From: Lepas anatifera
Lineage: Eukaryota; Arthropoda; Thecostraca; Lepadidae
Length of the DNA: 64,000 nucleotides
Assembly: GCA_034440635.1 (NCBI GenBank)
Contig: JAOTON010000972.1
Coordinates: 1 to 64,000 of the forward strand
Direction: 5' to 3'
Of the stretch, positions 1 through 64,000 are shown in pieces. How positions within the stretch are numbered: the stretch's first letter is position 1; the number at the start of each line of letters is the position of its first letter. The notes beneath the pieces are model-generated. The model did not search any database, was not told the origin of the DNA, and saw nothing but the letters and a program-made list of their open reading frames with translations. A program made the position numbers and the translations under genes.

Positions 1-480
1 GTTCGGGGGTCCCGTGCGACCAAGCTCAGGGGCCGTCCAGTTCAATGCTCGTGTTTTCCAGTGCACAAGATCTGCCCAAGGGGTTCCGTGGTCCCCAACG
101 ACTTCTCTGGCTACGCCACTGATCTGGACACGTCTTTGCCAATTGCACCTCTTCCCAGCTTTCTGAACACGCCGCTGAATAAATCATCCCCACCAGCAGT
201 CTTTTGGAGACGCCTTTTCCACTTGCAACCCCTTCCGAACAGTCTGAGACTACTCTGTACAATGTACTCTTTTCCAACACTCTGAGATCGCTTTTGTACT
301 ATATATCTTTTTAGCACTCTGAGCACACCTGTCTGCATTACATGCTCCTACTAGCAGTCTCCTGGACACGCCTTTGCCAACTGTACCCTTTTCCTAACCT
401 TCTGAGCACACCTCTGTAGAATACATCTCGTTGCCAGCAGTCTCGTTTGAACGCCTTTTCCAACTGCACCCCTTTCCAGA
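1..480. repeat. Degenerate tandem repeats at the window edge
   Basis: Bases 1-50 resemble the inverted GGTCTC-type minisatellite found at 6011-6690 (gaccaagctc followed by ggggcc). From about 118 to 480 there is an imperfect tandem repeat of roughly 80 bp, marked by the recurring words gcagtct, gacacgcct and ttgccaa. Open frames here are short and move with the repeat, so I see no gene. Confidence 0.55.
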
Positions 481-492
481 CACGCCTCTGTC

Positions 493-725
493 GCATAGGC
501 GAATCCAGAGGGCAGAGGTCCCGCGCCCTCCCCCGATCAGCCCTCGGCGCCCCCTGCAAGGTCTATGTCGCCCCCTGAAATGTAGCTTCCCATCCCCGCA
601 CCGGTTGCGAAAATCAGCACCCACCAATAAGATTTTGTGCTCACCTGATAGGTTTTGCCGGTCAAAAGTGGTGTCCCCTGTTCTGGATGGCGCCCCCTTG
701 CCCGAAGTCCTGAATCCGCCTATGC
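493..725. mobile_element. Short TIR element (MITE family D), copy 1
   Basis: The ends are inverted: gcataggcgaatccag on the left and ctgaatccgcctatgc on the right. The interior is rich in ggcgccccctg. Related copies lie at 14397-14650, 16352-16637 and 53026-53298, so this is a dispersed non-autonomous element. No transposase is encoded. Bases 726-861 hold nothing I recognise. Confidence 0.7.
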
Positions 726-861
726 GCTGTCGTTGTTTCTTGTGTTCACAACGTTTTAAGTGCGCCCCTGGTCCTGGTATGGGGAATTATTGATATCTTG
801 GGATATGGGGAAGAATGCTGGGTTATTTCTGATCTGGTATACAATTTTCGGTTCCGGGCAT

Positions 862-1590
862 GAACACCAAGAGCAACAAAAAATTTCCGCTGTAATAAAA
901 TTAGTGAGGTTTTTACCTATGATTTTACAGTTGTCCTGGAAAGGAACATTGTGAAAAGCTACAAGTTTAAAAAATGTCTATTTTTAGCTCGGTATATAGC
1001 TTTTCTAAGCGATTGTTGTATCTATTCACGAGTTGAGTTTTGGCACCCAGCTCTGGTAGTCATAGATCCTACTTCCGGTTGACAAAAAGTCTAATAAAAC
1101 AGTTTCTAGCCAACGAAACTTCACCAAAAGATACAAATCTGTAGAAAAGGCAGACATATATTTCAAGACGAAAAAGCGAAGTAGTTGTTGCAATGGTTCG
1201 GATTTTGAGTTTTGGCAGTAGCATGAACACTAACGGCACCAAAAATTATTCCGCCGTAATAAAAGTAGTGTAATTTTAACCTACAATTTTACAGTTGCCG
1301 TGGAAAGAAACATCGTGAAAAGGTACAAATTTTAAGCATTACTATTTCTAGGTCGGCATTAAGATTTTCTAAGCGATTGTTACATTCTTTCGTGAGTTGA
1401 GTTTTGGCACCTAGTTCTGGCAGTAACCGACCCTACTTCCGGTTAATAAAAAGTCTAATAAAACAGTTTCTAGTGAACGAAACCTCACCAAAAGATACAA
1501 ATTTGTAGAAAAGGTAGTAATCTATTAGCATGCTGAAAAGCTAAGCAGTTACTGCAACGGTTCAGATTTTGAGTTTTGGCAGTTGGAGTC
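862..1590. repeat. Direct repeat, two copies of about 363 bp
   Basis: Two diverged copies stand head to tail. Shared landmarks include ccgtaataaaa, attttacagttg, cctacttccggtt, aaaaagtctaataaaacag and ccaaaagatacaaat. No coding signature was seen. Confidence 0.7.
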
Positions 1591-1650
1591 GGCAGTGTAG
1601 TAGCATGTCCCATTTGGAAATCCATACATGGACATTAGCCCTATTGTTTG

Positions 1651-3634
1651 GGGAGGGACTTAACGGCGGAAAAGACCTGCGGAAAAGCCCATACTCCGTA
1701 ACCATAGCAGCTAGAGACTTACGGTTTTCACCAAAAATTTCAAAAAATCTAACTAAGAGGTTTTTTGAGTTTCATATCAATCCTTCCATTAACAACAACG
1801 TTATAACGTAAAACGTTACTTGTTGGCCTGCGGAAAAGCCCATGCTCCGCAACCATAGTAGCTGGCGACTCGCCGTTTTCACTAATAGAATCAGCGTGGT
1901 CCAAAACGTGGTATTCTTGAGTTTCATGTTGATCCCGCGGTAAATAACAACGTTATAACGTAAAACGTTACTTTTTGCCCTGCGGAAAAGCCCATGCTCC
2001 GCAACCATAGTAGCTGGCGACTCGCCGTTTTCACTAATAGAATCAGCGTGGTCCAAAACGTGGTATTCTTGAGTTTCATGTTGATCCCGCGGTAAATAAC
2101 AACGTTATAACGTAAAACGTTACTTTTTGCCCTGCGGAAAAGCCCATGCTCCGCAACCATGGTAGCTGGCGACTCGCCGATTTCACTAATAGAATCAGCA
2201 TGGTCCAAAACGTGGTATTCTTGAGTTTCATGTTGATCCTGCCGTAAATAACAACGTTATAACGTAAAACGTTACTTTTGTCCTGCGGAAAAGCCCATGC
2301 TCCGCAACCATAGTAGCTGGCGACTCGCTGTTTTCACTAATAGAATCAGCGTGGTCCAAAACGTGGTATTCTTGAGTTTCATGTTGATCCTACCATAAAT
2401 AACAACGTTATAACGTAAAACGTTACTTTTGGCCCTGCGGAAAAGCCCATGCTCCGCAACCATAGTAGCTGGCGACTCGCCGTTTTCACTAATAGAAACA
2501 GCGTGGTCCAAAACGTGGTATTCTTGAGTTTCATGTTGATCCCACGGTAAATAACAACGTTATAACGTAAAACGTTAATTTTTGGCCTGCGGAAAAGCCC
2601 ATGCTCCGCAACCCTAGTATCTAGCGACTCGCCGTTTTCACTAATAGAATCAACGTGGTCCAAAACATGGTATTCTTGAGTTTCATATTGATCCCACGGT
2701 AAATAACAACGTTATAACGGAAAACGTTAATTTTTGGCCTGCGGAAAAGCCCATGCTCCGCACCCATAGCAGCTAGAGACTTACGGTTTTCACTAAAAAA
2801 TGTCAAAAAATCTAACTAAGGGGTTTCTTGAGTTTCATATCAGTCCTTCCATTAACAACAACGTTATAACGTAAAACGTTACTTTTTGGCCTGCGGAAAA
2901 GCCCATGCTCCGCAACCCTAGTATCTAGCGACTCGCCGTTTTCACTAATAGAATCAACGTGGTCCAAAACGTGGTATTCTTGAGTTTCATATTAATCCCA
3001 CGGTAAATAACAACGTTATAACGGAAAACGTTAATTTTTGGCCTGCGGAAAAGCCCATGCTCCGCACCCATAGCAGCTAGAGACTTACAGTTTTCACTAC
3101 AAAATGTCAAAATATCTAACTAAAGGGTTTTTTGAGTTTCATATCAATCCTTCCATTAACAACAACGTTATAACGTTAAACGTTACTTTTTGGCCTGCGG
3201 AAAAGCCCATGCTCCGCAACCATAGTAGCTGGCGACTCGCCGTTTTCACTAATAGAATCAGCGTCGTCCAAAACGTGGTATTCTTGAGTTTCATGTTGAT
3301 CCCGCGGTAAATAACAACGTTATAACGTAAAACGTTACTTTTTGCCCTGCGGAAAAGCCCATGCTCCGCAACCATAGTAGCTGGCGACTCGCCGTTTTCA
3401 CTAATAGAATCAGCGTGGTCCAAAACGTGGTATTCTTGAGTTTCATATCAATCCTTCCATTAACAACAACGTTATAGCGTAAAACTTTACTTTTTGGCCT
3501 GCGGAAAAGCCCATGCTCCGCAACCATAGCAGCTAGAGACTTACGGTTTTCACTAAAAAATGTCAAAAAATCTAACTAAGGGGTTTCTTGAGTTTCATAT
3601 CAATCCTTCCATTAACAACAACGTTATAACGTTT
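1651..3634 (+). repeat. Left arm: tandem 152-bp units
   Basis: About 13 copies of a unit of about 152 bp. Each contains gcggaaaagcccatgctccgc, an inverted-repeat-like word, and the palindrome acgttataacgt. A second unit type, with tctaactaaggggtttcttgag, recurs every second or third unit. The many 60-94 residue open frames are translations of the repeat and not genes. Confidence 0.9.
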
Positions 3635-3825
3635 CTCAAGAGACCTCCGAAATTGGTCTCATGGGCCCCCGAGCTTGGTCTCATGGTCCCCGGTCCTGAG
3701 CTTGGTCTTAGGGTCCCCTGAGCTTGGTCTCACGGGCTTTCCGAGCTTGGTCTCAGGGGGCCCCGAGCCTGGTCTCAGGGCGCCTCCGAACTTGGTCTCA
3801 GGGCCCCCCGAGCTTGGTGTTAACC
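3635..3825 (+). repeat. GGTCTC minisatellite, first block
   Basis: Tandem units of about 22 bp built on agcttggtctcaggggcccc. The block begins right at the end of the 152-bp array and is cut off by the insertion at about 3826. Confidence 0.8.
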
Positions 3826-5018
3826 CTTGCCCCGGTGGCGGGTACGAGCCACCTTCGCCCTGGTGGGGGGCTAAAAAAGATGCCCCACAATCTAAAAAAA
3901 CTAAGAGAGCTAGACAAAACGCAAAACGGAAATCGAAAGCTCTTGAAAAATGATATCGAAAATACTTTGGTCATTTTTTCGTCAGGTCAATATCAAGGTC
4001 ACCAAAGGTCAAAATAGGTCAAAATCGCTAATATGAGGTGTGCTAAGAAAACCTCATATATTTCCGAAGCTTTGATGGCTAGAAACATTTTCAAACGCCA
4101 TTGGAAAGCCCTTGAGTTGCAATTTCAATACAGTGCAATGATTTGTGTATCAAGTCAAAGCCTAGGGAGCTGCAGGTCATTGAATATTGGGAATGTTCTT
4201 GGGAATGTCCATAGCCACCAATGCATAAAGGCGTTTCTTTTTTCGCCAATAAGTTTTAAATCAATCAAGATAAAGCCATAGTTGATGCACCACTGCAATT
4301 TTCTCGTCAATAAGAATCTAATGATATATGATATTGCTATGGCAGGTCAAATTTAAAATTTGACCTGACCCAGGTCAACGGTTTGACCCGACTTGACCTG
4401 GTATACTCATAATGCATATACTTTGACTTGAAGTGACCATACAAACTCTTTGGTGACAAAATAAAAGTTATATCTTTGTTTATTAAAAATTATTTGAGGA
4501 AAACGCCGAAAAATGCTTATTTGACCTAAGGTGACCTTTCAAAGGTCACAAGTCAGAATTTCTGGTATCAACCTCAGAAATGGGCTAAGAGCAAGTTGTA
4601 ACTGATGTTTGAAGTTGATTCCAATCATACTTACTGAGAAAAGCTCATTCGTGATTTTCCCCATGCATTTGCAATGGGAAGGTCATACTCTGCACATGAC
4701 CTTAGGTCACCAACATAAAAAATCCCGGGACATAGGTTGTAGCTCCTGGTTAGCCCAATATGTGGTATGAGTTTCAACTTGATCCATTACTCCTCCTTTT
4801 AGTTATGCAGTCCTAAGCATTTTTTGAGGTGAGGTCACTTCACCTGGCCTGGTGACCTGACCTGATATGACCTTGAGCTAAAATTTTCAGGAAAGATGTA
4901 AAAATGATACAGGAACAGCTAGACTAAGTTTGGCGGCGCTGCGCGCCGCCGTACTTTGGTCACTTCTGAAAAACCCAAGGGGTCTAAAAAGACCCCCACC
5001 CGGGCGAAGGTGAAGGGC
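3826..5018. mobile_element. Diverged relative of the TTAA MITE family B, inserted in the minisatellite
   Basis: The left end carries ggcgggtacgagccaccttcgccc and the right end carries its inverted counterpart (gggcgaaggtgaagggcc). The interior has many ggtcaaggtcaaat and gacctgacct words, like the elements at 17861-18701 and 20998-21844. The GGTCTC minisatellite resumes directly afterwards. Target duplication is not clear. No coding frame was recognised. Confidence 0.6.
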
Positions 5019-6010
5019 CCCGGATCACCAGTATCGAGAGCTCCAGAGTACCGAACATTTATATCGGGGGTGGGGGGCTCCCTGAGCTTGGTCTAAGGGG
5101 GCTCCGAGCTTATTCTCACAGGCCTTTCGATATTGATCTCAGGACCCCCTCCCGAGCTTGGTCTCAGGGGCCCCCGATCACCGGTATCGATAGCTCCAGA
5201 GTACCGAACATTTATCTCGGGGGGCTCCCTGAGCTCGGTCTCAGGGGTCCAGCGCTTAATCTCGTGGTCCTTTCGATCTTGGTCTCAGGGGGCCCGAGCT
5301 TTGTCCAGGGGACCCCGAGCTTGGTCTCAAGGGATCTCCGAACCTGGTCTCAGGGGCCCCCGAGCTTGGTCTCAGGGGCCCACGAGCTTGGTCTCAGGGG
5401 CCCCGAACTTGGTCTCAGGGGGCCCCTGATCTTGGTCTCACGGACCTTCCGAGCTTGGTCTCAGGGGGCCCCATCATCGGTATCGAGACTCCAGGACACC
5501 GAACATTGATCTCAGGGGTCCCCTGAGCTCGGTCTCAGGGCGCCTGAGCTAGGTCTCAGCTTTGATCTCAGGGCTTTAATCTTCGAGCTGTAATCTCAGG
5601 GCCCCGAGCTTTAGTCTCACGGGCCTTTTTATCTTGGTCTCAGGGGCCCCTTTGCTTGGTCTCAGGGACCCCCGAGCATAGTCTCAGGGGCCTTTCTATC
5701 TTGGTCTCAGGGGGCCCTCCGTGATTGGTCTCAGGGGGCCTCGGAGCTCAGTCTCAGGGGCCACCGGCTTGGTCTAAGGGGACTCCCGAACTTGGTCTCA
5801 GGGGCCCCCAAGCTTGGTCTCACGGACCTTCCGAGCTTGGTCTCACGGACCTTCGGAGCTTGGTCTCAGGGGGACCCGATCATCGGTATTGAAAGCTCCA
5901 GAGTACCGAACATTGATCTCAGGGGCCCCTTGAGCTCGGTCTCAAGGGCCCCGGGCTTTAGTCTCACGGGCCCCGAGTTATTTTCGGTGGACCTTTCAGT
6001 TCTAGTATAA
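5019..6010 (+). repeat. GGTCTC minisatellite, + orientation block
   Basis: Dozens of units of about 22 bp with ggtctcaggggccccc. They are punctuated by a longer unit containing gatcaccggtatcgatagctccagagtaccgaac, which gives a higher-order pattern. Open frames rich in WSQG and SLVSG are translations of the repeat. Confidence 0.85.
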
Positions 6011-6690
6011 GGAGGGCGGGAGGGCTAATCTAGAGATCCGACAATTAGTCTCACGAGGTCTCCAGGAGTTAGACTCAGGTGTCCCCTGAAGACGGGGACC
6101 ATGAGACCAAGCTCGGGGGCCCCTGAGACCAAGATCGAAAGGCCCGTGAGACTAAGCTCGGGGCCTCCTGAGACCAAACTAAGGGAGCTCCCCCGAGATA
6201 AATTTTCGGTACTCTGGAGCTCCGATACCGGTGATCGGGGGCCCCTGAGACCAAGTTCGAGGGGCCCCTGAGACCAGGTTCGGAGGTCCCTCGAGACCAA
6301 GCTCGGGGGCCCCTGAGACCAAGCTCGGGAGCCCCCTGAGACCGAGCTCGGGGACCCCTGAGACCAAGCTCAGGGGGCCGTGAGACCAAGCTCGGGGGCC
6401 TCCTGAGACTAAGCTCGGAGGCCCCTGAGACCAAGTTCGGAGATCCCTTGAGACCAAGCTCGGGGCCCCTGAGACAAAGCTCGGGGGTCCCCTGAGACGT
6501 AGCTCAATGGGCCCACCAAATTCAATGTTCGGTACTCTGGAGCACTCGATATCGATGATTGGGGGCCCCCTGAGACCAAGCTCGGAAAACCCGTGAGACC
6601 AAGCTCGGGGGCCCCTGAGACCGAGTTCGGAGGTCCCATGAGACGAAGCTCGGGGGCCCCTGATACCAATTCCGGAGGTCCCTTGAGAAA
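6011..6690 (-). repeat. GGTCTC minisatellite, inverted block
   Basis: The same unit in reverse orientation (gaccaagctcgggggcccctga). The orientation flips near 6010-6110, so this is the inner mirror of the fold-back element. It ends in gtcccttgagaaac, the counterpart of gtttctcaagagac at 3631. Confidence 0.85.
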
Positions 6691-9600
6691 CTTTATAAAG
6701 TTGTTGTTAATGGAAGGATTGATATGAAACTCAAGAAACCCCTTAGTTAGATTTTTTGACATTTTTTAGTGAAAACCGTAAGTCTCTAGCTGCTATGGTT
6801 GCGGAGCATGGGCTTTTCCGCAGGCCAAAAATTAGCGTTTTACGTTATAACGTTGTTATTTACCGTGGGATCAATATGAAACTCAAGAATACCACGTTTT
6901 GGACCACGTTGATTCTATTAGTGAAAACGGCGAGTCGCTAGATACTAGAGTTGCGGAGCATTGGCTTTTCCGCAGGCCAAAAAGTAACGTTTTACGTTAT
7001 AACGTTGTTGTTAATGGAAGGACTGATATGAAACTCAAGAAACCCATTAGTTAGATTTTTTGACATTTTTTAGTGAAAACCGTAAGTCTCTAGCTGCTAT
7101 GGGTGCGGAGCATGGGCTTTTCCGCAGGCCAAAAATTAACGTTTTACGTTATAACGTTGTTATTTACCGTGGGATCAACATGAAACTCAAGAATACCACG
7201 TTTTGGACCACGTTGATTCTATTAGTGAAAACGGCGAGTCGCTAGATACTATGGTTGCGGAGCATGGGCTTTTCCGCAGGCCAAAAAGTAACGTTTAACG
7301 TTATAACGTTTTTTGTTAAAGGAAGGATTGATATGAAACTCAAGAAACCCTTTAGTTAGATATTTTGACATTTTGTAGTGAAAACCGTAAGTCTCTAGCT
7401 GCTATGGTTGCGGAGCATGGGCTTTTCCGCAGGCCAAAAATTAACGTTTTGCGTTATAACGTTGTTTTTTTACCGTTGGATCAATATGAAACTCAAGAAT
7501 ACCACGTTTTGGACTACTTTGATTCTATTAGTGAAAACGGCGAGTCGCTAGATACTAGGGTTGCGGAGCATGGGCTTTTCCGCAGGCCAAAAAGTAACGT
7601 TTAACGTTATAACGTTGTTGATAATGGAAGGATTGATATGAAACTCAAGAAACCCCTTAGTTGGATTTTTTGACATTTTTTAGTGAAAACCGTAAGTCTC
7701 TAGCTGCTATGGGTGCGGAGCATGGGCTTTTCCGCAGGCCAAAAATTAACGTTTGACGTTATAACGTTGTTATTTACGGCAGGATCAACATGAAACTCAA
7801 GAATACCTCGTTTTGGACCACGCTGATTCTATTAGTGAAAACGGCGAGTCGCCAGCTACTATGGTTGCGGAGCATGGGCTTTTCCGCAGGGCAAAAAGTA
7901 ACGTTTTACGTTATAACGTTGTTATTTACGGCAGGATCAACATGAAACTCAAGAATACCACGTTTTAGACCACGCTGATTCTATTAGTGAAAACGTCGAG
8001 TCGCCAGCTACTATGGTTGCGGAGCATGGGCTTTTCCGCAGGCCAAAAAGTAACGTTTAACGTTATAACGTTGTTGTTAATGGAAGGATTGATATGAAAC
8101 TAAAAAAACCCTTAGTTATATTTTTGACATTTTTTAGTGAAAACCGTAAGTCTCTAGCTGCTATGGGTGCGGAGCATGGGCTTTTCCGCAGGCCAAAAAT
8201 TAACGTTTTGCGTTATAACGTTGTTTTTTTACCGTGGGATCAATATGAAACTCAAGAATACCACGTTTTGGACTACTTTGATTCTATTAGTGAAAACGGC
8301 GAGTCGCTAGATACTAGGGTTGCGGAGCATGGGCTTTTCCGCAGGCCAAAAAGTAACGTTTAACGTTATAACGTTGTTGATAATGGAAGGATTGATATGA
8401 AACTCAAGAAACCCCTTAGTTGGATTTTTTGACATTTTTTAGTGAAAACCGTAAGTCTCTAGCTGCTATGGGTGCGGAGCATGGGCTTTTCCGCAGGCCA
8501 AAAATTAACGTTTTACGTTATAACGTTGTTATTTACGGCAGGATCAACATGAAACTCAAGAATACCTCGTTTTGGACCACGCTGATTCTATTAGTGAAAA
8601 CGGCGAGTCGCCAGCTACTATGGTTGCGGAGCATGGGCTTTTCCGCAGGGCAAAAGTAACGTTTTACGTTATAACGTTGTTATTTACGGCAGGATCAACA
8701 TGAAACTCAAGAATACCACGTTTTGGACCACGCTGATTCTATTAGTGAAAACGTCGAGTCGCCAGCTACTATGGTTGCGGAGCATGGGCTTTTCCGCAGG
8801 CCAAAAAGTAACGTTTAACGTTATAACGTTGTTGTTAATGGAAGGATTGATATGAAACTAAAAAAACCCCTTAGTTATATTTTTTGACATTTTTTAGTGA
8901 AAACCGTAAGTCTCTAGCTGCTATGGGTGCGGAGCATGGGCTTTTCCGCAGGCCAAAAATTAACGTTTTCCGTTATAACGTTGTTATTTACCGTGGGATC
9001 AATATGAAACTCAAGAATACCACGTTTTGGACCACGTTGATTCTATTAGTGAAAACGGCGAGTCGCTAGATACTAGGGTTGCGGAGCATGGGCTTTTCCG
9101 CAGGCCAAAAAGTAACGTTTTACGTTATAACGTTGTTGTTAATGGAAGGACTGATATGAAACTCAAGAAACCCCTTAGTTAGATTTTTTGACATTTTTAG
9201 TGAAAACCGTAAGTCGCCAGCTACTATGGTTGCGGAGCATGGGCTTTTCCGCAGGCCAAAAATTAACGTTTTACGTTATAACGTTGTTATTTACCGTGGG
9301 ATCAACATGAAACTCAAAAATACCACGTTTTTGACCACGTTGATTCTATTAGTGAAAACGGCGAGTCGCTAGATACTAGGGTTGCGGAGCATGGGCTTTT
9401 CCGCAGGCCAAAAAGTAACGTTTAACGTTATAACGTTTTTTGTTAATGGAAGCTGATATGAAACTCAAGAAACCCTTTAGTTAGATACTTTGAAATTTTG
9501 TAGTCAAAACTGTAAGTCTCTAGCTGCTATGGGTGCGGAGCATGGGCTTTTCCGCAGGCCAAAAATTAACGTTTTACGTTATAACGTTGTTATTTACCGT

Positions 9601-10496
9601 GGGATCAACATGAAACTCAAGAATACCACGTTTTGGACCACGTTGATTCTATTAGTGAAAACGGCGAGTCGCTAGATACTAGGGTTGCGGAGCATGGGCT
9701 TTTCCGCAGGGCCAAAAAGTAACGTTTTACGTTATAACGTTGTTGTTAATGGAAGGACTGATATGAAACTCAGGAAACCCCTTAGTTAGATTTTTTGACA
9801 TTTTTTAGTGAAAACCGTAAGTCGCCAGCTACTATGGTTGCGGAGCATGGGCTTTTCCGCAGGGCAAAAAGTAACGTTTTACGTTATAACGTTGTTATTT
9901 ACGGCAGGATCAACATGAAACTCAAGAATACCACGTTTTGGACCACGCTGATTCTATTAGTGAAATCGGCGAGTCGCCAGCTACCATGGTTGCGGAGCAT
10001 GGGCTTTTCCGCAGGGCAAAAAGTAACGTTTTACGTTATAACGTTGTTATTTACCGCGGGATCAACATGAAACTCAAGAATACCACGTTTTGGACCACGC
10101 TGATTCTATTAGTGAAAACGGCGAGTCGCCAGCTACTATGGTTGCGGAGCATGGGCTTTTCCGCAGGGCCAAAAGTAACGTTTTACGTTATAACGTTGTT
10201 ATTTACCGCGGGATCAACATGAAACTCAAGAATACCACGTTTTGGACCACGCTGATTCTATTAGTGAAAACGGCGAGTCGCCAGCTACTATGGTTGCGGA
10301 GCATGGGCTTTTCCGCAGGCCAACAAGTAACGTTTTACGTTATAACGTTGTTGTTAATGGAAGGATTGATATGAAACTCAAAAAACCTCTTAGTTAGATT
10401 TTTTGAAATTTTTTGGTGAAAACTGTAAGTCTCTAGCTGCTATGGTTACGGAGTATGGGCTTTTCCGCAGGTCTTTTCCGCCGTTAAGTCCCTCCC
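6691..10496 (-). repeat. Right arm: tandem 152-bp units, inverted
   Basis: About 25 inverted copies of the left-arm unit, nearly twice the left arm. A block at about 7620-8090 recurs at about 8380-8840 as a larger duplication, so the array has grown by segmental as well as single-unit duplication. Confidence 0.9.
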
Positions 10497-10505
10497 TATT
10501 GTTTG

Positions 10506-10562
10506 TGTGTGTGTATTGGTTGGTTGGTTGTTGGGAAGGAAGGAAAAAGAAGGAAGGAAGGT
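10506..10562. repeat. Simple repeat, (TTGG)n then (GGAA)n
   Basis: A tract of ttggttgg followed by ggaaggaagg directly next to the right target duplication of the fold-back element. Bases 10563-10882 contain nothing recognised. Confidence 0.8.
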
Positions 10563-10882
10563 GGGTGCTTACCTAATTGTTTTTGGAGAACTACTTAGGT
10601 ATGTAAAACATTAATTGTCAGTTCCTTCATCCAGTGTATCAACTCGCATAATTCTTCATAAACAGCCAAAAACAGTCCTGTAGTCACATGGCAACTGCAA
10701 AAGTGATATGCCAAATTGCTCCTGTGCTTTGGTGATTTGATCTTAAGGCTCTTGAAGGTATTTGTGTTCTGACCTTCCCTGATGAAACTTAGGTAAGCTT
10801 ATTGATTGAATATTTATGGATGGACTGAAGGGAGGTGTGATACAGCTTGAATTTGGATTGATGTATAATTTCTTGGTACCTT

Positions 10883-11339
10883 TTAAAGGGAATGTGGCAC
10901 CTTTACAACATGATTTTAACTGAGATAGTCAAGTTGTAAAGCAGGTCGGAAACCCGGTACTCCATATTTCATTTGTCTTGGAACTCGATATTTCCGTAGA
11001 AAAAAGCTAAAACCCACCTGACACCAGCCCCCCTCAGCCCCCGTCGCCGGCGGCCATTGTTGTGAGCTACTGGTGTGACGACATATGCTGACGTCATGAT
11101 GAGCATCAGCCAATCGAAGCCCTTGGAGCGTTTCAAGTATGGTAGTGGTTGCCAGATCGTGACATCATCCACAGGCTGATATTTATTTCTTTTTCTAGAT
11201 GAGTATTTTTAAAAAACCAAATATTGAGCTTATTGTACATTTTTCAAAGCAATCGTGAGTGGTTTCATTATTTTCTACTAAAAATGCGCCTAATAACACA
11301 AAATTCCAGGATTTGACCAAGTTGCCACATTCCCTTTAA
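10883..11339. mobile_element. TTAA-flanked MITE family A, copy 1
   Basis: About 450 bp with inverted ends AGGGAATGTGGCACC and GTTGCCACATTCCCT, flanked by TTAA on both sides. It is very similar to 46847-47303 and to the split copy 20909-22350. TTAA duplications are typical of piggyBac-type transposition. No transposase is present, so it must move in trans. Small open frames inside (about 10916-11172) are conserved between copies only as DNA. Confidence 0.88.
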
Positions 11340-12589
11340 GGGTTTAACATGCAAATGTTTCCTCAGAGAGCATTGTCAGATAATTGTGGCCATTTTTCAT
11401 GATAGTAGGCAAGGATTTCCTGAAGCTATAGTTCATACTTTATGTTGATTTGTTTATGTAATGATGATATAAATTTGCTTAATATGTTTGGCTCTTAATC
11501 CACAAGAATTAGTATGTTTAAAAGCCAGTAAGTGGGAAAAAGGCTGCCGGGACCAGGCCGGGACCACATCTTTCTCCCTGGCACTAGGCCGGGACCAAGA
11601 AATGTTGGCCGGGACCGGGACCAGCTTTTTCCAAAAAGTCCCACCTCTATGTAAAACACAGCCACATTTCTACAACTTTTATGAAATAGGGCCCTGGGGT
11701 ATTTTTAGTTATTTCCCAAAAAAATGTCTGGCACCAAAAGCTCTCAGATTTTTGCAAGAGGGCCTGGACGTAAAAACCATGGGCTTGGACTATCTGTATC
11801 CTGCAACCATCCCCTTTGCCCCCCCTTTCCCCAGAAAAAGAGGGCAACAAGTCGTCGAGGAGGGAGACTGAGCGGGTTGTGTATTTACCTATTTTGCTTC
11901 TTTTGGGAAGTGAGGGTGGGTACATATGTAGTGTACCAGGAGTTTTTACTAAAAGTTCAAATTTTATAATATGGCATCAATCAAAATACGTTGGAGCATC
12001 ACTATCATGGAGTTCCAGGACCTCCCTGGCTTCCAGTGTGCAAAGTATGGAATTTTCAACAAAATCTTGTAGGTGTGAGTGCCCATGGAGACAGGAGCGA
12101 GTGGTGCAAATTTTATAATCCTGGTGCGAATTTGTGAGGCTGGTGCGAGGAAGGTGGCACTGAAAACCAAACAAGTAATGGCTAAATGGTTATAAAGACA
12201 CAGAAGGGGCCTTATAAAAAGTCCTCAACTAACTAATAATAGAGGTAGCATTGCATCATGTGAGTAGGAATGGGTGCATTTTTCTCCCTGGTATATGGCA
12301 GATTGGTGCAAATTTTTGGTGGCTGGCGGTGCGAGAATTTTAGATGGCTGGTGCGACTTGTCTGGCCTGCTGCCATACTTTACAGACTGGCCTGGCTTTT
12401 GGTTCTCCCATAGGCTTCATATAGATATCCAGCCTGGTGTTGGTTGAATGAGTATGAGTTGAATAGTGCCACTTAAAATTTCATTTTTAGTCAAATATTG
12501 ATTCCTGGGTTATGTTAAGTAATGACTGCACTGCATGCTTAAATAATTGTTCTGGTTTTTCATTTACCACATACAAGCAGTGTCACTTA
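11340..12589. other. Anonymous intergenic DNA
   Basis: Contains a short tandem gccgggacca repeat at about 11543-11625 and scattered ggtgcgaat words at 12120-12350. A diverged direct duplication at 12470-12600 precedes the next palindrome. Open frames of up to 127 codons here have no recognisable domain. I see no supportable gene. Confidence 0.5.
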
Positions 12590-13370
12590 AATTATCATTT
12601 TTGAGTCATATTGATTCTCATATTATGTTAAGAAATGATTACACTGCATACTTTTTGATAACTTTTTTCATTTTTTTAGTCACTGCAAACAAGTATAGTC
12701 CATAGAAATACATTGGGCAAGCTACACTGGGCAAAACAAGAAAGCAAAAAATGTTATTAGTTGAAAAAACAAATTCCTCTAAAACTAAAAAGTGTGCTCT
12801 TTGAATGATGAAACATGGTTCAAGCATGGTTCAAAAGCATGGAAGCGAGAAACTTGTGTTTGAATATTTGAATTTTATTTTTTGTATTTTTTTATGATCA
12901 TGGGTTACGAGTAGAGATTCTCCGTTGGAGAAATTGTCATATTATTACTGGAGTAGTAGGTGGTGGTGTTGGGTGGTTATGGTTAATGAAATATGGAAGC
13001 TATTTTGATAATTATTTTGTATTCCTGGAGGACTTAATTGTAGCTTTTTGCAATATATTCATCCACTCAACCAGTGGTGGATCCAGGACTTCATTTCAGG
13101 GGGCTAAGGGGCTCGAGCACCACACACCAACACCTAAGATCAGCCGGTATTATGGTAGGCAGATCACATCTCATGGTTCAAAAGGATCATATAAGAATGT
13201 CCAAAGTTCAAAGGGTCTAATGTTCATAGGTTCTACCCTTTGAAAGTTAGACCTTTTGAATAAGAAGTCCAATGTTCAAAAGGTCCAAAGAGGCAGGCAC
13301 AGATGCATGAGAGTGTGGTGCATGATGCCGCAGAGGCGCGCTAAGACACATGATAATAGGAGGCAATGAG

Positions 13371-13660
13371 GGTTAGGTTAGGTGTTAGGTTAGGTTAGGT
13401 TAGGTTAGGTTAGGTTAGGTTAGGTTAGGTTAGGTTAGGTTAGGTTAGGTTAGGTTAGGTTAGGTTAGGTTAGGTTAGGTTAGGTTAGGTTAGGTTAGGT
13501 TAGGTTAGGTTAGGTTAGGTTAGGTTAGGTTAGGTTAGGTTAGGTTAGGTTAGGTTAGGTTAGGTTAGGTTAGGTTAGGTTAGGTTAGGTTAGGTCAGGT
13601 CAGGTCAGGTCAGGTCAGGTCAGGTCAGGTCAGGTCAGGTCAGGTCAGGTCAGGTCAGGT
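13371..13660 (+). repeat. (TTAGG)n array passing into (TCAGG)n
   Basis: About 42 near-perfect TTAGG units, then about 13 TCAGG units from about 13594 to 13660. TTAGG is the standard arthropod telomere unit. Here it is internal to a hairpin element, with a short CCTAA tract in the opposite arm. Confidence 0.95.
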
Positions 13661-13921
13661 GTGTATGCCCTTGGTCCCTCTTTCCTAGTCTGGTGATATC
13701 ACCCCTCTTTCCAGAATCTGAGTGCGCCTCTGGTCTGTGTACCACTTTATACTACTCAAACCCTCCCTCCTTCCATATGTTTCACGTCTTGGGATTTTCT
13801 TGCAGAATGTGGGGATATTTCTAAAACATTTTCCAAGGTGGTACCCAGACCAGAGGCACGATCAGATTCTGGAAAGAGGGGTGATATCACCAGACTAGGA
13901 AATAGGGACCAAGGGCATACA

Positions 13922-13967
13922 CACCTGACCTGACCTAACCTAACCTAACCTAACCTAACCTAACCCT
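13922..13967 (-). repeat. Short (CCTAA)n array, mirror of the TTAGG array
   Basis: About seven CCTAA units after two CCTGA units, in the inverted arm of the same hairpin. The order TCAGG/TTAGG is preserved in mirror image but far shorter than on the left. Confidence 0.9.
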
Positions 13968-14396
13968 CATTTCCTCCTATTATCATGTGTCTTTGCACGC
14001 CTCTGTGGCATCATGCACCCCACGCTCATGCATCTGAGCACGCCTTTTTGGACCTTTTGAACGTTGGACTTCTTATTCAAAAGGTCTAACTTTCAACGGG
14101 TAGAGCCTATGAACATTAGACCCTTTGACCAGTGGACCTTCTGATGTGATCATTTTGAACCGCGAGATGTGATCTGCCTACTGCCATAATACCAGATCAG
14201 CCTCCACCTATGCATTAGCTATATGCACTTAAACATGTCAGGGCCTCAGACCCCTAGTCCCTTTCTTGTATCTGCCACTGCACAGAAGCTATCAGTGAGT
14301 GATGGGCGGATATTGCACTCAGATGGTATCCATTGTATCTCTTGATGTTGGGATGTGATCAAATCGCAGGTGCCTGGACTTTTGCATTGTGGTTGA

Positions 14397-14650
14397 CATG
14401 GATGGATCCAGGGGTTGGGGCTAAAGGTACTTGCTCCCCCTCTGATTGGGCCTTGGCACCCCCTGAAAGGTTGATGGCGCCCCTGAAAGGCTGCTTCCCC
14501 TTCCCCTCTGAATGCGAGTACTAGCATCCTGATTATAGGATTAGTGCCCTAGAAAAGCTGTGTCGTTCAAAACTGGCGCCCAATGATCCGAATGGCTCCC
14601 CCTGACCCGATGACCCCCACCCCCAATGGGAAATCCGGGATCTGTCCATG
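14397..14650. mobile_element. MITE family D, copy 2
   Basis: Inverted ends catggatggatccagg and gggatctgtccatg, with an interior of caccccctgaaagg-type words. It is the mirror partner of 16352-16637 in the palindrome. Confidence 0.65.
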
Positions 14651-14744
14651 GCTTGGGTGAGCGCACTTTGGTGGAGTACCGGGTCCATTCAGGGAAAAGG
14701 TGGGATGTTTTGTTGCATATTCTCTGAATCACCTGGTGCTTAGC

Positions 14745-14990
14745 CGCTGGTCGGCGCTGCTGTGGCCCCCAGTCGGCGCTGCTGTGGCCCCCAGTCAGCG
14801 CTGCTGTGGCCCCCGGTCAGCGCTGCTGTGGCCCCCAGTCGGCGCTGCTGTGGCCGTCAGTTGGCGCTGCTGTGGCCCCCAGTCGGCGTTGCTGGGGCCG
14901 CCAGTCATTGCTGCTGTGACCCCCCAGTCGGCGCTGCTGTGGCCTCCAGTCGGTGCTGCTGTGGCCGCCAGTCGGTGCTGCTGGGGAGTT
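14745..14990. repeat. 22-bp minisatellite
   Basis: About 11 copies of gtcggcgctgctgtggccccca. The unit is not a multiple of three and has few stops, so overlapping open frames arise on both strands. These are not genes. Confidence 0.85.
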
Positions 14991-16154
14991 GCGTCTCATC
15001 ACTAGCCCCTTGAATTCACTTTACGTTTTCCTTTTCTCCTGTTGCCCTGTCCTTTTCTTTTATGAGCGTTAACACAAATTCATTGCCACTTTTCTCATGA
15101 TCACTGCTGTAATGTACCGCTACTGCTCCCATGTTGCCGGGCGCTGATGCCTTTCCCTCTGCCCACTGGTCGCCTTGTGCGGGTGTACTTGTTACCGTAC
15201 ACATTTATTGTATCAACACGTCACACAAATTAGACGCGAAATACGAATTAGACACGCACACAAATTAGTATGCGAAGGGATCACATGTTGTTTCGCCCAC
15301 TACAGAATGAGATTAAGAATGGCCTTCGTTCCGGCGACCTACTGACCGCCCAGGGAAGCCCGCTAACTGCTACCGTGGCACCCGACCACTATTTCCCGGA
15401 ACTGTTGGGTCTTGCAATCTTGGATTAGGTATATATTTCGATTTGCATGCTGCCGCGTGTCGGCCCGCTCTGTGGGGCTGGATGGGACGTGCATCGTTCT
15501 GGGCTGTTATCGCTCATCCCTGTACGTTTTAAGGTTTAGTGCCTTTAACTATTCGCTTTATCCCAAGTGTGTATACGCATGTGGATAACGTATGTATGGA
15601 TATAACCTGCCCATGGTCCGTGGCCGGCCTTGTCCCGCTGCCACGCTGCTTTTGCTATTCATTAAGCTCAATGCCCCAACAACAATATTAGTTTGGCTTT
15701 GATGTTTGTCCAACATGCCCAGAAAGAGATTCTATAAGAAACTAAACATTAAAAAATGAAAAAAAGCGATCAAGGGAGAAAACGAAAAGTGAAGAAAACG
15801 AAAAGTGAAGAAAACGAAAAACGTAGTTTCAAGCGAAAGAATGTCATTAAAAAGTGAAAAAGAAAAATATGCAGAAACGAGCAGAATAGCTCGATCTTTA
15901 CAGTCTGCTCTGTGTGTTTAGGTTAAGCTACATTGCGCTTTTTCCTTTTGCATTTTTGATGACGTTTCGCGCTTTATAACTACGCTTCTTCGTGTTTTAC
16001 TTTTTCGCTTTTCCATTTTAATTGATTTTATTTTGTTTATGGCTTACTTTCTTACATGGACCATGGGCGGCTTCAGGGACTAAGCAACCGGTCACCTTTT
16101 GGAAAGACATAGTGGAGCTTTTGTTGGATTTCTATTACATGGACTTTTCCACAT
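14991..16154. other. Palindrome spacer, no gene recognised
   Basis: Unique-looking DNA without a supportable gene. An A-rich tandem repeat of gaaaacgaaaagtgaa lies at about 15775-15830. It resembles the inverted tttcgctttttcgttt tract at 17130-17190. Confidence 0.5.
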
Positions 16155-16268
16155 TGAAAAAGCAGAGATTCGGAGCTTTCAAGCTGTATTCAGCCCTTTG
16201 TCAGCGAGGAGTCGGATGGAGCAGTCGAAGTCCGACTTTGAATGCTCCGAATCTCTGCTTTTTCAAGA
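16155..16268. repeat. Short hairpin
   Basis: The sequence gaaaaagcagagattcggagc near 16157 recurs inverted near 16245, giving arms of about 24 bp around a loop of about 60 bp. An open frame of 87 codons running over it (16022-16285) has no recognisable domain. Confidence 0.7.
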
Positions 16269-16351
16269 CGAAGAAGTCCATTTAATTGTAAATTAATCCT
16301 ACTGTCTCCCTGAATCGACCTGGTGCCACACCAAACTGCGCTCCCCTGAGC

Positions 16352-16637
16352 CATGGACGGATGCGGGATTTCCAATCGGGGGAGGGGGCGGGGCGCCATT
16401 CAGACCAATGGGCGTCAGTTTTGGACGACGCAACTTTTCATGGGCACTAATCCTATAATCGGGTCCGATACTCACATCCCGAGGGAGGGGGAGCCACCTT
16501 TGAGGGGCGCCAGAGCCCGATCTTGTGTACCTTTTAAGTCTTTTACTCTGATAATGGCGTAAAATGACCTTTGCAGTCGGGGATGATTATGGAAGCGGTA
16601 ATTGCCACTTTGCCCCCAACCCCTGGATCCGCCTATG
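16352..16637. mobile_element. MITE family D, copy 3
   Basis: Ends catggacggatgcggga and cctggatccgcctatg. It is an inverted relative of 14397-14650 at the mirrored position of the palindrome. Confidence 0.65.
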
Positions 16638-16752
16638 CCAACCAGAATGCAAAAGTCCAGGCACCTGCGGTGGGATCACGCCACCACCATCAACTGACCA
16701 TGCATACCATCTGAGTGCAATATCTGCTCATCACTCGTTGATAGCTTCCGTA

Positions 16753-16857
16753 CAGTGGCGGATACAAGGGGAATTGGGCCTCCCCTCCCGAAATGTTTGA
16801 GTGATTATAAATAATGCTTAGGCGTGGGCCCTAAATGAAGCCCTAGATCCGCCACTG
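16753..16857. mobile_element. 105-bp hAT-like MITE
   Basis: Terminal inverted repeats CAGTGGCGGAT and GATCCGCCACTG, flanked by 8-bp words cttccgta and cttccgtg (7 of 8 identical). That fits the 8-bp duplications of hAT elements. It is homologous to the ends of 13072-14280, at the mirrored position in the other arm. Confidence 0.8.
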
Positions 16858-17454
16858 CTTCCGTGCATGTATATTGCCCAATGCCTCAATTGGGCCTCCC
16901 TGGCGTACAAAATCATTATCAAGATGGCTGCAATATTTAATCAACCACCCCACACCGCCGTCTACTACTCCAGTAAAAATTACAACAGCTCCCCTCACTC
17001 GTAAACAAGGGTCATAAAGCGAAAAAAACGAAATAAGATTCAAGTATTGAAACTTATTGTGTTTCTCTTTCTCGCTTTTAACTACGTTTTGCTGTTTTAT
17101 AAGGACGTTTTTTAATGAAATCCTTTCGTTTTCAATGACGCTTTTTCGTTTTTTCGCTTTTTCGTTTCCTCGCTTTTTCGTTTCCTTGTTTTTGCGCAGT
17201 GTAGCTTGCCCATTGTATTTCAATGGTGTGAACTTGTTTGCGTTGACTAAAACGCGATGAAACGTCTCTAAAAAGTGCGCAGTGTAGTCAGTACTTTTGA
17301 AATTGTGTTTAGTTCTTCAATTTTGATTTTATTAATGCCAGAATATTCTTTCTTAAGCAAAGCATGTTTATTCGAAGAGAAAAGCTCTCAGGTTCATCAT
17401 CTCGTCTAGCAATTAGCATTGTTACCTATAGAAAAAAATTGTCATCCCCTAACC

Positions 17455-19480
17455 CTCACTCCACCGGGGGCCATCGATGGCCCCCTTAGGATTTTCAGAA
17501 TAACAGAAAAACGATGAGGTGCAGCACCGCGGTTGAGAGATCTTCCTCTCACTCCATCATTTCCCTACCATCCTTGAAATGTTTTTCCCCAGGCCACACT
17601 AAGTCAGGTCACCAGGTGAGGTTAAACTAGGTCACCTCACTTAAACTTTTAAGCTCGATAATAACTGAATTTCTAGGTGGATCGGTTTGAAACCTTCTTT
17701 ACTTGATGACCCCTCCTTATGTTCCAAATAATGAAGAAAGCCCTGGCATTTTCCTATCAAATGTACTTTACCAGATCTCGATAGTTCTAATGGCATGAGA
17801 GTTATGCCCAGGTTTCTTAAAGGGAATGGACCACTTTGTCAAATTCTTAAAAAGAACACTTTAACGCACGCATTGACGGGGGTCTGAGCCACCTTCGCTT
17901 TGAGGGGGGAGCGGGTACCCGCCCCTTCCCCCTAAGATCACGAGAACCACGCTAGGTAGCGAAAAACGGTAAACGGCGTTGGTTAGCCCATCCACTTATC
18001 TATCGAAAATATTTCAACCATTTTTTGTCAGGTCACATTTAAGGTCACTAGAGGCCAAAACATGCCATCATAATGATGTAAATGAAGGTTTTCGTCATTA
18101 CATCTTAAGTAAACATAGAGCAAAACAATTTGAACTATATGAATCCTCGCAGAAAACTGAATCGAATGATATATAATATGACCTTGCTAGGTCAAATTAA
18201 GGATTTGATATGACCTGAGGTCAGGTCAAGGTCAAATTAGATAGAATGCAGATCATTAGGACCGCAAAGAAAAGACGAATCTAATGCAGTTAAAATAAAC
18301 GCTCTATCACCATCCGTTACTAAGTTATTCAGTTAAAACCATTTCCCGCGTATTTTCAATGGAGAGGTCATGGCTCGTACCTGGCCTTAGGTCATGGATA
18401 TAAAAGAATACCGGAACATATCTTAGAGAACTCGGTGGGCCCATTATGTGATATGAGTTTCAATCGGATAAGTCCATCCTGTTCTGACTCATGCTATCTT
18501 AAAACTTCTTTTGTGGTCAGGCTGCTTGGCCTGTACTGGTGACCTGATCTGAGGTGACCTAACCTTAAAATTTTGACAAAAGTTGTAAAAATGATGAGAG
18601 AAAATATATTCCAAGTACGGCGGCGCTGCGCGCCTTCGTTTTATGCTATCTCCGAAAAACTCGAGGGGGCGGGTACCCGCCCCCGTCAATGCGCGTGTTA
18701 AGAACAAGAGCGGTCTGAAAATCAGGAAACAACACTTTTCCCTTTTTATACGCTAAAAACGGAAATATGTCCTCTTTTCTAGCAATAAGTGACGTCATCA
18801 AAATGACAGTTTTAATAATCAGTGAAATCCCAAAATATTGATCATAGACTCACTGTACATAAAAACCCATTTACAGCCTTTCCGCATCACACAAATCGTG
18901 TGCAGTACAAGAAGCACTGGTGCAAAAACTTAAAGCAATTGATACTTATTTTGAAAAGTATGGGGAGGAAGGATGTGATGTGTGTTGCGGCCATTGGGCA
19001 CAATTTTGGCCCATTGCGCACTGCACTGGACGTTAGCTCTCCCGAGGTTTACGGTCCACAGACATTTACATGCTGGTTTACTTGCTAGCATGGTATTTTC
19101 AGTGATTAGTTGAGGCTTAGGGCTTACGACCAATGAGATTACTGCTACCATATGGAAGGTATTCCTTCAGGGTTTGAAATAAGTTAATTAGCCCCTTTAC
19201 TTTGAACTTTAAGGTGGCAGAAATTTTACATCGGCAGCTTTTGGTGAAATGAAATATCTCCCTTTAAGCATTGCATATTTTAGTGGAAATAGCCTATCGT
19301 GACCCAACTTGATCCCTGGTGGTCAAACAATTGACCTGAGCGCTTAAACATGACAAGTAAAATCATACTGAATTCGCACGAGCTTTCCAATGCAATTTGC
19401 AGATTTGCACTAACCCCCATATTTTCGAAGTTTAAGGGGGCCATCGATGGCCCCCGGTGGGGCGAACGTGGCACCGGACC
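17455..19480. mobile_element. Putative 2-kb element with palindromic terminal repeats
   Basis: A perfect 20-bp palindrome, gggggccatcgatggccccc, occurs at 17466-17485 and again at 19436-19455. The flanks are in opposite order: CCACC before and TTA after on the left, TAA before and GGTGG after on the right. This makes a pair of inverted ends of about 28 bp. A TTAA MITE sits inside. Target duplication was not found, and no transposase was seen. An 88-codon frame at 18822-19088 is not recognised. Confidence 0.5.
17861..18701. mobile_element. TTAA-flanked MITE family B, copy 1
   Basis: Inverted ends cgcacgcattgacggggg and cccccgtcaatgcgcgtg with TTAA on both sides. The interior contains gcgggtacccgcc near both ends and many ggtcaggtcaaggtcaaat words. 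It closely matches 20998-21844. It is non-autonomous. Confidence 0.85.
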
Positions 19481-19696
19481 CCGGTGGGGCGCGGGTTGAG
19501 ACGCATGTAGTGGAGAAGAGATAAATGTCAACTTTCTCCGTACTTGACTCTCAGTCGAATTTAATGATTCTGAAAATGTTTTTGCTTTGCATTTTCCGGG
19601 TGAATGTTAGGTTGTTGTATTGATTGAATCTTTATCAATGGACAGTAGGGAGATGTTGAGTAAAAAGTGCTGGAAATGCATGCGCCATGAAGAGGC

Positions 19697-20036
19697 ACAG
19701 GAGGACAGCTAAATAGTGACACTACGGCACTGGAGCCTGAGGGATAGCCTTCAGCAATATAGTCAAATAGCTGTATCTCAGGAGAGACAAGAGGACAGCT
19801 AAATAGTGACACTACGGCTCTGGAGCCTGAGGTATAACCTTCAGCAATATAGTCAAATAGGTGTATCTCAGGAGAGACAGGAGGACAGCTAAATAGTGAC
19901 ACTACGGCACTGGAGCCTGAGGGATAGCCTTCAGCAATATAGTCAAATAGCTGTATCTCAGGAGAGACAGGAGGACAGCTAAATAGTGACACTACGGCAC
20001 TGGAACCTGAGGCATAACCTTCAGCAATATAGTCAA
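19697..20036. repeat. 90-bp minisatellite, about 3.8 copies
   Basis: Units of 90 bp (acaggaggacagctaaatag and onward) at 19697, 19787, 19877 and 19967. Because 90 is a multiple of three, the - strand reads as a 30-residue repeat containing FDYIAEGYPSGS within a 143-codon frame. No splice sites, start context or known domain support a gene. Confidence 0.85.
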
Positions 20037-20908
20037 ATGCAGAAAAATGAGGCAGTATTGGAAAAATTTACTGGCATGTCCAAAATCAGAATTTTTAAAC
20101 TTCTGGGATGAATGTTTGATGAAAAACCATGGCCATACCCCATACAGCTGGAAATGTTCCACATTTTAAAACTGTCCTCTTCTTCATTGGATGCATTTGA
20201 AGATCCATGCACCATCTTCTTTATTTTAATCACAGAAGTACTAGGCTAACACAACATGTTGATGTTTCCTTTGCTGCTCTCAATATATGAAAAATTGCCG
20301 TATCAATTTACAGTTTAAGCAGTTGGAATCAAATTGTATGCCCCTCATTTTGTAATTTAGGCAATATGCCCCTGAAAAGAGTTTTAAAGAAAGAAACTGG
20401 GAGCAATTTGGGAATACATATATTTAAGAGTTGAGCACAGGATTGGATGTCTGTGTTCTCTTCTTTTTATATATTTCTGTGCCCTATTCATGTCTCTCTT
20501 CCTCTCGCTTCCTCTTCTTCTTCGTTTCTTTATTTGTTTTTCCTAAATATTGATGTGTTGAAAACTAACCCACTAACTAAATGTTAACCTTCCTCTTGGC
20601 CCCGCTGAATACAACTAGGTACGTACTTTTTCGTTGTCGCTATGGGGGAGGGACTTACTAACAATAGGGGAGATAAGAAGTGCAGTATTAAAAATGCAAA
20701 AAATGTGAATGTGAGGGCGCAGCGCTGCACCGCCGACAGGCGTGTGCGGTGCTGCGCCCTCCGGGTGGTGCGTGGCTCCGAGGTCGCTTCCGCAACCCCG
20801 TCCTCCTCTCGCCGTTTTTTTTTTTTGGGGGGGGGGGGGTGGTGACGGATCATTGCGGCATAAGTTTCTATGTGTATATGTGCGAGTTGTTTTATCCTGT
20901 CCCTGTGT
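20037..20908. other. No gene recognised
   Basis: AT-rich DNA followed by a GC-rich stretch at 20700-20830, ending in a T run and a G run at about 20817-20840. Nothing supportable as a gene. Confidence 0.5.
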
Positions 20909-20975
20909 TTAAAGGGAATGTGGCACCTTTATAACGTGATTTTAACTGAGAAAGCCAAATTGTAAAGCATGTCGG

Positions 20976-21952
20976 ATTGTTGATTGATGATTGGGGCTTA
21001 ACACGCGCATTGACGGGGGTCTGAGCCACCTTCGCATTGACGGGGGGCGGGTACCCGCCCCCCTAAGATCTCGAGAACCACGGTAGGTAGCGAAAAACGG
21101 TAAACGGCGTTGGGCTGCCCATCCACTTCTCCATCGAAAACATTTGAACCATTTTTTTGTCAGGTCACATTTAAGGTCACAAGAGGTCAAAACATGCCCG
21201 TCATAGGGATAACATGTAAAATTCAGTTTTTCGGGCATTACATCTGAACAAGTAAAGATAGAGCAAAACGACTTGAACCATATGAATCCTCTTAGCAAGC
21301 CGAATCGAATGATATATAATTTGACCTTGCTAGGTCAAATCAAGGATTTGACCTGACCTGGGGTCAGGTCAGGGTCAAATTATATAAAATGCATATCATT
21401 AGAACCGCAAAGCCCAGGCGAGTCTAATGCAGCTAAAATAAATGCTCTATCACCATCCGTTACTGAGTTATTCCGTAAAAACCATTTTTCCCATGTATTT
21501 CTAATGGAGAGGTCATGCGTCGTACCTGACCTTAGGTCATCGATATCAAAAATACCGGAACATGTTTTAGAGAACTCGGTGGGGCCATTATGTGATATGA
21601 GTTTCAATCGGATAAGTTCACCCTGCTCCGACTTATGCTATCTTAAACTTTTTTTGAGGTCGGGTCACTTGACCTGTACTGGTGACCTGACCTGAGATGA
21701 CCTAACCTTAAAATTTTCACAGAAGTTGTAAAAATGATGAGGGAAAAGGTATGCCAAGTACGGCGGCGCTACGCGCCGCCGTTTTTCTATCTCCGAAAAA
21801 CCCGAGGGGGGCGGGTACCCGCCCCCCGTCAATGCGCGTGTTAAGGGTGAACCAACCTTAGTGGTGATATAGTGCCTAGATCAACTAAGGCCAAGGCCTT
21901 TAATAACCTTTCCCTGAATACATGTTTATGGTCCGTATCAATCAATCAATCA
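20976..21952. mobile_element. Middle element of the nest, 9-bp target duplication
   Basis: Flanked by gcatgtcgg (20967-20975) and gcatgccgg (21953-21961), a 9-bp duplication with one mismatch. Ends are attgttgattgatgattg and the roughly inverted atcaatcaatcaatca. It carries the family B MITE at 20998-21844. Only about 20 bp on the left and 108 bp on the right belong to the element itself. Confidence 0.65.
20998..21844. mobile_element. TTAA MITE family B, copy 2 (innermost)
   Basis: TTAA then CACGCGCATTGACGGGGG at the left, CCCCCGTCAATGCGCGTG then TTAA at the right. The interior closely matches 17861-18701. It is the youngest layer of the three-level nest. Confidence 0.88.
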
Positions 21953-22399
21953 GCATGCCGGAAAACCTGGTACTCCATATATCATTTGTCTTGAAACTCA
22001 AAATTTCCGTGGAGAAAACCTAAAAACCTACCTGAAATGTACCCCAAATGTGCCCCAGTCAGGCGGCCACAGTTGTCAGTTGTTGGTGTGACGACGGCGC
22101 TGGCGTCACGGTGAGTAGCCATCCAATTGAAGCCCTTGAAGCCTTTTGAATATGGTAGTAGTTGCCAGATCATGACTTCATCCAGAGGCAGAGGTTTATT
22201 TTTCACCATAGAGGAATATTTTAAAAATCAAAATATTGAGCTCATCGTACATTTTTCAGAGAAATCATAGACGTTTTCATGATTTTCGACTAAAAATATG
22301 CGTAATTACATTAAATTCATGGATTCGCAAAGGTACCACGCTCCCTTTAAGTGGGGTGAATAGATAAATGCTTCCACAATTATCTTGAAGTGGCTATAC

Positions 22400-23008
22400 A
22401 AGAAAGGAAGAGCACCCTGCTGTGCCTGCCCTGCCTACATGCATGGGTAGTGGGCAAAAATCGTCTCTTGTCTTATTAGGTTGGGCTGACCCAAGCATCG
22501 CGTGTAGTCACGAATCTGGCAGCTTGCGGCGACTTGCGACATGTAAAGTTTCGAAGCGCACTTGCGCTGACGGTATCTCGTCGAAAGTGCCATACTTTGC
22601 AGAGTGCTGTCCCGCCATACAATATGCTGGATCCACTTGCATGCAACGCTCGCGGGACATGCGATGGTGGTCGTCAGTGACCTACAGTGCTCTCAGGCCC
22701 GCAGCACAGACCTTCACCCACTGACGGTGAACCTGCACTGACCCGGGGACCGGTCACACGTCCGAGCCTGCCGCGGGTCACGTGACGCTCACCAGCTGAA
22801 CTGATTGGCCGGCTCCCGGTCAAATAGTTAAGATATACATCACTGGTTATTTCTTCTCAATATGTTATAACATCTGTTTTAACATCTGTACATCTGTTTT
22901 CAGCGATTCCTGATATGTGAATACTGGTCTTGAAAAGAGGCTGTGAATGTGTGGCTCTTCATAGAGACTGCAGACCTGCTCTTAAAACAAAGAAGAGCAA
23001 GAGCTAAA
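22400..23008 (+). promoter_or_regulatory. Presumed Ras promoter and 5' untranslated region
   Basis: A GC- and CpG-richer stretch at 22490-22830 stands out from its AT-rich surroundings. It contains gggtcacgtgacgc (an E-box palindrome) and gattggcc (an inverted CCAAT word). A possible acceptor, tctgttttcag, occurs at about 22893-22903, so the 5' UTR may contain an intron. The transcription start is not determinable. This is positional inference. Confidence 0.35.
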
Positions 23009-23039
23009 ATGACTGAGTATAAACTAGTGGTGGTTGGAG
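23009..23039 (+). CDS. Ras: Ras coding exon 1
   Basis: Encodes [10 protein letters not shown] plus the first base of codon 11. The context gctaaaATGA precedes the start, and the donor is ggag/gtgagt. The intron (1,914 bp, phase 1) splits the P-loop between Gly10 and Ala11. Confidence 0.95.
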
Positions 23040-25114
23040 GTGAGTCTTGCTTCTTGTTTTTTCTGAATAGTTTTCCTGGAGATTTGAAACCAATGGAGCT
23101 ATGCTGGTGAGTCATTTCCTTGCGTCCATTTTCTTAAATCTCAATTACAATGTATAAAGTCCTTTTTAGCAAAGGTGTCAGCCGTATCTCACAGCCAGGT
23201 CCCGGTGGCAAGGGGTAGCTGGGGGGCAAGGGGGCAGCTGCGTCTGGGGGGGCAAAAAAGGACACCCACGCACACACGCACACGCACGCACGCACGCACG
23301 CACGCATAGTTGAATCGAGACGGGGAACTACCTTTGGTCATTAACGGAGAGGCCTTTTACTTTTGTTTACCGTGCCTTAAGTTGTTAAAGCCAGGAATTC
23401 CATATGCGATGGTATTTGAAGACTTTACAGGTTCTTCTCGAAAAATTCCACCATGAAAAAGTCCGTTTGTATACGCTCAAGGTATTCCTTGGGAACGACT
23501 TTTGGGGAGTCTGGACCAAGATAAATGTTCAAAACATCGGAAGGTTCCCTTAAAAAAGCTTAATTAAGGCAACATGCTCCTAGCTTGTTCAATTTACTAG
23601 TTACTGTTTAGCTACTGTTTTGTTAGTGAAACGCGAAATTTTTGCCCAGTCCTGGTTACTCCCGTAATTGATAACATTGTCAATGATGCTAAAAATCCTT
23701 TATTGTTTGACTTGTTGTCTTTGCACTTCCATATAATTAAAGCGGAATACACCATCGCATAAGGCTGGAGTGAGAGATGTTGACATTGCACTTTTATCGC
23801 TCATGCAAATGATAGGTGTCCGTCTCAGTATGTTGTGTTGGTTTCCCACTCATCTGAATGGCTGAAAGTCCTAGTAATGTTCAGGACTGAAGATTTATGC
23901 TCGATCCAGGGGGATGCTGGGTGGGTTGACACGAACACCATAATACAATGCACGGAAACACAACTAGAGATTAGAATTATGACGATATCAAAATGGACTA
24001 TCCCACTGAGGATAACGTTTTTGTTTTTGTAGTGGGGAAGTCCGTTTAAATACCGTCATAACTGTAATACAAGCTCGCTAGAAAGCTCGATTTGGGCCTC
24101 TTGGGAGTCCAGCAATTCATTGGATCTTGCCCGCTACCGGACCCCGGAATCTCCGCCCAAGGTCATCTGTCTTTTCGTAGGAGTTTTCTTTATTGATTTC
24201 ACTGCATCAGGCCGCTCAACAACAAAATAGGGCAATTCTTAGCCTGGAACACATGAAGAATCTTTGGCTTGATTGACTGAACATGAATGGTATAGAATCG
24301 TTTTCTGTCGTAATTCTGAACAGCGCCATCCCCCGTAGCCACGCTTGCGCAGAGGTCCGTTCCCTCTTCCTGCTTTTCGGTCCGCTAGGGCAGCTGTTAT
24401 GTGCTCCGGGTCAGCAAGCATGTTCAAGTTAAACCCTTAAACAGACCAAAATCACCAAACGGCTAAGTACAGAAGTAGACATGTAAGTACAGAAGTAGGA
24501 TATAAAACCTGGCAGAATATGTAGCAGATGTTGCACCATCTGGAATTTGCAGTCTTGGAAGATGTTCTGAATTATCACAGGAAGACTTGAAATATGCATC
24601 AGAAGTCGTATGATGTTCATTGGAGCAAGTATTATCGAACTAAGTTTTATTGAAGTTGCAGAATCTCTTGCTTACAGATTCTATGTGGTGAGGTACGTGA
24701 CCGAGGAAGGCGTTGGTATTTTTGTCTATGGTCACGAGGGAAAACCCAGTTCTGTTGAAACAAATCAGGTTTGTGCCCAACATTATTTTGTGTATGTACA
24801 ATACAAATGTCAACCCTGAAATCAAGTTATGATAAAAACACTGGCGTATCTGGTACTTTTCTTCATGTAACATTGGGCTGCGCGATGCGCAGCACAAGAG
24901 CTGCATAAAAGAAATAGCCACCTTGTATGTGACATTTATTTTCTTGTTTGCAGCTGGAGGCGTAGGTAAGAGCGCTCTTACCATTCAACTGATTCAAAAC
25001 CAGTGAGTATCAATGTGTTAATCAATGTCCATTTGATAGCATGTTGTGTTATTAAGCGTGTACATGTAGTCGTGAACGCCGGAACACAATATGCTTTAAA
25101 ATGAAAATGAGGTG

Positions 25115-25163
<49 letters not shown>

Positions 25164-28100
25164 GCACAATGGCTGCGTGCTGAGTAACTGATGCTGCCAG
25201 AAGGCAGCCCGAGTCACCGGATCCCTCCGTAGTTTTCACTTGGCTTCGGCCCCGGTGAATACGAGAAATACTGCACCATCCTATCTGGCTGACAGAAAGA
25301 ACGGAAAAGTGAATACTAGCTCCCGCTGCCAGCTACGCTCTCCCCAGTATTTGTAGCGATGCCTTTGCGCTGAGGTGTTCAATTATTAGTTCTTTTCCTG
25401 CTGAGGAGTGTAAACAGAAACCGTCTCCAATGCTGTTTGCCTTTCAATGAGTTAAAAACAGCGTCAGGGGTTGGGTGGAGGGCTGGGCTGTTCAAATAGC
25501 TGAAACAATTTCCTGAAGTACTGTAGATCATCTTATGCATTCCATGCAGGAGCAGGGACAGCTTGCCTCTGATTGGTCCTGCAATGAGACTTTATTGACA
25601 AAGAAGACAGAGCGCCCTCGTCTGAGCGCAGGGTCATATGAAGTCGAGCACACTTCCAGGGGATGACTGCAAAGAGCTATACACATTTATTGTCGCGTTT
25701 CTGTCTGGATTTCTAGAAATTCCCGAATACTTGGACCAGAAGCAACAGATTGTTAACCGGCGTTCTGTACATCGTGTATTAGCCCGGATGTACGAGCGGT
25801 TCCAGTACGCGTTATCTACGCGGCGACCACGTAAACTGACTGCGAGTCATGTAACCGGGGGCCTGCCTTTGGGGCTCAGCTTATATGAATCGGTTAGTAT
25901 GTTCCTACGGTCGTTGTGTGAATCAAGCGTGCTGAAGCTGCTCGTGCAACGGCGGTAATTGTGGACCTCTTTTCATCCTCAACTCATTTTTCCGGCAGGA
26001 AAAAGACCCCTTGTCATAAGCAAACGGTGAAAATCAAGAAAGCGTGTTTTTATTGTTTTCAGTGTTTATTTTTCAGCCCACACTTGAACCTTCAGCTGCA
26101 TGGGACGGACGAGGATCAAATGCATCTTACTTACGATATCACAATTCGCAGTCTACGTCAGTGTTTCCTTTGTTCAGGGAAAATAAACTAGGAGTAGGCG
26201 TGATACTAGATGTCACCGAAAAACATTTTGCCCACGAAAAACCCACAGCAACCCGAACTACCCGCTGCATTTAAACGGCAGGGTTTCCGGACCCTGGCTT
26301 CCAAGGCTGACGTAACAGTTAGGATCTTATTTCGGAACCACCGTAAATACCCGTACAAATCGCATCGTGTTGTAAAGCAATGCGACCAGTTGCATGCAAT
26401 GTCCGATGGAAATGCCGCCGCCTCCGTGCCCTCCACTTCGTAGCCAGGTCTACCTGGATTAGGTGCCTCTCTACTTGGCCGGGCTAGGCTTCACCATGTT
26501 GCCCTGATACCACGAATCACCTATTCTTGGCCTGCCAACCCGAGGAGCAGATATGCATTGTGGTTTCGGCTGACCGGGAGGCCTATGCCCTCATTGCAGC
26601 TTGCCAGCAGCTAACCGATTGTGTGGCCTCCAGCTTCGTGGACGAGTACGACCCGACGATCGAGGACTCGTACAGGAAGCAGGTGGTGGTGGACGGGGAG
26701 ACGTGTCTGCTGGACATCCTGGACACGGCCGGGCAGGAGGAGTACAGGTGGGCACTCAGCTCAGTCTGCTGGGCATCCTGGACACGGCCGGGCAGGAGGA
26801 GTACAGGTGGGCACTCAGCTCAGTCTGCTGGACATCCTGGACACGGCCGGGCAGGGGGAGTACAGGTGGGCACTCAGCTCAGTCTGCTGGACATCCTGGA
26901 CACGGCCGGGCAGGAGGGAGTACAGGTGGGCACTCAGCTCAGTCTGCTGGACATCCTGGACACGGCCGGGCAGGAGGAGTACAGGTGGGCACTCAGCTCA
27001 GTCTGCTGGACATCCTGGACACGGCCGGGCAGGGGAGTACAGGTGGGCACTCAGCTCAGTCTGCTGGACATCCTGGACACGGCCGGGCAGGAGGAGTACA
27101 GGTGGGCACTCAGCTCAGTCTGCTGGGCATCCTGGACACGGCCGGGCAGGGGGAGTACAGGTGGGCACTCAGCTCAGTCTGCTGGACATCCTGGACACGG
27201 CCGGGCAGGAGGAGTACAGGTGGGCACTCAGCTCAGTCTGCTGGACATCCTGGACACGGCCGGGCAGGGGAGTACAGGTGGGCACTCAGCTCAGTCTGCT
27301 GGACATCCTGGACACGGCCGGGCAGGAGGAGTACAGGTGGGCACTCAGCTCAGTCTGCTGGACATCCTGGACACGGCCGGGCAGGGGAGTACAGGTGGGC
27401 ACTCAGCTCAGTCTGCTGGACATCCTGGACACGGCCGGGCAGGAGGAGTACAGGTGGGCACTCAGCTCAGTCTGCTGGACATCCTGGACACGGCCGGGCA
27501 GGAGGAGTACAGGTGGGCACTCAGCTCAGTCTGCTGGACATCCTGGACACGGCCGGGCAGGGGAGTACAGGTGGGCACTCAGCTCAGTCTGCTGGACATC
27601 CTGGACACGGCCGGGCAGGAGGAGTACAGGTGGGCACTCAGCTCAGTCTGCTGGACATCCTGGACACGGCCGGGCAGGGGAGTACAGGTGGGCACTCAGC
27701 TCAGTCTGCTGGACATCCTGGACACGGTCGGGCAGGAGGAGTACAGGTGGGCACTCAGCTCAGTCTGCTGGACATCCTGGACACGGCCGGGCAGGAGGAG
27801 TACAGGTGGGCACTCAGCTCAGTCTGCTGGACATCCTGGACACGGTCGGGCAGGAGGAGTACAGGTGGGCACTCAGCTCAGTCTGCTGGACATCCTGGAC
27901 ACGGCCGGGCAGGGGAGTACAGGTGGGCACTCAGCTCAGTCTGCTGGACATCCTGGACACGGTCGGGCAGGGGGAGTACAGGTGGGCACTCAGCTCAGTC
28001 TGCTGGACATCCTGGACACGGCCGGGCAGGAGGAGTACAGGTGGGCACTCAGCTCAGTCTGCTGGACATCCTGGACACGGCCGGGCAGGGGGAGTACAGG

Positions 28101-31100
28101 TGGGCACTCAGCTCAGTCTGCTGGACATCCTGGACACGGCCGGGCAGGGGAGTACAGGTGGGCACTCAGCTCAGTCTGCTGGACATCCTGGACACGGCCG
28201 GGCAGGGGAGTACAGGTGGGCACTCAGCTCAGTCTGCTGGACATCCTGGACACGGCCGGGCAGGGGGAGTACAGGTGGGCACTCAGCTCAGTCTGCTGGA
28301 CATCCTGGACACGGCCGGGCAGGGGGAGTACAGGTGGGCACTCAGCTCAGTCTGCTGGACATCCTGGACACGGCCGGGCAGGGGGAGTACAGGTGGGCAC
28401 TCAGCTCAGTCTGCTGGACATCCTGGACACGGCCGGGCAGGGGGAGTACAGGTGGGCACTCAGCTCAGTCTGCTGGACATCCTGGACACGGCCGGGCAGG
28501 GGAGTACAGGTGGGCACTCAGCTCAGTCTGCTGGACATCCTGGACACGGCCGGGCAGGGGAGTACAGGTGGGCACTCAGCTCAGTCTGCTGGACATCCTG
28601 GACACGGCCGGGCAGGGGGGAGTACAGGTGGGCACTCAGCTCAGTCTGCTGGGCATCCTGGACACGGCCGGGCAGGGGGAGTACAGGTGGGCACTCCGCT
28701 CAGTCTGCTGGACATCCTGGACACGGCCGGGCAGGGGGAGTACAGGTGGGCACTCAGCTCAGTCTGCTGGGCATCCTGGACACGGCCGGGCAGGGGGAGT
28801 ACAGGTGGGCACTCCGCTCAGTCTGCTGGACATCCTGGACACGGCCGGGCAGGGGGAGTACAGGTGGGCACTCAGCTCAGTCTGCTGGGCATCCTGGACA
28901 CGGCCGGGCAGGGGGAGTACAGGTGGGCACTCAGCTCAGTCTGCTGGGCATCCTGGACACGGCCGGGCAGGGGAGTACAGGTGGGCACTCAGTTCAGTCT
29001 GCTGGACATCCTGGACACGGCCGGGCAGGGGGAGTACAGGTGGGCACTCAGCTCAGTCTGCTGGGCATCCTGGACACGGCCGGGCAGGGGGAGTACAGGT
29101 GGGCACTCAGCTCAGTCTGCTGGGCATCCTGGACACGGCCGGGCAGGGGGAGTACAGGTGGGCACTCAGCTCAGTCTGCTGGACATCCTGGACACGGCCG
29201 GGCAGGGGGAGTACAGGTGGGCACTCAGCCAACCGCCTGCTCAGTGCCGATCTACAATAATATCGCCTCAAAAATCTCGTCTGCGCTACAGCCGATCAAC
29301 CATCTGTTTAGGCACTTCATAATCAGATGAACGAGTGTGCCTTTAAGAGTTGTGCGTGGGAGTGGGGATGAAATGTGTTCGGCTATTGGATGTGGATAGA
29401 AAGGAATCAGTTTTCCGTGTAGCTCGAATTATCCGATCACTTCTTATCATCGGCCCAAACACCTATGGTATGGTTGTTAGCGAGTATATTGGTCTTACCC
29501 ATTTCTTCTTTTGTGTTACCATACCAGGGGTGATTTGGAAGTGGCCTTGCGTTAGTGTTGTGTCGGACTGGCGTGGTGGCTGCTGCCTCCAGTGCGTTAG
29601 TGTTGTGGCTGACCAGCATGGTGGCTACTGCCTCCAGTGCAATGCGCGACCAGTACATGCGGACCGGGGAGGGCTTCCTGCTGGTCTTCGCCGTCAACAA
29701 CGCCAAGTCTTTCGAGGACATGAACAGCTACCGCGAGCAAATCAAACGGGTGAAGGACGCTGATACCGTGCCCATGATACGTGAGTCGTGTGGTTTACTT
29801 CACGCGGCGGTCAGTATGGTCTTTACCAGGAGGTATATTCCGCGGCAGACTGACAGGCGGTTAGCGCCGACTCCCCTCAGCTTTGCCTCCAGACTGGTAC
29901 ATGGGGATATCAGATGCTCTGAATTCGCCTTTCTCGTGCGGTTCGATCTGATTAACGGCTTTTTTAGTTATGGCCTGCAACATTTTCCGGAAAGTCGCAG
30001 TGCAATGATACTTTTTAACCCTCTTAAACACCATGAAGAAAAAAACAATGCAAAAATATGTCTTGTTAGAATCCTCAATGTATCACCATCATGATCCAGA
30101 AGTTAACTAGAGAATTCTAAAATTTGGATTTTTACTTTTTATGAATAAATTCATTTAGTATTTAGCATTGAAAACTATACATTGGACCGGTGAATTTCGA
30201 GTACCTGATAACCTCGTGCCAATTTACAAGAAAATCTGAGGGTGGGGGATCGGTGTTATTTTGCAGCTTCCACCTGTTGGTTTGTCGTGGAGTATTGCAG
30301 GAGTAAATGAAAACTATATTTTTATATCATTGATGACACAGAATCACGACGTAGTTGAAATCACTCCGTTGTGAGCTCGGCTGTAGGTGCTGTAGATGTT
30401 GTGTAGAGCTCGGCTGTAGGTGCTACGGTGGGTTTACTTTAGCTCAGTGTAGATGTGTGTATTGTTGGGCAGACGTTTGGTTGATTCCGTCTCACACCTT
30501 ACTATTATTAACTAAACATATCCATTGGCATGATTGTGGTGATGTATGGACTCAGTGTGACTGTAGATGACCAGCGCCGTGTGGCTAATATCTCGCGTCT
30601 GCAGTGGTGGGGAACAAGTGCGACCTGGCCACCCGCGCTGTCGACATGACCGAGGCCAGGGAGGTGGCCAAACACTACGGCATCCCCTTCGTCGAGACAT
30701 CCGCCAAGACGCGGATGGGAGTGGACGACGCCTTCTACACGCTGGTCCGCGAGATCAAGCGGGACGTAAGTGTGTGTCCGTCTTACTGCGGTCTAGATGT
30801 TCGATTCCCGCATACAGGTGGTAAATCAAGCTGAACGGCCGTCCCGTACTATAAAAAACACTGGAAACACATACCAGTGTTATGCGAGTGTTTTATCTGT
30901 TTTTGCTTGATTTTAGTATATTTTCGTGTGGTAATCCATTCACTCGAAGTGCCTGGGCCAGTTTGATTTGCTCCTCAGTACTCAGTAGCTCAAACGGTTA
31001 AGTTGCAAGCAATTGTGAGGCTTTAGGCTGCACCGATTGCTGAGGTGATATGGCATCGCCAGCTCTCAGTTCGCTGGCGAGGGTACGAGGGGAATCGGAG

Positions 31101-33250
31101 GGACTGTGCAGACCACCCGCCCCGGGATATGAACCCAGGTCATCGGCGTGGAAGTTGAATGCGCTAACACTGTCCCACTGCATCCCAAACGGCTTAAGTG
31201 TATTATATCTGAAATAATAGGACTGGCGGTCGGGGTGCGTGGTGCTATAACCTCTGTTCGAGTGGGTTGGTACTACTGCGTGCGAATCTCGCGACGGCTT
31301 TGTCGGGTGCTTCAAATCTGTTGTCATGGGTGTATTGTTTCTGAATGGACCGCGGAGGCTGCAGAGCGGCTGCTGGACACCGTTCACCACCACCAGGGTC
31401 ACAGGTGCCTTTTGCACGTCACCCATCTGCAGCCGTCTGCTGGCCGTAACTGCGACATCCCTGCCTCCATCGACGACGATGCCTGATCCCTATCGACGAC
31501 GAAACACGCTCTAAAGACGGAACAGTTCTTCTGCCGCACAGTCCGTCGTTACACTGCTGTTAGGGGAGTGTTCGAGCGCCCGGTTGAGGGTACCTAGCGC
31601 TGTTGGAAATTTCATCCGACGGCCGTCGCATCCACCTGCAATGGGTGCCGTCTCACTGCGACATCCGAGGTAACGAGAGAGCCGACCAGCTCGCCAAGGA
31701 GGCCTCTCTACTCCCACAAGAGCACGTCCCGATCGATACGAGGACGGAGCAGCGGCGAGAGCGGCCCGTTCCCGGGTCGCCCGTGACTGCCCCCCCCAGG
31801 CTGGTACCGCCAGCTGATAGGCGAGCGGGTCCCGCCGCCCTTGACCCACGTCGAGAGGGGGACGGCTGTCGAGGTCCATCAACTCCGAGCCGGCCACTGG
31901 TCCGGCTCGGCAGCCTACCTCCACAGGATAGGGGGCAACCCCTCCCGGCAGTGCGCCCAGTGCGGCGACGTTCGCTGCCGGGCCAGCTGGTGCCGACTCT
32001 GTCGGGAGGAGCCGGATACCCCCGGCTCACATCCTGGGGAGGTGTCCGGCCCTGATGGCCACGCGCCATCGCCTCACCGGAACCATCTACCCGAGTCTGG
32101 AGGAGATGCGTGGCGACGACTACGTGGCGGCCGTGGCGAGGGCTGCCAGGTCCCTCCAGAGCCGTGCGGCTACACCTCCGTAAGGAGGCTGGAGGGGAAC
32201 TACTACTACTACTACAGGGTACCTAGCACCAGTGGAGTGTCCCGGACCCAGGGTGCGTGGGAGCCGGAATGACGCTGATGGCGCACATTTACGCCACTAT
32301 AGTTTCTTTTTTGGTAGCGAGACACTGGGGTCTATTGTAATATTTACAGCTGGCACCTTTTGGGTCGTCTAATTTATGTATATATCCAACCACTATTGTA
32401 TAATTAGCGAAATTGTACGTACTAAATCTATTGTACACATCTGGCCTTTGAGTAAAGCACTGAACACGGCAGAATTAGAAATAGCCGCGATGTTCGCCGG
32501 CCCTTCACCCAGTTTTACACACAATCTCTCTTTGGAAGCTATACGATCATTAAAACAATACGTTTCGTCCATAAGAGGCATCGTCGCAACCAGACATTTC
32601 ATATCGTGGACACTGCAATACGTTGAAAACTCAGGATTAACCGGAAAATAACTCGGCTTCGTTGTCCAGAAACCTTGCTCAGTGCATCAGCTGTGCACTT
32701 TCTGCTAACGGAACGAGACACCACGAGCCTGATGCTTGTTTCAGTACCTTCGGATATCTCCACCTCATCAGATTCGAAATATTCTACACACCCAAGTCCG
32801 ATGTCTACACTGGAGCTAAATTGTTCTGAAAGAGCATTTGCTCCTCCCAAGCGAAGGAATGAACCTTGTGAAATGTGCCTCACAATGTTTTCGAAACTAT
32901 ACCGCCGTCATGGAGAGGGGTAGGGCCACGTAACATACACACGGCTAAATTAATCCTAGCCGTTGGTCCCTAAAATGTTAGCTCACGAAAGCCAAAATGA
33001 TGCTGCTAGCGCTACCTATACTTGTGGGATACTATTGGAGGATGTTTTCTTCAGTGCTGCATTGATTTGGTTTTTATATTCTCCAGCTATATACCGGCTA
33101 AAAACGTCTATAGACAGCCGGTATACCGTACGCAGTACTTCGCGTTTGGCTGCGTAGTAGTCCCTTATTCTTTCACAGAAGGAGCGGCGGGGCGGCGAGA
33201 AGGGAAAGGACGGCCGCGGCGGCAGCAGGCGGTGGTGCTGCCCTCTCTGA
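23009..33250 (+). CDS. Ras: Ras small GTPase (HRAS/KRAS/NRAS type), six coding exons
   Basis: Membrane-anchored GTP switch coupling receptor tyrosine kinases to Raf/MAPK and PI3K. Join: 23009-23039, 24954-25002, 26634-26747, 29638-29780, 30605-30765, 33179-33250. Every junction is GT-AG and the phases agree. The sum is 570 nt: 189 residues plus TGA, equal to HRAS. Seen in the translation: P-loop GAGGVGKS (10-17) with Gly12 and Gly13, effector YDPTIEDSY (32-40), DTAGQEEY (57-64) with Gln61, NKCD (116-119), ETSAK (143-147), a basic Gly/Arg/Lys tail, and a last-four CCPL with Cys186 at the prenylation position. Intron 3 holds 43 tandem copies of the exon 3 end. Intron 5 holds a retrotransposon and a SINE. 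Exons 1-2 are far lower in GC3 than exons 3-6. The identity is certain; exon 6 is the least constrained assignment. Confidence 0.95.
23040..24953 (+). other. Ras intron 1
   Basis: Contains a (CACG)n tract at about 23262-23306 next to a G-rich stretch at 23210-23255. Otherwise nothing recognised. It ends ttcttgtttgcag. Confidence 0.8.
24954..25002 (+). CDS. Ras: Ras coding exon 2
   Basis: A 49-nt micro-exon encoding Ala11 to Asn26 and the first two bases of His27, including the GGVGKS part of the P-loop. The donor is ca/gtgagt, phase 2. Confidence 0.95.
25003..26633 (+). other. Ras intron 2
   Basis: Has a (TA)n tract at about 25118-25160. A 106-codon open frame at 25638-25958 has no recognised domain and no clear splice context, so I do not call it a gene. 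The intron ends gtgtggcctccag. Confidence 0.75.
26634..26747 (+). CDS. Ras: Ras coding exon 3
   Basis: Encodes the end of His27 to Tyr64 and two bases of Ser65: switch I, effector loop and the G3/switch II start. Donor tacag/gtgggc. Its last 43 bp are unit 1 of the downstream minisatellite. GC at third positions is almost total (37 of 38 codons). Confidence 0.95.
26705..29232 (+). repeat. Exon-intron junction minisatellite, 43 units of 58-60 bp
   Basis: Each unit is the last 43 bp of Ras exon 3 (codons for [13 protein letters not shown] plus two bases) joined to the first 16 bp of intron 3 (gtgggcactcagctca). I counted 43 units: 30 of 59 bp, 11 of 58 bp and 2 of 60 bp. Every unit keeps the same donor, acag/gtgggc. 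No unit contains a stop in any + frame, so three overlapping open frames of about 880-930 codons cross the array; these are artefacts. The true exon ends in unit 1 at 26747. Confidence 0.95.
29233..29547 (+). other. Ras intron 3, distal part
   Basis: Unique sequence between the minisatellite and the duplicated acceptor region. No other feature was recognised. Confidence 0.6.
29548..29637 (+). repeat. Tandem 45-bp duplication of the exon 4 acceptor region
   Basis: Two 45-bp copies (29548-29592 and 29593-29637), each beginning tgcgttagtgttgtg and ending ggct(g/a)ctgcctccag. Each therefore ends in the same 3' splice-site sequence. The second copy ends at the true acceptor of exon 4. Use of the first acceptor would add 45 in-frame nucleotides with no stop. 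Confidence 0.9.
29638..29780 (+). CDS. Ras: Ras coding exon 4
   Basis: Encodes the rest of Ser65 to Ile112 plus one base of Leu113 ([14 protein letters not shown] and onward). The donor is atac/gtgagt, phase 1. Confidence 0.95.
29781..30604 (+). other. Ras intron 4
   Basis: 824 bp. A small direct duplication of gctcggctgtaggtgct lies at about 30375-30425. Otherwise no feature was recognised. It ends gcgtctgcag. Confidence 0.8.
30605..30765 (+). CDS. Ras: Ras coding exon 5
   Basis: Encodes Leu113 to Asp166, including NKCD and ETSAK, the guanine-specificity motifs. The donor is cgggac/gtaagt, phase 0. Vertebrate ras genes place their last coding intron elsewhere, so this junction is lineage-specific. 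Confidence 0.95.
30990..31195 (-). mobile_element. tRNA-derived SINE-like element in Ras intron 5
   Basis: On the - strand, a box A-like word (tgggacagtgttagcgc) is followed about 35 bp later by a strong box B (gggttcatatccc). The layout is that of a pol III promoter. No acceptor stem closes, so it is not a tRNA gene. Ends and target duplication are not defined. Confidence 0.55.
31599..32215 (+). mobile_element. 5'-truncated non-LTR retrotransposon in Ras intron 5
   Basis: Flanked by a perfect 12-bp duplication agggtacctagc at 31587-31598 and 32216-32227. It encodes the C-terminal half of an RNase H domain ([18 protein letters not shown]) and the downstream tail region. A frameshift near 31800 moves the reading to [17 protein letters not shown]. 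The element ends with a (TAC)n tail. Only about 617 bp of the 3' end was inserted. The clade is uncertain; an I/Ingi-type element with RNase H is a guess. Confidence 0.88.
32228..33178 (+). other. Ras intron 5, distal part
   Basis: Two - strand open frames (32883-32599 and 32602-32393) and one + frame (32675-32923) have no recognised domain. I do not call a gene. The intron ends in a good acceptor with a pyrimidine tract, cccttattctttcacag. Confidence 0.55.
33179..33250 (+). CDS. Ras: Ras coding exon 6 (hypervariable tail and CAAX)
   Basis: Encodes 23 residues from Lys167 to Leu189: [12 protein letters not shown], then [11 protein letters not shown] and TGA. The frame is phase 0 with exon 5. 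The total length of 189, the basic tail and Cys186 four residues from the end all support the assignment. The last residue, Leu, would favour geranylgeranylation by the general CAAX rule. Proline at the a2 position is unusual. Confidence 0.82.
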   Translation, partial: KERRGGEKGKDGRGGSRRWCCPL

Positions 33251-33379
33251 AGTCCGCCCGTTGCCTGTCATCCGCCACTGGCAGCGGCAGGTTCTCTGGC
33301 ACAGAGGGCGCCCCCTGCCGGGAATAGTGTATGCAGGGCGTCAGAGCGCCCCGTGGTGCGGGCGGCGTCTGTCCGTGTG

Positions 33380-33935
33380 CGCTGACGAGATCCATCGTCT
33401 GCGCCGACGGGCCCCGTGCTGCCTCGGCCATACACGTGCTGTGCCTGCCTGCGCCGTGCTGCCTCGGCCATACACGAGCTGTGCCTGTCTGCGCCGTGCT
33501 GCCTCGGCCACACACGTGCTGCGGCTGCCTGCGCCGTGCTGCCTCGGCCATACACGTGCTGCGCGTGTCTGCGCCGTGCTGCCTCGGCCATACACGTGCT
33601 GCGCGTGTCTGCGCCTGCCTGCGCCGTGCTGCCTCGGCCATACACGTACTGCGGCTGCCTGCGCCGTGCTGCCTCGGCCATACACGTGCTGCGGCTGCCT
33701 GCGCCGTGCTGCCTCGGCCATACACGTGCTGCGCGTGTCTGCGCCGTGCTGCCTCGGCCATACACGTGCTGCGCGTGTCTGCGCCTGCCTGCGCCGTGCT
33801 GCCTCGGCCATACACGTACTGCGGCTGCCTGCGCCGTGCTGCCTCGGCCACACACGTGCTGTGCCTGCCTGCGCCGACTGGGCACCGCGCTGCCTCGGCC
33901 ATACACGTGCTGCGCCTGCCTGCGCCGCCAGGCTC
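33380..33935. repeat. 40-bp minisatellite just downstream of the Ras stop
   Basis: About 14 units of gcgccgtgctgcctcggcca plus a variable 20-bp half, with a longer duplicated block. It lies about 130 bp after the stop codon, so it may be in the 3' UTR. Open frames on both strands are repeat translations. Confidence 0.85.
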
Positions 33936-34136
33936 CCGGCTGCTGCCGGTGTGGATGCCTGCTGAGACTGTCGCGCCCACACCGGGGAGCTGCACCTGAC
34001 TTATGTTGGTTTGTGTGCCGGCAATTGTGGTACTGGGTGGGCAGACTGGCCGCAGCGGCTGTAGTGGGCGGCCGCCGGCGCTCTGCCGTGGTGCTCGCTG
34101 TGTGGAGCGGGTGTTGTGATGGGCCGTCCGCTGCCT
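33936..34136. other. Spacer between minisatellites
   Basis: GC-rich DNA with no recognised feature. Confidence 0.4.
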
Positions 34137-35130
34137 GCTGACGCCATGTGGCAGGTCCGTGGACGGGAAGCGCTGCCGAGTCTGCTGCCCTGCACGCGTG
34201 TGATCTCCCGCGGTATCCAGGGCGTGCCCTGACGTCATGTGGCAGCTCCGTGGACGGGAAGTGCTGCCGAGTCTGCTGCCCAGCATACTTGTGATCTCCC
34301 GCGGTATCCAGGGCGTGCCCTGACGCCATGTGGCAGCTCCGTGGACGGGAAGCGCTGCCGAGTCTGCTGCCCTGCACGCGTGTGATCTCCCGCGGTATCC
34401 AGGGCGTGCCCTGACGTCATGTGGCAGCTCCGTGGACGGGAAGTGCTGCCGAGTCTGCTGCCCAGCATACGTGTGATCTCCCGCGGTATCCAGGGCGTGC
34501 CCTGACGCCATGTGGCAGCTCCGTGGACGGGAAGTGCTGCCGAGTCTGCTGCCCTGCACGCGTGTGATCTCCCGCGGTATCCAGGGCGTGCCCTGACGCC
34601 ATGTGGCAGCTCCGTGGACGGGAAGTGCTGCCGAGTCTGCTGTCCTGCATACGTGTGATCTCCCGCGGTATCCAGGGCGTGCCCTGACGCCATGTGGCAG
34701 CTCCGTGGACGGGAAGCGCTGCCGAGTCTGCTGCCCTGCATACGTGTGATCTCCCGCGGTATCCAGGGCGTGCCCTGACGCCATATGGCAGCTCCGTGGA
34801 CGGGAAGCGCTGCCGAGTCTGCTGCCCTGCACATTTGAGGTCTCCCGCGGTATCCGGGGCGTGCCCTGACGCCATGTGGCAGCTCCGTGGACGGGAAGCG
34901 CTGCCGAGTCTGCTGCCCTGCACATTTGAGGTATCCCGCGGTATCCAGGGCGTGCCCTGACGCCATGTGGCAGCTCCGTGGACGGGAAGCGCTGCCGAGT
35001 CTGCTGCCCTGCATACGTGTGATCTCCCGCGGTATCCAGGGCATGCCCTGACGCCATGTGGCAGCTCCGTGGACGAGAAGCGCTGCCGAGTCTGCTGCCC
35101 TGCACACTTGAGGTGTCCCGCGGTATCCCT
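34137..35130. repeat. 91-bp minisatellite, about 11 units
   Basis: Units contain atgtggcagctccgtggacg and gatctcccgcggtatccagg. The period of 91 is not a multiple of three and the - strand is free of stops, so a 671-codon frame (35180-33165) spans this array, the 40-bp array and the antisense of Ras exon 6. I treat that frame as spurious. Confidence 0.9.
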
Positions 35131-35699
35131 GACGCGGTCACGTGGCCTTTGTGTAGACGCGCCGCCAGTTTTGTACTCAATCAATGGGAAGGTGGTTGGC
35201 GGGATAGTAACGTAGTAGTGTTTTACGGTATCACCGGTTGGGTGTGACGGCTACGTGTGTTGTAACGCGCGCTGGTACTAATGGTTTTGAGCCGCGTATG
35301 TGATATATCACTCATTGAATGGTACCTGCTTTTATATAAATGCAGCTTGTTAGCTTCTTGGCACAGGAGAAAGGAGGCAATCATGCACGATCAAATATGA
35401 TATTCTGTATTTTATGAGATGATTAGGATGGTGTGTGCAAAGAATATGGCGGCCTGCTTTTGGTTCAACGTTTCGCTTCAGTGGCCAGTTCACATGTTCA
35501 GCTCCTGCAAGCGCTGTCGATTTTCTAACGCTAACAGTGTGGGCGTGTGCCGACGTCAGAGCTCTCTAAACCGGTCCTGCCTGCCGACACAGTACTGAGG
35601 GTGACGGTGGTCTGTGCGGCTGCCTCTGTTTCAGCGCTGGTAATGGTTTTTTATTGCTTTTGATCGCCGTTTTTACGGGTACTTGCCCGGTTCTGATCG
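35131..35699. other. No gene recognised
   Basis: Unique-looking sequence without splice-supported coding potential. Confidence 0.45.
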
Positions 35700-36530
35700 A
35701 TTCTATGTTTTCGCTGACTGCCGTACGTGATGCTCTGGGTTTCTAACGCGGTGGCTTTGCTGTACGTGATGCTGTGCGTCTCTAATGCTGTAGCTCTGCC
35801 ATAGGTGATGTTCTGGGTTTCAATGCGGTAATTCTGCCGTACGTGATGCGCTGGGTTTCTAATGTGGTGATTTTGCCGTGCGTAACGCTCTGGGTTTCTA
35901 ATGCGGTTGCTCTGTTATGCTCAGGGTTTCTAATGCGCTGGGTTTCTAATGCGGTGGCTTTGCCGCAAGTGATGCTCTGGGTTTTTAACGCGATGACTTT
36001 GCCGTAAGTGATGCTCTGGGTTTCTAATGCGATGGCTATGCCGTAAGTGATGCTCTGGGTTTCTAACGCGATGACTTTGCCGTAAGTGATGCTCTAGGTT
36101 TCTAATGCGGTGGCTATGCCGTAAGTGCTGCCCTGGGTTTCTAACGCGATGGCTTTGCCGTAAGTGATGCTCTGGGTTTCTAATGCGGTGGCTTTGCCGT
36201 AAGCGATGCTCTGGGTTTCTAATGCGGTGGCTATGCCGTAAGTGCTGCCCTGGGTTTCTAACGCGATGGCTTTGCCGTAAGTGATGCTCTGGGTTTCTAA
36301 TGCGGTGGCTTTGCCGTAAGCGATGCTCTGGGTTTCTAATACGGTGGCTATGCCGTAAGTGATGCTCGGGGTTTCTAATACGGTGGCTATGCCGTAAGTG
36401 ATGCTTTGGGTTTCTAATGCGGTGGCTATGCCGCAAGTGATGCTCTGGGTTTCTAATGCGATGGTTTTGCCGTGCTCTGCTTTTCTAATGTGGTGACGCT
36501 GCCGTACATGATGCCCTGGGTTTCTAGGCT
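35700..36530. repeat. 39-bp minisatellite, about 20 units
   Basis: Units of gtttctaatgcggtggcttt followed by gccgtaagtgatgctctgg. The 39-bp period keeps one - strand frame, so 36436-35930 reads as a 13-residue repeat (RNPEHHLRQSHRI). No start context, splice sites or domain were found. Confidence 0.88.
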
Positions 36531-37280
36531 CTGCCGTATGCGATGCTCTTGGTTTCTAATTCGGTGCTTCTGGCGACTTGTGTCGAAGTGCGGTCGGCTT
36601 GTTGATTTTCGCTTTAAGCAGCGATTGGTACGTGAGGCCCTGGCCCGGTAGGCCCTGGTAGGTATGACCCTGGATAAGCTTGTGCTCAGTTGCGTCCGTC
36701 TGGTACTATGCATGACCGATTTGCAATATTACCATGCTGCCTGCTCACAATCTGATGTCAGGTTTTTCGGGTGCGATTAAGTTCTGATGGACGGTTCCCA
36801 ATAAAAGGGCAATTACACTGTGGTGATGTTTTGGTACGATATGAAGAGCTAGTCTGTCTAAACTTGGCTGTCTATGTTTTCATTTGCTTCATCTCGAAAG
36901 GACAGATTATACACGTGTATTTTCAGGCACTGCATTCACATGAAAGACAACCAAGGGTTGCGGGGTCGGTTGCGTGATCCACCGCTGGCATGGGTGGTAG
37001 CTGAAGTAAGGCATCTGACCAGCCTGTTTGTTCCGACGCTATTTGCCGCCGTGCAGTATTCGCTTCTGCTACTTCGTGTTCGATCTCACAACCGCATTGG
37101 CAGGACTAGGTGGATGGGGGAGAGCGCAGTTCCCTCTGCCAGAAGCGTCCTGGGCGCCACTGCTCCTACTGGGAGCATTGCACATATAACTTCCGCTTTT
37201 GCCGCACATTTTGTGGCATGTAGCACTAGTATAAAAGGCATTTGTTCAATTCAGCCAACTCTGCGCTTCGACAAACATTA
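36531..37280. other. No supportable gene
   Basis: Includes a 135-codon + frame at 36874-37281 that I do not recognise. AATAAA at about 36800 on the + strand is the first clean polyadenylation word I noticed downstream of Ras, but it is far from the stop codon. Confidence 0.4.
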
Positions 37281-37422
37281 GGGGCCGTCCATAGATTAAG
37301 TAACGCAAAGAGGGGGAGTCGGCCTCAGCGTTATCAAACGCTACACATGGGTCTCAGAAAGCGTTACAGGGGGGGGGTAAAATTACACAAACATATGCGT
37401 TGAGTAATTTATGGGCGGCCTC
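37281..37422. mobile_element. 142-bp MITE with TTA duplication
   Basis: Ends GGGGCCGTCCATAGATTA and taatttatgggcggcctc are inverted repeats, flanked by TTA at 37278-37280 and 37423-37425. A 3-bp TTA duplication suggests PIF/Harbinger-type mobilisation. It lies just 3' of the chitin-binding gene's stop codon. Confidence 0.75.
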
Positions 37423-37466
37423 TTAAATACATCTACTCTAAAGAATCAAACATTTTTGCTAGGCAT

Positions 37467-40400
37467 TTATGTTGATTTGTTTCGTCGCAGATTATTCAGG
37501 AAGACTAAATTCTCCTGTATGAGCGGGCTGGCGGCCGTGTCGTCATCCTCATCGTAGTACTCATAGTCATAGTCGCTGTCTTCACCAGCTCCCGCGTTCT
37601 CTGGCTCATATTTGGCGCGTTGCCGGCTGGCAGGCCGGACAGTCGATCTGGTGGTGTCCGCTGAAGCCGACCATGTGGTGGCCGCACTGACGCGCCCCGC
37701 GGTCAGCCGGGGTCGGGTGATCTGCGACCGGCCCGTCCTGGCAGCCGTCCGCTGGCTCACCTCCTTCAGTCTGCTGGTCAGCGCGGCGGCCGGCAGCGCC
37801 GAGCTCAGCGGCAGCTTGACTCGCCTCACGAACAGGCCGTCAACTCCGGTGGGCGCCTCCTTGTTGGTGGGCAGGGTGGCGGAGTCTGAGTCGGCTGGAG
37901 GCGGCGGAGAGGGTCGGAGGCGAGCTGACCCGCCAGGACTGGCGATCGGAGAAGGGCGTCGGCTGGGACGGCCTCGGATGCGGATCTTCTTGCGTATGAC
38001 GAGCGGTGTGGTGGCAGCAGTGGGCGTCGTGCTGGAGGGGACGCTCCCTGACCTGGTCGGCTCGGTAACAGATTTGGAACTTCCGCTTCCTGCACTGGAA
38101 CTGGGAAAGGCGATGAAGCCGAGAGTGGGCGGAGAGGAGCTGGGGAATGATATGAGTGAGCGCGTGGTGGGACTGAAAGCTGGGCGTAGTCCAGAGCTGG
38201 GGCGTTGTCGCTCTGGTTTCTTCACGCTGAAGACACTGCCTACCGAGCCTATGCTGGACTGGGCAACAACACTGCCCCCTGAACCCAGAACTGTTGGTCT
38301 AGGTGACGATGGAGCTTTGGGTACATTCCGACCAACTGCAGAGCCGTCAGTTCTTTGCGCTCCCTCTTGGTTCTCCGCAATGGACTGGAAAGCTGACACT
38401 GCGTTTGTTCCGCGGGTGGATGATTCGGTGGATGAAGACGCTCCAGGTCCTACAATTCTTCTTCCTGAGGTCGAGATCCCACGATTCCTCACGCCACTGA
38501 GCTGCCGCTGCGAAGACGACTCTGTTGTCGTCCGGCCTGTGGTACCGCCAGTTACCCCAATCAGTTGAGAGAACGTGCCCTGGTTTGACGCTATGCTGCG
38601 TTCGCCGGATCCGGAGGTGTTACGGCGTTTGCCTGAAGCGAGTCTCTGAAGGCCTTGTGCTCCCTCCGGCTGGCTCCCTGCCGGAAAGCCTACCACCCGC
38701 CCGTGCTTCGTACCCGACTGACTAGTCTTCCTTAAACCCGCTGTGCTCGGCGTGGGCTTCACTAGGTCTACGCCAATGCTGTTTTCTTGCCGACCAGTTT
38801 TGATCAGATCTTCACGCAACGCCTCTCGCGCCACTTGGTCTCGCCAGAACTGAAGCTGTTGTAGGTTGCCTCCGGGAACGTGAGGGTCGAACTTGCGGCT
38901 GCCCCTGCCGCGAGGTCTGGAGGCTGCGCGTGGGCGCGATGTCGTGACAGTCACGGAGTCGATCTCATTGATTTGACCTGAGAATATGTTTTGAGCGAAG
39001 CTCGCTTTTGCTCGGCTAGACGCTGCTACCGCTGTTGGTCTCCTGAACGGGACTGTTGACGGAAACGCCACTGGAGAGCGCGCAGGGGTCTGTGGAAGGC
39101 CCACTGATGATCCGCGACCCTGGAAGCCGCGTCCTCGGCTCCTCACCGCCGATTGCCCTGTCTTAGAAGTGGTGGCTGAGGGAGAAAGCGACGGAGAGAA
39201 GGCACGGGGCGACGTTGCCGGCGCTCGTGCAGAAGGTCTGACGCTCGGACGGAAGGTGGAGGCGGCGATGTTTCTGTTGCCTGGTCGCAGAGACGATCCC
39301 TGATTGCTCTGTGGCTGTCTCAGAACTTGAAGCGGGGATGGTGTTGAAGGTGCCTGGCCGCGCCCATCGTTAACTCGAGCCGTCACACTAGGCAGGACGT
39401 TCGCGCCGAAGAAGTTGACTGCCGCAGGACTTGCCGTTCCTGCTGTCCCGGAGGGGCCTTCAGTGATGGAGTCGCTAGGTAGGAACCGGACAAAGACTGG
39501 AGGTCTCTGTGATGCTGGGAACACAGGGCGCTGTGTTTGCGAAAACAGCGGACGCGGAGTGGTGAAGAAACTGAGCGTGTCGCCGCCTGAGGTGTCGACC
39601 TGGTCTGCCAGTACGGGACGGTCGGAGACAAGCTGTAAGGCCACTGGTGGTGATGCAGGACGGTTGGCAGTGGCGAATACCTTTTGTGTCGTGGAACTTG
39701 GCGGAAATGAGAACCTGGGAGTCGTGTTTTGGAACGTGACACGCGGCGGGGCTGGCCGACTGACTGTGAACGGGGAGCGGAAGGTGGAGGTCACAGGAGG
39801 TCGCAGCGTCGCCCGGGCGGACGGCAGTGAGGGTCTCGGACTGCTAGCTCGTACCTCAGCCGGAGGACTGGGCGTTGTCGGCTGCAGAGCGGCGATCGAA
39901 CTCAGCGAAACGCCGGGGCTGACGGTGGGGAAACTATGCGGGAGAGTGCTGTCTGTGGAGGTGAAACCCCGCTGTGATTCAGCAGTAGAGGAGCGGACAT
40001 CCTGGAAGAAACCACTAGCAGGAGAAGAGCCAGACTGTCTGTCGAAGGCAGGCCTGGCTGGTCGCTTCTTGTCACCGTCTCGGACCAGTGCGTTTTGTCT
40101 GACAGGCTCCCTGGTGACGCTGGCCTGTGTGGTACCGCGGAAGGCGAAGGTGCTGAGGCGGCGGGAGCCTATCTCGCCCCGGCTGGTGGCCACCACTGGC
40201 CTTCGAGTACTAGCTGCTGTTGACTGGAGGAAAGATAGCGGCGAGGTCACCCTGGCTGGTCGTGGAGTGACTGGGCTGCGGGACTGCCCCGACTGCGAGA
40301 CTGCCCTGACCCTGCCGGATCCTGTGGCAGACGAGACGGACGGACGCGACGTAGAAGCGGCTAGAGACTGCCCGAACTGTCTTGTAAAGCTTCTCAGAGT

Positions 40401-40691
40401 GGGGGCTCGGGTCAAGGGAGCTCTAGTGGTGGGTGGAGCCCTGGAGGTGCCGCTAAAGAACCTGGCCGCCCCAGCATTGGATTGATCCTCGTAGTCGGCC
40501 AATTCAGGCAGGCTGTTTTCGTCGATTGTGGTAAAAGCCGAGTCCGGTGCAACGTCGATCTTGAACAGCTCGAAGTTTCTCGAGTGCTTTACTGTTGATA
40601 GCTCGCAGTTGACTTGAAACCAGTTGGCGCAGATTAGGTGTTGCTGGTCAAACACAGTGTCGTTTGGACACAGGAACCGGAAACTCGGACC
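37467..40691 (-). CDS. CPAP1-like gene, last exon
   Basis: Acceptor tgtgatttcag, then GPSFRFLCPNDTVFDQQHLI, completing the ChtBD2 cysteines 4 to 6. It continues without interruption to a stop at 37467. It is unusually long for an invertebrate exon and of low complexity. Confidence 0.88.
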   Translation of the reverse strand, partial: GPSFRFLCPNDTVFDQQHLICANWFQVNCELSTVKHSRNFELFKIDVAPDSAFTTIDENSLPELADYEDQSNAGAARFFSGTSRAPPTTRAPLTRAPTLRSFTRQFGQSLAASTSRPSVSSATGSGRVRAVSQSGQSRSPVTPRPARVTSPLSFLQSTAASTRRPVVATSRGEIGSRRLSTFAFRGTTQASVTREPVRQNALVRDGDKKRPARPAFDRQSGSSPASGFFQDVRSSTAESQRGFTSTDSTLPHSFPTVSPGVSLSSIAALQPTTPSPPAEVRASSPRPSLPSARATLRPPVTSTFRSPFTVSRPAPPRVTFQNTTPRFSFPPSSTTQKVFATANRPASPPVALQLVSDRPVLADQVDTSGGDTLSFFTTPRPLFSQTQRPVFPASQRPPVFVRFLPSDSITEGPSGTAGTASPAAVNFFGANVLPSVTARVNDGRGQAPSTPSPLQVLRQPQSNQGSSLRPGNRNIAASTFRPSVRPSARAPATSPRAFSPSLSPSATTSKTGQSAVRSRGRGFQGRGSSVGLPQTPARSPVAFPSTVPFRRPTAVAASSRAKASFAQNIFSGQINEIDSVTVTTSRPRAASRPRGRGSRKFDPHVPGGNLQQLQFWRDQVAREALREDLIKTGRQENSIGVDLVKPTPSTAGLRKTSQSGTKHGRVVGFPAGSQPEGAQGLQRLASGKRRNTSGSGERSIASNQGTFSQLIGVTGGTTGRTTTESSSQRQLSGVRNRGISTSGRRIVGPGASSSTESSTRGTNAVSAFQSIAENQEGAQRTDGSAVGRNVPKAPSSPRPTVLGSGGSVVAQSSIGSVGSVFSVKKPERQRPSSGLRPAFSPTTRSLISFPSSSPPTLGFIAFPSSSAGSGSSKSVTEPTRSGSVPSSTTPTAATTPLVIRKKIRIRGRPSRRPSPIASPGGSARLRPSPPPPADSDSATLPTNKEAPTGVDGLFVRRVKLPLSSALPAAALTSRLKEVSQRTAARTGRSQITRPRLTAGRVSAATTWSASADTTRSTVRPASRQRAKYEPENAGAGEDSDYDYEYYDEDDDTAASPLIQENLVFLNNLRRNKST

Positions 40692-41502
40692 CTGAAATCA
40701 CACAGACGGTAATTACGACTAGATCCAGCCGTAAGCTGTTGAGTCAGTGATCACTTACGAAGAGAAATTAAACATACATATTTTATATATATATCACCGA
40801 CCGGTGAACTGTTTCCCGTCGTAATTATTTAAGAATACACCAAACAGTTTTGCCTGCACTTCAGCGTAAGTGGATATCAACGGTTACATCCGGCTAACAG
40901 TGAAAATCCTTAAGATCAGAATATCGCAATCACCATTGCAAATACTGTTTCCGCGCAAGCCCATTAACGACCTTGCGTTAGGCAAACATGTGTTGTATAA
41001 TTGGTCACCAGTCATTCAGAGCAAACTCAATGCATCTCAGCCCCTTCACCCGACCTGACCCCGGGGTTATCCCGACCTGACCCCGGGGTTAGCCCGACCC
41101 GACCCCGGGGTTAGCCCGACCCGACCCCGGGGTTAGCCCGACCTGACCCCGGGGTTAGCCCGACCCGACCCCGGGGTTAGCCCGACCCGACCCCGGGGTT
41201 AGCCCGACCCGACCCCGGGGTGAGCCCGACCTGACCCCGGGGTTAGCCCGACCCGACCCCGGGGTGAGCCCGACCTGACCCCAGGGTGAGCCCGACCTGA
41301 CCCCGGGGTGAGCCTACCCCGCCGGCGCCGCACACGTGGAACATCTGACAGCCGGCCTCCACGTCAGCGTAGTAGCCTCCGGCGGTGCGGCCGGCGCAGC
41401 TGAAGCCGGTGTCGGGGAGAGCGTCAGGGCTGTAGTTGGGAGGCGGCCGCTGCGCCGCCGAGGCCGCCACCATCGCCGCCAGGAGCAGCACGGTCGCCAG
41501 CG
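37467..41502 (-). CDS. CPAP1-like chitin-binding (peritrophin-A) protein, partial gene
   Basis: Secreted cuticle or matrix protein expected to bind chitin. Join on the - strand: 41502-41318, 40691-37467; an upstream first exon is missing. The first exon shown starts in phase 1 after ttggttgcag and encodes a hydrophobic signal segment (LATVLLLAAMVAASAA), then one ChtBD2 domain with six cysteines spaced 15, 5, 11, 12 and 7. The phase-0 intron lies between Cys3 and Cys4. The 3225-nt second exon encodes 1,074 residues. After CANWFQVNC the chain is Ser/Thr/Pro/Arg-rich with RGRG words and a late acidic tyrosine-rich cluster (DSDYDYEYYDEDDD). One ChtBD2 near the N terminus plus a long low-complexity tail fits arthropod CPAP1-type proteins. 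Open frames on the opposite strand (37612-38568, 39415-40485) are shadows. Confidence 0.85.
40692..41044 (-). other. CPAP1-like intron between domain halves, unique part
   Basis: AT-rich sequence without further features, next to the 22-bp minisatellite. Confidence 0.6.
41045..41315. repeat. 22-bp minisatellite in the CPAP1-like intron
   Basis: About 12 units of cccgacccgaccccggggttag, some ending gtgag. The array runs up to within a few bases of the splice donor at 41317 (- strand). Confidence 0.92.
41318..41502 (-). CDS. CPAP1-like gene, signal peptide and ChtBD2 first-half exon
   Basis: 185 nt, phase 1 to phase 0. Encodes the signal segment, PPPNYSPDALPDTGFSC, and cysteines 1-3 of the chitin-binding domain. 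The donor is ggcggg/gtaggc. Confidence 0.82.
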
Positions 41503-41509
41503 CTGCAAC

Positions 41510-42480
41510 CAACGGACACCGGTCAGCCACGGTGGCCAAACACGCCAGCCAGGGCGGCCAAAACTTCAGCCACGGTGGCCAAACACGCCAGCCATGGCGA
41601 TCAAACACATCAGCCAGGGCGGCCAAACATCTAGTTAGGGTGACCAAACACCCAGCCAGGGCGGCCAACACGCCAGCCATGGCGGCCAACACGCTAGCCA
41701 GGGCAAACACGCCAGTCAGGGTTGCCAAACACGCCAGCCATGGCGGCCAACACGCTAGCCAGGGGGCCAAACACGCCACCCAGGGCGGCCAAACACGCCA
41801 TCCAGGGCGGCCAACACGCCAGCCATGGCGGCCAACACGCTAGCCAGGGCCAAACACGCCACCCAGGGCGGCCAAACATGCCACCCAGGGCGGCCAACAC
41901 GCCAGCCAGGGCGGCCAACACGCCAGCCATGGCGGCCAACACGCTAGCCAGGGCAAACACGCCAGCCAGGGCGGCCAAACACGCCAGCCATGGCGGCCAA
42001 CACGCTAGCCAGGGCAAACACGCCAGCCAGGGCGGCCAAACACGCCAGCGATGGCGGCCAACACGCCGGCCATGGCGGCCAACACGCTAGCCAGGGAAAA
42101 CACGCCACACAGGGCGGCCAAACACGCCACCCAGGGCGGCCAACACGCCAGCCAGGGCGGCCAACACGCCAGCCATGGCGGCCAACACGCTAGCCAAGGC
42201 AAACACGCCAGCCATGGCGGCCAACACGCTAGCCAGGGCGGTCAAACACGCCAGACAGGGCGGCCAAACACGCCAGCCATGGCGGCCAACACGCCAGCCA
42301 TGGCGGCCAACACGCTAGCCAGGGCAAATACGCCAGCCAGGGCGGCCAAACACGCCACCCAGGGCGGCCAACACGCCAGCCAGGGCGGCCAACACGCTAG
42401 CCAGGGCAAACACGCCAGTCAGGGCGGCCAGGGCGGCCAAACACCCAGTCAGGGCGGCCAACACGCCAGCCAGCCAGGAC
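41510..42480. repeat. 21-22-bp minisatellite upstream of the CPAP1-like exon
   Basis: About 45 units of gccaacacgccagccagggcg with atggcg and gctagcc variants in a repeating higher-order order. It ends about 10 bp from the acceptor of the signal-peptide exon, so it probably fills intron 1. Overlapping 60-180 codon frames on both strands are repeat translations. Confidence 0.92.
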
Positions 42481-44462
42481 GGTGAAACACCACTGGTGTG
42501 CGATTTGTGTTCGCTCAGCGCCATCATCTGCTGATTTATGAGGCCGGTTCAAAATCTAAGAAACCGCTGTAACTTCTCAGGACAATCTGCCCCAAAACTG
42601 GGGATGGAATCTAGTAGCGCTTTCGTAAGGCGGGAAAAGCAGAATAAGTAGGACTAAATATTGATAATTGGTCAGACAAACCGTTACCTGTACTGTCCGT
42701 AAAAGTCTAACTCAGCGTGGAAGATTGCAAAAAGAATCCAATTATTGATTTGGCTATTGAGGAAATGTTCCAGCATTATAACGTAGTAACCACCATTCTT
42801 TTTCGGAGTACCAGCTAGCTGTAGAGTATTTTCCGCAACTCAGTATTCTCTTGTCATACAGCTTGTTGTTCGCAATGTCCCGTAATTTCCCAGGCTCGTT
42901 CCAGGCTCGGTCACCAACCAGCAGGAATCGGCGTTCCAATTCGCATCATTACCTGGCCCACTTGTGGGGAATTATCTGCTCTAAGTATTGGCTTATATCC
43001 TTCCCGTTCTATCATTCCAAGGCAACTGACCCCTCTTCAGGCCGGGTAATAAGTGACCAACGAACGGCCAAGGTGTGTTTCAGTTGGCCTCCGGCTGCTT
43101 TATATTTCTTTAGCGAACTTGACCTCTCGTTTGACGACACGCATGCAGGTCTTGGGGGAGCGCCAAACCTCGGTGTTTGGAAGCTACGATGACAACAAAC
43201 ATTAATTATGGCTTCAAAAATGTTCACATTTCGCAAGAGCCTTGATACTACGTTTAATCCTATTCAGTGTCAGACCCTGACTATCCCTATTGAGGCTCAA
43301 CGCGCTTATAAACATTTATGTTTGACTTATTAACGCTCCCTTCATTTTACCCATGGTTTTCACATTTATTTAGGCCTTGGTGCTCCAATGCCCTTTGCGA
43401 TCATGCCATTGAAGCCAACTTTCCTCCATGGTACTGGGACGTATGAACTGAGACATGTATTCGGACAGCAGTCTGTCTGTCTTCGGTTTGAAAATAACTT
43501 CGCAACGCAAAGAACAGCTTCTTTCAACTATGACACATCCCTTTTGTCATCTTTCAGACATGACATGAATAAAGCTCTGCGAAATGACTGTGCACTTTCT
43601 TTTCCTCTCCATCACCCGCCCCTTTCAGGACTTATCCAACATTTCTCAATTCCTTAGTCCAATATCCTTTTCGCAGGCACGTTTTCATCGCGATGGATGA
43701 AGGCCATGGCACCGTGAGGCTGAAGACGAACAGTCGGTGATACTGAACTTCCAGCCCATCCCCTCCAAACACCTGCAATACCCGACCATGTGGCTGATGA
43801 CTTTTGGCCGACCAGCGGGTTCTTCTTCAATACTGTCAAACTGTTGCTACTGACACGTGAGTACCAGATTAGCGTGGACAACGCCAGATCCAATGTACCA
43901 CGCCCACTGGCTCACTCTGGCCATCAGGCTACTGATGCTGTGCACAAGGACAGGACAACAACGCCACCCTGCCCTAGTAAACGTCATTCGGCTCGTTCAG
44001 GCAGGTGTACCCAGGGTACGGTGTACCTACGCTCCGATGTGGCTTAGCCTCAAGTCAAACCCTTGTTTCGCGCAGGGTGCCGTTGTTCGTTATACGTTTG
44101 AGTTAAAGTATCTTTCAGCCGCCAAACTTTGTATCTTCGCTGTAAACACGTGCCTTGAGGACGAGATTATTCCTGGACCGCTGAATCTAGATGAAACTAA
44201 GCCAGCTGTGTTTGTTCGAGCCTCTGAGTACCATCATATACCCCTCGCGGCCAGCCGGGGTCAGGACGCCGCCACTCATGGTTCGTGAAGATAGCCGGAA
44301 CACCTAACCTGAAGGGCATTTTGTTCCTTGCGCGGCAATTATATGCTCCTTGCAGGCAGCCGGGGCATTTTCCTGGCCAGCAAGGGCCCTCAAGTGAGTC
44401 AGGGCACCTGGTCTTGAGGCAGAAGCGGCACCCTCCGTGATAATCGGGTAATTTTGTCCCGT
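42481..44462. other. No gene recognised
   Basis: The first exon of the CPAP1-like gene could lie here. A - strand ATG at 42527 is near but without a convincing donor. Several 60-143 codon frames (42754-42939, 43388-43657, 43857-44288) have no domain I can name. A word resembling a splice donor, gacac/gtgagt, occurs at about 43859. Confidence 0.4.
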
Positions 44463-44600
44463 CCAGAGACGGCGGATTCCATTTTCGAGAAGTGGTGCAA
44501 GATTTTTCTGGAGGGGGCGCCTTCCTCCCCAGAGGGCGCCATCATCTCTTGGGGGCGCCTTTGCTATCCAATGGCGTTCTGCAGAAACTCTTTGGACTCG
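44463..44600. mobile_element. Fragment of the GGCGCC element (family E)
   Basis: Begins cagagacggcggattcca, the inverted form of the ends at 55268 and 55797. It is followed by gtggtgcaag and ggggcgcc units like those at 54290-55797. Confidence 0.55.
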
Positions 44601-44639
44601 GCGTGCGAGGCCACTTGGGGTGGTTTATTGCTAATATTC

Positions 44640-45420
44640 CGAAAAATAGGTATTTTAGATTTCGCGTAAACTCAGTCGTATCGGATTGGCATCAGCAACA
44701 GAGTAGCATAGCCCAGGATTCTGCGATATTCATAGCCTTGTTTGCAGTTATGACCAATGATATTGCAGACACTTCCCGCAAACATACGTCACGTGTTTTT
44801 CGTTGAAGACTTCACAATATGTGTGACAGTGTCTACTACAGCAGCTGCGCAGAGGCGGCTGCAGCTTGGCCTTGACATATTGCAGCAATGGATCACACGC
44901 AATGGACTGAAATTTTCAAGTTCAAAGACATAGTGCATGCACTTTTATAATAGACATTGAGACTGAATACCCGATTTTGTAAATTCGCGGAAATCCGAGC
45001 GACGTTGTAGCAGAAACCAGATTTATCAGGCTCACACTCGATAAGCTTTCATATGTGCCACACCTGAAGGATTTCCGCAAAAAAATGTTTCGATACGCTG
45101 AAAATACTGAAGGTGTTGACGAGGATGAGATACCGTGCAGATAGAGAAATGTTTCTCATGCTATACACGTTATACGCTTATCGCCTATATATACGTTATG
45201 CGCACGTTATACGCTCATTGTTATACGCTGCGTTATAAGCTTTTTATGCTGTATAGATCACTTATTCGTCCGAAGATCGAGTACGGCTGTGTCAGAGCTG
45301 CATGACGAAATCCATGGAGCAAAGCGGATTGAGATTTCTCAAGAGGCTCTATTCTGGCCGTTTGGCGGTTCTGACAGTTGATACCAGGGCTCTGCAATTG
45401 TGTAGGGTGATTGCCCTTTT
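44640..45420 (+). pseudogene. Decayed non-LTR reverse transcriptase fragment
   Basis: Across shifted frames I read ALFAVMTNDIADT, FVEDFTIC (an altered active-site YxDD-type box), LGLDILQQWITRNGLKFSSSKT, LDKLSYVPHLKDFRKK and LYRSLIRPKIEYGC. These are in the order expected for the palm and thumb of Jockey/CR1-type elements. Many stops and frameshifts show it is dead. It probably belongs with 46690-46846 and 47590-47870. Confidence 0.78.
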
Positions 45421-46439
45421 ACGCTAGACGCCCAAACTAAGGCCCCCAAATTTAAATTCAAAATAGTGTTTGAGAAATTTTGGAACAAATGTTTTCAATT
45501 TTGCATTTTTATCATTTTTATTTCTTAAGCGACGAACTTGAAATTTGCCTCCTTTTGAATAAGCAACAAGGCCACCTAAGAAAAAAGTTCGAACTGGTCC
45601 GACAATATTTATTACGCCAAAACGCAGTATTTCTAGTACAAGCAAAAAAGATATTGAAATTTGACAGCCGACTTGTAAGCTCGAAATGTCAGAAGGCACG
45701 CTTCAGTTAGTTTAAAGACAGCCACGCGGAGGCAGCTACGTCAATTTTCTTGTGCTTAGGCATAGTTTCCAGTGGAAAACGTAAAATTCTGACCTAGTTT
45801 TTGCCATTTTGCCGGAGGACTACATTTTTGCTCATTTCATTTAAATCTTAATCTCTCGCGATCTAATGCGCCGATTTGATTTTTCATTTCAAATAATGAA
45901 AGAACATTGCTTCCGCCTGATAATATTCGGAGATGGATATCGTGATAATAAAATTCATTGTCTTATATGTATAAATATAATTTTAGTAGAAAACCTTTTA
46001 TTTGCAGCTTTTCGGTTCAGAGCACATGTCATTCACAAGCTCAGAATTGACATGGCTGAATAGGAAAAATTAATTGCAGTCATTCAATTCATTTACACTA
46101 CCCACTTATCTCCAACGGCTTTCGAGTAATTCGTCCGAAAGGGTATTTCAAGGAGCTAAATTTCTCGGAACATGTTTGCTTCTCACCATGGTTTCAAGTC
46201 CTCAAAATGAATGGAAGTGGATGCAATTTGGCATAAAGCTAGCTTAGGGTCCTGGGTCGCCGATACAAGTGATTCTAGGCGAATCTAATGTTTGGTTCGT
46301 CTTCCAGAATCAGCTTTATACCATGCCTTTTCTGTACGAACACAACACCCGGCGCCACGATCACGGCATCGTTTTGATTGCGTGATACCGGCCAGTGACC
46401 TCCTGACGGGTCACAGGTGTAGGGTTAGTGGGAGTCGGT
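45421..46439. other. Sequence between retrotransposon fragments
   Basis: AT-rich; no gene was recognised. It may be an insertion into the retrotransposon. Confidence 0.4.
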
Positions 46440-46515
46440 ACAGTGTGGCGCAGTGGTCTAGTGGTTAGAGGTCCTGTCTCGTGATGAGGGGTGCGCGGGT
46501 CGAATCCGGGGTTGA
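46440..46515 (+). mobile_element. tRNA-like SINE head
   Basis: tggcgcagtggtctagtgg (box A-like) and gggtcgaatcc (box B) are spaced about 45 bp apart. The acceptor stem does not pair, so this is a pol III-derived SINE head and not a tRNA gene. Confidence 0.6.
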
Positions 46516-46689
46516 CTGCGGGATATTTACTATTTATTTCAAAGAAAAGAATGATGGCACTGACCTACAGGCTTATGAAGAGATACATTGAGAATGAAAT
46601 ATGGTTGATTTCAGCACATTTTCATGCGGCTCTCCTGCGCCGGTGGGGGGTTATCCCAGGTCGCAGACCGGGGTTGCGTATGAGGCCAC

Positions 46690-46846
46690 TCCTTAGTCCG
46701 CGAAAAAGATTATCGATATGTCCGTCATCTCGCTATCAGAATAGTAACAGGAGCGTTCCAAGCTTCACCCATAATAAGCATGCTAGTGGAAATTAGTGAA
46801 ATACCGCTACAAATGCGCAGTAAGATACTCGCTTTGCATTAAGCCA
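46690..46846 (+). pseudogene. Non-LTR fragment, post-RT linker
   Basis: Reads VRHLAIRIVTGAFQASPIIS and then ISEIPLQMRSKILAL, the conserved segment between reverse transcriptase and RNase H in Jockey-type elements. It is interrupted by the MITE at 46847. Confidence 0.7.
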
Positions 46847-47303
46847 TTAAAAGGAATGTGGCACCTTTAGAACGTGATTTTAACTGAGATAGCCAAGTTG
46901 TAAAGCAAATCGGAAAACCAGGTGCTCTATATATCATTTGTCTTGGAACTCGATTTTTCCGTAGAAAAAACTAAAACCTACCCGAAATGTACCTCTCATG
47001 TACCTCTCGCCAGGCGGCCATTGTTGTGAGCTGCTGGTGTGACGACATATGCTGACATCACGATGAGCATCAGCCAATCGAAGCCCTTGAGGTGTTTCGA
47101 GTATGGTAGTGGTTGCCAGATCATGACATCATCCAGAGGCAGATATTTATTCATTTTTCTAGAGGAGTATTTTAAAAATAAAAGCATTGGGCTTTTTTGT
47201 ACATTTTTCAGAGAAATCATGAGTGGTTTGATTATTTTCGGCTAAAAGTACGCCTAATTACACAAAATTCCAGGATTTTACCAAGGTGCCACGTTCCCTT
47301 TAA
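46847..47303. mobile_element. TTAA MITE family A, copy 3
   Basis: TTAA then AAGGAATGTGGCACC at the left, GGTGCCACGTTCCCT then TTAA at the right. Close in sequence to 10883-11339. It is inserted in the decayed retrotransposon. Confidence 0.88.
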
Positions 47304-47589
47304 AATAAGTCACCAACACGCCCCACATACCAAACATTTTTTTTTTGGGCGACGCCTACCTCAGTCAGATAGACAGTGGCTCGCGTTTTGCAACCCGTCA
47401 CCAGGGAGTGAGAGTCTGTGCCTAGCTAGCACAGGCTGGTATCGACAGCAATCTCGTCGAACCACATGAAGCAGCTGTTATTGAACCATAGCTCATCTCG
47501 ACAGTTAACACGAACACAACCTACGCCAACAAAGCAAAAATTTGCCTCCTGAACCGACGCGCCAGTATTTTATGAACTTGCTTGCGGAG

Positions 47590-47870
47590 CCGTTCGAAAA
47601 CCATGTCTGTTTCTATATAGACGGTTGCAAAAGAAAGTGACAATGGCACAGGGCGTGCATTTGTTGGTGACGATGTTGAGAAATTTTCTAGTTTGCCTTA
47701 CGAAGGATCCATTTTTACTTCAGGGCTGTACTCCATTTTTTTTTTGCTGTTTGGACCAGGTGTCTAAGCTGATGGTGAGGAAGTTTGCGATTTTTACCGA
47801 TTCCCTGTCTAATCTGCAGACATTGAAGCCATTTTATTTCTATAATGCGTCGTCACCTTGGCAGGCCATG
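47590..47870 (+). pseudogene. Non-LTR RNase H fragment
   Basis: In shifted frames: CFYIDGCKRK (first Asp motif) and, about 50 residues on, KFAIFTDSLSNLQTLKPF (the TDS motif). This is the RNase H order of the same kind of element as 44640-46846. It has frameshifts and stops. Confidence 0.7.
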
Positions 47871-47889
47871 CTGAAGATGACTGGATCTT

Positions 47890-49340
47890 CTGTGTGCACT
47901 GATTAGTCCAGTAGGAAGACACAGGCAGTTTGGATGACCACCATCTCAGCCTGAAAACTCGAGCAGAGCGAGCCTGCTGGTCGCCTGAGCTCATGCTGGG
48001 CTCTGTCTGGTGACTCGATGAAGACCCAGCTCCTCCGCTCGTGACCCCTCCGTGCACTGACCCGTCGGTCCACACCCATGTGGCACATTGAGTCAGGGAA
48101 GCGAGGTGGGGGAGAGCTACTCGCTTCTTCCGGACAGGTGGCGCTCCTGATGTCAGTGGGCCCACGTCTAGTTGAAATGTGACTCACTCTCCTGATACCC
48201 ACAGTGGAAGACGTCGAGGAAGGAAAGACTCGATGGGGAGGGAGATGCCTGCTTGATCCCACATGTCTTTGCCCACCTGCCGCCACCCGGTCACCGAGGA
48301 GAGTCGAGAGGGCGCTGTCGCCTCCGCACGTCTTCACAGAGGGTCTTCAGGCGGCAGGGTATGGAATTTCACCAGCAGTCGGGTCGCGAGTACCCTCCTT
48401 CTGGCCGCTACGCGGGGAGCCTTAACTCGGCTGGGAGTGGAGTGGGTGCATCCTGTGATGATACGCGCCGACGCTCTCATTTTGCGTTCCAGCAGCTCGA
48501 CATGAAATGACAGTGTGGCGTGGAGCCACGCTGCGGCCGCTTACTCCATCGCTCCTCTCACGTAGCCAGTAGCGACGGTTCGGAGGTGCTGTTCGTGCAG
48601 CCCCCAGTTGCAGCCGGACAGTTGACGTAGGTGGGAGATGCGGGGGTGGACCTTCTCCCACAGTCTCTTACAGTGTGGACCGAAATGGAGGAGCCGATCG
48701 TTGGTGACGCCAAGTAGCTGTAGGGTGTCTCCAGCAGTGACAGACTTCCCGTCGACCTTAAAATTGAAGGGATCGGCGTCTCTGGCCCACTGGGACATCA
48801 CCAGTACTTGGATCTTGGCTCCTGATACCACCATTTTGTGCTGTCGGGTCCACTTCATGAGGGTGCCAGCAGCAGCTTTATTGCGCCCGGTCCTTGGCGA
48901 CTTGGATGTTGTTGCCCGTGCAGAGAGCCGCCGTATCATCGGCGTACATGTAGGGGAGCATCCGGGAACCGCGCAGAGGTCGTCTACCAGCCGAGCCGCC
49001 CATACAAAATAAAACTGGCGATAAGACCCCTCCTTACGGCAGCCCAGTTCGGAAAATGCGCTCACTGGAAAGCACACCATTTAGTTCCACCTGGACTCTT
49101 CGGTCCCGGAGTCACTGCCAAATCCAGGCCACCGTGCAATTTGACAGCCCCATCTACAGCAGGCGAACGCGTAGCAGGTGGTGGTCCACTACGTCGTACG
49201 CGTGCGCGAAATCAAACGCGACGAGGACGTATTTCTGCGCGGTCTGTCCATCGGGAGGGCGGCTGTGTCTCGATTTGGGCATGCACAGTGCACGCTCACC
49301 TCTTCTCTTAAATGAGTCCTGAACTTGACCTGAAGGCGAT
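47890..49340 (-). pseudogene. Decayed non-LTR retrotransposon, RT plus RNase H
   Basis: On the - strand, from high to low coordinates: VAFDFAHAYDVVDHHLL (motif A), YMYADDTAAL (active-site box, in another frame), then the frame 49080-48541 with WARDADPFNFKVDGKSV, LQLLGVTNDRLLHFGPHCKR and TVATGYVRGAMEY. After that come LLERKMRASARIITGC and an RNase H start, WTDGSVHGG. Frame changes between motifs make it a pseudogene. It faces the + strand element at about 47880. Confidence 0.82.
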
Positions 49341-49366
49341 GGTTGATGGTATAAGTGGATGGTCAG

Positions 49367-52016
49367 TAGGCCATGTCGTGATCACCACTTTTTCACAGGA
49401 TCTTTGATTACCGGGTGTTTTCTAATGTATTGATGGCCGCTGATCACGATTTTCTGGTCGAAAGTTTCGAATTCAAAAATATTTGCCCGCGCAAGCCGTT
49501 TGAAATTCTTCCGGTTTGCCAAAATTTCGAGGTTTTCATATCTCACGGATAATACAAGGCAACTGATGTATTCAAAAGGCCCCAGAACTTTAAAACCATT
49601 GAAACTGAACAATTTCAAACCTTTTTGACTCCTTGAAATATATACTTACCCGAAAAAGTACCTTAGAAAGACGGGGATGTTTGAGCTTAAAAGATGATAA
49701 TAGATGGCGCGCATGACGCAGCCGTCAACCACTGTCCCGCTACGTCGCTTATGTCACGAAGCTATTAGCCAAAGGAGCTGGATATAGGATTTGAGCCTAT
49801 TTTGAATTCGATGAATGAACATTTACCTTCACAAGATGATCTAGGTTTCTCTCGGTTGCAGTTTTAAATATTATTGGTAATGATTGCTTTCAAAGCAGGT
49901 CCAATTCAGATCAGCTAGCCAGCCTATATAGATTAGGTATCTAAGCATGTAGTCACTGCGGATCAATTTCAAGTATTAAAATGTATGCAAGAACCAGTCG
50001 ATTATATTTAGATTGGTCTTGCTATCACTAGCAAGAAGAATACCGCATTTCGGGAAAAATGAAGTTACACCACACCTAGCTCCGCCGTCAAGCCGCTTAA
50101 CATGATTCACATGCATGCTGCCGCTTAACCAGCTCTCGATTGGGGCTGACGTTGTCGGTCACATTATGATGCTGCGGCTTGAAGAGATGGAGGCCAGGAA
50201 AGTGAACGAATTTCGCGTTTCAATAGCTTGAAAATTCGAACCGACCGCTGATGAAGTTGTCGAGACTTACAGAAGAGCATCTGTGCCAGCAAGAAACAAG
50301 TACAAAGTTCGCTGTGAAATAAGGAAGCACCGTAACCTGAAGGAAGCGATCAGAAGGCGTTTACAAAACATGAAGGTATCGTAAGCACGGACAAAACATG
50401 ACCACATTGTTTGACATATAAAGCAGAGCTTTACCATCAAAGGCATCGGCAAATAGAGCATTTCTGGAAGACCAACGAGAAGCACAGAGGTTGTATATTG
50501 GGGGCTTGGATGCTGTCGTGACAGACCATTGGAGAGGGCAGCAGCTGCGGCAACCCACTGCTGCTGCCGCCAATAAGGCCTGATCGGGAGGCCGGCTCGT
50601 CCGTATTCGAGCACAATAATATGACAATCACCCGGACAAGTCTATAAACGACTTCCGTGTCATTTAGAAATAAGTTTTCTTTCCGAGATTGATTTATACC
50701 TGCCAGAGCCTGATCGCGTGCGGCGTGTTAGCAGCTGGTGTGATGCTACAAATACGAAGCTCGCTGCTGCATATACCACCAGCGGTCGCTGTCAATGGTG
50801 CTGTTGCGTTCTGACGCAGCTTTGGCTCCGTCAGAACGCAACATCGGAGAACTCCTGGTAGCCACAACGACAGCAGCAGTGGCTTGGCTCAGCTGCTGCC
50901 GTCTCCAATGGTCTGTCACGACTGCATCCAAGCCACCAATATACAACCTCTGTGCTCACCGCTGGTCTTCCAGAAATGTTCTGTTTGCCGATACTTTTGA
51001 TGGTAGAGCTCTGTTTGATATTTCAAACAATGGTGCATGCTTTGTCCATGCTTACAATATCTTCATGTTTTGTAGGCGCCTTCTGATCGTTTCCTTCAAA
51101 TTATAAAGCTTCCTTATTTCTCAGCGAACTTTGTACCTGTTTCTTGCTGGCACAGATGCTCTTCTGTAAGTCTCGGTAACTTCATCAGCGGTCGGTTCGA
51201 ATATTGAAGCTATTGAAACATGAAATTCGTCCGCTTCCCTGGCCTCAGTCTCTTCAAACCGCAGCATCATAATTCGACCGACAACGGCATGTATTGACGG
51301 CAAGCTGGGTGTCGTGTAGCTTCATTTTTCCCGAAATACGGTATTCTCCTTGCTTGTGATAGCAAGACTAATCTGAACATAATCGACTGGCTCTTGCATA
51401 CATTTTAATACTTGAAATTTTTCCGCAGTGACTACATGCTAAGATACCTATTCTATATATGGCTGGCTCATCCTAATTGGACCTGCTTTGAAAGCAACCA
51501 TTACTAATTATATTTAAAACTGCAAGCGAGAGAAATCTGGATCATCTTATGAAGGTAAATGTTCATTCATCGAATTCATAATAGGCTCAAATCCTATATC
51601 CAGCTCCTTTGGCTAATAGCTTCTTGTCATAAGCGACGTAGCGGGACACTGACTGACGGCTGCGTCATGCGCGCCATCTATTATCATCTTTTAAGCTTAA
51701 ACATCCCTGTCTTTCCAAGGTACTTTTCCAGGTAAATATATATTTCAAGGAGTTAAAAAATGTTTCAAATTGTTCAGATTGAATGGTTTTAAAGTTCTGG
51801 AGCCCTTCCAATACATTAGTTGCATTTTATGGTCCGTGAGATATCAAAACATCGAAATTTTGGCAAACCGGAAGAATTTCAAACGGCTTGCGCGGGCAAA
51901 TATTTTTCGAATTCGACATTTTCGACCAGAAAATCGTGATCACCGGCCATAAATACATTAGAAAACACCCGGTAATCAAAGATCCTGTGAAAAAGTGGTG
52001 ATCACGACATGGCCTA
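49367..52016. mobile_element. 2.65-kb fold-back element with 8-bp target duplication
   Basis: Arms of about 1.2 kb (49367 to about 50575 and about 50865 to 52016) are inverted copies of each other. Ends are TAGGCCATGTCGTGATCACC and its complement. Flanking duplication atggtcag occurs at 49359-49366 and 52017-52024; a 9-bp reading (atggtcagt) is possible if one terminal base is lost. The arm open frames (49382-49618, 51770-51952) are arm repeats. There is no transposase, so it is probably a hAT-like or fold-back non-autonomous element. Confidence 0.85.
50803..50850. repeat. Hairpin in the fold-back spacer
   Basis: gttgcgttctgacg and cgtcagaacgcaac are perfect inverted repeats around a loop of about 12 bp. 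Confidence 0.85.
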
Positions 52017-52024
52017 ATGGTCAG

Positions 52025-53025
52025 TGACAAAATATACTCGTTTTATCAATCTGAATGGTCTGTTCACTTCGATCTGAACACTGCACATGATCATTAAACG
52101 CGCAAATTACAGCCAATAAACGAAAAAAAGTTATCAATTTATCAAGAGAGTACTTGGACACGTTGAAACTGTTTTCTTTTTATTCTAGTAGGGCCCATTT
52201 ATGTCACAAATCACACATGCCTATGGCATGATCTATTTCAGCATTCAATCACATGGCTACCGAAATTCTCTTAACACCTCCGAAATTTCACGCACAAGAG
52301 CAATTCTCCCATGCTGATGAATTGAAGAATATAGATAAAGGTCGATGGAAAATGCCCACATACTTCATTCTGTGTTTATCTTAACGTTTCAACTTCCCTT
52401 ATATCTCCTTGAGTCTGCCATCTGGTTCAAACATTATTTTTTAGGAGCAATTAATAATGTGGGTTAAAGTCCGGTTTGTGTTTCCTACAACTTAAAGCTT
52501 TTCCGCTGAGGTAATTTTCTTGGACAGCGCACAGGCCAGGTTCACACTCGCTGCGATTATTTTCAATGTCCTCTCACCATTATCTTACGAATCTTGGCCA
52601 CGTGGAAAGGCAAAATGATGCTTATCATATTTGATATTAAAATAAACTTAACCCCTCTTCACTAAGAGAAAAATCCTCAGATATATACCTTTATGTTCAG
52701 CTGTTGCATCTTCCCAGGTGTCTTGAATTTCTCCATGACCTAGTGGCAGTTACAGATTTTTCAAGAGGTGCCGAAAAAAGTGTGGACTGAACTGTTTAGC
52801 AATTCATTGTTTCAAATATCACGCCAAATAGGCATCTTGCTTGGCTGGTACAAACTGTTATGGCTGGGAGAGGGTAGGATAGGAGGTTGTTAAAAATACG
52901 ATCCACCAAAATGACGGCAACCGAAAACCGAATACCATAGGCGCCCTTTGGGTGAAAAGTTGATGGTAAAGTGCCCACTTTGAGGCTCCGCGTTTCCCCC
53001 ACCTTACTAAAATTCTAGATCCGCC
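52025..53025. other. No gene recognised
   Basis: AT-rich; no coding frame, RNA gene or repeat was recognised. Confidence 0.5.
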
Positions 53026-53298
53026 CATACGCGGATCCAGGGAGCAAAGGGGAGGGGCAGATGCAGCCCCCGATCGATCCTCGGCGCCCCCTGAAATGGT
53101 CACGGCGCCCCCTGAAAGGTCGATGGCACTCGCCTGAAGTGGCGCTTCCCACTCTCCCCAGGATGCGAAAATCGGTGCTCACCGATAGGATTTTACGCCC
53201 ACCTGGTAGGTTTTTCCGGTCAAAAGTGGCGCCCCCTGCTCCGGATGGCGCCCCCGGGAAGGTGCTCCCTCCGATTGGCAATCCTGGATCTGCCTATG
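53026..53298. mobile_element. MITE family D, copy 4
   Basis: Ends catacgcggatccag and ctggatctgcctatg are inverted. The interior (cggcgccccctgaaagg and ccggtcaaaagtggcgcccc) matches 493-725 well. Confidence 0.75.
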
Positions 53299-53649
53299 GA
53301 TCCGTTACTGTTCAAGAGCAAACAATTCACAGAAAAAGCAGGAAGATATCAAATGTTATCGGGGAGTGGTGCCGCCAAGATAATTGATGATGCTAACAAA
53401 TTGTTTAGTTATGTGGATAAAATAATTGGGTCGCCACACGGGATTGGAAGGGGACTCCTGCCTTCTTATGAGATGGGCAGTGTGCTAAAAATATATCGTC
53501 AAGTCAATATCAAATTATCAACATTTAGTTTTATACAGTGCACTGTTCACTGCAGTGATATAAGAGTGCTCTGTCCTTTTTCTGTGGGTTTATGACACCC
53601 GGTAGGGTTCGTTTTAGCCTCAAATATGGCTTTTGTGGTATTTATTTGG

Positions 53650-53880
53650 CCATTTGGCCGCCCCGGTTGCTCGGTTGGTAGAGCGTCGGGCTCCGGCCCG
53701 CTGCTGAGAAGCATGCAGTGGCAGTGCATGTCCAGGCTTGAGATCGGTTCCCTGAGACGCTCCGGCGCTCAATCGTTTGCCCGACGTAGGTCGGCTGGCA
53801 ACTGACTGATGAAAGGGTGACCTGAGCGAGGCGGCCATCCCTGTGCTTTGTGGGAGGTTAAACTTTGGCTTCTAAATCAA
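53650..53880 (+). mobile_element. tRNA-derived SINE-like element
   Basis: gttgctcggttggtagagcg is a near-consensus tRNA box A. The box B is weak (gatcggttccctgag). The body ends in gtgctttgtgggaggtta. I read it as a SINE and not a tRNA gene. Confidence 0.5.
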
Positions 53881-54289
53881 CCCTTCATTGTGGGCGTTAC
53901 TCGTTCGGGTGGTGGGGTCGGGGTCTCCGTGACAAGTCCCTTGAGGACTTTAATGAGACTCAGACTCCAACAGCCGTACTGGGAAGAACTTGGACGAAAT
54001 TTATAAAAAACAAGATTTTTTAGTGCAAATACAATTTGAACCTTTTGGCCTTTTCGCAAACCCGGTTTGGCCTTTTTCCGTTGAAAAAAACCCGTAGTCC
54101 TGGGCAGCATCTCTAATCTTTAGAATATGGAATAACAAAAATTAGGAGATATTTTTTTAACACTAGCACGTCTAAATTTTATTAACGCCCCCTCCAAATG
54201 GGGGTTTGATCCCCTGAAGACATTATAATGGCCAGCACAAGAAAATCTCCACCGCCCCCCTCCACTGAGTTTTCCTTAAAAAATGTTCT

Positions 54290-55268
54290 GCTGTCCTTTC
54301 CAGGGGGCGCCTTTCCTATCCATGGGTGCTTATTCTTTTTAGAGGGGGCGCCTTTGCTCTCGGGAGGGGGCGCCTTTTGCTATCCAGGGATGCCTGTGCT
54401 AACCAGGGGGTGCATATGATATCAAGGGGCGCCGTTGATCTTCTTCGGAGGCGTCTCTGCTGTCCAGGAGGCGCCTGCGCTATCCAGGGGCACCTATGCT
54501 ATCCAGAGACCCGGATCCTTTACTCAGGGGCGGGGGCCGCCTTTTGCTGTCCAGGGGTGCCTGTGCTAACCAGGGGCGCATATGCTATCCCGGGGTGCCG
54601 TTGCTCTTCTTTAGGGGCGTCTCTGCCGTCCAGGGGTGCCTATGCTATCCAGAGGGTGTGTTCTGTCCATGGGGCGCTTTTGGTATCAAAGGGCATATTT
54701 GCTGTTTTGGGGGCGCCTATCCTATCCAGAGGGCGCCCCTGCTGTCCAGGGAGCGCGATTGCTATTAAAGGGAGCTTATGATATCCAGAGGGGTGCCTTT
54801 GCTCTATGGGGAGGGGGCGCCTCTTAGTGTGCAGGAGTGCCTGTGCTAACCAGAGGGCGCCTATGCTATTCAGGGGCGTCGTTACTCCTCAATTGGGGGT
54901 GCCTTTTTCTGTCCAGGGGCGCCTCTGCTGTCTAGAGGTCGCCTTTGCTATCCAGAGGGGCGCTTTTACTCAAGGGGGTGGGCACCTTTTGCTGTCCAGG
55001 GTGCAGCTTTGATGTCAGGGGGCGCCATTCATATTTGAAAGTGTATTTTATTTTACACAGAGGGTACTACCCCTTCAGACAGGCGATGTGTCTGATTTTC
55101 TCTTGACCGGCCGGGGGCGCCGGCAAAATCCGGGGTGCCACCCAAATCCGTGAGGGCCTCCCGTACGAGGTCAAAACCAGGTGTGCAAAAATATACTATT
55201 GTACACCATCATTTTTTCAAGGTGTGCAACTGCACACCCTGTCCTGCGGAATCCGCCGTCCCTGCCAC
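54290..55268. mobile_element. GGCGCC minisatellite element (family E), copy 1
   Basis: Tandem irregular units of gggggcgcctttgctatcc (54290-55030) are followed by a unique tail ending in gcggaatccgccgtccctg. The tail is homologous to that of the next copy. Open frames with repeated CYPG-type words are repeat translations. Confidence 0.65.
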
Positions 55269-55797
55269 CGTTGTTCTCGGGAGGGGGGTTTCTCTCTTAT
55301 CTTCCAGGGGGCGCCTTTCTTATCAAAGGGCGCCTATTTTGTCCAGGGGGCGCCTTTTCTCTGCGGGGGCGCCTTTTGCTGTCAAGGGGTGCCTGTGCTA
55401 ACCAGGGGCGCATGTGATATCTAGGGGCGCCGTTTCTCTTCTTCGGAGGCGCCTCAGCTGTCCAGGAGGCGCCTACGCTTTTCAAGGGCGCCTATGCTAT
55501 CCAGAGGGGCGCCTTTACTCAAGAGGGGGCGCCTTTTGCTTTCCAGGGCGCAGTTTTGATGTCAAGGTGCGTCATTCATGTATGAAAATGTCTTTTCACA
55601 GAGGATCCTACCTCTTCAGGTAGGCGGTAATTAGGCTTGATTTTCTCTGACCGGCCGGGGGCGCCGGCTGAGGCCTGGGGGGGCGCCTCCTGGACAAAGC
55701 CAAAACAAGTGGTGCAAAAAGATACTTTTGCACCACTTGAAAAATCGAGTGGTGCAACTGCACCACTTGCACCCTGGAATCCGCCGTCCCTGGTTCC
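55269..55797. mobile_element. GGCGCC minisatellite element (family E), copy 2
   Basis: Shorter minisatellite (about 55290-55570), then the same tail, ending ggaatccgccgtccctgg. It is in tandem with copy 1. The tail contains a small hairpin around gtggtgcaa words at 55710-55770. Confidence 0.65.
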
Positions 55798-58700
55798 GTC
55801 CGCTGAGAGATCATGACATGATCCATGATAGAGTTAGAATCTGGTGGCAACGGCGGTCCACACCCTGGCAGAAGTATGCCCTTTGCGGGAATTTGGGGCA
55901 CTCTCTCCTCTCCCATCAGCTTGGACCCTTGGAGGGTGTAAGAACACCTGATCTGGGGCAATGGGCAGTGCCCTGTAATAGAGATAGCTGCAATTTTTGC
56001 TACGGAGCGCCGCAATTCGCACCTTCATGTCCACAGCATCCAGTCAGAAGCTCAACTGATGATAAAAGGAACGTATGTACACTGGGTGCGTCTGCCTGTT
56101 GTGAGACTCTATTGCCTGATGTCATTTGAAGTGACCTTTGCAAACAAAGAAGGGTTAATTTGCGTACCCCGTGTCTCAACCCATTGTGAGGTCAGACAAA
56201 GGCCAGTGCAAATACTAGCTGCGATGCTATGAATGGTCACTGGGCATGCTTGTGTACAAATCCATCTATGAAAAGCCTGGTTTTTCCATTCTGTAATCAA
56301 ATGCATTGCGCCCCCGCCGTGCCCTGGCCCCCTCCCTCCGCACCTCCATGCATGCATGTACCATCAACGGCCGCGGCGCCCGGCCGGCAGCGCGCACATG
56401 CCCTTGTATAATATGTCGCTGCCGCCACTGCAGCAGCGTGACGCAGCTGAAACTTACAGGGCAGGCAGAAATACATATTCCCATAGATTAGAAGTACTCC
56501 CATGGTTGGGAAAGTCACGCAATTTTTGGTATGCTTATCGACAATAGGCAGTATCTCAAAATGTATGTGAAATGTACGTATATGGTGCATGTTTTGGCCT
56601 CCAAATTTCATTCTGTCGATAGTTAGGGAAAACTTTTTGCAAATATGAATTTGTTCATGCCTTAAGCTTTTTAATGATCCCTTGTTTTTTCCATATTGTA
56701 TGTTTTCTTAGCATAAATAAGGCACCGAAAAGCAACATCGTTCTTGGCCTTTTTCGCGACGTGTTGCGAGCGATTCAAAAACTGCAGTTCAATGCGGTGC
56801 CACGTTGAATGAAAAGGTCTATATTTTTTGCACTTTCTGAAGCTCTCATGATTTTAGTGCTAGTTGCAAACATCAATATTAGTTTTAAGAAATAGTCGGA
56901 AAATATAATAATGTCCTCATTTTGACTTCCCTTAGACAACTGTGCCGCGGTTCGGTGCTCTTAGTGGTCAGCCGGAATACCTCTTCGCAAACTAAAGCTT
57001 GTGAAGGATATGAGAACACTTTGTCTGCAATCAATTATATTTCCTCTGTTAAAATTAAGCAGCTCGCAAACTGACTACACAGCTTGTCCCATCCATTGCG
57101 TGGAAAAGAACGCCTGCACTGTCAGTCCCTCAGAACCAATCGTATGCTCCTTGCAGCTAGTCTGAATCCGCTGCATAAAGACTCAAGACTCAAATATATT
57201 CGATTGTGGTCCACAGCAGCCACGGGGATTTTCACACAATCACGTCAGGAAGATAAAACAGTAAAGGTGGACTAAAAGGAATAAAAGAATCAAAGATAAG
57301 AGACTCACTCTGGCACACACAAACATAACACGTAAAAGCATAACACGATGACTAGATATCTAAGTTACATCCGGCACCAGTGATAAAAGAGATTTCAAGT
57401 TGGCATTAAAATTAGAGGTGCCAGGACGACGGTTCAAACTGTCTGAAGACTCCTTCCATGACAGCTGTCAGCCCCCTGCGGCCATCTGAAGCCCGCTGCA
57501 GAATAATTTTTAGGTAGGACTGTAATTTTTGACTCCAGTTTGTCTTAGCCCGCACAAAATAGTAAAGATCTCAGACTCCGCTAATGTCACACGTCTCATG
57601 TCTATGTATAATTTAACTGCCTCCATCGGTCAGTTAAATCATCTGTAAATCTACGGAGACCGGCCGCGTTTCGGCCACTTAAAAGAAATTTGGGAACATT
57701 TTCGCTAAAAGTGTTTTTTTATTATTATTTTAGCTGAATGTCTCCTACCTGAATGCTTCCTTTAGCCTCATAATGACACTTCTTTATCCTCGAAAGTTTC
57801 GTTTAATTCATTATTTAAGGAGAATTACCTGCCTATCAGAGGCATATTCCCAATAAATGTGGTTGGAACTGCTACGTGGGGAAAATGGCATATGTCATTA
57901 TAAAGAAAATCCTTCCATTTGTCTTGCCCTGGAGCTGCTTCTTCCGAATTCTAGTGAGAAAATTGTTTACTCTTGGTAGATGGGAAGTCTAGAATTGAAG
58001 TTACATAACTTGTTTTTCGTGAGCAGAAAATTAACAAAGACCGTCAGAAAAGTATACGGGAAATGGCAAACGTCCCTATTTTCCATGCTCTGAAGCCGTC
58101 TTTGGCAAAATGCAATGGGATGATAGCTAATTTGTATCAGTATTTTGGAAGTCTAGAATCCAGACGTTTGAATACCAAACGTTTGAGGTATCCGAGGCAT
58201 TGAACAAATTCAGGTCATCAGCCGAAATATATGAAAAAAATGAAAATCAACTCCCGAATTTTCGGTGTTCTTAAGCTGCTACCGTGAAACTCAAATAAGA
58301 GAAAAGGGATAATGTGGTGAAATGTAGGATATGAACCCCGAAATTCCATAAAAGCATGCTTTGAAACAGAAGAAAGGTTTACACCTATTTCATACGATGC
58401 TGCCACACACGCAAGGGTCTGCGGATTTCTAATATTTTACTTTTGGTGAGTGGTAGAGGATTTTTTAAAAGAACCACCAAAATCTATGCACACATTTTTT
58501 AATGGCTAAAGGAGCTACTTTGGCTGGGTGATTTTATTATTGAAGTGTTTCGTAAGGATCATGGCTAAAACTGCGCCATCGAAAGCCGTGAGTTCAGCCC
58601 AGTGAACTTCACCAATGTTCCATTTTCAGACCCATGAAAAATCACACATTTCTCAAATACTTTTGGAAAGTGAGGAAGATCGTGACTAAGGCACACGCCA

Positions 58701-59609
58701 ATTGGGCTCATGTATTGCCATTTAGAACCGAAACTTTGATAATTGGTTCCTAATTACGAGTTGGCTTAATGTTCCAATTCCGGAAACACAAAACCGAAAA
58801 ACTTGTCATTTTCGAAAGTTATTTTGCCAACTTTAAAAAGCTTAACTTGAAAAACATTTGATATTAAAAACAGGTACCCTTCCTTTTCTTGCTGATGAAC
58901 ACATGGACACTAGAAATTCACATTCCACTTAGAAAATATGGAACTAAATAGCCGTGTTTCATTTCTGGAATGTTCGCGGGTGAACGATGAAGTTAGCCAA
59001 ACGAAATGCGTCCGTCAGAATGAACAGAACAGCATCAATATTATTGCCCTTCATCGTCACCTCTTCTTAATGTTGCTCATTCCATGAACTATTATGTTTG
59101 AGATTATTCTCCTTCAGACTCTGAGATGTGTACTACTCACCTCCGTGTTGCGTAGGCGCTTTCATTTTTGCCGGTTTCACGTCTATGTGATGTCTCGTTC
59201 CCACTGGCCAGTCTGAAACAAAAGACGAACCAACATGTTATGAAGTTCGCATGCCAGTGGAACCGTAGACAAAAACAGCAGTTGGAGTGTTCAGGCTACA
59301 CAAATGTCTGAGTACGAATATCGTGGAGCGCATCCACTGAATGACGTTTCTTTGATTTTTAACACGTGTCGGTCGGGAGGAGGGAGGGAGGGTACCCACC
59401 GAAGGATTTTCACGGAGAGAAAACGGTGGCGCGAAGCGCCAGCGCCGCCAATTTTGACTCCCTTTCCCTGGTCATTTTTGTAGCTCATAACACAATTTTA
59501 GGCCCAGATCATCTTAGATTCCGTTCCATCTTCAGGTCAAGTGACGTAACAGCCAAATATATATATTGTTGGCGCCGCGGCAAAATTTCTGAGTCTACTT
59601 TACCGGAGC
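55798..59609. other. No gene recognised
   Basis: Mostly AT-rich anonymous DNA. Open frames of up to 135 codons at 55600-56600 overlap on both strands and have no recognised domain. Confidence 0.5.
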
Positions 59610-60406
59610 TTAAAGGGAGATACGCGAAAAAATTTTTATTGGCTATATCAAAAGGTTAAAAAAGTTGTTTCAGAAGTCCTATTCTCATTTTTGCGAATTC
59701 GGCCCGCAAATGCCTTAAAATTGCTCTCAAAGTCAACATTTCTGGACGACTTTACCGGTACACCTCATATCGATGTTTATGACGTCCACATGGCTAAGGC
59801 TATCAATTTCTCTAAGAATTAGGCCATATCTATCCTAAACAGTGATGTAGAACTTTGGGCTACTCCAGAAAAAATTACTTTAGAAAAACAACGTTCCAAA
59901 ACTCTTTTGAAACAGATATATAGGGCTTAAAAGAAATCACAATTAACCAATCAGAAGCCTAGGAATTCTCAAACCGGGGTCACGTGACCTATCTGACGCA
60001 AAAGTTTTGTCATCCTGGGGCGGAAGCAGAAAATGGCTCAAGACCCGAGGTACGAAACCGCTGAAGACTTGAGTAATTATTTTTTCCGTTTTTAGGGCAA
60101 ACTTATTCATTTTGGAGTTTTTGAAAGCTTTTTTAAAATTAATTCAAATACAAATACAGGAGGGCAAACATTTGTATTATAAAAAACTTTATTTTTCAAC
60201 TTTAAATAGTTTTCGAAAAGTAAGTGATGGGTATGCGCATGGGCAAGTGATGGGCATTTTATCTAAACTGTTAACCTATTTCGATAATAAGTGAGTGGCC
60301 TCCCAAAATTTTGCCGAAGATACAAAAATAATTGATAGTTTCGTTATCAGGATTTTTCAAATAGCAAGAAACCACAATAATAATTTTTTCGCGTATCTCC
60401 CTTTAA
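59610..60406. mobile_element. TTAA MITE family C
   Basis: TTAA then AGGGAGATACGCGAAAAAAT at the left and attttttcgcgtatctccct then TTAA at the right. About 790 bp, no transposase. The terminal AGGG next to TTAA is shared with family A. Confidence 0.85.
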
Positions 60407-63400
60407 TTTGTCAGTGTGGGGTCTCTACTGTACTAGGGGCAGCTGATACTGGAGGAGTTCGATTGCTAATTTGAGACGTGTTTTCTCCCTTCTCCAGATC
60501 CTTCCTTCGCCCATGGCTGCTTATGGCCAATGACCTCAGGCCACACGACCTGGATTTGGTTAAAAATTCCTTAGAGAGGGTCGGTCTTCTGTATTGAGCG
60601 GGTTGCTATGTTTCCCGATAGATGGCAGCGACACTGAGGTCACTGATCACGTGACTTTACCTGGTTTGGCGTGATATGGCGAAATGTTGTGAAATTTGAG
60701 ATCTGTAGCGTTTATTCGGAAATGTACGTATATAGATCGCATCGGTACAAACTACTGCGTTACATTTGAAGGTCTGAGTGGCATGAAGATCATTATATGT
60801 TGCGTTTTGTTGGGCTGACGTGTGATTTAAATTTGGCGTTGCACTAAATTTGGCGAGCCGGTGGGCCGGGCCGACCCGGCACAGTCTCGGGGGCGCGGGT
60901 CATTCTGGTGCCGATTGATTGGTGGAATGTTACGCTGTTGGACTTGTTGGACTATCAACCCTGGTGAGTTGGAGCATCTGAGTTGTGACTTATTACAGTA
61001 TTTGCAGGTTCCTCCATTCTCATGTGTCTATGAATATTACTTTTGGGCCGATTTAATGTTAGAGTTGTTTTGGTTTGCTACGTAAATTCATACACTTTTC
61101 TGAAGGCCTTCTCGTAATATTAGTACATTATGCATCATAGGTCGAGGCCGAAGCGTCGTGCCGCTCCTGGGGGTGGGCGCTGGTAGCGCTGCCACGGACT
61201 GTCGGATCTACCCTATCGAAGTCGCCAGCCGCAGGGCGCAAAGTGTTGGTTGGACATCTATATTCTTTCTTTTGGCGTTTGTAGCCCCAATCTATTGTAA
61301 TTTCGGATCCGTCTGTTTTGTGATGTCAGTTGTGCTGGGCTTCTGGCGTTTTAGTGACTGGCATGGTTTTTGGTGCTGGCAGTCTATTGCTTCTGGATAA
61401 GCTGGATTGGTAATGCTAATGTGGCGGGAGTGTTTTTGGTAAAACGATTTCTTGTCCGTCAATGCTCTGCTACCTTGTCTGACGCACTTGCTCTGTGTTG
61501 TGTAACGACACCCGGTGTTATCACCCAACGTGCCCGTTCAACTGTTTCGGGGGCTACATATATATATATATATATAGGTGCAGCAGTACGAACAGACTAA
61601 ATCGATCAATCTGAGATTCATATCACAGGATAAGGTCACCAAGTATAATACTTGAGGCAACGTGATTTTGTATTTAAGGACTGACGTCAGTAGGGACCAT
61701 GACTTCTTCATTGGCATTGCGGGAGAAATTAACTTTAGGTCGATAATTTCACAGAAAATAGCAATGGAGCGCTCTTATTTTGCCTCATTTTGTTTTACTT
61801 GTCACGGCAGTTCGATTTATATGCATTCTAAGTCACGCTGACCTTTGCCTGACCCTCGGCCAAGTCAACCCTAGGATTAGACCTGGAAAGATCAGATTCT
61901 ACATAATTTAATCGGGCTTGAAATAATTTCAGCGGTGATTATAATCTTTCTATTGCTCAGTTATAGCACAAAACAATTATACGTTTTCATTGTATCCCTA
62001 ATAGAACATTCTTAGGGACCACTAAAGTGACCTCTTATAGCAGATGCCAAGAAGGGCTGTCCGGCGCCACTTTCTGTTTTACGCTACCTAGCGTGGCTTC
62101 GGATATCGTAGTGGGACTGGTACTCACCCCTCTCGTAACGGCAGATGTGACATAGTTATGTATGTGTAACCCCGTAACGTAAGCACCCGGTAGCGGCGTG
62201 TGCTAAGGAACTCAGAGATTCGTTACAACCTGATATCAACTTCATGAAGGGCTACAACTCATGGACCTTGTCGCCTAATGAGGAGCTCGTCAACTGAGTG
62301 TATGTGTTGAAAATAGTCGACTAAGGACGAAGAGTGAACACTGAGTATCGCTCTTTGTCAATTTTCGTTAAAACTTTAGCGTGCCGAGTTAGAAAAGTAT
62401 GGTAGGCAAAGGGACAGTTTTGGGGTTCAACTTAATTAGAAACCGCAATGGCATCAGGTCAACTTTGCCGATGAAAGTGCCTACCAATCAGCGGCATCGA
62501 TATCTAGATAAGGAAGCCGACGGTTTCCATGCCCTCCTGCGCGGGGCGTGACGATAATGTGGTATTGTTCTATCGGAGACTGCATCCACCTGGTTAGCCT
62601 CAAGGCATGGGCGATTTCACTTCACACTGGCAGAAAACACATCCCGTTGTTTGGGTTCAATTTAGACAGAGTCCAGGATCAGCTATGTGAACATCTTAAA
62701 CATTTTACACGGACTCTTCTAGTCATTTTCTTAACCCGCACTTATATAGAGTCGCATTGGCCTTCACGAAAGCTAAATTGGTATTATCTTGTTTTTATTT
62801 ATTTTTACGTATATGTGTACTCTGTCTTTCCATGCCCAGTACACTGTATTTGCACAGAGTGCACCTCGCACAGGCCGCCGGCGACCGACGGAGGCTGGGA
62901 GTGGAGGGCGGTTTCAGCGCCGTGACGCAATCACAACCAGCCACACGCATCCCACCACACCATTTCCCCTTCAAACGCTCACGCAAGTGCTGCGCTGCGG
63001 CGGCCCGGGACCACGCCTTGTATGTTCGTTCATGAGAGCTGTATGCACAAACCTACCCATGCAGCCAGGTACTTCACACAGATTGGAAAGAGTCTATGTC
63101 GATGAGGTCCTGAGCTGGCTCGTAACAGTACCGTGGGTTAAGTGCTTTCGGAGAGCGATTCAAGGCATTCAGCATGCATGTTAAAATATGAATTTGAGCA
63201 CATACGTGGACATTTACTATAAGGCTCAGGGTGTCCTCATCATTCTCAAACCCATCACCTCATGGAAAGCAGGTTAATTAAACTCCGAAAAGTATCCCCT
63301 GCGGACTATCTTTAGCCAGTGCTCTTGATTTTTTCGGAGGCAGACTTTTGGGGTGAAATACCTACTTCATACAAGAAACCCTCACCTTACGCTTTCCAAC

Positions 63401-64000
63401 GAATCCACCTTCAACAAATGGTAAGAATCGTCCGTCTCTGGTCGCCTGAGCGCCAAGTAAACTACACAAAGCGTCCCTTTGAACATTGACAAAGAAGACT
63501 CATACACAAGGAGCCTCTGTCAAAACAGATGAGGTAATACGTGGGGTGAATGCCGTGGGCTCACGTGAACGCGTTCCGTGAAAGCGGCATGAGGGAAGTG
63601 CTCAATGGCTGTCTGACCTTTACAAACGGGGACCAGACACGTGCAGTGCGATCAATGGCCGCAGAAACCTTGAAACCTTCAAACCCTGTGCTCCGGCATG
63701 CTTCTTTATGGTTTCGTTCTGATCTGAGGGAGATAGCTGCCATTCTGCCAGTGTGCTTCCCGGCGAAGGATGACGGAGTCGAGCTGGCGATGAACAGCTT
63801 CAAGGGCAGCTTGAGCACGAACAGGCAGATTTCAGGGCATTATAGCAGCGCCCTTCGGGCTGAACGATCCTGTTCGTTCAACCTTCGTGAAACAGTTACT
63901 GGCCATTCTGCCGCTCCTCTTTAAATGTGGGTGGGCCAAAGACAGCGTTTTATTACATGTGTTTTAGTGTAGTGAGGAGATCCGTATCGTGGAAACGAGC
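60407..64000. other. No gene recognised
   Basis: Contains a (TA)n tract at 61557-61576. Open frames at 60861-61085, 61158-61400, 62548-63184 and 63550-63924 have no domain I recognise and no clear splice support. They could include exons of a gene running off the window, but I cannot show it. Confidence 0.4.

What the first reader, a model, noticed from the sequence alone, without database searches (positions are those of the whole stretch)
26705..29232. 43 tandem copies of a Ras exon-intron junction inside Ras intron 3
The amplified unit is the last 43 bp of exon 3 plus the first 16 bp of intron 3. Each copy carries the code for DTAGQEEY (G3/switch II start, including Gln61) and a complete 5' splice site. 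A minisatellite made from the catalytic segment of a Ras gene, next to the genuine exon, is something I have not met. It presents the spliceosome with 43 equivalent donors and must create a selection problem for correct exon 3 definition.
Basis: partly seen in the sequence, partly recalled or inferred. Interest (0 to 1): 0.92.

Follow-up and report, generated by a model that had tools for sequence, protein, structure and literature searches.

The report
Ras splice junction repeated 43 times
In the Ras gene of what is likely a barnacle, the end of one exon and the splice signal after it stand 43 times in a row, and normal Ras protein would form only if the cell uses the first signal or repairs its mistakes; such arrays were described in lancelets, and this one would be a natural test of how cells choose among identical splice sites.

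Summary
The array is real in the sequence: a 59-bp unit (last 43 bp of Ras coding exon 3 plus first 16 bp of intron 3) occurs 43 times at 26705-29229. Copy 1 is the genuine exon end; 42 copies lie in intron 3. All 43 share GAGTACAG|GTGGGCACTC. One claim fails: DTAGQEEY is intact in 11 of 43 copies; the others carry A59V, E62G or frameshifts. The gene looks intact: six coding exons, 189 aa, CAAX end. The source is likely a thoracican barnacle. The last 45 nt of intron 3 are duplicated too, giving a second acceptor. This is the kind called 'mirage' in amphioxus; I found no case in barnacles or in Ras. I infer chance duplication and amplification, tolerated because splicing settles on donor 1. 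The junction lies at codon 64/65, where human in-frame insertions are weakly activating and where two solved Ras structures carry a duplicated [10 protein letters not shown]. No RNA, long reads or genome search were available.

The parts
26705..29229 (+). Junction minisatellite: 43 copies of a 59-bp unit (43 nt of exon 3 end + 16 nt of intron 3 start)
   Evidence: TRF; unit-by-unit decomposition
26634..26747 (+). Ras coding exon 3 (genuine); its last 43 nt, 26705-26747, are array copy 1; codes FVDEYDPT...DTAGQEEY
26748..26760 (+). Donor 1 of intron 3 (GTGGGCACTCAGC), the only one of 43 that directly gives the 189-aa Ras
29217..29229 (+). Donor 43, last copy; the sequence then passes into unique intron (CAACCGCC...)
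29548..29640 (+). 45-bp unit, 2.1 copies: duplicated 3' end of intron 3 with a second acceptor before 29593, 45 nt upstream of the true exon 4 start 29638
23009..23039 (+). Ras coding exon 1 ([10 protein letters not shown])
24954..25002 (+). Ras coding exon 2 (P-loop, [15 protein letters not shown])
29638..29780 (+). Ras coding exon 4 ([13 protein letters not shown]...)
30605..30765 (+). Ras coding exon 5 (VGNKCDL...ETSAK...)
33179..33250 (+). Ras coding exon 6 with CAAX end CCPL and stop

Best explanation
This is a minisatellite of the 'mirage' kind: a 59-bp stretch across the end of Ras exon 3 and the start of intron 3 stands 43 times, likely duplicated once by chance and then amplified by ordinary minisatellite turnover, and likely removed whole with the intron because splicing settles on donor 1. 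Shown: the array; 43 identical donors; an open 189-aa Ras frame that only donor 1 gives directly; decay of the coding part in most copies; like unit classes standing near each other; exon-like copies concentrated on the exon side. Inferred: the first duplication joined a point 43 nt inside the exon to a point about 13-16 nt inside the intron; slippage or unequal exchange did the rest; exon definition (a 114-nt exon against 173 nt or more) picks donor 1. The exon carries GGGCAGGAGG, a match to the human minisatellite core GGGCAGGANG, which may have favoured amplification.
For: 43 of 43 donors identical over 18 nt. Complete gene: six coding exons, GT/AG at all five introns, 189 aa, CCPL; Pfam Ras 5.9e-60. 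14 of 43 donors keep the frame and only donor 1 gives 189 aa. Coding part unconstrained: DTAGQEEY kept in 10 of 42 intronic copies, 13 of 42 shifted by one base. Polarity: GGAGGAG in 11 of units 1-21 against 1 of units 22-42, Fisher P 0.0014. Local clustering: 37 class matches at lags 1-4, shuffle mean 21.8, 2 of 2000 shuffles reach it. Core motif: 14 matches in the window, all in the array, 0.68 expected; core as tabulated in PMC2408603 (passages). In amphioxus, Adh3 data and globin RT-PCR suggest that mirages leave splicing normal (PMC3087553, section 16 read).
Against: No RNA data: use of donor 1 is inferred from the open frame alone. Donor 1 has no advantage in sequence over the other 42. 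The introduction of PMC5585400 reports that SRSF1 favours the intron-proximal of competing donors and hnRNP A1 the intron-distal (passages); the first would favour the far end of the array. The longest repeated string of unit classes is only 4, reached by 89 of 500 shuffles, so large block duplication is not seen. The core match was noticed after the fact. The genome and relatives' DNA could not be searched.
Confidence: 0.72

Rival explanations
1. Self-correcting array: decoy donors are used often, but the leftover would be spliced out in a second step. RNA spliced at any later donor keeps a residue that starts with GT at the exon 3 end and stops with AG at exon 4, so a second splice would restore normal mRNA.
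For: For each of the 42 later donors the residue begins GT and ends AG.
Against: The AG of the units follows a purine-rich stretch: 24% pyrimidine in the 17 nt before TACAG, against 59-76% at the five true acceptors.
Confidence: 0.1
2. Functional array: the copies regulate Ras by giving non-productive RNA through decoy donors, or by adding a 42-nt unit (or the 45-nt acceptor insert) in frame at codon 65, making Ras with a longer switch II.
For: 29 of 42 units have a 42-nt body behind CTCAG that would insert 14 aa in frame; the upstream acceptor would insert 15 aa in frame. Human insertions of 7-10 aa at this place are weakly activating (PMC6547725, abstract and passages).
Against: Unit bodies are decaying: 13 of 42 shifted by one base, 17 of 42 with E62G. 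CTCAG has a weak tract, 47% pyrimidine. None of the 234 proteins held after and 54 matches the three array-peptide patterns tested.
Confidence: 0.06
3. Assembly artefact: the animal has far fewer copies and the assembler multiplied them.
For: No reads could be examined. Within the array the longest exact repeat is 283 nt, so short reads could not have ordered it. PMC3087553 reports one globin mirage wrongly assembled in a genome draft.
Against: 12 unit classes in irregular order with local clustering; a simple multiplied block would be periodic.
Confidence: 0.08
4. Dead or spare gene: another Ras gene does the work and this locus decays freely.
For: The rest of the genome could not be searched for another Ras.
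Against: Complete 189-aa frame, canonical splice sites, CAAX end, and residues conserved against seven other Ras proteins.
Confidence: 0.04

Closest known systems
'Mirage' minisatellites of amphioxus (Adh3, troponin C, globins BflGb6 and BflGb9, PGBD5): PMC3087553 (section 16 read; passages), PMC3902484 (passage)
   Same: Tandem copies span an exon-intron boundary beside the genuine exon and repeat AG/GT signals; both the 5' and 3' ends of introns can be affected, as in this intron 3.
   Different: Likely a barnacle, not a lancelet; in Ras; 43 copies against 6 and 3 in the two BflGb6 haplotypes; donor signal identical in 43 of 43, whereas in the globins many but not all repeats keep it. The Adh3 paper (PMC117041) was not held, so its copy numbers were not compared.
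Variable internal tandem repeats at exon-intron boundaries of human genes in segmental duplications: PMC2812944 (passages)
   Same: Minisatellite expansion at exon-intron boundaries.
   Different: Those average 30-bp units repeated 4 times and in some cases create new introns; no new intron is needed to explain Ras here.
Intron gain by tandem duplication, potato RdRp gene: PMC4974935 (abstract and outline)
   Same: A duplication crossing an intron-exon boundary.
   Different: One duplication that made a new intron there; here 43 copies inside an existing intron.
KRAS and NRAS proteins with switch II duplication (PDB 6pq3, 6wgh) and human KRAS/HRAS in-frame insertions:
   Same: [10 protein letters not shown] duplicated at Tyr64/Ser65: the same protein segment and junction as the coding part of the unit.
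   Different: Duplications inside the protein; here the copies lie in an intron and no duplicated protein has been seen.
HRAS1 minisatellite beside human HRAS (recalled, no call)
   Same: A minisatellite at a Ras gene.
   Different: Recalled as lying downstream of the gene and not made of exon sequence.

Membership tests
Mirage minisatellite (as described in PMC3087553) | Tandem repeat unit spans an exon-intron boundary | tested here: met
   43 nt of exon plus 16 nt of intron in each unit
Mirage minisatellite (as described in PMC3087553) | Array adjoins the genuine exon of an intact gene | tested here: met
   Copy 1 is the exon end; open 189-aa frame
Mirage minisatellite (as described in PMC3087553) | Repeats carry AG/GT splice signals | tested here: met
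   43 of 43 carry GAGTACAG|GTGGGCACTC
Mirage minisatellite (as described in PMC3087553) | Regular splicing is not disturbed | not testable with these tools
   No RNA data
Mirage minisatellite (as described in PMC3087553) | Length instability, including somatic | not testable with these tools
   One sequence only; local clustering of unit classes fits turnover
Mirage minisatellite (as described in PMC3087553) | Reported from cephalochordates (taxon of the known cases, not a defining trait) | tested here: not met
   Nearest proteins are from barnacles
Intron gain by tandem duplication | A new intron at the duplicated site | tested here: not met
   The gene model needs no intron beyond the five found; usage unknown without RNA
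Recursive splice sites (definition recalled: pyrimidine tract, AG, then GT) | AG directly followed by GT | tested here: met
   TACAG|GTGGGC in 43 of 43
Recursive splice sites (definition recalled: pyrimidine tract, AG, then GT) | Pyrimidine tract before the AG | tested here: not met
   24% pyrimidine in the one unit measured, against 59-76% at true acceptors

The most novel reading that the evidence does not exclude
Arrays made of exon-intron junctions are self-healing: because every copy ends AG|GT exactly like the exon, a splice at any of the 43 donors leaves a GT...AG residue that a second splice can remove, so a gene can tolerate large amplification of its own donor; failures would leak Ras with a lengthened switch II.
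Probability: 0.1. Interest if true: 0.85.

Novelty: new member of a known kind. Interest (0 to 1): 0.62.

Why it matters
If the assembly is right, this is the experiment that splicing biologists build by hand: one exon followed by 43 donors of the same sequence, 58-60 nt apart, in a gene where a wrong choice would be costly. Counting which donor is used would test rules of donor choice (exon definition, proximity, order of synthesis) directly. It would also show that junction minisatellites are not confined to lancelets, and it places a possibly unstable array at the protein position where short human Ras insertions alter signalling.

Tried and rejected
Amphioxus as the source: my first guess from the mirage literature, dropped after the protein matches.

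Copies of other Ras exons in their flanking introns: the closest to a signal was exon 6 against its upstream intron (15 of 200 shuffles reach the score); the others were reached by 45 or more of 200, or 483 of 500 for exon 4 against intron 3 without the array. For exon 3 only the intron part 29260-29637, without the array, was used. The neighbouring gene's exon gave 14 of 200 and 4 of 200; I read these as low-complexity likeness, which is a judgement.

The duplicated acceptor as an exon copy: only the intron end and about 3 nt of exon 4 are repeated.

A window-wide habit: 4 of 13 splice sites lie within 50 bp of an array edge (circular-shift P 0.011), but the overlap test gives P 0.48. The 25 arrays used were merged by hand from the 63 TRF rows. 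A hint only.

RNA fold of three units: no better than shuffles, z 0.06. G-quadruplex: no four-run G3 motif with loops up to 12 (256 start points of the looser G2 motif were found and not used). No tRNA and no Rfam family at gathering score in the window.

Array peptide in public proteins: 5665 proteins passed the threshold and 120 were listed; the listed ones with best scores are Ras proteins. Of 234 proteins held, none matched the array-peptide patterns and 14 hold DTAGQ twice; I looked into two of these, P0148 and P0149, and did not follow up the other 12.
Full report
What is there. The window holds an apparently intact Ras gene on the + strand: coding exons 23009-23039, 24954-25002, 26634-26747, 29638-29780, 30605-30765 and 33179-33250, GT and AG at all five introns, 189 aa, C-terminus CCPL. 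Pfam Ras matches at 5.9e-60, and the best solved structure, human KRAS, aligns over residues 1-182. Exon numbers count coding exons; a non-coding first exon was not looked for.

The array. From 26705 to 29229 a 59-bp unit is repeated (42.9 copies, 97% matches). Cut at the donor there are 43 donors and 42 complete intronic units of 58-60 bp in 12 classes. A unit is 16 nt of intron start (GTGGGCACTCAGCTCA) followed by 43 nt of exon end. All 43 donors agree over GAGTACAG|GTGGGCACTC. The pairing energy of the donor with the U1 5' end is -10.8 kcal/mol, tied with exon 1 for the best of the five Ras donors (the others -5.8 to -7.6); about 1.5% of some 1500 sampled GTs in the window do as well. The U1 letters were recalled.

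What the copies have become. The coding part is not maintained. Of 42 intronic copies 10 read DTAGQEEY, 2 DTVGQEEY, 17 GQGEY, and 13 are shifted by one base; 8 of the 42 also read LLGILD. Nine are identical to the exon over all 43 nt. Exon-like copies (GGAGGAG) fill the exon side: 11 of units 1-21 against 1 of units 22-42, Fisher P 0.0014; the split at the middle was my choice. Like classes stand near each other: 37 matches at lags 1-4, shuffle mean 21.8, reached by 2 of 2000 shuffles; long repeated strings of classes are not seen (longest 4, reached by 89 of 500 shuffles). This fits local slippage or unequal exchange, with newer or exon-converted copies near the exon; the direction is inference.

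The other end of the intron. The last 45 nt of intron 3 are duplicated (29548-29640, 2.1 copies), giving a second acceptor before 29593 with the same pyrimidine content (59%) as the true one. Its use would add 15 residues in frame. Exon 4 itself is not copied there.

Which organism. The minus-strand neighbour (exons 41502-41318 and from 40691 down) has 7 relatives; the best three are two Amphibalanus amphitrite proteins and one Pollicipes pollicipes protein, at 48-65% identity. The Ras C-terminus WCCPL resembles WCCLL of Pollicipes (89% identity over 98% of the protein) and WCCVL of an unnamed sequence. Both species are thoracican barnacles. I infer a barnacle that is probably neither species. 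GGTTA arrays (the TTAGG motif) at 13371-13660 fit an arthropod (the telomere motif is recalled).

How it likely works. Only donor 1 directly gives the 189-aa protein. 14 of 43 donors keep the frame; the other 13 of these would give 268-1012 aa, and 29 shift the frame. Since the frame is intact I infer that splicing settles on donor 1, probably because it defines a 114-nt exon while the next would define 173 nt. Against this: the 43 donors do not differ in sequence, and the introduction of PMC5585400 says that SRSF1 favours the intron-proximal of competing donors (passages). An alternative needs no perfect choice: the residue left by each of the 42 later donors starts GT and ends AG at the exon border, so a second splice could restore the mRNA; but the unit's AG has only 24% pyrimidine before it, against 59-76% at the true acceptors.

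Why here. The exon contains GGGCAGGAGG, which matches the human hypervariable minisatellite core GGGCAGGANG as tabulated in PMC2408603 (passages). The window has 14 matches, all in the array; 0.68 are expected and 0 of 100 shuffles reach 14. Since copies of one array are not independent, and the match was noticed after the fact, this is suggestive only.

What is known. Tandem repeats spanning exon-intron boundaries were named 'mirages' in amphioxus Adh3 and described in globins, troponin C and PGBD5 (PMC3087553, section 16 read, and passages; PMC3902484, passage). Section 16 reports that Adh3 data and globin RT-PCR suggest regular splicing, and that somatic instability was found at Adh3; the Adh3 paper itself was not held. 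Human genes in segmental duplications have boundary repeats that can form new introns (PMC2812944, passages), and a potato gene gained an intron from a boundary duplication (PMC4974935, abstract). The searches listed no case in a barnacle or in Ras, in a library that lacks most subscription papers.

What is at stake. The junction lies between Tyr64 and Ser65. Human in-frame insertions of 7-10 residues around position 65 are called weakly activating (PMC6547725, abstract and passages), and the solved structures 6pq3 (KRAS) and 6wgh (NRAS) carry [10 protein letters not shown] duplicated exactly there (P0148 and P0149 show the same). A unit taken in as a 42-nt microexon (29 of 42 units have that length) would make such a protein; nothing here shows that it does.

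A window-wide habit? 4 of 13 splice sites lie within 50 bp of an array edge (P 0.011 by circular shift), two of them at one exon of the neighbouring gene, but the looser overlap test is not significant (P 0.48). Only the Ras array holds a clear stretch of exon. It is a hint.

Limits. Copy number in the animal, donor use and the presence of another Ras gene are therefore open.

Noticed in passing
41049-41314 and 41524-42473 (around exon 41502-41318 of the minus-strand gene): Two more minisatellites (22-bp and 21-bp units) sit at both ends of one exon of a gene related to barnacle chitin-binding/mucin-like proteins: one starts about 4 nt past the exon end, the other stops 22 nt before the exon start.
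   Followed up: partly
1733-10471: Two long arrays of a 152-bp unit in opposite orientation, with inverted arms up to 642 nt at 94% and 547 nt at 100% complementarity.
   Followed up: no
13371-13660 and 13923-13965: Interstitial arrays of the TTAGG-type motif (GGTTA x57.6, ACCTA x8.6).
   Followed up: no
31588-32055 (+), in Ras intron 5: RNase H likeness (PF00075, 3.9e-05, 24.3 bits, below Pfam's cut-off 25.8), likely a retroelement remnant.
   Followed up: no
33414-36566: Three further minisatellites (about 40-, 91- and 39-bp units) lie just downstream of the Ras stop codon.
   Followed up: no
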